Part shown: piece after piece, positions 1 through 64,000 of the stretch
How the letters are laid out: every line of letters starts with the position of its first letter
How positions within the stretch are numbered: the first letter of the stretch is position 1
NCBI RefSeq assembly: GCF_003696265.1
Contig: NZ_RFFH01000010.1
Location: 157,263-221,262 of the forward strand
Reading direction: 5' to 3'
From: Nocardia stercoris
GTDB lineage: Bacteria; Actinomycetota; Actinomycetes; Mycobacteriales; Mycobacteriaceae
DNA length: 64,000 nucleotides
The notes under the pieces: model-generated
The model's input: the letters and a program-made list of their open reading frames with translations, nothing else
The model's database searches: none
What the model was told of the DNA's origin: nothing
Translations under genes and position numbers: made by a program

Positions 1-3000
1 CGCGGTCGTCGTGGCCGGTGAGGCCCTGCTGACGTCGCGGCGAATCGTGCTCGAGGCCGAATCGACCGATCCGGGGACCTCGACCGCGTACGTGTGGTCG
101 GAGGCGCAACGGCTGGCCGGCGCATCGGACGGCGAGAGCGGTAGCGCATCGGGCGAGGAGAGCGGTAGCGCGTCGGACGGCGAGAGCGGCGGCGCGTCGG
201 ACGGCGAGAGCGGCGGCGCGTCGGACGGCGAGAGCGGTAGCGCATCGGGCGAGGAGAGCGGTAGCGCGTCGGACGGCGAGAGCGGCGGCGCGTCGGACGG
301 CGAGAGCGGCCGCGCATCGGACGGCGAGAGCGGCCGCGCATCGGACGACGAGAGCGGCCGCGCATCGGACGACGAGAGCTGCGACGCATCGGGCGGCGAG
401 AGCGGCCGCGCATCGGGCGATGAGAGCGGCAGCGCGTCGGGCCCGCGCTGGATCTGCACCCGGTGCGGATCCGAGTGCCGCACGACGGAGCACGGCCCCG
501 CCTGGCACGAATTACGCTCCGGGGCAAAGATTCTCGGCCGCGCCCTGGTCGGCCGGGAACTCGATCCGCGCGCGCATTCGATCCTGGCCGCCGCTCGCGC
601 CGCCGGCGTGCTCGTGGTCTTGACCGGCGCCGAGGACGTCGGTGAACTGCGGTCGCTCGCCGACCGATTCGTGCCCGCGGCCGAGCCGTCCAGCACCCTG
701 ATCGGCGATCTGCAGCGCGACGGCCACGTCGTGGCGCTGCTCGGCGTGCACAGCCAGCAGGCCCTGGACTGGGCCGATATCGGGATCGGGCTGGCCCGGT
801 TCGACGGAGACGAACTCACGGTGCCCTGGAGCGCGGACCTGCTGTGCCGTGACCTGGCGCAGGCCCAGCGCATCCTGAACGCGATCGGTCCGGCCCGCCA
901 GGTGAGCGAACGGGGCCGCACCCTCGCCCTGTCGGGGTGCGCACTTGCCGGACTGTTGCTCGCCACCACACGCGGCAGGGCCGCCGATTCCGCTCCCCTG
1001 GTCGCGGCGAACGTGGGTGCGCTGGTCAGCGGCGCGGTGGCGGGCGTGCGGGCCGGAGCCGGCAGACCTGCCGGACCCGCGGCCCGGCTGTTGCCGTGGC
1101 ACGCGCTGGAACCCGGCGAGGTGCTCGGCCGCCTGCCCGCACCCCCACCGCCGCCGGAACGATCCGCAGCCGAAAGGCGTTCGCGCATACCGGCTCCGCC
1201 GGGTGTGCGCGCGATCTCGGACTTCGCCGGCACGGTCCGCCGTGAACTGTCCGATCCGCTCGCCCCGATCCTCGGTGTCGGCGCGCTGGCGACCGCCATG
1301 CTCGGTTCACCGGGCGACGCGTTCCTGCTGTCGTCGGTGCTGACCGCCAACGCGGTCGTCTCCGCCCTGCAACGGCAACGCGCCGAACGGGCGTTACAGC
1401 GGATGATCGAACGGGAACAGCGCACCGGGCGGGTGCTGCGTCGCGACGACCTCGACCGGGACGACCCGCCGGCCGAAACCGTTCCGGCCGAGTTGCTCAC
1501 GGTAGGCGACATCATCGTGCTGCGCGCCGGCGACGTCGTGCCGGCGGACGCTCGCCTCCTGGCAGCCGACAGTCTCGAACTGGACGAATCCGCGTTGACC
1601 GGCGAGTCGACCACCGTCGACAAGCAGGTCGACGCCACACCCGGTGTTCCGCTCGGTGATCGCGCGTGCATGGTGTTCGACGGATCGACCGTGGTCAACG
1701 GCGCGGGCCGGGCGGTGGTCGTCGCCACCGGCCGCGACACCCAGGCCGGCCGCGCCGGGACGGGAGCCGCGCCGCCGGACAGCGGGGGAGTGCAGGCGCA
1801 ATTGCGGTCCCTGACCGATCGGGTGCTGCCGCTCACGATCGGCGCGGGCGGGGCGGTGACCGCGCTCGGTGGGATGCGGGGCCGAATCCTGCGGCGCGCG
1901 ATCGCCGACGGTGTGGGCGTCGCGGTGGCCGCGGTTCCGGAAGGACTACCGCTGGTCGCCACGCTCGCCCAGCTCGCGGCGGCCCGCCGGCTGGCCCGGT
2001 ACGGAATCCTGGTGCGGGCCAGCCGGACCGTGGAGGCGCTGGGCCGGATCGACACCTTGTGTTTCGACAAGACCGGCACCCTGACCGAGGGCCGCCTGCG
2101 ACTCACCGCTCTCGCCGACCCCTGGGACCAATGGTCGGTCGATGACGAATCTCCGGACTCGAGACGGCTGTTGCGGGCCGCCGTGCGCGCCTGCCCCGAC
2201 CCCCGCGACGGCCCGGCCCGGCACGCGACCGATCGGGCCGTACTCGACGCCGGCCGGCAATTCCTCAGCGACGACCCGGGACAGTGGGAGCGGGTCGACG
2301 AGCTGCCCTTCGAATCCAACCGCGGCTACGCGGCAACGGTCGGGCGAACCGACAGCACACTGCGCGTGTACGTGAAGGGGGCCCCCGAAGTAGTCGTCCC
2401 GCGGTGTGACGGGATCCGTGATTCGGCCGGTGATCGCCGTCCGCTGGGTGCCGAACAGCGCGAACAGGTTCGCCGGACCGTGCTCGATCTCGCGGCACAG
2501 GGTCTGCGCGTGCTCGTCGTGGCCCGCCGCGATCTGCGGCAGCGACCGCGGGACATCGAGGAGGAGGTCGACCACCTCACGCTGCTCGGGTTCGTCGGCC
2601 TGGCCGATCCGCCCCGGGCGCACAGCGTGGAACTGGTGAAAGCGTTGCAGGACAGCGGAATCGGTGTCCGGATGATCACCGGCGATCATCCCGCGACGGC
2701 CGCGGCGATCGCCCGGCAACTCGGTATCGGAGGTGACCGGGTGACCACCGGTGCGGACCTGGACGAGCTCGACGAGGCCGGACAGTCCGCGCTCATCGGC
2801 CGCAGTACGGTTTTCGCCCGGGTCGACCCGGAGCACAAGGTCCGGATCGTCGCGCTGCTGCGCCGGGCCGGGCACGTCGTCGGGATGACCGGCGACGGCA
2901 GCAACGACGCCGCGGCGATTCGCTCCGCGGATATCGGAATCGGTTTGGCCGCACGGGGTTCGGTGGCGGCACGGAACGCGGCGGATCTGGTGCTGACCGA

Positions 3001-3694
3001 GCCGGAGCCGCTGGTGCTGCTCGACGCGCTGGTCGAGGGCCGCAGCATGTGGCAGCGGGTGTCCGACGCGGTCGGAGTGCTGGTCGGCGGCAATGCCGGC
3101 GAGGTCGGGTTCACCCTGTACGGGACCGCGGTGGCCGGACGCGCGCCGATGACGACCCGGCAGTTCCTCCTGGTCAACATGCTGACCGATATGTTTCCCG
3201 CCCTCGCGCTCGCCTTGGCCGAGGACCGCAGCCGCGTCGACGGCGACGGCGACGGCACGGATGTGTCCGATCGCGCGGTCCGCCGGACCGCGGAACTCGC
3301 CTTCATCCCGCCCGCGGCGTCGGCGACCGATCTCGCCCGCACCGTGGGTGTCCGCGGTATCGCCACCGCCGTCGGGGCGTCGGCCGCCTGGACGGTCGCC
3401 CGCTACACCGGCACCCGGCGCCGTGCCGCCACCGTCGGCCTGGTCTCGCTCGTCGGCACCCAGCTCGGCCAGACCCTGCTGTCCGGGCGGGGCAGCCCGC
3501 TGGTCTGGCTGACGACTCTCGGCAGCGGCGTCGTCCTCGTCACGATTGTCATGACACCGGGCTTGAACACCTATTTCGGCTGCCGACCGCTGGGACCGTT
3601 GGGCTGGGCCACGGCCCTGACCGCGACGGCGGTGGGAACCGCTGTGGCGCAGCGACTACCGGCGCTGCTGCCCGGCCCGGACGGAACCGAATGA
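1..3694 (+). CDS. Cation-transporting P-type ATPase, CtpH/CtpI-like, 5' end outside the window
   Basis: This is a membrane pump that would couple ATP hydrolysis to cation transport. The frame is already open at the window edge, so the true start lies upstream; numbering here is from the GTG at 11 (1227 residues to the stop). The catalytic half carries every core motif: TGES at about 530-533, PEGLP in the transmembrane core at 643-647, the phosphorylation motif DKTGTLT at 686-692 and a hinge GDGSND at 961-966. The N-terminal half looks like a degenerate second ATPase: VALLGVHSQQALDWADIGIG near residues 238-257 mirrors the catalytic hinge but has lost GDGxND. This two-half layout is known from the very long mycobacterial CtpH/CtpI pumps. 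An acidic and serine-rich octapeptide repeat (residues 38-141) and a CxxCxxxC cluster (149-156) lie between. The transported ion cannot be told from the sequence. It is probably a flanking core gene and not part of the peptide pathway. Confidence 0.85.
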   Translation, partial: AVVVAGEALLTSRRIVLEAESTDPGTSTAYVWSEAQRLAGASDGESGSASGEESGSASDGESGGASDGESGGASDGESGSASGEESGSASDGESGGASDGESGRASDGESGRASDDESGRASDDESCDASGGESGRASGDESGSASGPRWICTRCGSECRTTEHGPAWHELRSGAKILGRALVGRELDPRAHSILAAARAAGVLVVLTGAEDVGELRSLADRFVPAAEPSSTLIGDLQRDGHVVALLGVHSQQALDWADIGIGLARFDGDELTVPWSADLLCRDLAQAQRILNAIGPARQVSERGRTLALSGCALAGLLLATTRGRAADSAPLVAANVGALVSGAVAGVRAGAGRPAGPAARLLPWHALEPGEVLGRLPAPPPPPERSAAERRSRIPAPPGVRAISDFAGTVRRELSDPLAPILGVGALATAMLGSPGDAFLLSSVLTANAVVSALQRQRAERALQRMIEREQRTGRVLRRDDLDRDDPPAETVPAELLTVGDIIVLRAGDVVPADARLLAADSLELDESALTGESTTVDKQVDATPGVPLGDRACMVFDGSTVVNGAGRAVVVATGRDTQAGRAGTGAAPPDSGGVQAQLRSLTDRVLPLTIGAGGAVTALGGMRGRILRRAIADGVGVAVAAVPEGLPLVATLAQLAAARRLARYGILVRASRTVEALGRIDTLCFDKTGTLTEGRLRLTALADPWDQWSVDDESPDSRRLLRAAVRACPDPRDGPARHATDRAVLDAGRQFLSDDPGQWERVDELPFESNRGYAATVGRTDSTLRVYVKGAPEVVVPRCDGIRDSAGDRRPLGAEQREQVRRTVLDLAAQGLRVLVVARRDLRQRPRDIEEEVDHLTLLGFVGLADPPRAHSVELVKALQDSGIGVRMITGDHPATAAAIARQLGIGGDRVTTGADLDELDEAGQSALIGRSTVFARVDPEHKVRIVALLRRAGHVVGMTGDGSNDAAAIRSADIGIGLAARGSVAARNAADLVLTEPEPLVLLDALVEGRSMWQRVSDAVGVLVGGNAGEVGFTLYGTAVAGRAPMTTRQFLLVNMLTDMFPALALALAEDRSRVDGDGDGTDVSDRAVRRTAELAFIPPAASATDLARTVGVRGIATAVGASAAWTVARYTGTRRRAATVGLVSLVGTQLGQTLLSGRGSPLVWLTTLGSGVVLVTIVMTPGLNTYFGCRPLGPLGWATALTATAVGTAVAQRLPALLPGPDGTE
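122..433 (+). repeat. 13-copy 24-bp in-frame tandem repeat in the P-type ATPase
   Basis: Thirteen consecutive 24-bp units encode the octapeptide ASDGESGG and close variants (ASGEESGS, ASDDESGR, ASGGESGR). The run is exactly in frame, with units differing mainly at the third to fourth and last codons. It gives a flexible, acidic, Ser/Gly-rich linker within the degenerate N-terminal half of the pump. It is followed at once by a CxxCxxxC motif. Copy number is likely to vary between strains. Confidence 0.95.
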
Positions 3695-3738
3695 CGTGAA
3701 GCCGCCGCGGCCGGCGCACACCGGGCGGTAGCGGGACG

Positions 3739-3783
3739 GGACCCGGCTCGACCGAGTTGTTCGACCGCGTCCGAGCCGGGTCC
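3739..3783 (+). terminator. Hairpin downstream of the P-type ATPase gene
   Basis: Two perfectly complementary 12-nt arms (3739-3750, GGACCCGGCTCG, and 3772-3783) flank a 21-nt loop, 45 nt after the ATPase stop codon. No clear T-run follows, so this is a GC-rich actinobacterial type of transcription end signal by inference only. Confidence 0.5.
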
Positions 3784-3834
3784 GGGGGTGGTCGGAGTGG
3801 TCGGATCGCACTGTCGTCCACTGCCGGTGCGTGC

Positions 3835-3861
3835 TACTGTCGTGATATCACTCTGATAGTA
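3835..3861. promoter_or_regulatory. Palindromic operator-like site upstream of the PLDc_N/ABC operon
   Basis: A perfect 10-bp palindrome GTGATATCAC (3842-3851) sits between TACTGTC (3835-3841) and GATAGTA (3855-3861), which are imperfect inverted copies of each other. This AT-rich block stands out in a GC-rich 287-bp gap (3695-3981) that otherwise holds only the hairpin. It is about 120 bp upstream of the small membrane protein gene. A repressor site for the transporter operon is plausible, but no matching regulator gene is visible. Confidence 0.35.
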
Positions 3862-3981
3862 CGAACGGCGGGCAGGCGCAAAGGTGCGAATGTGCGCGGT
3901 CGGCTGGTGCGCGGTGCGCATCCATTTCAGGTGATGGAAGTTGACGTCCGGCAACATGTGAAGACGCAGAGGATGAAGACC

Positions 3982-4185
3982 ATGTCGAATGTCTCGCTGG
4001 CGGCGCTGATCCCGGTTCTGGTCCTGGAAGTCGCCTTCGTGGCGTACTGCTGGACCAGCATCTACCGGGTCCGCGCCACCAAGTTCTTGCCCAAAGCGGT
4101 GTGGGCGCTGCTGGTACTGCTCGTCATGCCGATCGGCGGCATCGTCTACCTGGTGTGCGGCCGCGACGATGCGGTGGAGCGGTGA
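3982..4185 (+). CDS. Small PLDc_N-family membrane protein (67 aa)
   Basis: This is a short integral membrane protein with two hydrophobic helices, at roughly residues 5-27 and 38-60, joined by a basic segment ending in KFLPKAVW and followed by a polar C-terminus (GRDDAVER). The pattern WxSIYRV...KxxWAL...MPIGGIVYLVCGR is that of the phospholipase D-nuclease N-terminal (PLDc_N) family, common in actinobacteria beside ABC-2 transporters. Its biochemical role is not established. I chose ATG 3982 because GAGG at 3969-3972 lies 9 nt upstream; the ATG at 3973 would be too close. Its stop overlaps the GTG start of the ABC ATPase gene (GTGA), which implies translational coupling and a role tied to that transporter. 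Confidence 0.8.
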   Translation: MSNVSLAALIPVLVLEVAFVAYCWTSIYRVRATKFLPKAVWALLVLLVMPIGGIVYLVCGRDDAVER

Positions 4186-5039
4186 CCACTGTCGACCCCC
4201 GGATCGAAGTTCGCGGCGCCGGTGTCCGATTCGGTGACTTCCAGGCGCTGCGGGATGTGAACTGGTCCCTCGACGGCACCGGAGTGGTCGGCCTGATCGG
4301 CCTCAACGGTGCCGGCAAGACCACCCTGATCCGCTCGATTCTGGGGCTGCAGGAACTGGACGCGGGCTCGATCGAGATCCCGATCGGACGGGACGCGATC
4401 GGATTCTGCCCGGACACACCGGGTTTCGAGCCGTGGCTGACCGCCACCGAGGTGCTGGCGCAGTCGGCCGCGCTCGGCGGGCACGTCGCGGGGGAGACCG
4501 CGTACGCGCCGGCCGACGCGCTGCGGATCGTCGGGCTGGACCGGGCCGGGCACCGGCGGACCGCGGGTTTCTCCCGCGGCATGCTGCAACGTCTCGGCAT
4601 CGCCGCGGCGCTGGTGCGCGACCCCCAGGTCCTCATCCTCGACGAGCCCACCAGCGCACTGGATCCGGAGGGCCGGCAGACGGTGCTCGATCTGATCCGC
4701 ACCCTCGGTGAGCACCGGACCGTCGTGTTCTCCAGTCACCTGCTCGCCGACGTCGAGGACCTGACCCAGGAGATCCTGGTCCTGAACCGCGGCGAGACGG
4801 TGTATTCCGGCCGCACCGAGGACTTCCTCAAGCAGCATGCCTCGGACCCGACGATCGAGGTGCGGTTCGCCGACGGACGCGTCCGGAAGGCGGCCAAGCC
4901 GGAATGGGAGTCGCTGCTGTCGGCCGCGGCGAGCGAGGCCGGGCAGATCGACGAGATCCGCACCGATCTGCCCTCACTGTCGGAGGCGTTCTTCGCGGCG
5001 ATCGGGGACACACCCGAACCGGTAGGGGAAAAGTCATGA
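4182..5039 (+). CDS. ABC transporter ATP-binding protein (ABC-2 exporter type)
   Basis: This is the nucleotide-binding subunit, 285 aa, that would power the membrane partner encoded next to it. It has Walker A GLNGAGKTT at residues 40-48, an ABC signature in the variant form FSRGMLQRLGIA, Walker B VLILDEPTSALDP and a switch histidine in VVFSSHLLADVE. The C-terminal 60 residues are the extension usual in CcmA/DrrA-like exporters. The GTG start overlaps the stop of the PLDc_N gene, and the stop overlaps the ATG of the permease gene (ATGA). These three genes therefore form a coupled operon. The substrate is unknown. Export of, or self-protection against, the peptide made by the nearby NRPS is possible but only suggested by position. 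Confidence 0.9.
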   Translation: MTTVDPRIEVRGAGVRFGDFQALRDVNWSLDGTGVVGLIGLNGAGKTTLIRSILGLQELDAGSIEIPIGRDAIGFCPDTPGFEPWLTATEVLAQSAALGGHVAGETAYAPADALRIVGLDRAGHRRTAGFSRGMLQRLGIAAALVRDPQVLILDEPTSALDPEGRQTVLDLIRTLGEHRTVVFSSHLLADVEDLTQEILVLNRGETVYSGRTEDFLKQHASDPTIEVRFADGRVRKAAKPEWESLLSAAASEAGQIDEIRTDLPSLSEAFFAAIGDTPEPVGEKS

Positions 5040-5785
5040 ACACGAACGATTTTCGTATCGAATGGTACCGCTGGATCCGCTCCCGGCGGGCGCTCGCCCT
5101 GCTGGTGGTGATGATCTTCGTCGGGGTCACCGCACCGTTGCTGACCAAGCATCTGCCGGATCTGATCGGAAGTTCCTCGGGACTTCAGGTGATCAAGCAA
5201 CCCGAATGGCGCGACGGATTACAGGGTTACATCAAGCAGAGCAGTCAGCTCGGCGGAGTGATCTGCATCGTCATGGTGTGTCAGGTGTGCGGAATCCGGC
5301 GGGAGACGCCGCTGGGCATCTTCTATTTCACCCGCACGGAATCACCTCGGGCGCTGTATGTTCCCCGAATGGTCATGTCGCTGGTGGTCGTGACCGCCGT
5401 CGCGCTGGCCGGTGCGATCTGCGCGCTGTACGAAACCTGGGCCTCGTTCGGGACCCTGGAGATCCGGCCCGCACTCGGGCCGCTGGCCGTCGAATTGTGT
5501 GCCCTGGTGCTTTTCTCGGCGTTGACCGCCGGGTTGGCGGCGGTCACCCGGTCGGCGGCCTGGGGTGGCGGGATCGCGGGTGCGGTCTGGGCGGCCGGGC
5601 TGTTCGCGGCGGCGGCCACGAAGATCAGCCCGTACCTGCCCACCTCGGCGCTGGCACCTTCGGTCGTCTCGTTGACCTGGACGGATGCGGCGAAGGCGCT
5701 GCTGCCGCTGCTGGCTCTGGCGGTTGCGGCGGTGGTCGCCGCCCTGGTGCGGCCCATTCGGTACAGCGGCCGTGCCCGGTCGTGA
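5036..5785 (+). CDS. ABC-2 type transporter permease
   Basis: This 249-aa polytopic membrane protein has about six hydrophobic segments: residues about 18-36, 73-88, 112-135, 148-170, 174-195 and 225-245. The N-terminus MNTNDFRIEWYRWIRSRRA is short, amphipathic and basic, as in ABC-2 permeases that pair with CcmA/DrrA-like ATPases. It starts by ATGA overlap with the ATPase gene, so the two products are probably made in fixed ratio. There is no fused ATPase domain or large extracytoplasmic domain. The specific substrate cannot be predicted. The operon ends here, with 89 bp before the MbtH-like gene on the same strand, so weak read-through into it is possible. Confidence 0.8.
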   Translation: MNTNDFRIEWYRWIRSRRALALLVVMIFVGVTAPLLTKHLPDLIGSSSGLQVIKQPEWRDGLQGYIKQSSQLGGVICIVMVCQVCGIRRETPLGIFYFTRTESPRALYVPRMVMSLVVVTAVALAGAICALYETWASFGTLEIRPALGPLAVELCALVLFSALTAGLAAVTRSAAWGGGIAGAVWAAGLFAAAATKISPYLPTSALAPSVVSLTWTDAAKALLPLLALAVAAVVAALVRPIRYSGRARS

Positions 5786-5874
5786 AGTGGTCGCTCCGGC
5801 GGTAGTCGTGGCACCGCGAATTCGCTAGTGTCGGTACCGCGTTAGTTCCGCCCGGCTGTGAACGGAGAAATACA

Positions 5875-6099
5875 GTGAGCGTCAATCCATTCGATGATGA
5901 AGACGGCCGATTCTATGTTCTGATCAACGAGGAAGAGCAGTATTCCTTGTGGCCCGCATTCGCTGAGATCCCGAACGGATGGACGTCGATATTCGGTGAG
6001 GAGTCCCGGGCGGCCTGCATCGACTACATCACCGAGAACTGGACGGATATGCGTCCGAAGAGCCTGCGCGTGGCCATGGCCGAACGGGCCGGTGTGTAG
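5875..6099 (+). CDS. mbtH-like: MbtH-like NRPS accessory protein
   Basis: This 74-residue protein is of the family that binds NRPS adenylation domains and is often needed for their solubility and activity. The family signature is clear: N18-x-E-x-Q22-x-S-L-W-P27, then P33-N-G-W36, then WTDMRP at residues 56-61. The tryptophans at 26, 36 and 56 are the diagnostic ones. GTG 5875 is the start, supported by GGAG at 5864-5867 seven nt upstream. It is transcribed towards the tailoring operon and ends just before a shared hairpin. It is the only MbtH-like gene in the window and so the likely partner of the many A domains encoded to the right, although it is not in their operon. Confidence 0.95.
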
Positions 6100-6115
6100 C
6101 GAAACCGAATACGAC

Positions 6116-6148
6116 TGTGCCGGGTCTCCCTTCGGGAGGCCCGGCACA
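6116..6148. terminator. Strong hairpin between convergent genes (bidirectional terminator)
   Basis: A 15-bp stem with one T-G wobble and a TTC loop lies 17 nt after the MbtH-like stop and 49 nt beyond the end of the convergent aminotransferase gene. On the + strand it is followed by the T-rich stretch TTCGTTT. Its place between two converging transcripts fits a bidirectional terminator. Confidence 0.75.
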
Positions 6149-6197
6149 TTCGTTTCTACGGGACGGGATCCGGCCGGCGGAACATCCGCCGGCCGGG

Positions 6198-7532
6198 TTA
6201 CGCTCGATAGTAGCTGTCGGCGACATCCAGCGCGTGATCCAGTGCGCCGAGCGCGAATTCGACTTCGTCGTCGGAGACGATCAGCGGTGGTGCCAGATGG
6301 ATCCGGTTGGCGACGATCATCGGCCAGACCCGGTGCTCGCGAAGCGACTGTGCCACAGCGGCCATCGCCTCGGTGCCGCCGCGGCCCGGGAGCAGCGGCG
6401 CCAACGGTTGCTTCGTGTCCCGGTCGGTGACCAGCTCGAGCGCCCAGAACAGCCCGGCGCCGCGCACGTCACCGATGGACGGATGCCGCTGCTGTAGGGC
6501 CCGCAGGCCCGGGGCGAGCGCGGTGGCGCCCAGTGTCCGGGCGCGGGTCAGCAGGTCGCCGGCGGCGATCTGGGCCACCGACGCGACACCCACCGCACAG
6601 GCCAGCGGATGGCCGGAATAGGTGGATCCGCCGGGAAACGGTGTGGCGGAGAAGGATTCGACGATGTGCTCGGCGACGATCACCCCACCGAGCGGCACGT
6701 AGCCGGACGTGACGCCCTTGGCGAAGGTGACCAGATCCGGCCGGACGTTCCAGCGCTGGTAGGCGAACCACTCGCCGACCCGGCCGAACCCCGACATGAC
6801 CTCGTCGCAGATCAGGACGATGCCGTGCCGGTCGCACAGCCGCCGCACCCCGGCCAGATAACCGTCCGGCGGCACCAGGATCCCGTTGGTGCCGACGACC
6901 GACTCCAGGATCACCGCCGCGACGGTATGCGGCCCTTCGAATTCGATGGTCCGCTCCAAGTGGCGCAGTGCGCGCTCGCACTCGGTGGCATCGTCGGTGG
7001 CGTCGAAATCCGAACGGTAGGTATACGGACCGGAGAAATGGACGACGCCCGGAACCCCGGGCTCGTTCGGCCACCGGCGCGGGTCGCCGGAGATGGAGAT
7101 CGCCGCGGCGGTCGCGCCGTGATAGGAGCGGTAGTGCGCGAGGATCTTCGCGCGGCCGGTGTGCCCGCGCGCCATCCGCACCGCGTGCTCGACGGCTTCG
7201 GTGCCGCCGTTGGTGAACAGGACCCGGCCGGCTCCGGTTCCCGAGATGTCCAGCAGTGCCGCCGCGAGTTCGTCGCGCACCTCGTTGAAGAACGTGGGCG
7301 CCACCACGCAGAGCCGGTCGGCCTGGGTGTGGACGGCATCGATCAGGGCCGGATGCCGGTGCCCGAGATTGAGATACACCAGCTGGGAGGCGAGGTCGAG
7401 GTAGCGGGTGCCCCCGGCGTCGGAGAACCAGCAGCCCGCGCCGTCGGTGATCTCGAGCCGGGCGCCGCCGTCCTGCGCCCCCCACGGCTGGAAGACGTGG
7501 CGATCGGCTCGGTAGGTGTCGATCATCGTCAT
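6198..7532 (-). CDS. Class III (omega) aminotransferase, PLP-dependent
   Basis: This 444-aa enzyme would move an amino group between an amine or omega-amino acid and a keto acid or aldehyde, using pyridoxal phosphate in the cytosol. Visible marks are FTNGGTEAVEHAVRMAR (phosphate-binding region), YRSYHGAT, ICDEVMSGFGRVGEW with the PLP-pyridine Asp, and TFAKGVTSGYVPLGG with the Schiff-base Lys272. Overall it recalls taurine:pyruvate and beta-alanine:pyruvate aminotransferases, though family alone does not fix the substrate. I set the start at ATG 7532, 4 bp after the regulator gene's stop; the frame stays open upstream, but that stretch is out-of-frame sequence of the regulator. With the acylating aldehyde dehydrogenase of the same operon it could make an omega-amino acid from an acyl-CoA via its semialdehyde. 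Confidence 0.88.
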   Translation of the reverse strand: MTMIDTYRADRHVFQPWGAQDGGARLEITDGAGCWFSDAGGTRYLDLASQLVYLNLGHRHPALIDAVHTQADRLCVVAPTFFNEVRDELAAALLDISGTGAGRVLFTNGGTEAVEHAVRMARGHTGRAKILAHYRSYHGATAAAISISGDPRRWPNEPGVPGVVHFSGPYTYRSDFDATDDATECERALRHLERTIEFEGPHTVAAVILESVVGTNGILVPPDGYLAGVRRLCDRHGIVLICDEVMSGFGRVGEWFAYQRWNVRPDLVTFAKGVTSGYVPLGGVIVAEHIVESFSATPFPGGSTYSGHPLACAVGVASVAQIAAGDLLTRARTLGATALAPGLRALQQRHPSIGDVRGAGLFWALELVTDRDTKQPLAPLLPGRGGTEAMAAVAQSLREHRVWPMIVANRIHLAPPLIVSDDEVEFALGALDHALDVADSYYRA

Positions 7533-7536
7533 CGGA

Positions 7537-8559
7537 TCACCGCTCGGCCGGGGTGGAGACCAGGGCCAGCAGGGGGTCGGCGCGGTGGTCCGGGCCGCCG
7601 GTCGGCGGGACGCCGTCCAGTGTGTCGGCGAAGGCGTTCCATTCGGTGGCGAATGTCCGAGCCAATTCGGCGACGGCCCCGATCCACTGCCCCGGAACCG
7701 AATTCTGGTGGGTATGCCATTCGCCGACCACATTGCCGTTGTGTAGCCAGCGGATGAGTTGGCGTCCGGATTCCGAGGATCGCACCGAAGGATCGTTGAT
7801 GAGTTTACGAAGTAATTCCGCACTGTTCTTGCGGTTTTCGACGAACGTATACCCGGAGGATTTTCCCGGTTCGAGCGCGGGATTTCCGGGAGCGCGGTCG
7901 CCCTCGCCGCGCTCCATTCTGCGGCGGATTTCCTGAACTGTCGAATGGGATATTCCCACTTCACGGGCGATACTGCGCGCGGAGGCGGTCGGAGTTCGGG
8001 CGAGGAGCTCGACGACCCGCTCGCGCGCGGCCATGCCGTCGACCGGCCGGAGCCGGCCGTCGCGGCCCAGGCGTTTGGTCGATTGTCCAATTTGCCCGGC
8101 CGCCTGCCGGAGCTTCCCGACGGTGCCCGGGGCGAGGCCGACCACCCCCGCGATGACCCGGTTCGACCACTCCGGCTGCGTCCTGACCAGGCGAATCGCC
8201 GCCGCGGTGCGATCGCTGCGGCTCAACGGAAGTCCGTGCGAGGAGTTGAGATAGACCGCGAGCAGGAAGCATTCCTCCTCGGATCCGGTAAACAACCGGG
8301 CCTCGATCGAGGTATCGCCGCGGAGTACCGCGGCCCGAATTCTGTGCACACCGTCGATAACTCGCATCGTGCTCGAGTGGACCACGATGGGTGGCAACTC
8401 CACGTCGAGCTCGGCCAGATGGCGGACGTGCGGCTGGGACACTCCACCGAGACGGACGTAGTCAACGGAATCTATCTCCGAGATCGAAAGTCGGACCGAG
8501 GGTAGTGAATCGATCGATCCTGGTGCGTATACCGACACATCATTGCCCGCATGGGGCAC
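7537..8559 (-). CDS. strR-like: StrR/NovG/Bbr-like ParB-fold pathway-specific transcriptional regulator
   Basis: This is a probable DNA-binding activator of the cluster, about 340 aa. The N-terminal ParB/sulfiredoxin-like fold shows VIDGVHRIRAA (residues 68-77). It is followed by HGLPLSRSDR (108-117), characteristic of the StrR, NovG and Bbr regulators of streptomycin, novobiocin and glycopeptide clusters. A helix-turn-helix lies at about 130-151 (WSNRVIAGVVGLAPGTVGKL) and a second candidate near 185-205 (SIAREVGISHSTVQEIRRRM). The start is uncertain: GTG 8559 gives a StrR-like length, and GTG 8538 is also possible. The gap of 259 bp (8560-8818) to the upstream gene holds no ORF I can support and may carry its own promoter. 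Leu249 is encoded by a rare TTA codon (7813-7815). A StrR-type operator lies at 13555-13585. Confidence 0.87.
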   Translation of the reverse strand: MPHAGNDVSVYAPGSIDSLPSVRLSISEIDSVDYVRLGGVSQPHVRHLAELDVELPPIVVHSSTMRVIDGVHRIRAAVLRGDTSIEARLFTGSEEECFLLAVYLNSSHGLPLSRSDRTAAAIRLVRTQPEWSNRVIAGVVGLAPGTVGKLRQAAGQIGQSTKRLGRDGRLRPVDGMAARERVVELLARTPTASARSIAREVGISHSTVQEIRRRMERGEGDRAPGNPALEPGKSSGYTFVENRKNSAELLRKLINDPSVRSSESGRQLIRWLHNGNVVGEWHTHQNSVPGQWIGAVAELARTFATEWNAFADTLDGVPPTGGPDHRADPLLALVSTPAER

Positions 8560-8818
8560 ACTGGTCAGTGTTTGTCCGTCGTGGTGCAAATGCCCTCCCT
8601 CAGCCGTCGGGCGGCAGCGCCCGACATTGCACTGGCTCTGCCGCCGACCGTAACGCAGACGTTGCACGCATTCAACTCGTTGCGGACGAATGGCCGCCGA
8701 CGCCGCAGTCGATTCACAGGAATGCGGCGAGCGCGGTCGGAACCCGCGCAATTCCATTTGGTCTGTTTTCGTTTCCGGTGGACCGGGGAGTGCGTTCCCG
8801 CCGGTGGTAACGCCGCCG

Positions 8819-10207
8819 TCAGGGAGCGGACAGCTGCTCGAAGCCCGCGACCGTGTCCAGATGCCGGCCGAAGATCGCCGCCTCGTCGGGTACCCGGGCC
8901 CCGATCGGGCGCGTGACCGTCGTGTAGTTGAGCAGATGCCGCCAGGTGACGTTCTCCGATAGGCTGCAGCCGCCCCAGGTCCCACTCGACAGTGTGGTCG
9001 TGAACGGCACTCCGCTGGTGAAACTTCCGGCGTTGGTCATGGTCGACTGGTTCACCACCACCCGCGCGGTGCGCGTCGCGTGCGCCAGCGTCGCGATCCG
9101 CTCGGCCGACGAACTGTAGATACCGCAACTGTGGCCGCCCCCGCAGCGGTCCAGGATGGTGTTCACCGCCGCCACCGCCGCGCCGAAGTCCCGGTACCCG
9201 CAGACCGTGACGACCGGTGCCAGCTTCTCCAGCAGGAGCGGGCTGTCGCCGGTGGGATCGTCACAGCCGGCGACGAGCAAGTGGGCCGCACCCGCGTCGA
9301 AACCGGCCGCGGCGGCGGTCCGGCGCGCGGTGAGACCCACAAGTGCCCGGTTGCGCGTGCTGCCGTCGGGCCACAGCACCCGCTCCAGGCGCGCGGATGC
9401 GGCCCGGTCGCACACGTGAGCGCCGTACCGGGACAGCTGCTCGAGGAAAGCCCCGCGCACCGACTCGTGTACCAGGACATTGCTTTCCGACGAGCAACTG
9501 GTGCCGTGATTGAAGGCGGCCCCGTCGGCGATGTGCCGGGCCGCGACCGCCGGATCGGCGGTCTCGTCGACGATCACGGTCGGATTGCCGACACCGGCGC
9601 CGATGGCCGGTGTGCCGCTGGTGTAGGCCCGCCGGACCGTCCCGGCGCCGCCGACGGCCACCACGAGATCGGCCGCGGTCATCAATCGGCGCGTTTCGTC
9701 CTTGCCTGAAATGCCGAGGTGTGCAACGAGATCGACCGGTGCCCCCTGGTCGGCCAGCACCTGCCGGACCAGGGCGACGGTCTGCTCCGACGCCTCCCGG
9801 GCGCGCGGATTGGAGGTGAAGATCACCGCGTTGCGGGTCTTGAGCACGGGCAGGATGTTGCAGACGATCGCCGAGGCCGGTGCCGTCGCGGGCCCGGCGA
9901 CGGCGACCACGCCGACCGGTTTGGCCAGCCGCGCCAGACCCAGCTCGTGGTTCTCCTCGACGACTCCGCCGGTGCGGTGCCCCCGCATGTCCATCAGGAT
10001 CCCGAGCACCCGTTGCCGGTACAGCCGGAACAGATCCTCGGTATTGCCGAAATGTGTTTCCAGATAACTGACTTCGGCGAGCCGGCGGGCGTTGTCCTCC
10101 CGGTAACAGTGCCAGCCGACGGCGGCGACGAGATCGTCGACCCGCTCCTGCGACCACCGTGCGTACTCACGTTGCGCCGCGCGGGCGCTGACGATCTCGT
10201 CCATCAT
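8819..10207 (-). CDS. Acylating aldehyde dehydrogenase (SauS/EutE/AdhE-N type)
   Basis: This 462-aa member of the CoA-acylating aldehyde dehydrogenase group would interconvert an acyl-CoA and an aldehyde with NAD(P)H. The nucleophile is Cys238 in FNHGTSCSSE, which lines up with the FDNGVICASE pocket of AdhE/EutE enzymes. VGGAGTVRRAYTSGTPAIG resembles their nucleotide-binding loop. Overall length and motif style resemble acylating sulfoacetaldehyde dehydrogenase (SauS). ATG 10207 is preferred since GAGGA lies 10 nt upstream. It sits 42 bp after the A-T didomain gene and shares its operon. Such enzymes are unusual in an NRPS cluster. Paired with the aminotransferase it could build beta-alanine from malonyl-CoA, or a related beta-amino acid. 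Taurine or sulfoacetaldehyde chemistry is the alternative. Confidence 0.82.
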   Translation of the reverse strand: MMDEIVSARAAQREYARWSQERVDDLVAAVGWHCYREDNARRLAEVSYLETHFGNTEDLFRLYRQRVLGILMDMRGHRTGGVVEENHELGLARLAKPVGVVAVAGPATAPASAIVCNILPVLKTRNAVIFTSNPRAREASEQTVALVRQVLADQGAPVDLVAHLGISGKDETRRLMTAADLVVAVGGAGTVRRAYTSGTPAIGAGVGNPTVIVDETADPAVAARHIADGAAFNHGTSCSSESNVLVHESVRGAFLEQLSRYGAHVCDRAASARLERVLWPDGSTRNRALVGLTARRTAAAAGFDAGAAHLLVAGCDDPTGDSPLLLEKLAPVVTVCGYRDFGAAVAAVNTILDRCGGGHSCGIYSSSAERIATLAHATRTARVVVNQSTMTNAGSFTSGVPFTTTLSSGTWGGCSLSENVTWRHLLNYTTVTRPIGARVPDEAAIFGRHLDTVAGFEQLSAP

Positions 10208-10249
10208 GTCGATCCAGTCCTCAGATCAGAGTCCCCGCCGCCGGGCGGA

Positions 10250-12073
10250 TCAGTGGGAGCCGGCTTCGGCGATGATCCGGTCGACGGTCGCGGCGAATTC
10301 CGCGACTGTCGGGTGCTCGAGCAGGTCCCGCACCGACACCGCGGCACCCAGCGAGCGCCCGATGCCCCGGACCACCCGGGCAGCCAGCAGTGAATGCCCG
10401 CCGAGCTCCACGAAATGCGCGGTGCGGGAGTTGATCCGGCGGTCGAAGACGTCCGACCACACCTGCGCCACCGCCAGCTCGGTCGCCGTGACGAAATCGT
10501 CCGCCGGCGCCGCGGCGGTGGTGGTGTCGCCGGCGGGGGACTCGCGCAGGCAGCTCTGCTGCAGCGCGGCCAGATCCGCCTTACCGTTCACGGTCAGGGG
10601 GATGGCGTCGACACAGACGAAGGTGCTCGGAATCATGAACTCCGGCAGGGTGTCCTCCATCGCGGCGCGCACCACCGCGACGAGATCGGCCGGCGCGCCC
10701 TCGTCGACCACCAGCGCCAGGCCCAGTGCCATGCCGACGGCCTCGGGGATGCCGAAGGCGATCGCCTGCCGCACGCCCGCGACCCCGACCGCCGCGGTCT
10801 CGACCGCCTTCAGTTCGACGCGCGAACCGCGGATCTTGATCTGATGGTCGGCGCGGCCGACGAACTCGATCGTGCGGTCGTCGTGCACCCGGACCACGTC
10901 GCCGGTCCGGTACATGCGCGCCCCGCTCGCGTGCGGGTCGGCCACGAAGCGGGCCGCGGTGGTCTCGGGCATGTTGCGATAGCCGCGCCCGACGCCGGGA
11001 CCGGCCAGGAACAGTTCCCCCTCCGCCCCGATCGGGACCGGCTTCAGCTCCGAATCGAGAACCAGCGCACGGTAATTGGTGATCGGACGGCCGATCGTGA
11101 GCGGGCTGTCGCCGGCCGCGCTGTCCGCCCAGGTTGCGCAGATGGTGACCTCGGTCGGCCCGTAGGCGTTGATCAGGCGCCGGTTCGAGGACCACAGCTC
11201 GGCCAGCGCGGGCGGGCAGGCCTCGCCGGCGACGACGACGGTCCGCGGTCCGGCGCCGGCCGCCACGATCGCGTCGTAGGCCGACAGCAGCGACGGGGTC
11301 GCCGTGATGGCGTCCAGCGCGGTGAAGACCTTCTCGCTGTGTTCGTCGAGCGGATCGTGCAGGACCACGGCGTGACCGCCCGCCAGCGGCAGCAGCGTCG
11401 ACCAGATCCACGCGTCGAACCCGGAGGGCGCGACGTTGCCGCAGGCGCTGCCGTCGGGCAGGTCCAGCCGCCGCAGCGCGTTCGCCAGGTTGGCGACGTT
11501 GCGGTAGGTGATCTGCACCCCCTTCGGGGTGCCGGTCGTACCGGAGGTGTAGATGGTGTACGCGGCCGAATCCGGCAGCGCCGCAGCGAAACTCACCGGA
11601 CCGTCGGAGTCGTCGTCGAGGCTGCGCGGGTCCAGGCGGGGGATCGCGCCGGACACCGGCAGCGTCCCCTCCGGCGCCACGATCACCGCGAGCGCGCTGT
11701 CGGCCGCGATCGCCGCCACCCGGTCGTCGGGGTGGCTCGGGTCCAGCGGGACGTACACCGCGCCCAGCCGCCACACCGCGAGCATGGTCGCCACGCTGAA
11801 CCGCGACCGCCCGAAGGTGACACCGACCGCCACCTCCGGGCCGGCCGCGTAGCCGCGCAACGCCGCCGCGATCCGGTTCGCGTGGCGGTCGAGTTCGGCG
11901 TAGCTGAAGTCCCCGTCCGGCGCCTGCACGGCCGGCGCGTCCGGCGAGTGCGCGGCGATCGCCGAAACCTGGTGCGCCAGATTGTATTCGGCGTCGAAGT
12001 CGGCGGTGTGGCCGGCGAGCACACTCAGCTGCTCGAACTCGAAATCGATGATGTCGGTCATGTTCGACGTCAT
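10250..12073 (-). CDS. Stand-alone NRPS adenylation-carrier (A-T) didomain, Phe-type pocket
   Basis: This 607-aa protein would activate one amino acid as its adenylate and load it on its own carrier domain. Core motifs include YTSGTTGTPKG (A3), a FDAWIWS A4 region, [12 protein letters not shown] (A5), YRTGDVV (A7) and NGKADL (A10, lacking the usual DRK). The carrier site [10 protein letters not shown] places phosphopantetheine on Ser561. Aligned with GrsA by eye, the ten pocket residues are D-A-W-T-V-A-A-I-C-K, one conservative change from the Phe signature DAWTIAAICK. ATG 12073 is supported by AAGGA 8 nt upstream. The P450 gene ends 41 bp before it. Pairing of a discrete A-T protein with a P450 is the known arrangement for beta-hydroxylation of carrier-bound amino acids (NovH/NovI, NikP1/NikQ). 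There is no C, E or TE domain. Confidence 0.92.
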   Translation of the reverse strand: MTSNMTDIIDFEFEQLSVLAGHTADFDAEYNLAHQVSAIAAHSPDAPAVQAPDGDFSYAELDRHANRIAAALRGYAAGPEVAVGVTFGRSRFSVATMLAVWRLGAVYVPLDPSHPDDRVAAIAADSALAVIVAPEGTLPVSGAIPRLDPRSLDDDSDGPVSFAAALPDSAAYTIYTSGTTGTPKGVQITYRNVANLANALRRLDLPDGSACGNVAPSGFDAWIWSTLLPLAGGHAVVLHDPLDEHSEKVFTALDAITATPSLLSAYDAIVAAGAGPRTVVVAGEACPPALAELWSSNRRLINAYGPTEVTICATWADSAAGDSPLTIGRPITNYRALVLDSELKPVPIGAEGELFLAGPGVGRGYRNMPETTAARFVADPHASGARMYRTGDVVRVHDDRTIEFVGRADHQIKIRGSRVELKAVETAAVGVAGVRQAIAFGIPEAVGMALGLALVVDEGAPADLVAVVRAAMEDTLPEFMIPSTFVCVDAIPLTVNGKADLAALQQSCLRESPAGDTTTAAAPADDFVTATELAVAQVWSDVFDRRINSRTAHFVELGGHSLLAARVVRGIGRSLGAAVSVRDLLEHPTVAEFAATVDRIIAEAGSH

Positions 12074-12114
12074 GGTGTCTGTCCTTCTGTCGGATCGATG
12101 CGGTCGCCGGGCGC

Positions 12115-13320
12115 TCAGCTCAGTGCGACCGGGAGGTAGTTCAGGCCCCACATGAAGTTCGAGTGCAACCGCTCGATCTCGCCCGCCAGCTCGGGCGTAC
12201 GGACCTTGTCGACCAGCGTCCGCAGCAGCACGGTGAGTTCGGTGCGGGCCAGCGGGGCGCCGATGCAGAAGTGCTCGCCGATACCGAAGACCAGGTGCCG
12301 GCCGATGGTGCGGCCGACGTCGAAGCGGTCGCCGTCGGGGAACACCGCGTCGTCGCGATTGGCGGAGGTGTTCCACACCACCACCGGCTCGCCGGCCCGG
12401 ACCTGCTGGGATCCGACCAGCACGTCCCGCTTGGCCATGCGCAGCGAGTGCAGGGCCGGGCTGGTGTAGCGCAGGATCTCCTCGACCGCGGTGGCGACCT
12501 CGGCGTCACCGGTCTTGAGCCGCTGCCACTGGTCCGGATTCTCGATCAAGGCCAGGAAGCCGTGCGAGGAGGCGTGGCGCGTGGTCTCGGTCGCGCCGGT
12601 GAGCAGGCCGTCGCAGTTGCGGATGATCTCCTCGTCGGTCAACTTGCGGCCGTCGATCTCGCCCTGCAACAGTGCGCTCACCACATCGTCACCGAGGTGC
12701 TTGCGGCGGTGGTGGATCAGATCGTCGTAGAACATGAAGATCTCCGACGAGGCCGCGGTCTTGTCGATCTCGTCCACCGGGCAGCCGGTGCTGCCGTCCA
12801 CCGAGGCGCCGAAGACCCGGCTGGTCAGGCCCACCAGCATGTGCCGCTCCGACTGGGGAAGGGCCATGATCTCGCAGATGATCGCGGCCGGCAGCTGGGC
12901 GGCGATCTCGCCGACGAAGTCGACGGTGCCCTTCTCCAGGGCCTCGTCGACCAGCGGCTCGATGATCTCGCGCATCGCCTCGGCCAGCGACGCGGTCGCG
13001 CGCGGGCCGAAGGCGGAGTTCATGACGCGGCGCAGCTGGGAATGGCGCGGCGGATCGGTGACGATCAGAATCTTTCCGGCGCAGGCCTCGACGGCCGCCG
13101 GGTCCGAGTCCAGGCGCATACCGTATTCGGAACTGAAATCCTCGTTGTTCCGGTAGACCGCCAGCGCGGGCGCGTAGGTCATAACCGACCAGAAGCCGCT
13201 ACCGTCGTGGCGTTCGTTCCAATAAACGGGGCTCTCCGCGCGGAGTCGCGCCCATTCCTGTACCGGGTTCCCGCTTCGATACAGTTCCGGGTCGGAAATG
13301 TCGATACGTGCTGTTTCCAT
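12115..13320 (-). CDS. Cytochrome P450, likely acting on a carrier-bound amino acid
   Basis: This 401-aa soluble bacterial P450 has an I-helix oxygen-binding motif LLTGATETTRH, an ExxR motif in EEILRYTSP, and a heme loop FGIGEHFCIGAPLAR with Cys352 as the thiolate ligand. Length and motif order are normal for a class I bacterial enzyme, which would need ferredoxin and reductase partners that are not encoded here. ATG 13320 gives the usual N-terminus; an in-frame ATG at 13344 is the alternative. It is the first gene of the minus-strand operon and is followed within 41 bp by the A-T didomain gene. By analogy with NovI-type enzymes the likely substrate is the aminoacyl group (Phe) on that carrier. 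Oxidation of the finished peptide cannot be excluded. Confidence 0.9.
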   Translation of the reverse strand: METARIDISDPELYRSGNPVQEWARLRAESPVYWNERHDGSGFWSVMTYAPALAVYRNNEDFSSEYGMRLDSDPAAVEACAGKILIVTDPPRHSQLRRVMNSAFGPRATASLAEAMREIIEPLVDEALEKGTVDFVGEIAAQLPAAIICEIMALPQSERHMLVGLTSRVFGASVDGSTGCPVDEIDKTAASSEIFMFYDDLIHHRRKHLGDDVVSALLQGEIDGRKLTDEEIIRNCDGLLTGATETTRHASSHGFLALIENPDQWQRLKTGDAEVATAVEEILRYTSPALHSLRMAKRDVLVGSQQVRAGEPVVVWNTSANRDDAVFPDGDRFDVGRTIGRHLVFGIGEHFCIGAPLARTELTVLLRTLVDKVRTPELAGEIERLHSNFMWGLNYLPVALS

Positions 13321-13476
13321 CCGCTGCAACCTGCTCTCGCGCATTCGGGGACATCTCGCCGGCTCCGTCGGGTCACCGAATTGCCCGAGGAAATACCGAA
13401 ACGCGCGGTCGACGTAACGGCTGTCGCCGCGGATTCGGTCCCTACTTTCGTCGAGGATGCCGGTAGTGCGGAAGTG

Positions 13477-13506
13477 AGGATATCGGCACATTTCGGATGC
13501 GGTCAA
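13477..13506 (-). promoter_or_regulatory. Candidate sigma70-like promoter for the P450 operon
   Basis: Read on the minus strand, TTGACC (13506-13501) and TATCCT (13482-13477) are separated by 18 nt. Transcription would start near 13470, about 150 nt before the P450 ATG. The StrR-type operator lies some 50 bp upstream of the -35 element, a plausible activator position. This is consensus matching only. Confidence 0.4.
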
Positions 13507-13554
13507 CGAACAGCGGGGGCCGCGGTCGGCGCACCCGCCATCCGCGAGATCGCC

Positions 13555-13585
13555 TGGCCGACTGTGCATTTTGAGCAGTCGGCCA
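13555..13585. promoter_or_regulatory. StrR-type operator: perfect 10-bp inverted repeat with 11-nt spacer
   Basis: The arms TGGCCGACTG (13555-13564) and CAGTCGGCCA (13576-13585) are exact reverse complements separated by 11 nt. The known StrR-family consensus is GTTCGACTG, 11 nt, CAGTCGAAC. The inner CGACTG...CAGTCG core and the spacer length match exactly, and only the outer bases differ. It lies almost midway between the divergent P450 (start 13320) and NRPS (start 13817) genes, in a cluster that encodes a StrR-like regulator. It probably serves as the activation site for both. Confidence 0.8.
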
Positions 13586-13816
13586 CCGGCGCCGCAGCTC
13601 TCTCGGGTCTGCTCCCGGGCGCCGACCAGGGGATCTCCGGCCGCCCGGGCGAGTTGCATCATCATATCCCAGCGGCATGATTCCCGGATTTACCGGCGTA
13701 TTCATGTGGAGTTTGCGTCCGGTGTTCGGAACCGGGCGGAACCATTCGGCTACCGTCCGGGATCGCGATCGTTGTACTTTGTGGTTTGCGAAAAACCGGT
13801 CGTGACGTGGAAAGTG

Positions 13817-16800
13817 ATGACAGACGTGATCGACAATTACGAGTCCAATGCACTTCTGCTGCCCGTCACGAGCGCGCAACGTGAGATCTGGATGGCGTGT
13901 CGATTCGCTCCGGAGATTCCCACCTATCGTCTCGGTGAATATTGGGAGATTCGCGGGGACGTCGACGTCGACGCGATGCGTGCGGCGGTACGCCGGGTCG
14001 TCGCGGAATCGGATGCGCTGCGGGTGCGTTTCACCGAAGTCGACGGGGAGGTTTTCCAGTCCGTTCTCCCGATGTCCGACTGGGAGTTGCCGTTCCACGA
14101 TCTGAGCGACCGTCGCGACGCCTTCGCGGCGGCGCTCGCCTGGATGCGCGACGAACTGCGGGATCCGATGGACCCGGGCGCCGGCCCGCTGTTCCGGTAC
14201 GCGCTGTTCAAGATCTCGCGGTCGCGGTACGTCTGGTTCGGTGCCTGGCACCACATCGTGGTCGACGGGGCCGCCGTCGCGTTGCTCAAACAGCGTGTGG
14301 CGGAGCTCTATACGAGCTACGCGGCAGGAGCGGAGGCCGGCGCGTCCGCGGCACCGGCGCTGAGTGAGCTCGTCGCCGCCGACCGGGCCTACGCGGCCTC
14401 GGATCAGTACCGGGCCGACCACGACTTCTGGGCGGCGGCCCTCGCCGACCCGCCGGGTGTGTTGTCGTTCGGCGACAAGGCCGCCGGGGGGATCGCCGAG
14501 TTGGTCGGCCGGACCGACGAACTCGACCCGGCGACCGACGCCAGCCTGCGCGAACTCGCCGAGCGATGCGGCGTCCGAATGTCGACCCTGTTCATCTGCG
14601 TCAGTGGCCTGTACGCGTCGATGGTCACCGGTGAGCGTGACCTGTTGATCGGCATCCCCGTCTCCGCTCGCACCGAGCCTGCCGTGCGGACCGCCGTCGG
14701 CTCGGTGGCCAACGTGCTTCCGGTGCGGCTGCGCCTCGACCCCGCCCGCCCCTTCGCGACACTGTTGACCGAGGTGGCCGCGCAGGTCCGGGACGCGTTG
14801 CGGCATCAGCGTTTCCGCGGCGAGGACATCATCCGGACGGTGGCCCCGCACACCGCCGCCGGCGAGTCGCCGTTCGGCTTCCACGCCAACTACATGGGAT
14901 TCGACTACGACTTCCGGTTCGGGGAGTTCGAAGCCGACCGATGCGTACTGACCGCCGGAATCCCGGAAGTCTGCTCACTGAACTACTACGACGTGCGCGG
15001 CCGCTTCCCGACCCGGGTCGACTTCTCGGCCAACGGCCGGTACTTCGACACCGACAGCGTCGCCACCCACCTGCGGCGTTACGTCGAACTCCTCCGCACG
15101 ATCGCCCGGCGCGCCGCGGACCCGCGGTTCCCGATCGGCCGGCTGGAACTCCTGGACGACGGTGAGCGGCACCGGATCCTGCGCGACTGGAGTGGTTCGG
15201 ATGTCGCTCGCGCGGCGGCCGAACCGGTCGCGACGTCGTTCGCCGCGCGCGTCACGGCCGATCCCGAGGCCGTCGCCGTGGTGACCGCGACGCGGACGCT
15301 GACCTACCGCGAACTCGACGAGCGGTCGGGACGACTGGCCCGGCTGCTGGCCGCGCGGGGCGCGGCCGCGGAACAGGTTGTGGCGCTGGCACTGCCGCGC
15401 ACCGCCGACCTGGTGGTCGCGCTGCTGGCGGTCGCGAAGTCCGGTGCGGCGTATGTGCCGTTGGACCCCGCCTATCCGCGGGACCGGTTGCGGTTCATCC
15501 AGTCCGACGCGCACCCGGTACTGGTGTTGACCACCGGTGCGGTCGCCGACCGCGTCCCCGAGACGGGTGTGCCGCGCCTGCTGCTCGACGACCCTGCCCT
15601 GTCCGCCGAGCTCGACGCCCTGGAACCCCTGGCGCCGGTGGATGTTCCGGACACGACTGTGGCGTATCTGATCTACACCTCCGGCACCACGGGTGTGCCC
15701 AAGGGGGTCGCGGTCGCACGCGCGAACCTGGCCGCGCTGGTGCGGGCGACGGCGTCCCTGCACGGCGCCGCGGATCCGGTACGGGTGCTGGCGTCGACGT
15801 CGGTGGCCTTCGACGTGTCGGTGTTCGAACTGTTCACCACGCTGTGTGCGGGTGGTTCGGTCGAGCTCGTCGACGACGCGCTGGCTGTGGCGCAGCGGGA
15901 TTCGTGGTCCGGTGCGGTGATGAGCATGGTGCCGTCGGCTTTCGACGCGGTGGCCGCGCACACCGAGACCGAACTCGCGGCGGACACGATCGTATTCGCC
16001 GGTGAGGCCTTGACCTGGGCGACGATCGAGCGGGCGCGCGACCGGATCCCGGGCGTGCGAGTGATCAACGCCTACGGCCCGACCGAGTCGACGGTGTACG
16101 CGACGACGGCGGTGCTGGAGGCCGGTGCGACCGGTCCGGTGCCGATCGGTGTACCGCTGCCGGGTGTCCACGCCCGCGTCCTCGACGGCTGGCTGCGGCC
16201 GGTTCCGGCGGGCGTGGCGGGCGAACTGTACCTGGGTGGCGCCCAGGTGGCCCGCGGCTACCTCGGCCGTCCCGACCTGACCGGTGCGCGATTCGTCGCC
16301 GACCCGTTCGACGTGAGCGGTGCGGGCGCGCGCCTGTATCGCACCGGTGACGTGGTGCGCTGGAACGCTTCCGGGACGCTCGAGTACCTCGGCCGGGCCG
16401 ACGACCAGGTCAAGGTGCGCGGCTTCCGGATCGAACTCGGTGAGATCGAAGCGGCCCTCACCGCGCACCCGGAGGTAGCCCAGGCCGCCGCGATCGCCTA
16501 CGACACGGGCTCGGGCAGCCAACTGGTCGGCTATGTGGTCGCGGCCCGCCGCGACGCCGCCGACCCGAGCCGGAAGGTCCGCGTCGGCGTGCTCGCCGGT
16601 GGCACCGGCGCGGCCGGGGAGTTCGCGACACCCGCACCGGCGGACCGGCGCGACGGTGCCGTGCCGCTGGATTCGGCTGCCGTGCGGGCGTTTCTGCGGG
16701 ACCGCCTGCCGGACTACATGGTCCCGGCGGTGGTCATGGTGCTGGACGCGCTGCCGCTGTCGGCCAACGGCAAACTCGACCGAAAGGCGTTGCCGCAGCC

Positions 16801-19800
16801 CGTCTTCGCCGCCGCCACTGCCTATCGTGCGCCCGCCACCCCGGCCGAGGCGGCGCTGGCGGACGTGTTCGCCGAGATCCTCGGCCGCGACCGGGTCGGT
16901 GTCGACGACGACTTCTTCGAACTCGGCGGTGACTCGATCCGCTCGATCCAGGTGGTCTCCCGGGCGCGCGCTGCCGGGATCGTGATCAGTCCGCAGGACG
17001 TGTTCGGGCACCGCACCGTCGCCGAACTCGCGCGGGTCGCCGACGCCACGCGGGACCGGCGACAGCTGGCGGAACTGCCGGGCGGCGGGATCGGCTGGAT
17101 GCCACTGCTGCCCGTGGCCCACTTCGTGCGCGAACTCGGCGCCGGCCTCGACGAGTTCCACCAGTCGATGCTGCTCGACCTGCCGGTCGGCATCGACGCG
17201 ACGAGTCTGGCGGCGACCTGGCACGCGGTGCTCGACCGGCATCCGGTCCTGACCGCCCGGCTCGTCGATGTCGCGGGCGGCCCGGGCGAACCGGGGCCGG
17301 GGCTGGTGACGAGCCCGGCGGACGGCGTCGACGTCGCCGCGTTGATCCGCCGTATCCCGGTGCCGCACAGCGGTATCGCGGGCACCGACCCGGACTTCGC
17401 CGCACTGGTCGACACCGAGCTGGCCGCGGCGGCCGGGCGGCTGGATCCGTGGCGCGGCGTGCTGCTGGCGCTGGTGTGGTTCGATCTCGGCGCGGACGTA
17501 CCGGGCGTGCTGGGCGTGGTCGCCCACCACCTGGCCGTCGACGGCGTGTCGTGGCGAATTCTGTTGCCGGACCTGGCAACCGCCTGGTCGCAGCTGGACG
17601 CGGGAGAGCGGCCGGTGCTGCCGGCGACGGGCACCTCGCTGCGCCGCTGGGCGCACGCGCTGGCCGAGGAGGCCACGACCGGCCGGCGGACGGCCGAACT
17701 GGCCTGGTGGACCGGCATGCTGGCCGGACCGGACCCGGTGCTCGGCGCGCGGGAACTGAATCCGGCGCTCGACACCCACGCGACGCTCGAGCAGGTTCGG
17801 CTGCGGCTGCCGGCCGACCTGACCGAGACGGTGCTGACCGAGCTGCCGGCCGCCGTGCACGGACGGGCCGACGACGGCCTGCTGGCAGCGCTGCTGGTCG
17901 CGGTGACCGTATGGCGGCACCGTCGCGGCGGGGACGCCGATTCCGGTGTGGTGGTCCGGCTGGAGGGCCACGGCCGCGAAGAGGCCGCGGTGCCCGGTGC
18001 GGATCTGTCGGCGACGGCCGGGTGGTTCACGACCATGTACCCGGTGCGGCTGACCCTGCCCGCCGACCTGGACCCCGAGGATGTGCTCGCCGGCGGGCCC
18101 GCCGCGGGTCGGGTGCTGAAATGGGTCAAGGAACTGCTGCGGGCGGTCCCCGATCGCGGGATCGGCTACGGTCTGTTGCGGTACCTGAACCCCGAGACCG
18201 GACCGGTGCTGGCCGGATTGCCTTCGGGCCGAATCGGTTTCAACTACCTGGGCCGATTCACCGGCGGTGACCCGATACCGGCTCGGGGCTGGACCGTCAC
18301 CCGGCACCGCCTCACCGAATTCGAGCTGGCGGCCGGGGCCGGTGCCGCGATGCCGGCCTGGTCGGCGCTGGAGATCAACGCCCTCGTCACCGAGGACGCC
18401 ACCGGACCGGTGCTGGGCGCGACCTTCGACTACCCGGCCGGCGTGCTCGACCGGGCGGTGGTCGAGGAACTGTCCGCGCTGTGGCGTGCCGCCCTGACCG
18501 GTCTCGCGCGGTACACCCGCGCCGGCGCCGGTGGCCGCACCCCGTCGGACGTGCCGATGACCGGGCTCGATCAAACCGCCATCGAGGTCCTGGAAGCGAG
18601 ATACCCACAGCTGCAGGACATCTGGCCGGTGACCGACATGCAGGCGGGACTGCTGTTCCACGCCCGGCTGGCCGGGACCGGATTCGACGCCTACCACATG
18701 CAGGTCATGTTCGACCTGTCCGGACCGGTGGACCCGAGCCGGCTGCGCAGCGCAGGTCAGGTCCTGCTGGACCGGCACCCCAGCCTGCGCACGGCCTACC
18801 CGATCACCGACGACGGCACCACCGTCGCGGTGGTGTGCGACCAGGTCACCCTGCCCTGGCACGAACTCGACCTGCGCACCCAGCCCGCGCACCGGCAGGC
18901 GGAATTGGTCGCCGAATTCCTCGACACCGACCGGGCGACGCATTTCGACCCCGTCGCCGCACCCATGCTGCGGCTGGCCCTGATCCGGTTCGGCGCCGAC
19001 CGGTCGCGGCTGGTGCTGACCGCGCACCATGTGCTGCTCGACGGCTGGTCGCTGCCCCTGCTGCTGGCCGAACTGCTGGTGCTGCACGCCACAGCGGGTG
19101 ACCCGGCGCCGCTGCCCGCCGCCGCGAACTACCGGGACTTCCTGCGCTGGCGGCACACTCAGGATCCGGAGCGCGCCGCGCGGGCCTGGCAGCGATACCT
19201 GGGCGGAGTCGCCGAACCGACCCTGCTGGCCACCGCCGACCGGCCGGACGGCGACGACCCGGCCATCGCGTCGGATGTGCTGGAGACAGTGGACATTCCG
19301 CTGCCGGCGCCGGTGTCGCGGGCGCTGTCGGCGCGCGCGATCGAATGCGGTGTCACGCTCAACACCGTCGTGCAGGTGGGCTGGGGCATGCTGCTCGCGA
19401 CCGTGACCGGTCGCGACGATGTGTTGTTCGGCGCCACCGTATCCGGACGCCCGGCCGACCTGCCGGGCGCGGACACCATGCTGGGCCTGCTGATCAACAC
19501 CGTGCCGGTGCGGGTCCGGATCGACGCCGCCGACACGCTGGCGACCCACTTGCGCCGGCATCAGGCCGAACAGCTCGGCCTGCTGGAACACCACCAGCAC
19601 CCGCTGACCGAGATGCACCGGATCACCGGCGTCCCGGCCCTGTTCGACACCCTGCTGGCCTTCGAGTCCTATCCGATCGACGAGAAGTCCCTCACCGGAT
19701 CCATCACCATCACCGGCGTCGAACACCGCAGCGGCACCAACTATCCGGTGACCGTCACCGCGACCGTGTCCGACACCCTCGCGCTCACACTGCAATTCGA

Positions 19801-22800
19801 CACCGGATTGTTCACGCGCGGCGAGATCGACCGGCTCACCACCGGTTTCGTCACCCTGCTGTCGGCCTTCGCCGCCGACCCCGACACACCGGTCGCCCGA
19901 CTCGGACTGCTGGACGCGGCCGACCGCGACCGGCTCGCGCGGTGGAACGACACCACCGCGACTCCGTCGGTGCAGACCGTCGCGCAGCTCGCGGCCGCAC
20001 GCGCCGCGGCGGATCCGGACGCGGTGGCCGTGGTCGCCGGAACCGAGTCGCTCAGCTACCGGCAACTCGACGAGCGGGCCAACCGGCTGGCCCACTGGCT
20101 GCTCGACCGGCAGGTCGGCGTCGACGACGTCGTGGCGCTCGCGATGCGCCGGTCTGCCGATCTGGTAGTCGCGATGCTGGCCGTCGGCAAGGCCGGCGCG
20201 GCCTGGCTGCCGATCGACCCCGACTATCCGGCGGACCGGATCGCCTACATGCTCGACGATGCCCGCCCCCGGCTGACCCTGGACGCCGTGCCGGATCTGG
20301 ACCCGTATCCGCCCACCGCGCCGGAGCTCACCGTCGCCCCCACCGGCGCCGCCTACGTGATCTACACCTCCGGCTCGACCGGCCGCCCCAAGGGAACCGT
20401 GGTCACCCATGCCGGCGTGGCGGCGCTCGCCGGCGCGATGACCCGGCGGTTCGGGCTCACGCCCGCGAGCCGAGTGCTCGCCCTGGCGTCGCCGAGCTTC
20501 GACGCCTCGGTCATGGAACTGCTCATGGCACTGGGATCCGGTGCCGCACTGATGATCGCGCCGCCCGGTGTCTGGAGCGGCACCGAACTGGCGGACCTGC
20601 TGATCGCCGGTGCGGTCACCCACGCGTTGATCCCGCCCGCGCTACTGGCCACCGTGCCCGAGCTGCCCGACGGTATCCTCGCCGTACCGGTCGTCGGCGC
20701 GGACACCTGTCCGCCCGAACTGGTGGACCGCTGGGCCGGTGGGCGCCGGATGATCAACGCCTACGGTCCCACCGAAGCCACCATCGCCGTAACCCTCAGT
20801 GACGCACTGGCTCCCGGCGACGGGGTGCCGCCGATCGGGCGGCCGGTCACCGGCACCCGGCTGTACGTATTGGACCGATGGCTGCGCCCGGTGCCGGTCG
20901 GCGTCGTCGGCGAACTGTATGTCGCCGGGCCGGGTGTCGCCCGCGGCTACCTGGGCCGGCCCGCGCTGACCGCCGAACGGTTCGTCGCCGATCCGTTCGG
21001 CGGCACCGCCCGGTTGTATCGCACCGGGGACCTGGTGCGCTGGAACGCCGACGGCCAGCTTGCCTTCGCCGGACGCGCCGACGACCAGGTCAAGATTCGC
21101 GGTTTCCGCGTCGAGACCGCGGAGATCGAGGCCGCGCTGATCACCGACCCGGCCGTGGACCGCGCCGTGGTGGTCGTCGTCGACGGTCCCGCCGGAAAAC
21201 GCTTGGCCGCCTACGTGACCGTCGCCGCCGGCGCGGCCTTCGACCCGGCCGCGCTGCGCGACCACGTCGCCGCCCGGCTGCCGCACTACATGATGCCCGC
21301 CGCGTTCACCGAGATCGCCGCGATCCCGCTCACCCCGAACGGCAAGATCGATCGAAAGGCGTTGCCGGAACCGGTATTCGCCGCGACCACCGAGTACCGT
21401 GCGCCGGCCAACCCGGTCGAGCGGACGCTCGCCGCCCTGTTCGCCGAAGTGCTCGGTGCCGAGCGGGTCGGCGCGGACGACAGCTTCTTCGATCTCGGCG
21501 GCCACTCGCTGCTGGCGACCCGGCTGCTCGGGCGGATCCGGGCCGAACTGGGGGTGGAGGTACCGATCCGGGCGGTCTTCGATCTGCCGACCGTCGCGGG
21601 CCTGGCCACCCGGATCGGCGCCGCCGACGCCACCGGACCCGAACTGGTGCGGCGGCCCCGACCCGAGGTCGTGCCGCTGTCGGCGGGACAACGCCGGCTG
21701 TGGGTACTGCACGAGCTCGACGGTCCCGCACCGACCTACAACATGCCGGTCGTGATCCGCTGGGCGGGCGCGGTGGACGTCGGTGCGCTGCGGGCCGCGC
21801 TGGCCGATGTGGTCACGCGGCACGACACGCTGCGGACCGTCGTCACCCGGGTCGGCGACCTCCCCGCGCAGCACATCGTGGCGGACGCGCGCCCGGAGCT
21901 GATCACCGGTGCGGTGACCGGCGGCGAGCTGCCGGCCGCGTTGGCCGCGAGCGCCGCACACGGCTTCGATCTCGCCACCGAGATCCCGATCCGGGCCTGG
22001 CTGTGGACCGTCGGCGCCACCGACCACGTGCTGGCCCTGGTGATCCACCACATCGCCGCCGACGGCTGGTCGATGGCGCCGCTGCTGCGTGACTTCGGCT
22101 CGGCCTACCGGGCCCGGATCGCCGGGCACGCACCGGAGTTCGCCCCGCTGCCGGTCGACTACATCGATTACACGCTGTGGCAGCGCGAACTGCTGGAGTC
22201 GGGGCCGCGGGCCGAGGGCGTGGTCGCCGGTCAACTGGCCTTCTGGCGAGAAACCTTGCGGGACATGCCGACCGACCTGATGCTGCCCACCGACCGCCCG
22301 CGTCCCGCGATGCCGACCGGTCGTGGTGCGGTGGTGCCGGTAGCGCTGGACGCCGTGACCCACGCCCGGCTGACGCAGCTGGCCCGCGACCACCGGGCCT
22401 CGGTGTTCATGGTGTTGAACGCGGTGCTGGCGACCGTGCTGTCCCGGCTCGGCGCGGGCGCGGACGTCCCGGTCGGGGCCGCGGTCGCCGGCCGCGGCGC
22501 CGCGGCCCTCGACGCGGTCGTCGGCTTCTTCGTCAACACGCTCGTGTTGCGCGGCGACCTGTCCGGGGACCCGGAATTCGGCGAACTGCTGGACCGGATG
22601 CGGCGCACCCACCTCGACGCGCACGCGAACTCCGACGTGCCGTTCGAACGCGTCGTGGACGCGCTGGCGGCGGACCGCTCCGCGGCCCGCGACAGCCTGT
22701 TCCAGGTGATGCTGGTCCTGCAGAACAACGAGAACGCCACGGTCGCCGAACTCGGCCTGCCGGACGCCCGGGTGTCCCACGAGGCCGTACACACCGCCAC

Positions 22801-25800
22801 CGCCAAGTTCGATCTGACCTTCTCCTTCGCCGAGACCTACGCCACCGACGGCACCCCGTCCGGAATCGGCGGCTGGATCGAATACGCCACCGACCTTTTC
22901 GACGCCACGACCGCCGCGGCGCTCGCGGCCCGCTTCACGCTGGTAGCCGAAGCCGTGACCGCGGACCCGCGGCTACGGGTATCCCAGGTCCCGATCCTGC
23001 TGCCGGCCGAACAGCGAATGGTGTTGGAGTGGAACGACACTGGCACCGACGCGGCGGTGGTGTCGCTGCCGGCGATGTTCGCCGCGCGGGTCGCGCAGAC
23101 CCCGGACGCGGTCGCGGTTGTGGCGGCGGCTTGGGCGCGAGAAAGTCACGCGGACAGCGTGTTTGCCGGTGCGGTGTCGGTGACGTATGCCGAGTTGGAT
23201 GCGCGGGCGAATGCTGTGGCGTGGTGGCTGCTCGAGCGCGGAGTAGCGGCGGAGGAGCCGGTGGCGGTTGTGTTGCCGCGGTCGGTGGATCTGGTGGTGG
23301 CGTTGTTGGGTGTGGCGAAGGCGGGTGCGGTGTTCGTGCCGTTGTTGCCGGAGTGGCCGCAGTCGCGTCGTGATCAGGTGGTCGCCCAGGCCGGTATCCG
23401 GCTGAGTCTAACCGCCGTGGAAGTTACTGCGGCCGTGGCGGATGCGGCCTCGACGGCGGCGGGATTCGCCGGTCCGGGCGTGGACGTGGACCCCGATCAG
23501 CTGGTGTACGTGATGTACACCTCCGGGTCTACCGGTGAGCCCAAGGGTGTCGCGGTGCGGCATCGGGATGTGACTGCGCTGGTGCAGGACCGGTGTTTCG
23601 CTGGTGGTGCGCACGAGCGAGTACTCGTGCATTCGCCGCATTCGTTCGACGCGTCGACCTACGAGCTGTGGGTGCCGCTGCTCAATGGCGGTCGAGTGGT
23701 TCTCGCCGAACCCGATTCTGGCCCGGTGGAATTGGCGTCGTTGATCAGCGACTCCGGTGTGACCGGATTGTGGTTGACCGCTGGTTTGTTCGCGGTGATG
23801 GCGCAGGAGCATGCGCAGTGTTTCTCGGGTGTGCGGCAGGTGTGGACCGGTGGTGACGTGGTCTCGCCTGATGCGGTGCGCCGAGTCCAGCAGGCATGCC
23901 CGGAAACGGTGGTGGTGAACGGGTATGGCCCCACGGAGACAACGACTTTCGCGACGTACTATCCCATCCCGACGGCTCACCCCGCGAACAGCTCGGACAG
24001 CGCCCACGACGGTAGCGCCGACGTCGGGGAGGACGATCGAGCGTCCACCGCCGCGGGGCCCCAGGACGACCTCAGCGCCGCGGTTCCGATCGGCCGGCCG
24101 CTGGACAACATGCGAATGCTGGTCCTGGACAGCGGATTCCGGCCGGTACCGCCGGGTGTGATCGGCGAGCTGTATGTCGCCGGTGCGGGCGTCGCCCGAG
24201 GGTACGCCGGTCGCGCGGACCTGACCGCGGCGCGGTTCGTCGCGGATCCGGCGGGATCGGGGGAGCGGGTCTACCGGACCGGTGACCTGGTGCGCTGGAA
24301 CGGTTCCGGTGCGCTCGAGTACGTCGGCCGGGCCGACGACCAGGTGAAGATCCGGGGTTTCCGGATCGAGCCCGGTGAAGTCGAGGCGGCGCTCGCGGCC
24401 GACCCCGCGGTGGGTCGCGCCGTCGTGATCGTCGTGCCCGGGCCGGGCGGAAAACGACTGGCCGCCTACATCACCGCGGCCGTGGACGGCGAGCAGGGCA
24501 CCGCGACCGCGGCGTCGATCGACACCGCCGCCGTGCGGGAACGGGTCGCGGCGCGCCTGCCCGAATACCTGGTGCCGGCGGCGATCGTCGCGCTCGACCG
24601 CATCCCGCTGACCACCAACGGCAAGGTCGACCGGAAAGCCCTGCCGGCACCGGAATTCCGCACCGGCGGCGGCTACCGGGCGCCCGCCGGCGACACCCAA
24701 CGGCTGCTCGCGGACCTGTTCGCGGAGGTCCTGGGCGCGGAACGAGTCGGCATCGACGACGACTTCTTCGACCTCGGCGGCGATTCGATCGTCGCCATCC
24801 GGTTGGTGTCGCGGGCGCGGGCCCACGGTCTGGTGCTCAGCCCCCGGGATGTGTTCCGGCACCGCACCGTCGAGGTGCTCGCGGAGGCGGCCCGTCCGCT
24901 CGGCGCGGACCGTCCGGCCGAGGAGGCCGGCGCCGGAATCGGCGAGCTGCCCGCGACTCCGGTGATGCGGTACTTCGCCGAGCTTCCCGGCGCGCTGTCG
25001 ACGTTCCATCAGCGCATGGGGCTGCCGCTGCCGCCCGGAGTCCGGGCCGACCAGCTGGCCGACGCGCTGCAAGCGGTTCTCGATCATCACGACGCGCTGC
25101 GGATGCGGGTCGATTTCCGCACGCCCGGCGTGGTCGAGATCGCGGCCGCGGGCACGGTCGCGGCGACCGAGGTGCTACGGCACGTCGCGGTGGCCGACCA
25201 CGGCACCGAGCCGATCGCCGAGCTGGTCGAGTCCGAAACTGCCCGCGCCCGAACGGAATTGGACCCGGCGACGGGCCGGTTGGTGCGGGCGATCCGGTTC
25301 GACGCCGGACCGGACGAGCCCGGCATGCTGTTGCTACTGGTGCATCACTGGGCGGTCGACGGTGTTTCCTGGCGCATCCTGCTCGACGACCTGCGGGCCG
25401 CGCTGGAGGCGGTCCGCGCCGGCGAATCCGTTGCGCTGCAGCCGGTTCCGACCTCCTTCCGGCGGTGGGCGCACCGGCTGGTGGCGCGCGCGCCGGCCCG
25501 GCGAGCGGAACTGCCGCTGTGGCGCGAGGTGCACGCCGGGCCGCGGCCGCCCCGGATCGGCAGCCGCGCACTGGATCCCCGCCGCGACACCGTCGCCACC
25601 CTGGGGCAGCTGGAGCTGCGGCTGTCGGGCGAGGTGAGCGAAGCGCTGCTGACCACGGTCCCGGCGGCGATCCACGGTGAGATCGACGACGTCCTGCTCA
25701 CCGCGCTGGCCCGGGCCGTGCGCCGCTGGCTCGGATCCACCGGGCCGGTCCTGGTGGACCTGGAAGGCCACGGCCGCGAAGAGTTCGCCGCCGACCTGGA

Positions 25801-28800
25801 GCTGTCGCGCACCGTCGGCTGGTTCACCGCGGTGTACCCGGTGCGGCTGGAACCGGCCGCCGCCGACATCGTCACCGAAGCCAAAGCGGTCAAGGAACAC
25901 CTGCGCCGCATCCCGGACAAGGGACTCGGCTACGGACTGCTGCGCTACCTCGACAGCGACGAATCCGCCACCGAAGTACACGGGCCCACACCGGAAATCG
26001 GGTTCAACTACCTGGGCCGCTTCCGCGACGACGCCGACACCGGGCAGTGGGCCGGCCACACCGGACTGCGCAGCGGCGGCGCCGACGACATCGCGCTGAC
26101 CCACGTCGTCGACGTCACCGCCGTCACCGCGGACACCGCGACCGGGCCGGTGTTCGTCACCTCCCTCACCTGGGCCGGGGAGCTCCTCGACGAGCCGCGG
26201 GTGCGCGCCCTCGGCGAACTGTGGTTCGCGGAGCTGACCGAGCTGGTGCGCGCGGTCGCCGCGGGCGGCGGCGGTCACACGCCGTCGGACTTTCCGCTGG
26301 TGCCCCTCGCGCAGAACGAGATCGACCAACTGGCAACGGAATTCGCCGAGGACGGCGGGATCGCCGACCTGCTGCCGCTGTCACCGCTGCAGGAGGGCTT
26401 GGCCTTCCACGCCGGCTACGGCGCCGACGTGTACACCGCGCAGTTCGTCATCGACTTCGACGGGCCGCTGAACCGCGCGCTGCTGCACGAGTGCCTGCAC
26501 CAGGTCGTGCGGCGCCACGACAATCTGCGGGCCGGATTCCGGCGGACGGCCGCGGGTTTCGGCGTTCAGGTGGTGCCCGGCACGGTCGGTCCGGCCTACA
26601 CGGTGACCGACGTGTCGGCCGCGCTGGACCCCGAGGAACAGGCCGCCGAGCTGGCGGCCGCCCAGCGGCGCAAGCCGTTCGATCTGCGCCGGCCGCCGCT
26701 GCTGCGCTTCGTCCTGGTGATCCTGGGCACCGACCGGCACCGGTTGATCCTCACCAACCATCACATCCTGCTCGACGGCTGGTCGATGCCGCTGCTGCTG
26801 AGCGAGATCTTCGCCCTGTACCGCGGCGCGGGCGAACCCGGCACACTGTCGCGGGTCCGCCCCTACCGCGACTACCTGCGCTGGCTCGCCGACGCGGATC
26901 GTGAAGCGGCGGCACAGGCCTGGTCGGGCGCACTGGCCGGACTCACCGAACCCACGCTGCTCGCCGGCGCGGGATCCGCCACGGTGCAGGTGCCCGAGCA
27001 GGTCCGCGCCGAGTTGACCGAATCGGCGACCCGGGAGCTGACCGACCGCGCCCGCCGCTGGGGTGTCACACCCAGCACGGTTGTGCAGACGGTGTGGGCG
27101 TTGCTGCTGGCCGGGGAGACCGGACGCGACGATGTCGTGTTCGGGTCCATGGTGTCCGGGCGGCCGGTCGAGGTCGAGGGCGCCGACACGATGATCGGGT
27201 TGTTCATCAACACCGTGCCGGTCCGGGTCCGGCTGCGGCCCGCGCAGTCCTTCGCCGATCTGGTGCGGGCGGTGCAGGAGCAGCAGAGCGCCCTGTTCGC
27301 CCACCACCATCTCGGGCTCGCGGAGATCCAGCAGCGCACCGGCTTCCGGCAGCTGTTCGACACCCTGACCGTGTACGAGAACTATCCGATCGCCGCCGGG
27401 AACGGTGGATCCGGTGTCGAGGTGGAGCCCGGGCTGCGGGCCGCCGTCGTGGCCGGCAGCGACGCCACCCATTACCCGCTCGCGCTGATGGTGGTGCCCG
27501 GGGACACGATGCGCTTGCGGCTCGACTTCCAGCCCGACGTCGTCGCCGGTGCGCGGGCCGCCGCGATGCTGGACCGGTTCACGACGATCCTGGCCGCCGT
27601 CGTGGCCGACCCGTCCGCACTGATCTCGCGGATCCCGGCGATGTCGGCGGCGGAGCACGCGCGGATGGTGCGGGACACCGGCACCGCCGCCGCGGCCGCC
27701 CCGCCGCTGCCGGAGGCGTTCGCCGCGCGGGCCGCGGCGCACCCGGACGCGATCGCGATCGTCGCCGGCGGTACGTCGCTGACCTACCGGGAGCTCGACG
27801 AGCGGTCCGGCCGGCTGGCCCGCCGGTTGATCGCGCACGGCGCCGGACCGGAACGTGTTGTGGCCGTTGCCTTGCCGCGCACCGCGACGCTGCCGATCGC
27901 GTTGCTGGCGGTGCTGCGGTCCGGGGCCGCCTACGTGCCGGTGGACCCGGCCTATCCGCAGGACCGCTCGCGGTTCATCCTCTCCGACGCGAATCCGGTG
28001 ATGGTGCTGACCGACAGCACGGTCGCCGACCGGATTCCGCGGACCGGGACCGTGTGGCTGCTGCTCGACGAGCCGCAGCCCGTCACCGACACCGCGGCAA
28101 CCGAATACGCTGCGCCCGTAGCGGTTCCGCCGGAGAGCCTCGCGTATCTGATCTACACCTCGGGCACCACCGGCGTGCCCAAGGGCGTGGCGGTGTCGCG
28201 GGCGAACCTCGCGGCACTGGTTCGGGCCACCCGGTTCCTCCAGCCCGCGCAGACCGGTCCCAGCCGGGTGCTGGGGTCGACGTCGGCGGCCTTCGACGTC
28301 TCGGTCTTCGAGCTGTTCACCACGCTGTGCGCCGGCGGTTCGGTCGAGATCGTCGACGACGCCCTGGCACTGGGCGAACGCCCGCAATGGTCCGGCGACG
28401 TCCTGAGCATGGTCCCCTCGGCGTTCGACGCCGTGGCCGCGCACACCGAGACGGTGCTGCGCGCCGCGACGATCGTGTTCGCCGGTGAGGCACTCACCCA
28501 CGCCACGATCGAGCGGGCCCGCGACCGGATACCGGGTGTGCGAGTGGTCAACGCCTACGGGCCGACCGAGTCGACGGTCTTCGCGACCACTGCGGTGCCG
28601 GTCCCCGGATCGAGCGGTCCGGTGCCGATCGGCGCGCCGCTGCCGGGTGTGCGCGCCCATGTCCTCGACGGCTGGCTGCGGCCGGTGCCGGCCGGGGTGG
28701 CCGGTGAGCTGTATCTCGGTGGCGCGCAGGTGGCGCGCGGATACCACGCGCGACCCGAGCTGACCGCCGTGCGGTTCGTCGCCGATCCGGCGGATCCCGG

Positions 28801-31800
28801 TGCCCGCCTGTATCGCACCGGTGACGTGGTGCGCCGCGACGATTCCGGGGCACTGGAATACCTGGGCCGCGCCGACGACCAGGTGAAGATCCGCGGCTAC
28901 CGCATCGAACTCGGCGAGATCGACGCCGTCCTGACCACGCACCCGCTGATCGAGCAGGCCGTGGTGGTGGCGCACGACGGTGGTGGCGGCAAGCAGCTGG
29001 TCGGCTATGTCGTCGCCGATCCGACTGCCGCCGTACCGGATTCGGCCGAGATCCGGGCCTACGTCGGCGACCGCCTGCCCGAGTACATGGTGCCGGCCGT
29101 GGTGATGGTGCTCGACGCCCTGCCGCTGTCGGCCAACGGCAAAATCGACCGGAAGGCTCTGCCGGCACCGGTTTTCGCCGCCGGAACCGCCTACCGGGCG
29201 CCGGCCACGCCGCAGGAGCGGGTCCTGACCGCGCTGTTCGCGGAGGTGCTCGGGGCCGAGCGGGTCGGTGTCGACGACAGTTTCTTCGACCTCGGCGGGC
29301 ACTCGCTGCTGGCGACCCGCCTGGTCAGCCGGATCCGCGCCGACCTGGGGGCGGAGGTCCCGATCCGGGCGATCTTCGATACCCCGACTGTCGCCGCGCT
29401 GGCCCCGATCGTGGGCGACCGGGCGCGGCACCAGGTGCGGACCGCACTGCGCCGGCGGGAGCGGCCGCGGCGGCTGCCGCTGTCCTACGCGCAGCAACGA
29501 TTGTGGTTCCTCTACCAGCTCGACGGACCGTCGGCGACCTACAACCTGCCGCTGGCGGTCCGCCTGACCGGCGCGCTCGATCCGGCCGCGCTGACCGCCG
29601 CGGTCGGCGACCTGCTGCACCGCCACGAGAGCCTGCGCACGGTGTTCGGCAGCGACGACGCGGGCACCGGGTACCAGCGGGTCCTCGACCTCGCCGATCT
29701 CGAAGTCCCCGTACGGATCTCGGACCTCACCGGTGCCGCGGAGCACGAGGTCGAGCGGGAGGTGGCCGCGGCCGCCCGGTATCCGTTCCGGCTCGACCAC
29801 GAGATTCCGGTCCGGGCCACGATCGTGGTCCGCGGCTCTGCGGAATACCTGCTGGTGCTGGTCGTGCATCACATCGCCGGTGACGGCTGGTCGCTGACCC
29901 CGTTGGCCCGGGACCTGGCCGACGCGTACCGGGCGCGGGCCGCCGGCGTCGCGCCCGCGTGGACTCCGCTGCCGGTGCAGTACGCCGACTACACGCTGTG
30001 GCAGCGCGAGCTGCTCGGCTCGGAGTCCGACCCCGGCAGCCTGCTGTCGCGCCAATTCGATTACTGGCGTGCGGAACTGGCGGGCCTTCCGGAGCAGCTC
30101 GCGTTGCCGTCCGACCGTCCCCGGCCCCGCGTGGCCTCGCATCGAGGTGCCCTCGCGCCGTGGGAGATCGACGCCGCCACGGCGGCCGCCATCACCGGGC
30201 TGGCGCGGTCGCGGCAGGCGACGGTGTCGATGGTGCTGCAGGCCGGATTGGCCGTGCTGCTGTCCAAACTCGGTGCGGGCCAAGACATCCCGATCGGCTC
30301 GCTGATCGCCGGCCGGACCGACGCGGCACTCGACGACCTGGTCGGATTCTTCGTCAACACCTGGGTGCTGCGGGCCGAGGTGACCCCGGGCGCGTCGTTC
30401 GCCCGGCACGTGGACCGGGTCGCGCAGCAGGCGCTGGCGGCGTACGCGAATCAGGACGCGCCCTTCGAGCGGCTGGTCGAACTGGTGAATCCGGTTCGCT
30501 CGCAGGCACATCACCCGCTGTTCCAGGTGTCACTGGTGGTGCAGAACACCGGTCCCGCCACCGCCGACTTCGGTGCCGTCACCGTCGAGGACTATCCGGT
30601 GACCACCGGCACCGCCCGATTCGACCTGCTGTTCTCGGTGGCCGACGACAATCGCGGCGGACTGACCGGCTCGATCGAATACGCCACCGACCTGTTCGAC
30701 CGTTCGACCATCGAGGCCCTGGCGGCCCGGTTCACCCGCCTGCTCGCCGATCTGACCGCGGCCCCGGACGAGCCGGTGGGCCGGATCGACGTGCTCGACG
30801 CCGTCGAGCGCCGGCGAATTCTGCGGGACTGGAACGACACCGCCGCCCGGACCGATCTCGCCGACCGGTTCGGCAGGGCCGCGGCCGTCGACAATGCCGC
30901 TTCGATGGCCGAGTTGTTCACCCGGCGCGCCGGCGCGCAGCCGGACGCGACGGCCGTGGTCGACGGCGGCGGATCGCTGACCTACCGGGAACTCGACGAG
31001 CGGTCGGGTCGCCTGGCCCGGATGCTGATCGAGCGGGGCGCGGCGGCGGAACGGCTCGTGGCCGTGGCGCTGCCGCGGACCACCGACCTGCTGGTGGCGT
31101 TGCTCGCGGTAGCGAAGTCGGGTGCGGGATATGTGCCGTTGGATCCGGCGTATCCGCGGGATCGGCTGCGGTTCATCCAGTCCGACGCCCAGCCGATCCT
31201 GGTGGTGACCGACAGCACGGTGACCGCGCGGATTCCGGCGGTTCGGATCACCGAGCGGGACGTGCCGCGACTGCTGCTCGACGCGCCCGAGGTGCTCGCG
31301 GAGCTGGCGGCGGCCGAACCGGCCGATCCCGTGGCGGTGCCGCCGGGCACTGTCGCCTACCTGATCTACACCTCCGGCACCACCGGTGTGCCCAAGGGCG
31401 TGGCGGTGTCGCGGGCGAACCTGGTGGCGCTGGTCCGGGCTACCCTGCCGGAGCCGATTCCGGTTGCGGGGGAACAGAGTTCGGCGGTCCGGGTGCTGGC
31501 GTCGACCTCGGCGGCGTTCGACGTGTCGGTGTTCGAGCTGTTCACCACGCTGTGTGCGGGTGGTTCGGTGGAGATCGTGGACGACGCGCTGGCTGTGGGG
31601 CAGCGGGATTCGTGGTCCGGTGCGGTGATGAGTATGGTGCCGTCGGCGTTCGACGCGGTCGCCGCGCACACCGAGACTGCGTTGGACGTGCATACGGTGG
31701 TGTTCGCCGGTGAGGGACTGACCCACGCCACGATCCAGCGCGCACGGGACCGGATTCCGGGTGTGCGGGTGGTGAACGCCTACGGCCCGACCGAGTCCAC

Positions 31801-34800
31801 CGTGTTCGCGACGACCGCGGTGCTCGGCGAGACGGTCGCCGGCGGGCCGGTGCCGATCGGTGTGCCGCTGCCCGGTGTGCGGGCCTACGTCCTGGACGGC
31901 TGGCTGCGGCCGGTTCCGGCCGGGGTGCCCGGTGAGCTGTATCTGGCGGGAACGCAGGTCGCGCGTGGCTATCACGCGCGGCCCGAGCTGACCGCGGCCC
32001 GGTTCGTCGCCGACCCGTTCGGCGCCGGCCGCCTGTACCGCACCGGTGACGTGGTGCGCTGGAACGCCTCCGGCGTCCTGGAATATCTGGGTCGCGCCGA
32101 CGACCAGGTGAAGGTGCGTGGCTTCCGGATCGAGCTGGGCGAGATCGAGGCGGCGGCGACCGCGCATCCGGCGGTCGCCCAGGCGGTGGTCGTCGCGCAC
32201 GACACCGGTGCGGGCAAGCAGCTGGTCGGCTACGTCGTCGGCGGGGAGTCCGAAGGCGAAGGCGCGGTGCCGGATTCGGCTTCGGTGCGGTCGTTCCTGC
32301 GGGAGCGGTTGCCGGAGTACATGGTTCCCGCCGTCGTGATGGTGCTGGACGCACTGCCGTTGTCGGCGAACGGGAAGATCGATCGAAAAGCGTTGCCGGA
32401 GCCGTTTTTCGCGGCCGGGACGGCGTATCGGGCGCCGGTGTCGGCGGTCGAACGGATATTGGCGGACGTGTACGCCGAGATCCTGGGCCGGGACACGGTC
32501 GGTGTGGACGACGATTTCTTCGAGATCGGCGGCGATTCCATCCGTTCCATCCAGGTGGTGTCGCGGGCGCGTGCGGCAGGTGTATTGATCAGTCCGCGTG
32601 CGGTTTTCGAGCACCGCACCGTGGCCGCCCTCGCGCGGGTCGCGCAGGCCGGCCCGGAGCGCGAGCTCCTCTCCGAGCTGCCCGGTGGCGGGATCGGCTG
32701 GATGCCGTTGCTGCCCGCCGCGCGGTTCGTGCGCGAGCTGGGTGCGGGTTTCGAGCGGTTCAATCAGTCGATGCTGCTGGACCTTCCGGTGGGTATCGAC
32801 CTGAACGGCCTGGTCGCGACGTGGCGGGCGGTGCTGGACCGGCATCCGGTGCTGACCGCGCGCCTGGTCGACAGTGCGGACGGTCCCGGGCTGCTGACGG
32901 TCCCGGCCGACGAGGTCGACCTCGCCGCCGCGATCCGGCGGGTGTGCGTCGCGGACAACGACATTCGTGACGTGGATCCGCTGGTTGTGGCGGGCGAGCT
33001 CGACGCGGCGGCGGCGCGCCTGGCCCCCACGGCCGGCGTGCTGCTGGCGCTGGTCTGGTTCGACTTCGGCGTCGACCGGCCGGGCGTGCTGGGCGTGGTC
33101 GCCCACCACCTGGCCGTCGACGGTGTGTCCTGGCGGATCCTGTTGCCCGACCTGGCCGCCGCCTGGGCGCGGCTGCGCGACGGCGACCGCCCGGAACTCC
33201 CGGCCGCGGGCACGTCGCTGCGCCGCTGGTCGCACGCGCTGGCCGAACAGGCCACGACCGCCGAGCGGGTCGCCGAATTGTCCTGGTGGACAACCGCACT
33301 GGCCGGTCACGACCCGGTGCTCGGGCGGCGGGAACTCGATCCGGCCCGCGACACCCACGCCACCGTCGACCAACTGGAACTGCGGCTGACCCCCGCGGTC
33401 ACCGACGCCGTCCTGACCGCCCTGCCGACCGCGATCCACGGCCACGTCGACGACGGCCTGCTGGCCGCCCTGGCGGTCGCCGTGGCGGTGTGGCGGCGCG
33501 ACCACGCCGGTCCGGACGCGGGCTCGCCGGCCGACCCGGTGGTCCGGCTCGAAGGTCACGGCCGCGAGGAAGCCCTGGTCGCGGGCGCGGACCTGTCCGC
33601 CGCCGTCGGCTGGTTCACCACCATGTACCCGCTGCGCCTCACCCTGCCCGACGACCTCGACCTCGACGACGTGCTAGCGGGTGGGCCGGCCGCGGGGCGC
33701 GCGGTCAAGTGGGTGAAGGAGCTGCTGCGGGCGGTGCCCGATCGCGGCGCCGGGTACGGGATGCTGCGCTACCTGAACCCCGACACCGCTGCCACGCTCG
33801 CCGGATTGCCCAGTGGCCGAATCGGATTCAACTATCTGGGCCGCTTCGAGACGGCCGACGTGATGCCCGCCCGCTGGCAGGGTCTGGGCTGGACGCCGAC
33901 CACCGGCGTCGCGGCGCACCCGGGCTATCCCGAGCTGCCGGCGCTGTCGGCGCTGGAGATCAACGCCGCCGTCACCGACGACGGCGCCGGTCCGGTGCTG
34001 GGCGCGTCGTTCACCTACGTGCCCGGTGTGCTCGACGCGGCCGCGGTGGACGAACTCGCCGGCCTGTGGCAGGCCGCGCTGACCGGTCTGGCCGGCTACA
34101 CCGCGACCCCCGGCGCGGGCGGGCTGACGCCGTCGGATCTGCCGCTGGTCGCGCTCGACCAGGACGGGATCGAGTCCTTCGAGGCGCGTTATCCCGCGGT
34201 CGAAGACATCTGGCCGGTCACGTCGATGCAGTCGGGACTGCTGTTCCACGCCGACCTCGCCGAATCCGGCTTCGACGCCTACCACATGCAGGTCGTCTTC
34301 GATCTGGCCGGCGCGGTCGATCCCGAGCGGTTGCGTGCCGCCGGTCAAGCCGTGGTGGACCGGCACGCGAGCCTGCGCACGGCCTATGCCGCCGCCGCGG
34401 ACGGTTCGACCGTCGCGGTCGTCGTGCGCGGTGTGACGCTGCCCTGGCAGGAACTGGACCTGCGTGACACGGCAGCCGACCAGCAGGCGGTCGCCGTGTC
34501 GAAGCTGCTCGACTCCGACCGGGCCACCCGCTTCGACCTCGCCGAGCCCCCGTTGCTGCGACTGGCCCTGATCCGCACCGGCCCCGACCGGTCGCGGCTC
34601 GTGCTGACCGCCCACCACGTGCTGCTCGACGGCTGGTCACTGCCGGTGCTGCTCGGTGACCTGTTCACTCGCTACAGCGGCGGCGCGGCCGCCGCGAACC
34701 CCGCGACCTATCGGGACTTCCTGGGCTGGTGGCAGTCTCGCGACACGGCGGCCACCGAACGCGTGTGGACCGGCTACCTGGCCGGGGTCACCGAACCGAC

Positions 34801-37800
34801 CTTCCTGGCCCCCAGCGCGTCCGACTCCTCGGCACTCGACGTGGACGTGCTCGAGACAGTGGATATCGCGCTGCCCGAGCCGGTTTCGCGTGGACTGTCG
34901 ACGCTGGCCGGTACCTGTGGGGTCACGGTGAACACGATCGTGCAGGTCAGCTGGGCGGTGCTGGTCGCCGCGGTGACCGGCCGCGCCGACGTGGTGTTCG
35001 GCGCCACCGTCTCGGGCCGCCCCGCCGACCTCCCCGGCGCGGACTCGATCATCGGGCTGCTGATCAACACCGTGCCGGTGCGGGTCCGGATCGACGCGGC
35101 CGACACACCGGCCGGGCTGCTGCGCCGGCATCAGGCGGAACAGGGCGCCCTGCTCGACCACCACCACTTCCCGCTGACCGAGGCGCACCGGATCACCGGC
35201 GTCCCGGCGCTGTTCGACACGCTCGTGGCGTTCGAATCCTTCCCGATCGACCACCGTGCCCGCAGCGGCGCCCTCTCGGTCACTGGCGTGGAAAACCGCA
35301 GCGGCACCAACTACCCGGTCACCATCACCGCCAACGCGATTCCCGACCTCGTCCTGTCGCTGCAATACGACACCACGGTCCTCGACCGAGCCGAGATCGA
35401 CCGGCTCACCGCCCGGTATGCGGCAGTACTGAAGTCGTTCGCTACCACACCGGACACCGCGATCGGCTCACTCTCGATCCTGCTGCCCGAAGAACAGCGC
35501 ATGCTGCACAGCTGGAACGACACGCGCACGGATGCCGCGGTGGTATCGCTGCCGGCGATGTTCGCCGCACGGGTCGCGCAGACCCCGGACGCGGTCGCGG
35601 TAATCGCCGCCGGGGCAATAGCCGAGTCGCGAGAAGACCACGCGGACAGTGTGATTGCTGGTGCGACTGAGCTGGGTGAAGGCAGTGTGGGTGCGGGCAC
35701 GGCGAGCGGGCCGCGGTCAGGTCACAGCGGCATTGTGGTTGCGGGCGCGGTCAACGGACTGCGAGAAGGCCACGCGGACAGCGTAGTGGCTGGTGCGGTG
35801 TCGGTGACCTACGCCGAGTTGGATGCGCGGGCGAACGCTGTGGCGTGGTGGCTGCTCGAGCGCGGCGTTGTCGCGGAGGAAGCGGTGGCGGTTGTTCTGC
35901 CCCGGTCCGTGGATCTCGTCGTGGCGTTGTTGGGTGTGGCGAAGGCGGGTGCGGTGTTCGTGCCGTTGCTGCCGGAGTGGCCGCAGTCGCGGCGCGATCA
36001 GGTCGCCGCGCACGCCGGCATCCGGACGACGGTGACGAGTGCCGTTGTCGCGGGGGCTGTGTCGGCTCGGCCCGATGCGGTGGACCCGGGTGTGATCGTG
36101 GATCCCGATCAGCTGGTGTACGTGATGTACACGTCGGGTTCGACCGGTGAGCCCAAGGGTGTCGCGGTCAGGCATCGGGATGTGACCGCGCTCGTGCAGG
36201 ACCGGTGTTTCGCCGGTGGCGCGCACGGGCGGGTGTTGGTGCATTCGCCGCATTCGTTCGACGCGTCGACGTATGAGTTGTGGGTGCCGCTGCTCAATGG
36301 TGGTCAGGTCGTGTTGGCCGAGCCGGATTCGGGCCCTGCGGAATTGGCGGCGTTGATTGCTGACTCTGGTGTGACTGGGTTGTGGTTGACCGCTGGTTTG
36401 TTCGCGGTGATGGCGCAGGAACACCCACAGTGTTTCGTGGGTGTGCGGCAGGTGTGGACCGGTGGTGACGTGGTGTCGCCGGATGCGGTGCGCCAGGTGC
36501 GCCAGGCGTGTCCGGCAACGGTGATCGTGAACGGGTACGGGCCTACGGAGACAACGACTTTCGCCACCTCCTACGCGATCCGCTCGGCTCGATCCGCAGC
36601 CGAGGCTCAGACCGGATTCGGACCTGGCGACCTGCGGCGCGAGTCGGCAGTCGATGCACGGGTGGATGCGGATACTGGCGTGGCCAGTATCGGACGGGCC
36701 GAGGTCGAGGGTGGACCGTGGTCTATCGCTCCTGGGAACCCCGTCGGCGTGGAGAACCGCGGTGGCGTCGAGAACCCCGGCGGCGTCGAGTATCGAGGCA
36801 GCCTCGTGAAGCGCGGCGGCGTCGAGAACGTGGGCGTCGAGCGCCGCCGCGGCGTCGAGAACCGCTGCGGCGCAGCCGAATATCTCGACGGTACGTCGGT
36901 CCCGATCGGGCGTCCGCTGGACAATATGCGGCTGTTGGTACTGGACGGCTGGTTGCGGCCGGTGCCGCTCGGCGCGGTCGGTGAGCTGTATGTGGCTGGT
37001 GCCGGTGTCGCCCGCGGGTACGCGGGGCGCCCGGATCTGACGGGCGTGCGGTTCGTGGCCGACCCGAACGGGTCGGGGGAGCGGGTCTACCGGACCGGTG
37101 ACCTGGTGCGCTGGAACGACTCCGGTGTGTTGGAGTACGCGGGACGTGCTGATGATCAGGTGAAGATCCGGGGTTTCCGGATCGAGCCGGGCGAGGTCGA
37201 GGCCGTGTTGGCGGCCGACCCGGTGGTGGGTCGTGCGGTTGTTGTCGTGGTGGACGGTCCGGCCGGGAAGCGGTTGGCGGCCTATGTGACTCCCGCGCAG
37301 GACGGTGGTGCCGCCGCGATCGACACCGTGGCGCTGCGGGCCCGCGCGGCGGATCGCCTGCCCGCATACCTGGTGCCGGGGGTGATCACGGCCATCGACG
37401 CGGTGCCGTTGACCGGCAACGGCAAGGTCGACCGAAAAGCGCTGCCGGAGGCGGACTTCCGGACCACGTCGTACCGGGCACCGGAGTCACCGGTGGAACG
37501 GGTACTGGCCGGCTTGTTCGAGGAGATTCTCGGTGTCGAGCGGGTCGGCGTGGACGACAGCTTCTTCGATCTGGGCGGGCACTCGCTGCTGGCGACCCGT
37601 CTGACCAGTCGCATCCGCGCCGAACTGGACGCGGAGATACCCATCCGGACCGTGTTCCGGGAACCGACCGTGGCCGCGCTGGCCGGCGTGGTGGGCCGGG
37701 TCGCGGGTGACGGTGTGCGGACGGCGCTGCGGCTGCGGGAGCGGCCGGAGCGGTTGCCGCTGTCGTTCGCGCAGCAGCGGCTGTGGTTCCTGTACCGGCT

Positions 37801-40800
37801 CGAGGGTCCCTCGGCGACCTACAACATCCCGCTGGCCCTGACCCTCACCGGCGCCGTCGACCCGGCGGCGCTGACCGCCGCGATCACGGACGTGGTCACC
37901 CGGCACGAGAGCCTGCGGACGATCTTCACCGTCGACGCGGACGGCATTGCCGCGCAACGAATCCTGGACCCCGCCACAGCCGAGGTCCCGGTCCGGACGC
38001 TGGATCTGACCGCTGCGGACGATGCCGAGGTCGACGGCGTGATCGCCGGCGAGGCAGCCCATCTGTTCGAGCTCGACACCGAGATCCCGCTGCGGTCCAC
38101 CCTGATCCGCCGCGACGCGAAGACCCTGCTCGTGCTGCTGGTCGTCCATCACATCGCCGGTGACGGCTGGTCGCTGGCGCCGCTGGCCCGCGACCTGGCG
38201 GAGGCCTACCGGGCTCGGGCGGCGGGCAGCGCGCCCGCGTGGGCACCGTTGCCGGTGCAGTACGCGGACTACACGCTGTGGCAGGGTGAACTGCTGGGCG
38301 AGGAGTCCGATCCGGAGAGTGTGCTGTCGCGGCAGTTCGACTACTGGCGGACCGAATTGGCCGGTGTCCCGGAGCAATTGGCGCTGCCGACCGACCGGCC
38401 GCGCCCCCGGGTGGCGTCCTACCAGGGTGCAACCGAGCCGCTGACGATCGACCCCATCACCGCAGCCGCGATCGCCGAGCTGGCACGGACACGGCAGGCA
38501 ACAGTGTCGATGGTGTTGCAGGCCGGTTTGGCGGTGTTGTTGTCGAAGTTGGGTGCGGGGGAGGATATTCCGATCGGCTCGCCGATCGCGGGCCGTACCG
38601 ACGCGGCGCTCGATGATCTGGTCGGGTTCTTCGTCAACACCTGGGTGTTGCGGGCCCAGGTGCGGCCTACAGCGACGTTCGCCGAGCTCGTCGATCAGGT
38701 CGCGGACAAGGCCCTGGCCGCCTACGCCAACCAGGACGCTCCGTTCGAGCGCTTGGTGGAGTTGGTGAATCCGGTTCGTTCGCAGGCGCATCACCCGCTG
38801 TTCCAGGTATCGCTGACCGTGCAGAACACCGCCGCCGCGACCGCCGATTTCGGTGACGTCGAGGTCGCCGCTAACCCGGTGTCGACTGGGACCGCGCGCT
38901 TCGATCTGCTGTTCGCGCTGGCCGAGCACGAATCCGGTGGGCTCATCGGGTCGATCGAATACGCGACCGACCTGTTCGACCGGGCGAGCGTGCGGCGGCT
39001 GGCCGACCGGTTCACCCGCCTGCTGGCGGCACTGACCGACCGGCCGGAGCAGCCGGTCGGGAACCTCGACCTCCTCGCTGCCGACGAACGCCGTCAGGTG
39101 CTGCACGACTGGAACGACACCGCGCGCCGGACCGGAGTCCCCGCCGGCACCGCGGTCTCGGTCGTCGCCGCGGTAGCCGCGCGGGCCGCGGCCGAACCGG
39201 ACGCGGTCGCGGTGGTTTCCACGACGCGGACCCTCACCTACCGGGAGCTCGACGACCGCTGCGGGCGACTCGCCCGGCTGCTGGCCGAGCGCGGCGCGGG
39301 CGCGGAAGCGGTTGTGGCCGTAGCCTTGCCGCGCACCGCCGACCTGCTGGTGGCCCTGCTGGCGGTGATCCGGTCGGGGGCGGGCTACGTACCGCTGGAC
39401 CCGGCGTATCCGTCGGATCGGTTGCGGTTCATCCAGTCCGACGCCCGGCCGGTCCTCTTGCTGACCGACAGCAGCGTGGCGCCGGGTATCCCGGAGGTAG
39501 GCGAGTTCGCCGGTGGCGCACCGAGTCTCGCCGAAACCGCCGCCGTGCGGGACTCGGCCGTCCCGCGCCTGCTGCTCGACGACCCGGCGGTCGAAGCGGA
39601 ACTCGCGCAGCGGGAACCCCTTGCGCCGGTCGATGTTCCGGACGCGGCGCTGGCGTACCTCATCTACACCTCCGGCACCACCGGCGTACCGAAGGGCGTG
39701 GCGGTCACTCGAGGGAACCTGGCCGCGGTCGTCGGGGCCACGGTGTCGATGCAGGTCCGGGACTCCGGTGAACCGGGTCCGGTCCTGGCGTCGACGTCGG
39801 CGGCGTTCGACGTGTCGGTGTTCGAGCTGTTCACCACGCTGCACGCGGGTGGTTCGGTCGAGATCGTGGACGACGCACTCGCTGTGGGGCAACGGGATTC
39901 GTGGTCCGGTGCGGTGATGAGTATGGTGCCGTCGGCTTTCGACGCGGTCGCCGCGCACACAGAGACGGTGCTGGCAGCGGACTCGATCGTATTCGCCGGT
40001 GAGGCCTTGACCTGGGCGACGATCGAGCGGGCGCGCGACCGGATCCCGGGCGTACGCGTCCTGAACGGTTACGGTCCGACCGAGTCGACGGTGTTCGCCA
40101 CCACCGCGGTCCTCGACCGAACCGGAACCGGTCCGGTGCCGATCGGCATGCCGCTGCCCGGCGTGCGGGCCTACGTGCTCGACGGCCGCCTGCGGCCGGT
40201 CCCGGCCGGTGTGCCGGGTGAGCTGTATCTCGCGGGCGCCCAACTGGCACGCGGCTACCACGAGCGCCCGGACCTGACCGGTGGGCGTTTCGTCGCCGAC
40301 CCGTTCGACAGCACGGGCGGCCGGCTGTACCGCACCGGTGACGTGGTGCGCTGGAATGCCTCCGGCATCCTCGAATACGTGGGTCGCGCCGACGACCAGG
40401 TCAAGGTGCGCGGCTTCCGCATCGAACTCGGTGAGATCGAGGCGGCCCTGACCGCGCATCCCGACATCGCTCAGGCCGTCGTGGTCGCGCACGACGGTGA
40501 CGCGGGCAAGCAGCTCGTCGGATACGTGGTCGCGGCCCGGTCCGGCACCGCGCGAGACTCGGCCGCGGTACCGGCGGACCCGGGCTCGGCGGAACTGCGG
40601 TCGTATCTGCGGGAGCGGTTGCCGGAGTACATGGTTCCCGCCGTGGTGATGGTGCTGGACGCGCTGCCGTTGTCGGCGAACGGGAAGATCGATCGAAAAG
40701 CGTTGCCGGAGCCGGTTTTCGCGGCCGGGACGGCGTATCGGGCGCCGGTGTCGGCGGTCGAGCGGAGCTTGGCGGAGGTCTTCGCCGAGATCCTGGGCCG

Positions 40801-43800
40801 GGACGCGGTCGGTGTGGACGACGATTTCTTCGAGATCGGCGGCGATTCCATCCGTTCCATCCAGGTGGTGTCGCGGGCGCGGGCAGCGGGCGTATTGATC
40901 AGTCCGCGTGCGGTTTTCGAGCACCGCACCGTGGCCGCCCTCGCGCGGGTCGCGCAGGCCGGCCCGGAGCGCGAGCTCCTCTCCGAGCTGCCCGGTGGCG
41001 GGATCGGCTGGATGCCGTTGCTGCCCGCCGCGCGGTTCGTGCGCGAGCTGGGTGCGGGTTTCGAGCGGTTCAATCAGTCGATGCTGCTGGACCTTCCGGT
41101 GGGTATCGACCTGAACGGCCTGGTCGCGACCTGGCAGGCGGTACTGGACCGGCACCCGGTGCTGACCGCCCGCCTCGTCGACGGAACCGACGGTCCCGGC
41201 CTGGTGACCAGGCCGTCCGGCGACATCGATGTCGCGACCTTCGTCCATCGAGTCGACCTCCACGGAACCGATGTCGGCAGTAGCGCCGAACCGGATTCCG
41301 GCGAGCGCGACCGGAACATGGTTCCCAGCGGGCCCGGAAACGAACTGTCCGACAGCCTCGCCCGGTCCGCGGCACTGATCTCAGCCGAGCTGGACGCGGC
41401 CGCCGGCCGGCTCGCCCCCGAGGCCGGGATCCTGGTGGCGCTGGTGTGGTTCGATCGCGGAGCGCACGCGCCCGGCGCGCTCGGTGTGGTCGCGCACCAC
41501 CTCGCCGTCGACGGTGTGTCCTGGCGAATCCTGTTGCCGGACTTGGCCGCCGCGTGGGCCCAGCGCAGCGAACACCCCGACGCCACCGAGCGGCAACCGG
41601 TGCCGCCGGTCAGCGGAACCTCGCTGCGCCGGTGGTCGCACGCGCTCGCCGAGCAAGCCCGAACCCCGGAACGGACCGCCGAATTGTCCTGGTGGACAAG
41701 CATGCTGGCGGGACCGGACCCGATCCTCGGCGCACGGGAGCCGGATCCCGCGGTCGACACCCACGCGACGGTCGCGCAGGTGGAACTGCGGCTGCCGGTC
41801 GAGGTGACCGAGGCGGTCCTGACCGGACTGCCCACGGCGTTCCACGGCCACGTCGAAGACGGCCTGCTCGCGGCGCTGCTGATCGCGGTGGCGGTCTGGC
41901 GGGAGCGCCGCTGCGGCACCTCCGACCCGTCCGGCATCGTGGTGCGGCTGGAGGGCCACGGCCGCGAGGAGGCCGTGGTCGCGGGCGCGGATCTGTCGGC
42001 AGTGGCCGGCTGGTTCACCGCCATGTACCCGGTGCGGCTGACGCTGCCCGAAAAACTCGATCCCGCGGCCGTTCTCACCGGCGGACCGGCGGCGGGCCAG
42101 GTGGTGAAGCGGGTCAAGGAACTGCTGCGCGCGATCCCGGATCGCGGCCTCGGCTACGGCATGTTGCGGTACCTGAACCCGGACACCGCGCCGGTGCTGG
42201 CCGAACTGCCCACGGGCCGAATCGGTTTCAACTACCTGGGCCGCTTCTCCAGTGGCGATCTGATGCCCGCGCACCTGCGCGGGACCGGCTGGACGCCCGT
42301 CCCCGGCGTGCCCGCGAACGCCGGATACCCGCGGCTGCCGGTCCTTTCGGCCCTCGAACTCAACGCGGCGGTCACCGACGACGGCTCAGGCCCGACACTC
42401 GGCGCCTCGTTCACCTACGCGACCGGCATTCTGGCGGACGAGTCCGTCGCCGAACTCGCGGCACTGTGGGAGACGGCGCTGACCGGCCTGGCCCGGCACG
42501 TCGATGCCGGCGGCGGCGGACTGACCCCGTCGGATCTGCCGCTGGTGAACCTGGACCAGGCCGCCATCGACGCACTCGAGGCCCGCTACGGGCGGGTGCG
42601 GGACGTGTGGCCGGTCACCGCCATGCAGTCCGGCCTGCTCTACCACACCCACCTGACCGGCGCCGGCGTGGACGCCTACCAGATGCAGGTGCTGTTCGAT
42701 CTGGCCGGTCCGGTGGATCCGGGCCGGATGCGGATCGCGGGACAGGCCCTGCTCGACCGGCATGCGAGCCTGCGCACCGCGTACCTGCCGGCCGGCGACG
42801 GCTCGACCGTCGCCGTCGTGGTCGCCGATGCCGAATTGCCGTGGCAGCAAATAGATCTGCGCGAGACTTCGGCCGCCGGTCGGTCGACGGCCATCGATGC
42901 GCTGCTGACCGCCGACCGCGCCGAGCGCTTCGACCCCACCGTGCCACCGCTGCTGCGGCTGGCCCTGATCCGCACCGCCGCGGACCGGTCCCGCCTGGTA
43001 CTCACCGCCCACCATGTGCTGCTGGACGGCTGGTCGCTGCCGCTGCTGTTGACCGACCTGCTGGCGCTGTACGCGAACGGCGGTGCCACCGCGGAACTGC
43101 CCGCCGCCGGGAACTACCGCGACTTCCTGGCCTGGCTGCAGGCGCGGGACCGGGCGGCGACCGCCCAGGCCTGGACCGAGTACCTGACCGGGGTCGACGA
43201 GCCCACCCTGCTCGCCGCGGCCGCCGACGGACCCGCCGCCGAGCCGGAACCGGCGGTGACCGTGGAGATTCCGCTGCCCGCGGATCTGGCCCGGACGCTG
43301 ACCCGCCGGGCCGGCGAATGCGGCGTCACACCGAACACGGTCGTGCAGGTGAGCTGGGCGCTGCTGCTGGCGGAGTTGACCGGCCGCGACGACATCGTGT
43401 TCGGAGCGACCGTCGCGGGTCGCCCGGCAGACCTGCCGGGCGCCGACACGATGGTCGGCCTGCTGATCAACACCGTGCCGGTGCGGGTCCGGATCCGTCC
43501 CGGCGACAGCCTCGCCGAGCATCTGCGCCGCCATCAGCGCGAACAGGCCGGGCTGCTCGATCACCACCATCACCCGCTCACCGAGATGCACCGGATCACC
43601 GGTGTGCCGGCACTGTTCGACACACTCGTCGCGTTCGAGTCCTACGCGGTCGACCACTCCGCCCTGGCCGGCACCAGCGCCGCCAGCGGACTCGCGGTCG
43701 TCGGCCTGGACCATCGCGGCGAGACGAACTACGCGGTCACGATCACCGCGAATGCCGTGCCCGATCTGGTGCTCACCCTGCAGTACGACACGGGTGTGCT

Positions 43801-46800
43801 CAGCCGGGACTTCGTCGACCGGATGATCGCGCGGTATCGGCGCCTGCTGGAAACCTTCGCCGCCGAACCCGAACTGCCGGTGGCGCGCATCGATCTGCTG
43901 CTGGCCGACGAACGGCGAATGATCGCGGAGTTCAACGACACCGGCGTCGCGGTCGACCCGGCCGTGACCGTGGCCCAGCTGTTCGAAGCGCGCGTCGCCG
44001 CCGCCCCGGACGCGGTGGCGCTGATCGCCGACGGCGAATCGGTCCGCTACCGGGAACTGGACGCGCGCGCCGCCTGCCTGGCCGGTGTGCTGGCGGCTCG
44101 CGGCGCCGGCCCGGAAACCGTTGTGGCCGTGGCGATGCCACGGACCACGGACCTGGCGGTAGCGCTGCTGGCGGTCGTGAAATGCGGTGCCGGCTATGTG
44201 CCCCTGGACCCGGGATATCCGCAGGAACGGCTGCGGTACATCCTCACCGACTCCGACCCGACGCTGGTGCTCACCCACAGCGCTGTCGCGGACCGGATAC
44301 CTGCCACCGGCGCCGAGCGCATCCTGCTCGACGATCCGGGCACGATCGCGGAAACGGCTGCCACCGCAGCCCTTTCCACGGTGCCGGTGGCGCCGGCCGG
44401 ACTGGCCTACCTGATCTACACCTCGGGCACCACGGGCGTGCCGAAGGGAGTCAGCGGCACGCACGGGGCACTGGCCAACCGGCTGGCGTGGGCGTCCGCG
44501 GTGTGGAACGAGCCGGTCCGGATCGCGAAGAGTTCGATCAGCTTCCTCGACGGCACCACCGAACTGCTCGGCGCGCTCGTCAGCGGGACCACGGCGGTCC
44601 TGGCAGGCGACGCCGCGGCCAGGGACGGCGTCGCGCTCGCGGACCTGATCGAACGCCACGCCGCGACCCAGTTCCTGGCCATCCCGAGTTTCGCGGCCGC
44701 GATCGCCCGGTCCGCCCCGCCCGCTCAGCTGGCCGGTGTCCGGCTCTGGCTGTGCAGCGGCGAGGCGCTGGACTCGGGCACCGTCGGCGAATTGCTGTCC
44801 GCGGCACCGGATTCGGTGGTCGTGAACTCCTACGGGTGCTCCGAGATCGCCGGCGACGTGCTGGTCGCCGAGTTGCGTGCCGCCGCGAGCCCGGTGCCGC
44901 TGGGCCGGGCGGTCCCCGGCACCCGGGTGTATCTGCTCGACCGCGACCTTTCCCCGACCGTGCCGGGCGCGATCGGCGAGATCTATGTCGGCGGAATCCA
45001 AGTGGCACGCGGGTATCTGGGGCAGCCGGAGGCGACCGCGGGCCGGTTCGTCGCGGACCCCTACGGCGAGCCCGGGCAGCGACTGTTCCGGACCGCGGAT
45101 CTCGGTCGCTGGATCGTCGACGCCACCGGACAGCCGGCACTGGAATACCTGGGCCGCGCCGACGATCAGGTGAAGATCCGGGGCTTCCGGATCGAACCCG
45201 GTGAGATCGAAGCGGCGCTGACCGCCCATCCGGGAGTCGCGCAGGCCGTGGTCGCGGCGCGACCCAGCGCGACCGGCACCCGGCTCGTCGGCTATGTCGT
45301 GCCGGCCGCGTCCGGGGTGGACGTGGGCGAGCTGCGGGCCTTCGTGGCCGGGCGGCTGCCGGAGTTCATGGTGCCCGCCGTGGCGCTGACGCTCGACGCG
45401 CTGCCGCTGTCCCCGAACGGGAAGATCGACCGAAAAGCGTTGCCGGAGCCGGTGTTCGCGTCCGTTGCCGAGTATCGGGCGCCGGTGTCGCCGGTGGAGC
45501 GGGCGCTGGCCGGGTTGTTCGCCGAGATCCTCGGTGTCGACCGGGTGGGGCTCGACGACAGTTTCTTCGATCTGGGTGGGCATTCGCTGCTGGCGACCCG
45601 GCTGGTCAGCCGGATCCGCGTCGAACTCGCGGTGGAGGTGCCGATCCAGGCGGTCTTCGCGGCGCGGACCGTCGCCGAACTGGCGGTGGTCGTGACGCGT
45701 AGCGCCGACGCGGCGCGGCCCGCGCTGCGCCGCCGGGACCGGCCGGAACTGCTGCCGTTGTCCTTCGCCCAGCAGCGGCTGTGGTTCCTGTACCGGTTGG
45801 ACGGGCCGTCGGCGACCTACAACATTCCGCTGGCGTTCCGTCTGAGCGGGCCTGTGGACGTGACCGCGCTGCGCGTGGCGGTGGCCGATCTGGTGGGCCG
45901 GCACGAGAGCCTGCGGACCGTCTTCGCCGACGACACCGACGGCGTGGGCCGGCAGCGGGTGCTCGACACGGGCGCGGTCGCGGTGCCCGTCGAGGTCGGC
46001 GACCTGGCCGGCGCCGACGTTGCCGAGGTCGACCGGGTGGTGGCCGAGGCGGCTGCGTACCGGTTCCAGCTGGATACCGAGATTCCGCTGCGGGCCACGG
46101 TGATTCGGCTGGGCCCGGACGAGCTGGTGGTGGTGCTCGTGGTGCACCACATCGCGGGTGACGGCTGGTCGTTGGCGCCGCTGGCCCGGGACCTGGCAGT
46201 GGCCTACCGGGCTCGGGCGGCGGGCAGCGCGCCGGAGTGGGCGCCGTTGCCGGTGCAGTACGCGGATTACACGTTGTGGCAGCGGGAATTGCTCGGTGAC
46301 GAGTCGGATCCGGAGAGTGTGCTGTCGCGTCAGTTCGACTACTGGCGGGCCGAATTGGCCGGTGTGCCGGAGCAATTGGTGTTGCCGACCGACCGGCCGC
46401 GGCCGCGGGTGGCGTCCTACGCGGGTGCGACCGTGCCGTGGCCTATCGACGCCGCGACGTCTGCGGCGGTTGCGGAGTTGGCGCGGTCGCGGCGGGCGAC
46501 GGTGTCGATGGTGTTGCAGGCCGGTGTGGCGGTGTTGTTGTCGAAGTTGGGTGCGGGGGAGGACATTCCGATCGGTTCGCCGATCGCGGGTCGTACCGAT
46601 GCGGCGCTCGACGATCTGGTCGGGTTCTTCGTCAACACGTGGGTGCTGCGCGCACGTGTGTCACCGGAGTTGTCGTTCGCGGACGTGGTCGATCAGGTTG
46701 CGGAGAAGGCTCTGGCCGCGTACGCGAATCAGGATGCTCCGTTCGAGCGGCTGGTGGAGTTGGTGAATCCGGTTCGCTCGCAGGCGCATCACCCGCTGTT

Positions 46801-49800
46801 CCAGGTATCGCTGACGGTGCAGAACACCGCAGCCGTGACCGCGGAATTCGGGGACGCCGAGATCGCCGCCTACCCGGTCTCGAACGGATCGGCGCGCTTC
46901 GACCTGCTGTTCGCCGTACACGACGACGGCACGGGCGGGCTGTCCGGCTCGATCGAGTACGCCACCGACCTGTACGACGCGGACAGCGTGCATCGGATCG
47001 CGGCCCGGTTCACGGCCCTGCTCGCCCACGTCACCGTTCGCCCCGACGTCCCGGTCGGGCGGATCGACGTGCTCGACGACCACGAGCGTCGCCGCATCCT
47101 GCACGAGTGGAACTACACGATGGGGCGGACCGGCGGACACGCGCCGGAAGGTTCAGCCCTGACACTGGCCGAAAGCATTGCGGCGCAGGCCGAGACACGC
47201 CCCGACGCGGTGGCTGTGGTCGCCGGCACCGGTTCGCTGACCTACCGCGAACTCGACGAGCGCTCCGGCCGGCTGGCCGGCGTGCTGGCCGAGCACGGTG
47301 CCGGCGCGGAACGCGTGGTGGCCGTGGCACTGCCGCGCGGCGCCGACCTGCTGGTGGCGCTGCTCGCCGTCCTGAAGTCCGGCGCCGGTTACGTGCCGCT
47401 GGACCCGGCCTATCCGCAGGACCGGTTGCGGTTCATCCAGTCCGACGCCGAACCGGTGCTCGTACTCACCGATTCCGCTGTCGCTGAACGAATTCCCGAC
47501 ACCGGCGGTGCGCGCCTGCTGCTCGACGCGCCGACGGTGGTGGCGGAACTCGCGAACCGCACACCGCTCGCGCCGGTTCCGGTGCCCGGCGGCAGCCTGG
47601 CGTACCTCATCTACACCTCCGGGACCACGGGTGTGCCCAAGGGCGTGGCGGTGACCCGGGCCAACCTGGACGCACTGGTCCGGGCCACGCGGCCGCTGCT
47701 GACCGTGCCGGAGATCGCCGGAACCGACGGTCCGGTCCTGGCGTCGACGTCGGCGGCGTTCGACGTGTCGGTGTTCGAGCTGTTCACCACGCTGCACGCG
47801 GGTGGGTCGGTCGAGATCGTGGACGACGCGCTGGCTGTGGGGCAACGGGATTCGTGGTCCGGTGCGGTGATGAGTATGGTGCCATCGGCGTTCGACGCGG
47901 TCGCCGCGCACACCGAGACGGTGCTCGCGGCGCACACCATCGTCTTCGCCGGTGAAGCCCTGACCCGCGCCACGATCGAGCGGGCACGCACCCGTATCCC
48001 AGGTGTGCGGGTAGTGAACGGTTACGGTCCGACCGAGTCGACGGTCTTCGCCACCACCGCGGTCCTCGACGCGGACCCGGGCGTGGGGCCGGTGCCGATC
48101 GGCGTACCGCTGCCGGGCGTGCGAGCCTACGTCCTCGACAGCTGGCTGCGGCCGGTTCCGGCGGGCGTCTCCGGCGAGTTGTATCTGGCCGGAACGCAAT
48201 TGGCGCGCGGCTATCACGCGCGGCCCGATCTGACGGCCACCCGGTTCGTCGCCGACCCCTTCGGCACCGAGCACGGCGCCGGGCGTCTGTATCGCACCGG
48301 TGACGTGGTGCGCTGGAACCTGTCCGGCGTATTGGAGTACCTGGGCCGCGTGGACGACCAGGTGAAGGTGCGCGGTTTCCGCATCGAGCTCGGCGAGATC
48401 GAGACCGCCCTGGCCGGGCATCCGGACATCTCGCAGGCGGTCGTGGTCGCCCACGACACCGGCGACGGCAAGCAGCTGGTCGGCTACGTGGTCCCGGGCG
48501 GGCACGCGCCCGCCGACAGCGTCCACGACGCGGTGCCGAGCAGCGGCGCGGACGCCGGGTCCACACCGGACCTGGATTCGGCCGCGGTGCGGTCGTATCT
48601 GCGGGAAAGGTTGCCGGAGTACATGGTTCCCGCCGCGGTGATGGTGCTCGACGCGCTGCCGTTGTCGGCCAACGGCAAGATCGACCGAAAGGCGCTGCCC
48701 GAGCCCGTCTTCGCGGCCGGGACCGAGTATCGGGCACCGGCAACGGTGGCGGAGTCGGTGCTGACCGGGGTGTTCGCCGAGATCCTGGGGCGGGACCGGG
48801 TCGGTGTGGACGACGATTTCTTCGAGATCGGCGGCGACTCCATCCGCTCGATCCAGGTGGTGTCCCGTGCGCGCGCGGCAGGCGTATTGATCAGTCCCCG
48901 TGAGGTTTTCGAACACCGGACCGTGGCCGCCCTGGCCCGAATCGCGGCGACCGCTCGGGATCGCCAACTCCTCGCCGAACTCCCCGGCGCCGGCATCGGC
49001 TGGATGCCGCTGCTGCCCGCCGCACGATACGTCCGAGACATGGGCGCGGGCCTCGACCGCTTCAACCAGGCGATGCTGCTGGACCTTCCCCTCGGCATCG
49101 ACCAGGACGGCCTGATCGCGACCTGGCGCGCGGTACTGGACCGGCACCCCGTGCTGACCGCCCGCCTGGTCGACGGCCCCGACGGCCCAGGCCTGCTGAC
49201 CAGGCCGTCCGGCGACATCGACGTCTCCACCCTCGTCCACCGGGTCGAGCTGCCATCGCCCACAGGCCGGGCCGTGACCGACGCGGCAGACGGCGATCAC
49301 GGTGGGGTGACCTTGGATGCGGAGTCGGTTGCCGGCGCGCTCGCCATGGCTTCGGATGTGTTGGACGCCAATGGCGTACCGCATGACGGTGGTCGGGCCG
49401 TGACCGGGGCGGCAGTCCGTGAGCACGCTGGTGACCTGGATGCGGCTGCCGACAGTGGGCTGGACGCAATGTCGGATCTGTTGGGCGGCCATGGTGTGGC
49501 GTTCGATGGTGGACGGGCCGAGACCGGCGCGGCAGACGGCGAGCACGGTGGGGACCCGGATGCGGTGGCGGCCGACAGCGGGCTGGACGCGGTGTCGGAT
49601 CTGTTGGGCGCCACGGGCGTACCGCTTGACGGTGACCGGGCCGTGACCGGCGCGGTCGACCGCGGGGACGGTGGGTTCCTGGAGGCGGCGGTGGCCGACA
49701 GCGCGCTGGACGCGGCGTCGGCGCGGTTGGATCCCGGTAACGGTGTGCTGTTGGCCCTGGTCTGGTTCGACCGGGGACCCGACGCGCCGGGCGTGCTGGG

Positions 49801-52800
49801 TGTGGTCGCGCACCATCTGGCGGTCGACGGGGTGTCCTGGCGAATCCTGTTGCCGGACTTGGCTTCCGCGTGGACGCGGATACGGGAGGGGCGCCCGGCG
49901 CAGCTGCCGGCCACCGGCACTTCACTGCGGCGCTGGTCGCACGCGCTGGCCGAGCAGGCGGTCGCTCCGCGGCGGGTCGCCGAATTGTCGTGGTGGACCG
50001 CGATGTTGGCCGGGGAGGATCCGGTACTCGGAGCTCGGGAACTCGATCCGGCGGTCGACACGCACGCCACCGCCGACCACGTCCGGGTGCGGGTGCCGGC
50101 CGCCGTGACCGAGACGGTGCTGACCGCGCTTCCGGCGGCGTTCCACGGGCACGTCGACGACGGTCTGCTCGCGGCGCTGGTGGTCGCGGTGACCCTGTGG
50201 CGGCAGTCCCGTTCGAGCCTGGTGGTGCGCCTCGAAGGCCACGGTCGCGAAGAGGCGGTCGTGCCGGGCGCGGACCTGTCGGCGGCGGTGGGCTGGTTCA
50301 CCGCCATGTATCCGGTGCGGCTGAGCCTGCCCGCCGGCGTCGACCCGGCCGAGGTCCTGACCGGCGGTCCGGCGGCCGGTCGGGTGGTGAAGTGGGTGAA
50401 GGAGCTGCTGCGCGCGGTACCGGATCGCGGAATCGGCTACGGGATGCTGCGCTACCTGAACCCCGAAACCGCGCCGGTGCTGGCCGAACTGCCCAGTGGC
50501 CGAATCGGTTTCAACTATCTGGGCCGATTCGCCACCGGTGACCTGATGCCCGCCGAGCTGCGTGCGGGCGGCTGGACGCCCACGCCGGGCATGTCGGCGA
50601 ACGCGGGCTACCCGGAGCTGCCCGCCTGGTCGGCGCTTGAGATCAACGCCGCGGTCACCGACGACGGGACGGGCCCGGCCCTGGCCGCGTCGTTCACCTT
50701 CCCGACCGGCGTGCTGGACCGGTCGCAGGTGCGCGAACTGGCCGAGTTGTGGCGTGCGGCGCTGACCGGGCTCGCGCGCCACGCCGAGCTGCCGGGCACC
50801 GGCGGTCTGACCCCGTCGGACGTGCCGCTGACCGGGCTCGATCAGTCCGCGATCGACAGTGTGGAGGCGCGTTTCGGGCGGGTCCAGGACGTGTGGCCGG
50901 TGACCGCGATGCAAGCGGGCCTGCTGTACCACGCGCAACTGGCCGGCACCGGTTTCGACGCCTACCACATGCAGGTCGTGTTCGACCTGTCCGGAACGGT
51001 GGACCCGGCGCGGATGCGGGTGGCCGGGCAGGCGCTGCTGGAACGGCACGCGCCGCTGCGGACGGCCTACATCCCCGCCGGCGACGGCTCGACGGTCGCG
51101 GTGGTCGTGTCCGGGGTCGAATTGCCCTGGCAGCACCTCGATCTGGCCGCACTGCCGCACCCGCGGCGGGAGGCGGCCGCCGCGGAACTGCTCGACGCCG
51201 ACCGGGCCGCGCACTTCGACCCCGCCGTGCCGCCGTTGCTGCGGCTGGCGCTGATCGGCGACACCGGCGGCCGGTTGCGGCTGGTCCTGACCGCGCACCA
51301 CGTGCTGGTGGACGGCTGGTCCCTGCCGCTGCTGCTGGCCGACCTGCTGGCGCTGTACTCGAGTTCGGGGGACGCCACCGGGCTGTCCGCCGTGCCGGAC
51401 TACCGGGACTTTCTGTCCTGGTTGCACACTCGTGACCGCGCGGCCACCGCCACCGCCTGGTCCGGCTATCTCGACGGGGTCGGGGAACCGACCCTGCTCG
51501 CAAGCGGCGCGGCCACCACGGTCCCGGCGCAGGACACGCTGCGCAGCGTGGATCTCGCACTGCCGGAACCGATCACGCGGGCGCTGTCGGAGCGGGCCGC
51601 CGACTGCGGTGTCACGCTCAACACGGTCGTCCAGGTCGGCTGGGCCCTGGTGATCGCCGCCGCGACCGGCCGCGACGATGTGACCTTCGGTGCCACCGTC
51701 TCCGGCCGGCCCGCGGACCTGCCGGGCGCGGACTCGATGGTCGGTCTGCTGATCAACACCGTCCCGGTGCGGGTCCGCATCGATCCCGCGAGCACGATCG
51801 CGGGTCTGCTGCGCCGCCATCAGGCCGAACAGGCGCAGCTGATGGATCACCACCACTACCCGCTGACCGAGGTACACCGGATCACCGGCGTACCGGCCCT
51901 GTTCGACACCCTGGTCGCGTTCGAGTCCTACCCGATCGACCCGGCCGCCCTCACCGGCGCGCTGTCGATCACCGGCATGGACAACCGCAGCGGCACCAGC
52001 TATCCGGTGACCGTCACCGCCAACGCGGTGCCGGATCTGGTGCTGTCGGTGCAGTACGACACCACGGTGTTCGACGCCGATCGGATCGAACGGCTGATCG
52101 CCCGGTACGCGGCGGTGCTGACCGCCGTCGCCGGCGATCCGGACACGACCCCGGCGCGAATCCCGCTGCTGCTGCCCGACGAGCGCGCGATGCTGCGGGA
52201 CCGCAACGCCACCGCCACCGCGGCGCCGGTGCTGTCGGTGCCGGAGATGTTCGCGCGGCGGGTCGCGCAGACCCCGGATGTGGACGCGGTGGTCGCGGGC
52301 CCCGACCGGCTGTCCTACCGGGAGCTCGACGCACGGGCCAACCGCGTAGCCCGGTGGCTGCTGCAGCAGGGCGTCGGCGCCGAGGAACCGGTGGGAGTCA
52401 TCCTGCCCCGGTCGGTGGACCTGGTCGTGGCGCTGCTCGGGGTGGCGAAGGCGGGCGCGGTGTTCGTGCCGCTGTTGCCGGAATGGCCGCAGTCGCGCCG
52501 GGACCGGGTGCTCGCGCAGGCCGGCGTCCGGGTCGTCGTCGACGGCGAGAGCGCGGCGGAGATCGCCGGCTGCTCGGTGAGCGATCCGCGGGTGGCCGTC
52601 GATCCCGAACAGCTGGTGTACATCATGTTCACCTCCGGTTCGACCGGTGAGCCCAAGGGTGTCGCGGTGCGGCACCGGGATGTGACCGCGCTCGCGCAGG
52701 ACCGGTGTTTCGCGGGCGGCGCGCGCGAGCGGGTCCTGCTGCACTCCCCGTATTCGTTCGACGCGTCGACCTACGAATTGTGGGTGCCGCTGTTGAACGG

Positions 52801-53980
52801 CGGCCAGGTGGTCCTGGCGCCCGCGACGGCCGGTCCGGCCGAGCTGGCCCGGCTGATCGAACGCTCCGGTGTGACCGGATTGTGGCTGACCGCAGGGCTG
52901 TTCGCGGTGCTGGCGCAGGAGGACGCGGCCTGTTTCGCGCGGGTTCGGCAGGTGTGGACCGGTGGTGACGTGGTGTCGCCGGACGCGGTGCGCCGGGTGC
53001 AGCGCAGCTGCCCCGACACGGTGGTCGTCAACGGTTACGGCCCCACCGAGACCACGACGTTCGCCACCAGCTATCCGATTCCGGTGCTGTCCCAGGACCC
53101 GGGCGCGGCCGGTGACACCGCGGTGCCGATCGGCCGGCCGCTGGACAACATGCGAATGCTGGTGCTGGACAACTGGTTGCGGCCCGTCCCGCCCGGCGTG
53201 GTCGGCGAGCTGTATGTGGCGGGCGCGGGTGTCGCCCGCGGCTACGCGGGCCGCCCGGATCTGACCGGTGCCCGATTCGTCGCGGATCCGGCCGGATCGG
53301 GCGAACGGGTGTACCGCACCGGTGACTATGTGCGCTGGAACGACAGTGGCGCACTGGAATACGCCGGACGCGCCGACGACCAGGTGAAGATCCGCGGGTT
53401 CCGGGTCGAGCCCGGTGAGGTCGAGGCCGCAGTGGCCGCCGACCCCGCCGTGGCCCGGGCGGTGGTCGTGGTGGTCGACGGTCCGGCCGGAAAGCGGTTG
53501 GCCGCCTACGTCACCGCCGTCGACGGCACCGAGCTGGATCCGGCGGCGGTGCGCCGGGCCGCGGCGACTCGCCTGCCGGACTACCTGCTGCCCGGCGCGA
53601 TCGCGGTCGTCGACCGGATTCCGTTGACCCCCAACGGAAAGATCGACCGCAAGGCGCTGCCGGAACCGGTCTTCGCGGCACCCACCGCCTACCGGGCGCC
53701 GGCCACCGAACAGGAACGGATCCTGACCGGACTGTTCGCCGAGGTGCTCGGCCTCGACCGGGTCGGCGTGGACGACAACTTCTTCGACCTGGGTGGCCAC
53801 TCCCTGCTGGCCACCCGCCTGGCCGGCCGGATCCGCACCGAACTCGGTGTGGAGATCTCCGTCGCGACCGTGCTGCGCGCACCGACGGTCGCCATGCTCA
53901 CCCACTCCTGGGCGGAGACGACTGCGAAGTCGACCCGCCCGGCTCTTCGTAAGTTCAACCGAGGGACGGACAAGAAATGA
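13817..53980 (+). CDS. Giant ten-module nonribosomal peptide synthetase (13,387 aa)
   Basis: This one protein has 35 domains: (C-A-T-E)(C-A-T) repeated five times, giving ten modules. All ten C domains keep HHxxxDG, all ten carriers keep the phosphopantetheine Ser in GG(D/H)S, and the five E domains keep [13 protein letters not shown]. Carriers before E domains read GGDS and the others GGHS. C domains after E start WPVT-MQ-GLL (or LSPLQEGL) as in D-accepting types. C domains after a plain carrier start LPLS-AQ-RLW as in L-accepting types. I chose ATG 13817, with GGAAAG just upstream; GTG 13814 and 13802 are in frame alternatives, and longer starts would overlap the operator. No termination domain is present. 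The stop overlaps the ATG of the next NRPS gene. Without a release domain the chain must pass to that protein. Confidence 0.97.
13859..18545 (+). other. NRPS module 1: C(EntF-like)-A-T-E, unassigned D-residue
   Basis: The first C domain (HHIVVDG, His at residues 145-146) is of a different kind from the other nine. Its [13 protein letters not shown] start and overall pattern recall the EntF C domain, which takes an acyl group from a separate carrier protein. A1 pocket by GrsA alignment: D-V-F-S-V-A-A-V-Y-K, which I cannot assign; there is no charged residue besides D235, so a neutral side chain is likely. A loop of about 35 residues is inserted before the A10 motif. Carrier Ser1040 (GGDS) is followed by a complete E domain, so residue 1 should be D. 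Confidence 0.9.
18560..21650 (+). other. NRPS module 2: C-A-T, hydrophobic pocket of unusual type
   Basis: The D-accepting type C domain ([14 protein letters not shown], then HHVLLDGWS) fits the preceding epimerase. A2 pocket: D-A-M-L-P-V-A-I-A-K; it is unlike the other pockets in the protein, including a Pro at position 299, and I do not recognise its substrate beyond 'hydrophobic'. Carrier Ser2564 is in GGHS and no E domain follows, so residue 2 should stay L. Confidence 0.88.
21655..26290 (+). other. NRPS module 3: C-A-T-E, predicted D-Val
   Basis: The L-accepting C domain ([18 protein letters not shown]) suits the unepimerised residue 2. A3 pocket D-A-Y-W-W-G-G-T-F-K is close to the known Val signature DAFWIGGTFK. 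A 40-residue spacer replaces a short loop after the A5 motif. Carrier Ser3657 (GGDS) is followed by an E domain with [13 protein letters not shown], less like the other four E domains of this protein. Confidence 0.88.
26290..29450 (+). other. NRPS module 4: C-A-T, unassigned L-residue
   Basis: The C domain begins [14 protein letters not shown] and has HHILLDGWS. It differs from the other post-epimerase C domains here, as does the E domain before it, suggesting that the E3-C4 pair has a separate origin. A4 pocket: D-V-F-S-V-A-A-V-F-K. Carrier Ser5163 in GGHS; no E domain. Confidence 0.88.
29455..34130 (+). other. NRPS module 5: C-A-T-E, unassigned D-residue
   Basis: The L-accepting C domain has [20 protein letters not shown] and [10 protein letters not shown]5 pocket: D-V-F-S-V-A-A-V-F-K, identical to A4. 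Carrier Ser6241 (GGDS). The E domain has [13 protein letters not shown] and EGHGREE. Its first part, with the end of the carrier, is identical in DNA over 239 bp to that of module 7. Confidence 0.9.
32582..32820 (+). repeat. 239-bp exact direct repeat, copy in module 5
   Basis: This stretch is identical, base for base, to 40892-41130 in module 7, at an offset of 8,310 bp. It spans the end of the carrier and the start of the epimerase. Perfect identity including wobble positions points to recent duplication or gene conversion. Confidence 0.9.
35630..35797 (+). repeat. 36-bp repeat pair in the extended N-terminus of A6
   Basis: The 36-bp units 35630-35665 and 35762-35797 encode [12 protein letters not shown] and [12 protein letters not shown]. 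One copy of the same unit occurs in A3 near 23137-23172, where no expansion is present. The insertion lies before the A1 core motif, outside the catalytic core. Confidence 0.85.
36746..36868 (+). repeat. 18-bp degenerate tandem repeat (GVENRG type) in the A6 loop
   Basis: About six hexapeptide units [38 protein letters not shown] are encoded by 18-bp units, within a 108-residue loop between the A5 motif and VPIGRPLDN. The sibling domains A3 and A10 have 40 and 16 residues there. Confidence 0.88.
37735..42525 (+). other. NRPS module 7: C-A-T-E, unassigned D-residue
   Basis: The L-accepting C domain has [10 protein letters not shown]7 pocket: D-V-F-S-V-A-G-V-F-K; Gly replaces Ala at position 322 compared with A4 and A5. 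Carrier Ser9011 (GGDS). The E domain is complete and carries a moderate loop insertion (about 41230-41390) at the same place where module 9 has its repeat expansion. Confidence 0.9.
40892..41130 (+). repeat. 239-bp exact direct repeat, copy in module 7
   Basis: This is the partner of 32582-32820. Recombination between the two direct copies would remove 8,310 bp in frame, deleting exactly two modules' worth of sequence and keeping the D,L alternation. Confidence 0.9.
42530..45725 (+). other. NRPS module 8: C-A-T, predicted beta-amino acid (beta-alanine-like)
   Basis: The D-accepting C domain ([23 protein letters not shown]). The A domain belongs to a different lineage from the rest. Its A4 region reads [10 protein letters not shown], so position 235 is Leu and the Asp is at 236. 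Its A5 region reads [12 protein letters not shown]. The aligned pocket is L-D-T-L-L-S-S-G-D-K; the published beta-alanine signature is VDWVISLADK, which also has Asp at 236, Ser at 301 and Asp at 331. An achiral beta-alanine needs no epimerase, and none follows. Carrier Ser10590 in GGHS. Confidence 0.82.
45730..50810 (+). other. NRPS module 9: C-A-T-E with repeat-expanded epimerase, unassigned D-residue
   Basis: The L-accepting C domain ([30 protein letters not shown]). A9 pocket: D-V-F-S-V-A-G-V-F-K, as in A7. Carrier Ser11675 (GGDS). The E domain keeps [31 protein letters not shown] and IGFNYLGRF but has about 150 extra residues made of a 40-42 residue unit (49265-49736). Confidence 0.9.
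49265..49736 (+). repeat. About 3.5 copies of a 120-126 bp in-frame repeat in epimerase 9
   Basis: Units start at 49265 (42 codons), 49391 (40), 49511 (41) and 49634 (partial, merging into the native domain). Each begins GRAVTGAA or a variant and runs through [13 protein letters not shown] to GVPLDG. The last unit continues into [18 protein letters not shown]. That stretch corresponds to the conserved [14 protein letters not shown] segment of other E domains, so the array seems to have grown from the native segment. Confidence 0.9.
50815..53930 (+). other. NRPS module 10: C-A-T, predicted L-Val
   Basis: The D-accepting C domain ([23 protein letters not shown]). A10 pocket D-A-Y-W-W-G-G-T-F-K, Val-type; its post-A5 loop has only 16 residues, so it is the compact form of the A3/A6/A10 family. 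Carrier Ser13329 in GGHS. The protein ends 58 residues later with [14 protein letters not shown], without a recognisable docking domain. Confidence 0.9.
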
Positions 53981-56900
53981 TCCCGTTGTCGTTTGCCCAG
54001 CAGCGTTTGTGGTTCCTCTACCGCCTGGAGGGACCCTCGGCGACGTACAACATCCCGCTCGCCCTGCGGTTGTCCGGCGCGGTCGACGTGGCGGCGCTCG
54101 CGGCCGCGGTACGCGACGTGGTCGTCCGGCACGAGAGCCTGCGCACCGTCTTCCCCAGCGACGACACCGGCACCCCCGCCCAGGAGATCCTCGGCCCGGA
54201 CGTCGAGGTCCCGGTCGGGATCGTGGACCTGCCCGGCGCGACCGACGTACAGGTCGACGCGCTGATCGCCGACGCGGCCGGCTACCTGTTCGAACTCGAC
54301 ACCGAGATCCCGATCCGGGCCACCGTGCTCACCCGCCACGGTGCCGGCGAACCCGCGTCCGACGAGCTGTTCCTGATCCTGGTGATCCACCACATCGCCT
54401 GTGACGGTTGGTCTCTGGCGCCGCTGGCCCGCGACCTGGCCACCGCGTACCGGGCCCGCGCGACCGGCACCGAACCGGACTGGGAACCGCTGCCGGTCCA
54501 GTACGCCGACTACACCATGTGGCAGCTCGAGCTGCTCGGATCCGACACCGATCCCGACAGTGTGCTGTCCCGCCAGATCGACTACTGGCGCCGGGAACTG
54601 GCCGGCATCCCGGAACAGCTGGTGCTGCCGACCGACCGGCCACGCCCGCGGGTCGCGTCCTATCGCGGTGCGACCGTCGTACTGCGGATCGACGCGGCCA
54701 CCACGGCGGCGATCACCGGCCTGGCCCGGTCGCGACAGGCGACGCTGTCGATGGTGCTGCAGGCCGGCCTGGCCGTGCTGCTGTCCAAACTCGGTGCGGG
54801 GGAGGACATCCCGATCGGCGCCCCGATCGCCGGCCGCACGGACGAGGCGCTCGACGACCTGGTCGGCTTCTTCGTCAACACCTGGGTGCTGCGCGCTCGG
54901 GTCACCCCGGCGGAGTCGTTCGCGCGTATCCTGGACCGGGTCACCGAACAGGCGCTGGCCGCCTACGCCAACCAGGACGCGCCGTTCGAGCGCCTGGTCG
55001 AGGTCGTGAATCCGATTCGGTCGCAGGCCCTGCACCCGCTGTTCCAGGTGTCGCTCACCGTGCAGAACACCACCGCCGCGAGCACCGACTTCGCCGACGG
55101 CGTCCGGGTCCGGCCGCATCCGGTGGCCACCGGCACCGCCCGGTTCGACCTGCTGTTCACCCTCGCCGAGGACGGTGGCGCGCTGTCGGGCACCATCGAA
55201 TACGCCACCGACCTGTACGACCGCGCGACCGTGGAGCGCCTCGGCACCCGGTTCGCCGACCTGCTCGCCCGGTTGAGCGCCGACCCCGACCTGCCTGTCG
55301 GGCACCTCGATCTGCTGGATGCCGCCGAGCGCCGGCAGATCCTGCGGGAGTGGAACGACACCGCGCACACCGATCCCGCCGGTCAGGGCGGGTCGGTGGC
55401 GGACATGTTCGCGACCCGGGTCGCCGCCGAGCCGGATGCGGTCGCGGTGGTGACCGCGGCGCGGACGCTGACCTACCGGGAGCTCGACGACCGGTCCGGG
55501 CGGCTGGCCCGGTTGCTGACGGAAAGGGGTGCGGGCGCGGAAGCGATTGTCGCGGTGGCGTTGCCGCGGCACGCGGACCTGCTCGTCGCCTTGCTGGCGG
55601 TGGTGAAGTCCGGGGCGGGCTACGTACCGCTGGACCCGGCGTATCCGTCGGATCGGTTGCGGTTCATCCAGTCCGACGCGCGGCCGGTGCTGTTGCTGAC
55701 CGACAGCACGGTGGCGCCGGGTATCCCGGAGGTGTCCGAGTCCGCTGGTGGCACAATGAGTATCGCCGAGGACGGTGCGATCGTCCCGCGGCTGCTGCTC
55801 GACGACCCGGCGGTCGCGTCGGAACTCGCGCAGCGGGAACCCCTTGCGCCGGTGAATGTTCCGGACACGAGTGTGGCGTATCTGATCTACACCTCGGGCA
55901 CCACGGGCGTGCCCAAGGGGGTCGCGGTGTCGCGGTCGAACATGGCGGCCCTGGTGCGGGCGACCGCGGGAATGCCGCAGCTCGGTTCCGGAGGCGGCGG
56001 CCGGGTGCTGGCGTCGACGTCGGCGGCCTTCGACGTGTCGGTGTTCGAACTGTTCACCACGCTGTGTGCGGGTGGTGCGGTCGAGATCGTGGACGACGCG
56101 CTGGCTGTGGGGCAGCGGGATTCGTGGTCCGGTGCGGTGATGAGTATGGTGCCGTCGGCGTTCGACGCGGTCGCCGCGCACACAGAGACGGTGCTGGCAG
56201 CGGACTCGATCGTGTTCGCCGGTGAGGCACTGACCTGGGCGACGATCGAGCGGGCGCGCGACCGGATCCCGGGCGTGCGAGTGGTGAACGCGTACGGTCC
56301 GACCGAGTCGACGGTGTACGCGACGACGGCGGTCCTGTCGGACGGCGCCTCGGGGCCGGTGCCGATCGGTGCGCCGCTGCCGGGCGTGCGGGCATATGCG
56401 CTGGACAGCTGGTTGCGGCCGGTGCCGGTCGGTGTGGCCGGTGAGTTGTATCTGGGTGGCGCGCAGGTGGCCCGCGGCTATCACGCGCGCCCCGATCTGA
56501 CCGCGTCCCGCTTCGTGGCCGACCCGTTCGACGGGCCCGTCGACGACCTCGCGCCGGACCGAACCGGTGCGACCGAGCCGCGGGCCGCCGGGCGTCTGTA
56601 TCGCACCGGTGACGTGGTGCGCTGGAACCCCTCCGGGATCCTGGAATACCTGGGCCGGGCCGACGACCAGGTGAAGGTGCGTGGCTTCCGCATCGAGCTC
56701 GGCGAGATCGAGACCGCCCTGACCGGGCACCCGGGTATCTCGCAGGCGGTCGTGGTCGCCCACGACACCGGCGACGGCAAGCAGCTGGTCGGCTACGTGG
56801 TTCCGAGCGAGCATGCGCCCGCCGACGGCCTCGACGGCGCGGTGCCGGGCGGCGGCGCGGACGCCGTGTCCGCACCGGACCTGGATTCGGCTGCGGTGCG

Positions 56901-58720
56901 GTCGTATCTGCGGGATCGGTTGCCGGAGTACATGGTTCCCGCTGCGGTGATGGTGCTCGACGCGCTGCCGTTGTCAGCCAACGGGAAGATCGACCGAAAG
57001 GCATTGCCGGAACCGGTGTTCGAGGCCGGTGCGGCCTATCGGGCGCCCGTGACGGTGGCGGAGTCGGTGCTGGCCGGGGTGTTCGCCGAGATCCTGGGGC
57101 GCGACCGGGTCGGTGTGGACGACGATTTCTTCGAGATCGGCGGCGACTCCATCCGTTCCATCCAGGTGGTGTCCCGGGCCCGCGCGGCGGGCGTGCTGGT
57201 CAGCCCGAAGGAGGTCTTCGAACATCGGACGGTGGCCGCACTGGCCCGGATCGCGGGTACCGCGGCGGATCAGCAGCTGCTGGCCGAGTTGCCGGGCGGC
57301 GGGATCGGCTGGATGCCGTTGCTGCCCGCCGCGCGCTTCGTCCGTGATCTCGGCGCGGGCTTCGACGCGTTCAACCAGTCCATGCTGCTGGACCTTCCGG
57401 CGGGCATCGACCTGGACGGTCTGGTCGCGACGTGGCAGGCGGTGCTGGACCGGCATCCGGTGCTGACCGCGCGGCTGGTCGACGGTCCGGACGGTCCCGG
57501 GCTGCTGACGGTCCCCGCCGGGGAAACCGACGTCGTGAGCCTGATTCACCGAGTGCGCCTGCCGCACAGCGAATCCGGGATCGATGCACTCGTCTCGGCC
57601 GAACTCGACGCTGCCGCAGCGCGATTGGCGCCCGAGCGCGGTGTCTTGCTGGCTCTGGTCTGGTTCGAGCGCGGAGGCGCCGAGCCGGGCGTGCTGGGTG
57701 TGGTGGCGCATCACCTGGCGGTCGACGGCGTGTCGTGGCGAATCCTGTTGCCGGACTTGGCCACGGCCTGGGCTCAGGTCGCCGCGGGGGAGCGGCCGAG
57801 TCTGCCGGCCGCGGGGACCTCGCTGCGGCGGTGGTCGCACGCACTCGCGGAACAGGCGCGGTCCGACGCGCGTTCCGCCGAATTGTCCTGGTGGACAGGG
57901 ATGTTGGCGGGTCCGGACCCGGTGCTCGGATCGCGGGAGCTGGATCCCGCGATCGACACCCACGCCACCGTCGACCAGGTGCAGCTGCTGGTTCCGGCGG
58001 CGGTCACCGAGACGGTACTGACCGCCCTGCCCGCGGCGATCCACGGGCACGTCGACGACGGCCTGCTCGCGGCCCTGGCGGTCGCCGTCGCGGCGTGGAG
58101 CCGGACGCCGCGCACCGACGGTGTGGTGGTGCGCCTCGAGGGGCACGGCCGCGAGGAGGCGCTGGTCCCCGGCGCCGACCTGTCGGCGGTACTGGGCTGG
58201 TTCACCGCCATGTACCCGGTGCGGTTGACCCTGCCCGAAAACATCGACCTGGACGATGTTTTCGCGGGCGGCCCGGCCGCGGGCCGCGTGGTGAAGTGGG
58301 TCAAGGAGCTGCTGCGGGCGGTCCCGGATCGCGGGGTCGGCTACGGCATGCTGCGCTATCTGAACCCGCAGACCGCTGCGGTCCTGCGTGAATTGCCTAC
58401 GGGGCGGATCGGTTTCAACTATCTGGGCCGTTTCGCGGCCGGCGACCTGATGCCCGCCGGTCTGCGGGGCGGCGGCTGGACACCGGCGACGCGGATGTCC
58501 GGCAGCGCGGATTACCCGCAACTCCCGGCACTGTCGGCACTCGAGATCAACGCGGCGGTCACCGACGACGGCTCGGGCGCGGTCCTGGGCGCCCTGTTCA
58601 GCTATGCGGCCGGCGTGCTGGACCGTCCCGCCGTCGACGAGCTGGCCCGCCTCTGGCGTGACGCGCTCACCGGCCTGGCGCGGTACACCGAGCGCGGCGC
58701 CGGAGGACTGACCCCCTCGG
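53977..58720 (+). other. NRPS module 11: C-A-T-E, unassigned D-residue
   Basis: The C domain has HHIACDGWS, with Cys at a usually small position but the catalytic His and Asp intact. A11 pocket: D-V-F-S-V-A-A-V-Y-K, identical to A1. The loop before its A10 motif ([17 protein letters not shown]) is nearly the same as that of A9. E domain complete. Confidence 0.9.
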
Positions 58721-61700
58721 ATCTGCCGCTGACCGACCTCGACCAGGCGGGAATCGAACTGCTCGAGGCCCGCTACCCGCAGCTGCGCGACGTGTGGCCG
58801 GTCACGGCGATGCAGTCGGGTCTGCTGTTCCACGCCCAGCTGGCCGGTGCGGGCTTCGACGCCTACCACATGCAGGTCGTGTTCGACCTGGCCGGCGTGC
58901 TGGATCCGGCCCGGATGCGGACGGCGGGCCAGGCGTTGCTGGACCGGCACGCCGGCCTGCGCACCGCCTACGTCCCGGCCGGTGACGGTTCCACGGTGGC
59001 CGTGGTGGTGGCCACGGCGACCCTGCCGTGGCAGGAACTCGACCTGCGGGCCGTGCCCGCGGACCGGCAGCCGGCCGCGGAAGCCGAACTCTTGGACGCC
59101 GACCGCGGCACCCACTTCGATCTCACCGTGCCGCCGCTGCTGCGGCTGGCGGTGATCCGCACCGGCGCGGACCGGTCACGCCTGGTGTTGACCGTCCATC
59201 ACGTGCTGGTGGACGGCTGGTCGCTGCCGCTACTGGTCACCGATCTGTTGGCGCTGTACGCCGGTGCCGGGGACGCGTCCGCGTTGCCGCCCGCGACGGA
59301 CTTCCGGGACTTCCTGGTGTGGCTGCGGGGTCAGGACTCCGCCGCTACCGCTCGGGCGTGGGCCCGCCATCTCGACGGCGTCACCGAACCCAGCTTCCTG
59401 GCCGCGGCCGCCGCCGGACGCGGCCACGACAGCACGGCCGTCGGCGTCGCCGGCGTGGATGTGCTGGAGACGGTGGATGTTCCGCTGACCCCGGCGGTCG
59501 CTCGGGCGCTGTCGCGCCGGGCCGCCGAGTGCGGTGTCACGCTGAACACGATCGTGCAGGTCAGCTGGGCGCTGCTGGTGGGTGCCGCGCTCGGGCGTGA
59601 CGATGTGGTGTTCGGCGCGACGGTCGCGGGCCGCCCGGCCGACCTGCCCGGCGCCGACACCATGGTGGGACTGCTGATCAACACCGTGCCGGTCCGGGTG
59701 CGCATCGACCCCGCCGCCACCCTGTCCGAGCTGCTGCGCCGCCACCAGGCCGAGCAGACCGCGCTGATGGATCACCACCACTACCCGCTGACCGAGGTGC
59801 ACCGGACCACCGGCGTACCGGCGCTGTTCGACACCCTGGTGGCGTTCGAGTCGTATCCGCTCGACGAGGCCGCACTGGCCGACAGCTCCACCACCAGCGG
59901 GCTCGCCGTGGTCGGACTCGAACACCACAGTGGCACGAACTATCCGGTGACGATCACCGCGAACGCGGTACCGGACCTGGTCATGACCTTGCAGTACGAC
60001 AACACGGTGTTCGACCGGGACTTCGTCGACGACGTCACCGCCCACTACGCCCGGCTGCTCGAATCCTTCGCGACCGGCCCCGAGCGCGCGGTCGCGCGGC
60101 TGGACCTGCTACTGCCCCGCGAGCTGGAACTGCTGCGCCGCCGCAACGGTGTCGGCGCCGACTCCACCGACGCCCCGTCCGTCACGGAACTGTTTGCCGC
60201 GCAGGCCGATTCGGACGAGGTGGCCGTACAGTGCGGCGGGGTGTCGCTGACCTACCGCGAACTCGACGAGCGGTCCGGTCGCCTGGCCCGCCTGCTCACC
60301 GACCGCGCGGTCGGACCGGAAAGTGTGGTCGCGGTGGCGATGCCGCGCACGGCCGACCTGCTGGTCGCCCTGCTGGCCGTGGTCAAGTCCGGTGCCGCCT
60401 ACGTACCGGTGGATCCGGCGTATCCGCAGGACCGGCTGCGATTCATCCTGGCCGACGCGCGGCCACTGGTCGTGCTGACCGACCGGCGCGTCGACGGACA
60501 GATCCCCGATACGGGCGTGGCGCGCCTGATCGTCGACGACCCGGACACCGTCGCGGCGCTCGCCGCGGCGGAACCGCTACTGCCCGTGCCGGTTCCGGCG
60601 CAGAGCCTGGCCTATCTGATCTACACCTCGGGAACCACAGGTGTCCCCAAGGGGGTGGCGGTCTCGCGGGCGAACCTGGCCGCCCTGGTCCGTGCGACCC
60701 GGCCGCTGGTGACCGCTGCCGCGACGCACCGGCCGCGCGTGCTGGCGTCGACGTCGTCGGCCTTCGACGTGTCGGTATTCGAGTTGTTCACCACCGTCTG
60801 CGCCGGCGGCTCGGTCGAGCTCGTCGACGACGCACTCGCTGTGGGACAGCGCGATTCGTGGTCCGGTGCGCTGTTGAGCATGGTGCCGTCGGCGTTCGAC
60901 GCCGTCGCCGCGCACACCCGGACGCGCCTGGACGCGGACACGATCGTGTTCGCGGGTGAGGCACTGACCCAGGCCACGATCGAACGGGCCCGGACCCGGA
61001 TCCCGGGTGTGCGGGTGGTGAACGCGTACGGTCCGACCGAGTCGACCGTATACGCGACCACGGCGGTGCTCGAACCGGGCGCGACGGGTCCGGTGCCGAT
61101 CGGTGTGCCGCTGCCCGGCGTCCACGTCCACGTGCTCGACGGCTGGCTGCGGCAGGTGCCGGCCGGGACGCCCGGCGAGCTGTATCTCGGTGGCGCGCAA
61201 GTGGCTCGCGGCTACCACGACCGCCCCGACCTGACCGGTGCGCGCTTCGTCGCCGACCCGTTCACCCCCGGCGGCCGGCTCTACCGCACCGGCGACGTCG
61301 TGCGGTGGAACCGCGCCGGCGAGCTGGAGTATCACGGGCGCGCCGACGACCAAGTGAAGATCCGCGGCTACCGCATCGAACCCGGCGAGATCGACGCCGT
61401 GCTGACCACCCATCCCCGGATCGCGCAGGCCGTGGTGGTCGCGCACGACACCGGCCACGGCAAGCAGCTCGTCGGGTACGTCGTCGCCGAAAACCCGGGC
61501 GCCGAACCGGATTCGGCCGAGGTGCGGGCCTACGTCGGAAAACGGCTGCCCGAGTACATGGTTCCCGCCGTGGTGATGGTGCTGGACGCGCTGCCGCTGT
61601 CGGCGAACGGCAAGATCGACCGGAAGGCGTTGCCGGAACCGGTCTTCGCCGCCGCCGCGACCTACCGCGCCCCGCAGTCGCCGGTCGAGCGGACGCTGGC

Positions 61701-64000
61701 GGACCTGTTCGCCGAGGTACTCGGCGTCGAACGCGTCGGCCTCGACGACAGCTTCTTCGACCTGGGCGGGCACTCGCTGCTGGCCACCCGCCTGGTCAGC
61801 CGGATCCGGGCCGAGCTCGCGGTCGAGGTCCCGATCCGGGCCGTGTTCGAGGCCCGGACCGTCGCGGCGCTGTCCCGGATCGCCGGACAGGGCGACACCG
61901 CCACCCGGACCGCGCCGCGCCGGTTCGAGCGTCCCGAACGGTTGCCGCTGTCGTTCGCGCAGCAGCGGCTGTGGTTCCTGTACCGGCTCGACGGTCCGTC
62001 GGCGACCTACAACATCCCGCTGGCCCTGACCCTGACCGGGGACGTGGACGTGGTGGCGCTGACCGCCGCGATCGGCGACCTGGTGGGCCGGCACGAAAGT
62101 CTGCGCACCGTATTCGCCAGTGACGCAGACGGTATCGGCCGACAGCAGATCCTCGACATCGACTCGGTCGAGCCGCCGGTGCGGGTGCTGGATCTGTCCG
62201 CGGCCGGACCGGACGAGGTGGATCGTGCGGTCGCCGCCGCGGCCGGGCACCGGTTCGAGCTCGACACCGAGATTCCGATCCGGGCCACCGTCATCCGCCG
62301 CGGTGCCCTGTCCGCGCCGGAGAACCGGCCGGACGCGGACCTGGTGCTGGTCGTGGTCGTGCACCACATCGCGGGTGACGGCTGGTCGCTGGCCCCGCTG
62401 GCCCGCGACCTGGCCGCCGCGTACGCGGCGCGGGCAGCGGGCACGGCCCCGGCGTGGGCGCCGTTGCCGGTGCAGTACGCGGATTACACGCTGTGGCAGC
62501 GGGAACTGCTCGGCGACGAGTCGGACCCGGACAGTGTGCTGTCGCGTCAGTTCGACTATTGGCGGACCGAATTGGCCGGTGTCCCAGAGCAGTTGGCGTT
62601 GCCGACGGATCGTCCGCGGCCGCTGGTGGCGTCGTATCGGGGTGCGATCGCGCCCTGGGAGATCGACGGTGATACCGCCGCGGCGATCGGTGAGCTGGCC
62701 CGCTCGCGTGGGGCGACCGTGTCGATGGTGCTGCAGGCGGGCCTCGCGGTGCTGCTGTCCGCTCTCGGTGCGGGGGAAGACATTCCGATCGGTTCGCCGA
62801 TCGCTGGTCGCACCGATGCGGCGTTGGACGATCTGGTCGGGTTCTTCGTCAACACGTGGGTGCTGCGGGCGCGGGTGTCACCGGCGATGTCCTTCGCCGA
62901 GCTGGTCGACCAGGTCGCGGACAAGGCCCTGGCGGCGTACGCGAATCAGGATGCTCCGTTCGAGCGTCTGGTGGAGTTGGTGAATCCGGTTCGCTCGCAG
63001 GCGCATCACCCGTTGTTCCAGGTGTCTCTGACCGTGCAGAACACCACCGCCGCGGTAGCGGAGTTCGGCGATGCGGTGGTCGGCGCCTACCCCGTCACCA
63101 CCGGTGCCGCGCGCTTCGACCTGCTGTTCACCGTGGTCGAGGACGGTCACGGCGGCCTGGCCGGCTCGATCGAGTACGCCACCGACCTGTTCGACCGCGC
63201 GACGGTCGACCGGCTCGGGCAACGGTTCACCGGCCTGCTCACCCAGCTCACGGGACGGCCCGAACTGCCGGTCGGCGATGCCGATGTGCTGGGCGCGGAC
63301 GAGCGGCGTCGGGTGTTGGTGGAGTGGAACGATACGGCGACGGATGTGGATCTGTCGGTGTCGGTGCTGGAGTTGTTGGCGGCGCGGGTCGCGGCGATTC
63401 CGGAGGTGCTCGCGGTTGTCGCTTCCGGTGTGGAGTTGACCTACCGGGAGTTGGATGAGCGGTCGGATCGTTTGGCGCGCTTGTTGGTCGGGCACGGTGT
63501 GGGTGCGGAGCAGGTGGTGGCGGTTGCGTTGCCGCGTGTGGCTGATTTGTTGGTGTCGATGGTGGCGGTGAACAAGGCTGGTGGGGCGTATGTTCCGGTG
63601 GATCCGGAGTATCCGTCGGATCGGTTGCGGTTCATCCTGACCGACGCGCAACCGGTGCTGGTGCTGACGCACAGCCGTGTTGCCGATGTTGTGCCGGACA
63701 CGGGTGTCGCACGGGTACTGGTCGATGATCCGGCTGTGGTGGCCGAGCTCGCCGGTGAAGGCCGGTACGCGGACCGGAACTCGCCGGGCCAGGTGAACGG
63801 CATGCCCGTCACCGGCGAACCGGAAACGCGCAGTGCGAACCACAGTGGCGGCCTCGACCGAACGGTGGTCGATGCCGCGCCGAGCTCTGTCGAGCCTGTT
63901 GGCGCCGTGTGGGTGGTGTCGCCGGATTCGGTGTCGCACTTGATCTACACCTCCGGTACGACCGGTCAGTCCAAGGGTGCGATCATCACCCACGCCAATC
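53977..64000 (+). CDS. Second NRPS gene, 3' end outside the window (at least three modules)
   Basis: The frame is open from ATG 53977 to the window edge (3,341 codons visible) and continues beyond. Domain order is C-A-T-E, C-A-T, C-A(partial). The start overlaps the previous stop as ATGA. The protein begins directly with [19 protein letters not shown], the first motif of an L-accepting C domain, with no docking region. Carrier serines are Ser1058 (GGDS) and Ser2600 (GGHS). All visible C domains keep HHxxxDG and the E domain has HHLAVDGVS. This protein continues the D,L alternation of the first. The chain-release domain, if any, must be encoded to the right of the window. Confidence 0.95.
58725..61920 (+). 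other. NRPS module 12: C-A-T, unassigned L-residue
   Basis: The D-accepting C domain ([23 protein letters not shown]). A12 pocket: D-V-F-S-V-A-A-V-Y-K, as in A1 and A11. Carrier in GGHS with no E domain after it. Confidence 0.9.
61925..64000 (+). other. NRPS module 13 (partial): C and the start of A
   Basis: The L-accepting C domain ([30 protein letters not shown]) is complete. The A domain is cut by the window edge inside its A3 motif ([18 protein letters not shown]), so the specificity pocket is not visible. A loop of about 35 residues ([16 protein letters not shown]...) before the A3 motif is another variable insertion. Confidence 0.88.

Follow-up and report, generated by a model that had tools for sequence, protein, structure and literature searches.

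Gene organisation of the locus

The window (the whole stretch of Nocardia stercoris DNA that was analysed, 64,000 nucleotides) contains two rows of genes that diverge from a 496-bp region (Table 1). The leftward row encodes a cytochrome P450, an adenylation-carrier (A-T) protein, an acylating aldehyde dehydrogenase-like protein, a StrR-like regulator and a class III aminotransferase, and the rightward row consists of two overlapping giant NRPS genes that together span at least 75 kb. The P450 start codon (residue 116 of a longer ORF) was picked since profile similarity starts there, the fullest NCBIfam matches of the long ORF beginning at residues 125-139, and the true start of the A-T ORF probably lies downstream of 12376. 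The P450 beside a free-standing A-T didomain (10250-13320) is reminiscent of pairs such as NovH/NovI, which hydroxylate amino acids bound to a carrier.

Pfam Condensation, AMP-binding and PP-binding domains were found in the first 4,999 aa of NRPS 1, the part searched. Simple motif patterns indicated 10 A and 10 T motifs in NRPS 1, and 5 A and 8 T motifs in NRPS 2, giving at least 15 adenylation motifs combined; the contig stops within NRPS 2. These patterns undercount, as the first 3,341 aa of NRPS 2 (the scope of the Pfam search of this gene) contain three AMP-binding domains by Pfam versus two by patterns. No thioesterase motif was seen in either gene up to the contig end. A DrrA-like ABC transporter ATPase gene (4101-5039) near the MbtH-like gene is a candidate product exporter. 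At 304-363, within a P-type ATPase ORF (11-3694), there is a near-identical pair of GAGCGGCCGCGCATCGGACG... copies, 24 nt apart.

Promoter-like and terminator-like sites in the divergent region, and in the 229-bp gap (8590-8818) upstream of the likely TTG start of the regulator gene, were judged by consensus scans. A promoter-like sequence faces the P450 gene; no consensus counterpart for the NRPS side was found in the divergent region (13321-13816), and no terminator-like site in 13300-13850. The gap contained no sigma-70-like promoter and no terminator-like site on the regulator strand. A terminator-like hairpin with a weak T run is located within it at 8731-8749 on the + strand, opposite to the regulator.

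Table 1 Predicted genes and sites of the locus, with positions in the window
Feature	Position	Strand	Evidence and remarks
MbtH-like gene (NRPS partner), separate rightward unit	5875..6099	+	Pfam MbtH 1.9e-27
Class III aminotransferase	6198..7532	-	Pfam Aminotran_3 1.5e-91; likely ATG 4 nt after regulator stop
StrR-like regulator, 350 aa	7537..8589	-	Likely TTG start 8589; ParB/Srx-like N-domain, two HTH segments, helical C-terminus
Acylating aldehyde dehydrogenase-like	8819..10207	-	NCBIfam acylating sulfoacetaldehyde dehydrogenase, 405 bits, below the cut-off of 600
A-T (adenylation + carrier) ORF	10250..12376	-	Pfam AMP-binding 1.1e-64, PP-binding 1.4e-11
Cytochrome P450, 401 aa, leads leftward row	12115..13320	-	Pfam PF00067 4.1e-27
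Promoter-like TTGACC-18-TATCCT toward P450	13477..13506	-	9/12 matches; 1 found vs 0.2 expected; about 50 bp beyond the predicted operator
StrR-family-type operator (predicted)	13555..13585	.	Register GGCCGACTG-N11-CAGTCGGCC at 13556-13584
Giant NRPS gene 1, 13,387 aa, leads rightward row	13817..53980	+	Open frame; ATG 13817 or in-frame GTG 13814/13802
Giant NRPS gene 2, at least 11,865 aa	53977..64000, open to contig end	+	4-nt overlap with gene 1

A perfect inverted repeat between the two gene rows

The first-pass annotation had described a perfect 10-bp inverted repeat with an 11-nt spacer between the divergent genes, and this description is exact: the arms TGGCCGACTG (13555-13564) and CAGTCGGCCA (13576-13585) flank the 11-nt spacer TGCATTTTGAG and are complementary at 10 of 10 positions. 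The centre of the palindrome (13570) is 250 bp from the ATG of the P450 gene (13320, - strand) and 247 bp from the ATG of NRPS 1 (13817, + strand). When the 496-bp region 13321-13816 was subjected to 5,000 dinucleotide shuffles, perfect 10-bp arms were obtained at spacer 11 in two shuffles and at any spacer of 3-20 in 99, and the sequence CGACTG-N11-CAGTCG in none.

This core occurs in exact form once in the 7,545,798-base genome, as does a reversed control pattern, and the only copy is the one in the cluster, in line with the earlier expectation that a genome search would return few sites, mostly in this cluster. With up to one mismatch the core is found at 41 places genome-wide versus 34 for the control, and with up to two mismatches at 14 places within the window versus a shuffle mean of 8.3 (equalled in 5 of 100 shuffles); since these counts are near control and shuffle levels, degenerate core matches are approximately background. 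The full arms GGCCGACTG-N11-CAGTCGGCC have the window copy as their sole instance in the genome at 0-1 mismatch, and at up to three mismatches are found at 23 places versus 38 for the control. At least one exact core is present in 78 of 148 genomes of the same genus, and the core alone is therefore expected about once per genome. The significance of the repeat lies in its location and in the extension of its arms to 10 perfect pairs, the core by itself being insufficient.

A scan of 109.6 kb of the contig with the family grammar described below, GGC arms and five further arm types returned no credible second site and no StrR-type site upstream of the MbtH-like gene; the window palindrome is the sole family-form N11 site in these 109.6 kb. 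A match with two mismatches elsewhere in the genome (C23:614865) was discarded as a second site as it overlaps predicted ORFs, and another near match (C1:700099) appears from its letters to resemble part of a tRNA.

The regulator is StrR-like by sequence and predicted fold

A genome-wide search (E<=0.001) found one StrR-like gene, the regulator at 7537-8589, and its start is 5 kb from the palindrome on the P450 strand, where the first-pass annotation had placed a StrR-like regulator. Across 150 genomes of the genus, the relative with the highest score is 47% identical over approximately 300 residues (partial matches of approximately 150 residues reach 51%), so no orthologous cluster was available for footprinting. 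Identity to 57 StrR-like members, a comparison that covers relatives of StrR rather than StrR itself, is 39-46%; these include the protein of an S. bluensis locus (L099) whose cluster has a StrS-family aminotransferase gene. On this kinship the regulator is classed as StrR-like.

An HTH_AsnC-type match covers residues 190-225, and AsnC-type and other HTH profiles together cover 188-229; Pfam ParB_N did not match the regulator sequence at E<=1, and phmmer against the PDB gave no relative at E<=1. An AlphaFold2 model built from 58 sequences (pLDDT 79.4, pTM 0.54) has an alpha/beta N-domain, three-helix segments at 123-162 and 184-226 (the latter with helices 184-197, 203-210 and 214-226), a beta-hairpin between them (strands 171-173 and 179-181) and a helical C-terminal part. 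A fold search with this model returned 22 PDB matches at E<=0.001, all ParB, Noc, KorB or pNOB8-like ParB chains, with low TM-scores to the query (0.18-0.31) and alignment limited to the N-terminal half. In StrR, residues 197-230 form an AsnC-like tri-helical HTH with two short beta-strands ahead (PMC10886168), and the available section 2.1 of that source describes the beta-hairpin as a feature of StrR-like proteins. The model agrees with this published architecture, the regulator being predicted by fold to have a ParB-like N-terminal domain and, from the same model, an AsnC-like tri-helical HTH preceded by two short beta-strands.

Comparison with known StrR-family sites

The StrR box of streptomycin clusters is GTTCGActG(N)11CagTcGAAc (available portion of PMC8306873). 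The window palindrome shares with it the 9-bp arms, the 11-nt spacer, the CGACTG core and the first G, and lies likewise in a cluster with a StrR-like regulator, confirming the StrR register and core on which the assignment to the StrR family had been based. It differs at positions 2-3, which are TT in the StrR box and GC in the window, so that GGC stands in place of the outer GTT of each canonical half-site, and a single site is seen in the window cluster. The outer bases had been said to differ from StrR, which is correct, and to be TGGC for GTT, which is not, as in register (GGC-CGACTG against GTT-CGACTG) only positions 2-3 differ. Judged by its letters, the palindrome is predicted to be bound and to work like a StrR box, and is not filed as a canonical one.

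The sites of the glycopeptide regulators Bbr, Dbv4 and AoStrR1 are given as GTCCAR(N)17TTGGAC in the available portions of PMC6022936 and PMC7852140. They have a register equal to that of the window (6 outer bases and 17 between, equivalent to 9-11-9) and are read by the same protein family, but in these portions they have GTCCA rather than GGCCG, no CGACTG core and several sites per cluster. The earlier attribution of a CGACTG core to Bbr sites is incorrect by the letters given there, the register alone being common: the corresponding window sequence is GGCCGA(N)17TCGGCC. Compared with GTCCAACTG-N11 the window palindrome has mismatches at 4 of 18 positions, and no other place in the 109.6 kb has four or fewer. 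The published StrR and glycopeptide consensuses are two members of the grammar set described below, in one register.

CmlR, a relative of StrR, binds a divergent promoter site in the Streptomyces venezuelae chloramphenicol cluster, deletion of cmlR abolishes expression of that cluster, and CmlR counters Lsr2 silencing (available portion of PMC8406272). The window cluster resembles this system in layout, with a StrR-type site between two divergent operons and the regulator in the same cluster.

Operator grammar across StrR-like loci

Sites were collected from 80 named StrR-like loci with flanks of up to 10 kb (1.586 Mb), a non-random sample comprising the best 80 of at least 554 relatives. In this sample the pattern GNNCRNSYG-N11-CRSNYGNNC, with a minimum of 8 pairs out of 9, was enriched at spacer 11 only, with 37 sites, 14 of them perfect. 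Each of 18 alternative spacers in the range 5-23 gave 2-9 sites, of which 0-3 were perfect; judging from these counts, a number of the 37 sites, which are G+C-rich, may be chance matches. The 6-bp core was found at eight sites in the same best 80 loci, versus 0-2 for each of seven control patterns. The grammar itself was formulated once other loci had been inspected; the comparison of spacers above is the test of its spacer specificity. An arm-blind count of palindromes (9-bp arms, spacers 4-25) was rejected as a measure, with 104 perfect palindromes at spacer 11 versus 55-105 and no clear peak, and spacer 11 is therefore special solely in combination with the arm grammar. The window palindrome has 9 of 9 pairs at spacer 11 under this broad grammar, for which the threshold was 8 of 9.

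Arm types across the loci include GTTCGACTG, GTTCAACTG, GTCCAACTG, GTGCAACTG, GTGCATCTG and GGTCGACTG. As arm positions 2-3 and 5 vary among loci, GC at positions 2-3 of the window marks a variant of the family operator and not a canonical StrR box. The positive control, S. bluensis, has a perfect GTTCGAGTG palindrome at 5713, before a DegT/StrS-family aminotransferase gene that adjoins an inositol monophosphatase gene, and a second box, GTTCGACTG, at 15938; NCBIfam gave no match for six frames of this locus and L038. A perfect StrR consensus was present at one site in one genome among 394 of the class, too rare for use. The only other GGC-armed site was at L062 (8 of 9 pairs, within an ORF), which may be a chance occurrence; apart, possibly, from this one, the window arm variant is seen nowhere else in these data.

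In the sample, residue x of T(A/V)xDVR in the second HTH tracks the operator arm, a pattern confounded by relatedness. Where x is H, position 5 is G in 9 of 10 arms and positions 2-3 are TT in 10 of 10; where x is R, position 5 is A in 17 of 20; K is split 2 and 2; and the window regulator has Q with its GGCCG arm. Arms of unlike combinations were entered once in these counts, and the helix match is missing for L069, L074 and L131 despite their sites. The recognition-helix residue is a possible lead to a specificity code.

Predicted control of the cluster

We consider it likely, at a probability of roughly three in four, that the StrR-like regulator of this cluster uses the 31-base repeat as its operator and activates transcription in both directions from it, probably including that of its own gene. 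A regulator dimer would read both GGCCGACTG half-sites (9 bp each, with roughly two helical turns from centre to centre), and from the middle of the approximately 500-bp divergent region would recruit or stabilise RNA polymerase at both promoters. Its leftward output would be the P450, A-T and aldehyde dehydrogenase genes, and its rightward output the two NRPS genes. Because the regulator, together with the aminotransferase, ends the leftward gene row, transcription there would also raise the regulator, a positive feedback suggested by this gene arrangement, with co-transcription of the regulator presumed, and by activating relatives. Activation of both sides is the most likely arrangement by comparison with CmlR.

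The operator reading is favoured by an exact core that occurs once in 7.55 Mb, in the cluster that holds the one detected StrR-like gene, and also by the family grammar at spacer 11, the S. bluensis positive control, the layout shared with the CmlR system and the regulator model. Points against it are a half-site with 2 of its 9 positions unlike the StrR consensus, with GC at positions 2-3 lacking support from a second site or an ortholog, a core at genus background, the failure to find an NRPS promoter by consensus, the 229-bp gap, and an MbtH-like gene without a site. In a rival arrangement the repeat is still the regulator's operator, but the regulator bound there activates one promoter alone or represses the leftward genes, and is itself expressed from a promoter in the 229-bp gap, without feedback. 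We regard this as unlikely. The gap itself would accommodate such an arrangement, as would a consensus-like promoter on the leftward side only and the precedent of the glycopeptide clusters, among which Bbr is autoregulated and Dbv4 is not (available portion of PMC6022936), but consensus scans of the gap gave no promoter-like site and no same-strand terminator, and the palindrome is nearly equidistant from the two starts.

Palindromes within StrR-like regulator genes

In relatives from the genus, exact cores are located inside the StrR-like gene itself in 7 of 29 non-window regulator loci (1.5-kb flanks), each in the linker past the first HTH segment. In-gene palindromes of other StrR-like genes have the arm grammar and spacer of the window site but sit in the regulator coding sequence, where the window regulator gene lacks one: its in-gene register (left AGGCGGCCG, right CAATCGACC) has 4 of 9 pairs.

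Genes were anchored by protein motif only, and pairs were scored in the predicted register versus 24 slid registers. In the discovery set 107 of 110 regulators were anchored and 82 kept after removal of near-copies (81 without the window), with a mean of 4.89 of 9 pairs versus 1.94-3.34 in slid registers, at least 7 pairs in 26 genes versus 0-2, and at least 8 pairs in 15 versus 0-1. A smaller anchoring (103 of 110, 79 kept) gave a mean of 4.92 versus 1.90-3.37 and at least 8 pairs in 15 genes versus 0-1. The Streptomyces replication (30 genes, 28 anchored, 26 kept) gave 4.12 versus 1.92-3.42, with at least 7 pairs in 7 genes versus 0-1. As unnamed and named genomes can be of the same species, near-copies of discovery genes were then removed (29 anchored, 27 kept, 25 remaining; L137, L138, L140 and L143 dropped), and the mean was 3.80 versus 2.12-3.48, with at least 7 pairs in 5 genes versus 0-1 and at least 8 in 4 versus 0. 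The effect thus recurs, more weakly, in 25 further Streptomyces genes. In 2,000 re-pairings of arms, the overall paired fraction was equalled in none for the discovery set and in three for the replication set. Relatedness inflates the in-gene counts, and slid registers are the better control than re-pairing.

The palindromes could instead be a by-product of the conserved peptide RSTxExPQSN, which would make them uninformative on operators and weaken the family comparison. Many members conserve this peptide in their linker and close relatives have it in common, and the diversity of pair types is not above that of re-paired arms (22 versus a mean of 19.6 and a maximum of 25). A by-product is nevertheless very improbable, as arms change on both sides while pairing is kept with different amino acids (GTTCGTCTG/CAGACGAAC in L003 and GGTCGGCTG/CAGCCGACC in L024 with 9/9 pairs, GTGCAACCG/CAGTTGCAC in L054 with 8/9); at least 7 of 9 pairs occur in 26 of 81 discovery genes versus a re-paired mean of 8.0 and maximum of 16, and in 5 of 25 replication genes versus a mean of 0.9 and maximum of 4; and other registers reach only 0-2 and 0-1, respectively. 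Palindromes with 9 of 9 pairs are present in L010, L018, L021, L087, L100, L105, L115, L120-L125, L131-L134, L148 and L166; their place is the inter-HTH linker, and their arms differ among genes and co-vary. The 20 genus stretches L115-L134 were chosen (L131-L134 for their in-gene core match), so the 13 of 15 in-gene sites among them is not a frequency.

On a regulator tree of 97 rows the in-gene sites are scattered, with 15 changes, four of them forced by well supported branches; with many unresolved forks, the tree is compatible with both an ancestral state and repeated gain. The tree neighbour of the window regulator, without firm support, is L003, which has an in-gene site. The gene at L003 (L115:9330-10376), the best-scoring relative (47% identity), lies in a phosphonate-type cluster, where it is followed by PEP mutase, PhyH-type dioxygenase and enolase-like genes. 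At L105 the in-gene palindrome has MMPL transporter, luciferase-like oxygenase and PKS genes downstream. In-gene sites may serve autoregulation or, as could be the case at L105, may switch on the genes that follow in the same orientation. A strict exclusivity of in-gene and external sites, observed among the first 100 loci once low-A/T palindromes were filtered, was broken by L163 of the replication set.

No statement of an in-gene StrR operator was found in the literature searched, a set that lies outside the primary StrR and NovG papers. One StrR site may have been reported within strR. If absent from the primary StrR papers, in-gene operators would be more surprising than the window site.

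Tentatively, and at somewhat less than even odds, we propose that StrR-family regulators commonly carry their own operator within the coding sequence, in the inter-HTH linker and under selection at the DNA level, such that the target could be read from the gene itself. In the window cluster the in-gene copy would then have decayed, with the right arm CAATCGACC left, a derived condition in which the single copy at the divergent promoter is the working one. Given the ParB/KorB-like fold, the regulator may be a protein that slides or clamps on DNA and loads at the operator, which would account for operators located hundreds of bases from promoters.

Discussion

That the repeat serves a different regulator as operator, is a transcribed hairpin or arose by chance, its likeness to the StrR box being accidental, is highly improbable: perfect 10-bp arms at any spacer of 3-20 do arise in 99 of 5,000 shuffles and the 6-bp core about once per genome in the genus, but the spacer-11 form arises in two shuffles and the core in none, no terminator-like site was found in 13300-13850, and the palindrome, which obeys a grammar drawn from other loci, separates the two main rows of genes in the one StrR-like cluster that was found.

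As the predicted operator of the cluster's own regulator, the repeat provides, with one site and one regulator, a handle on a giant NRPS cluster, at least 75 kb long. A grammar with variable positions 2-3 and 5 would make the operators of other StrR-like clusters easier to predict. If in-gene operators hold, the target of many uncharacterised regulators could be read from a copy within their own genes, and the placement of a binding site there, in mid-gene, would call for a reason.
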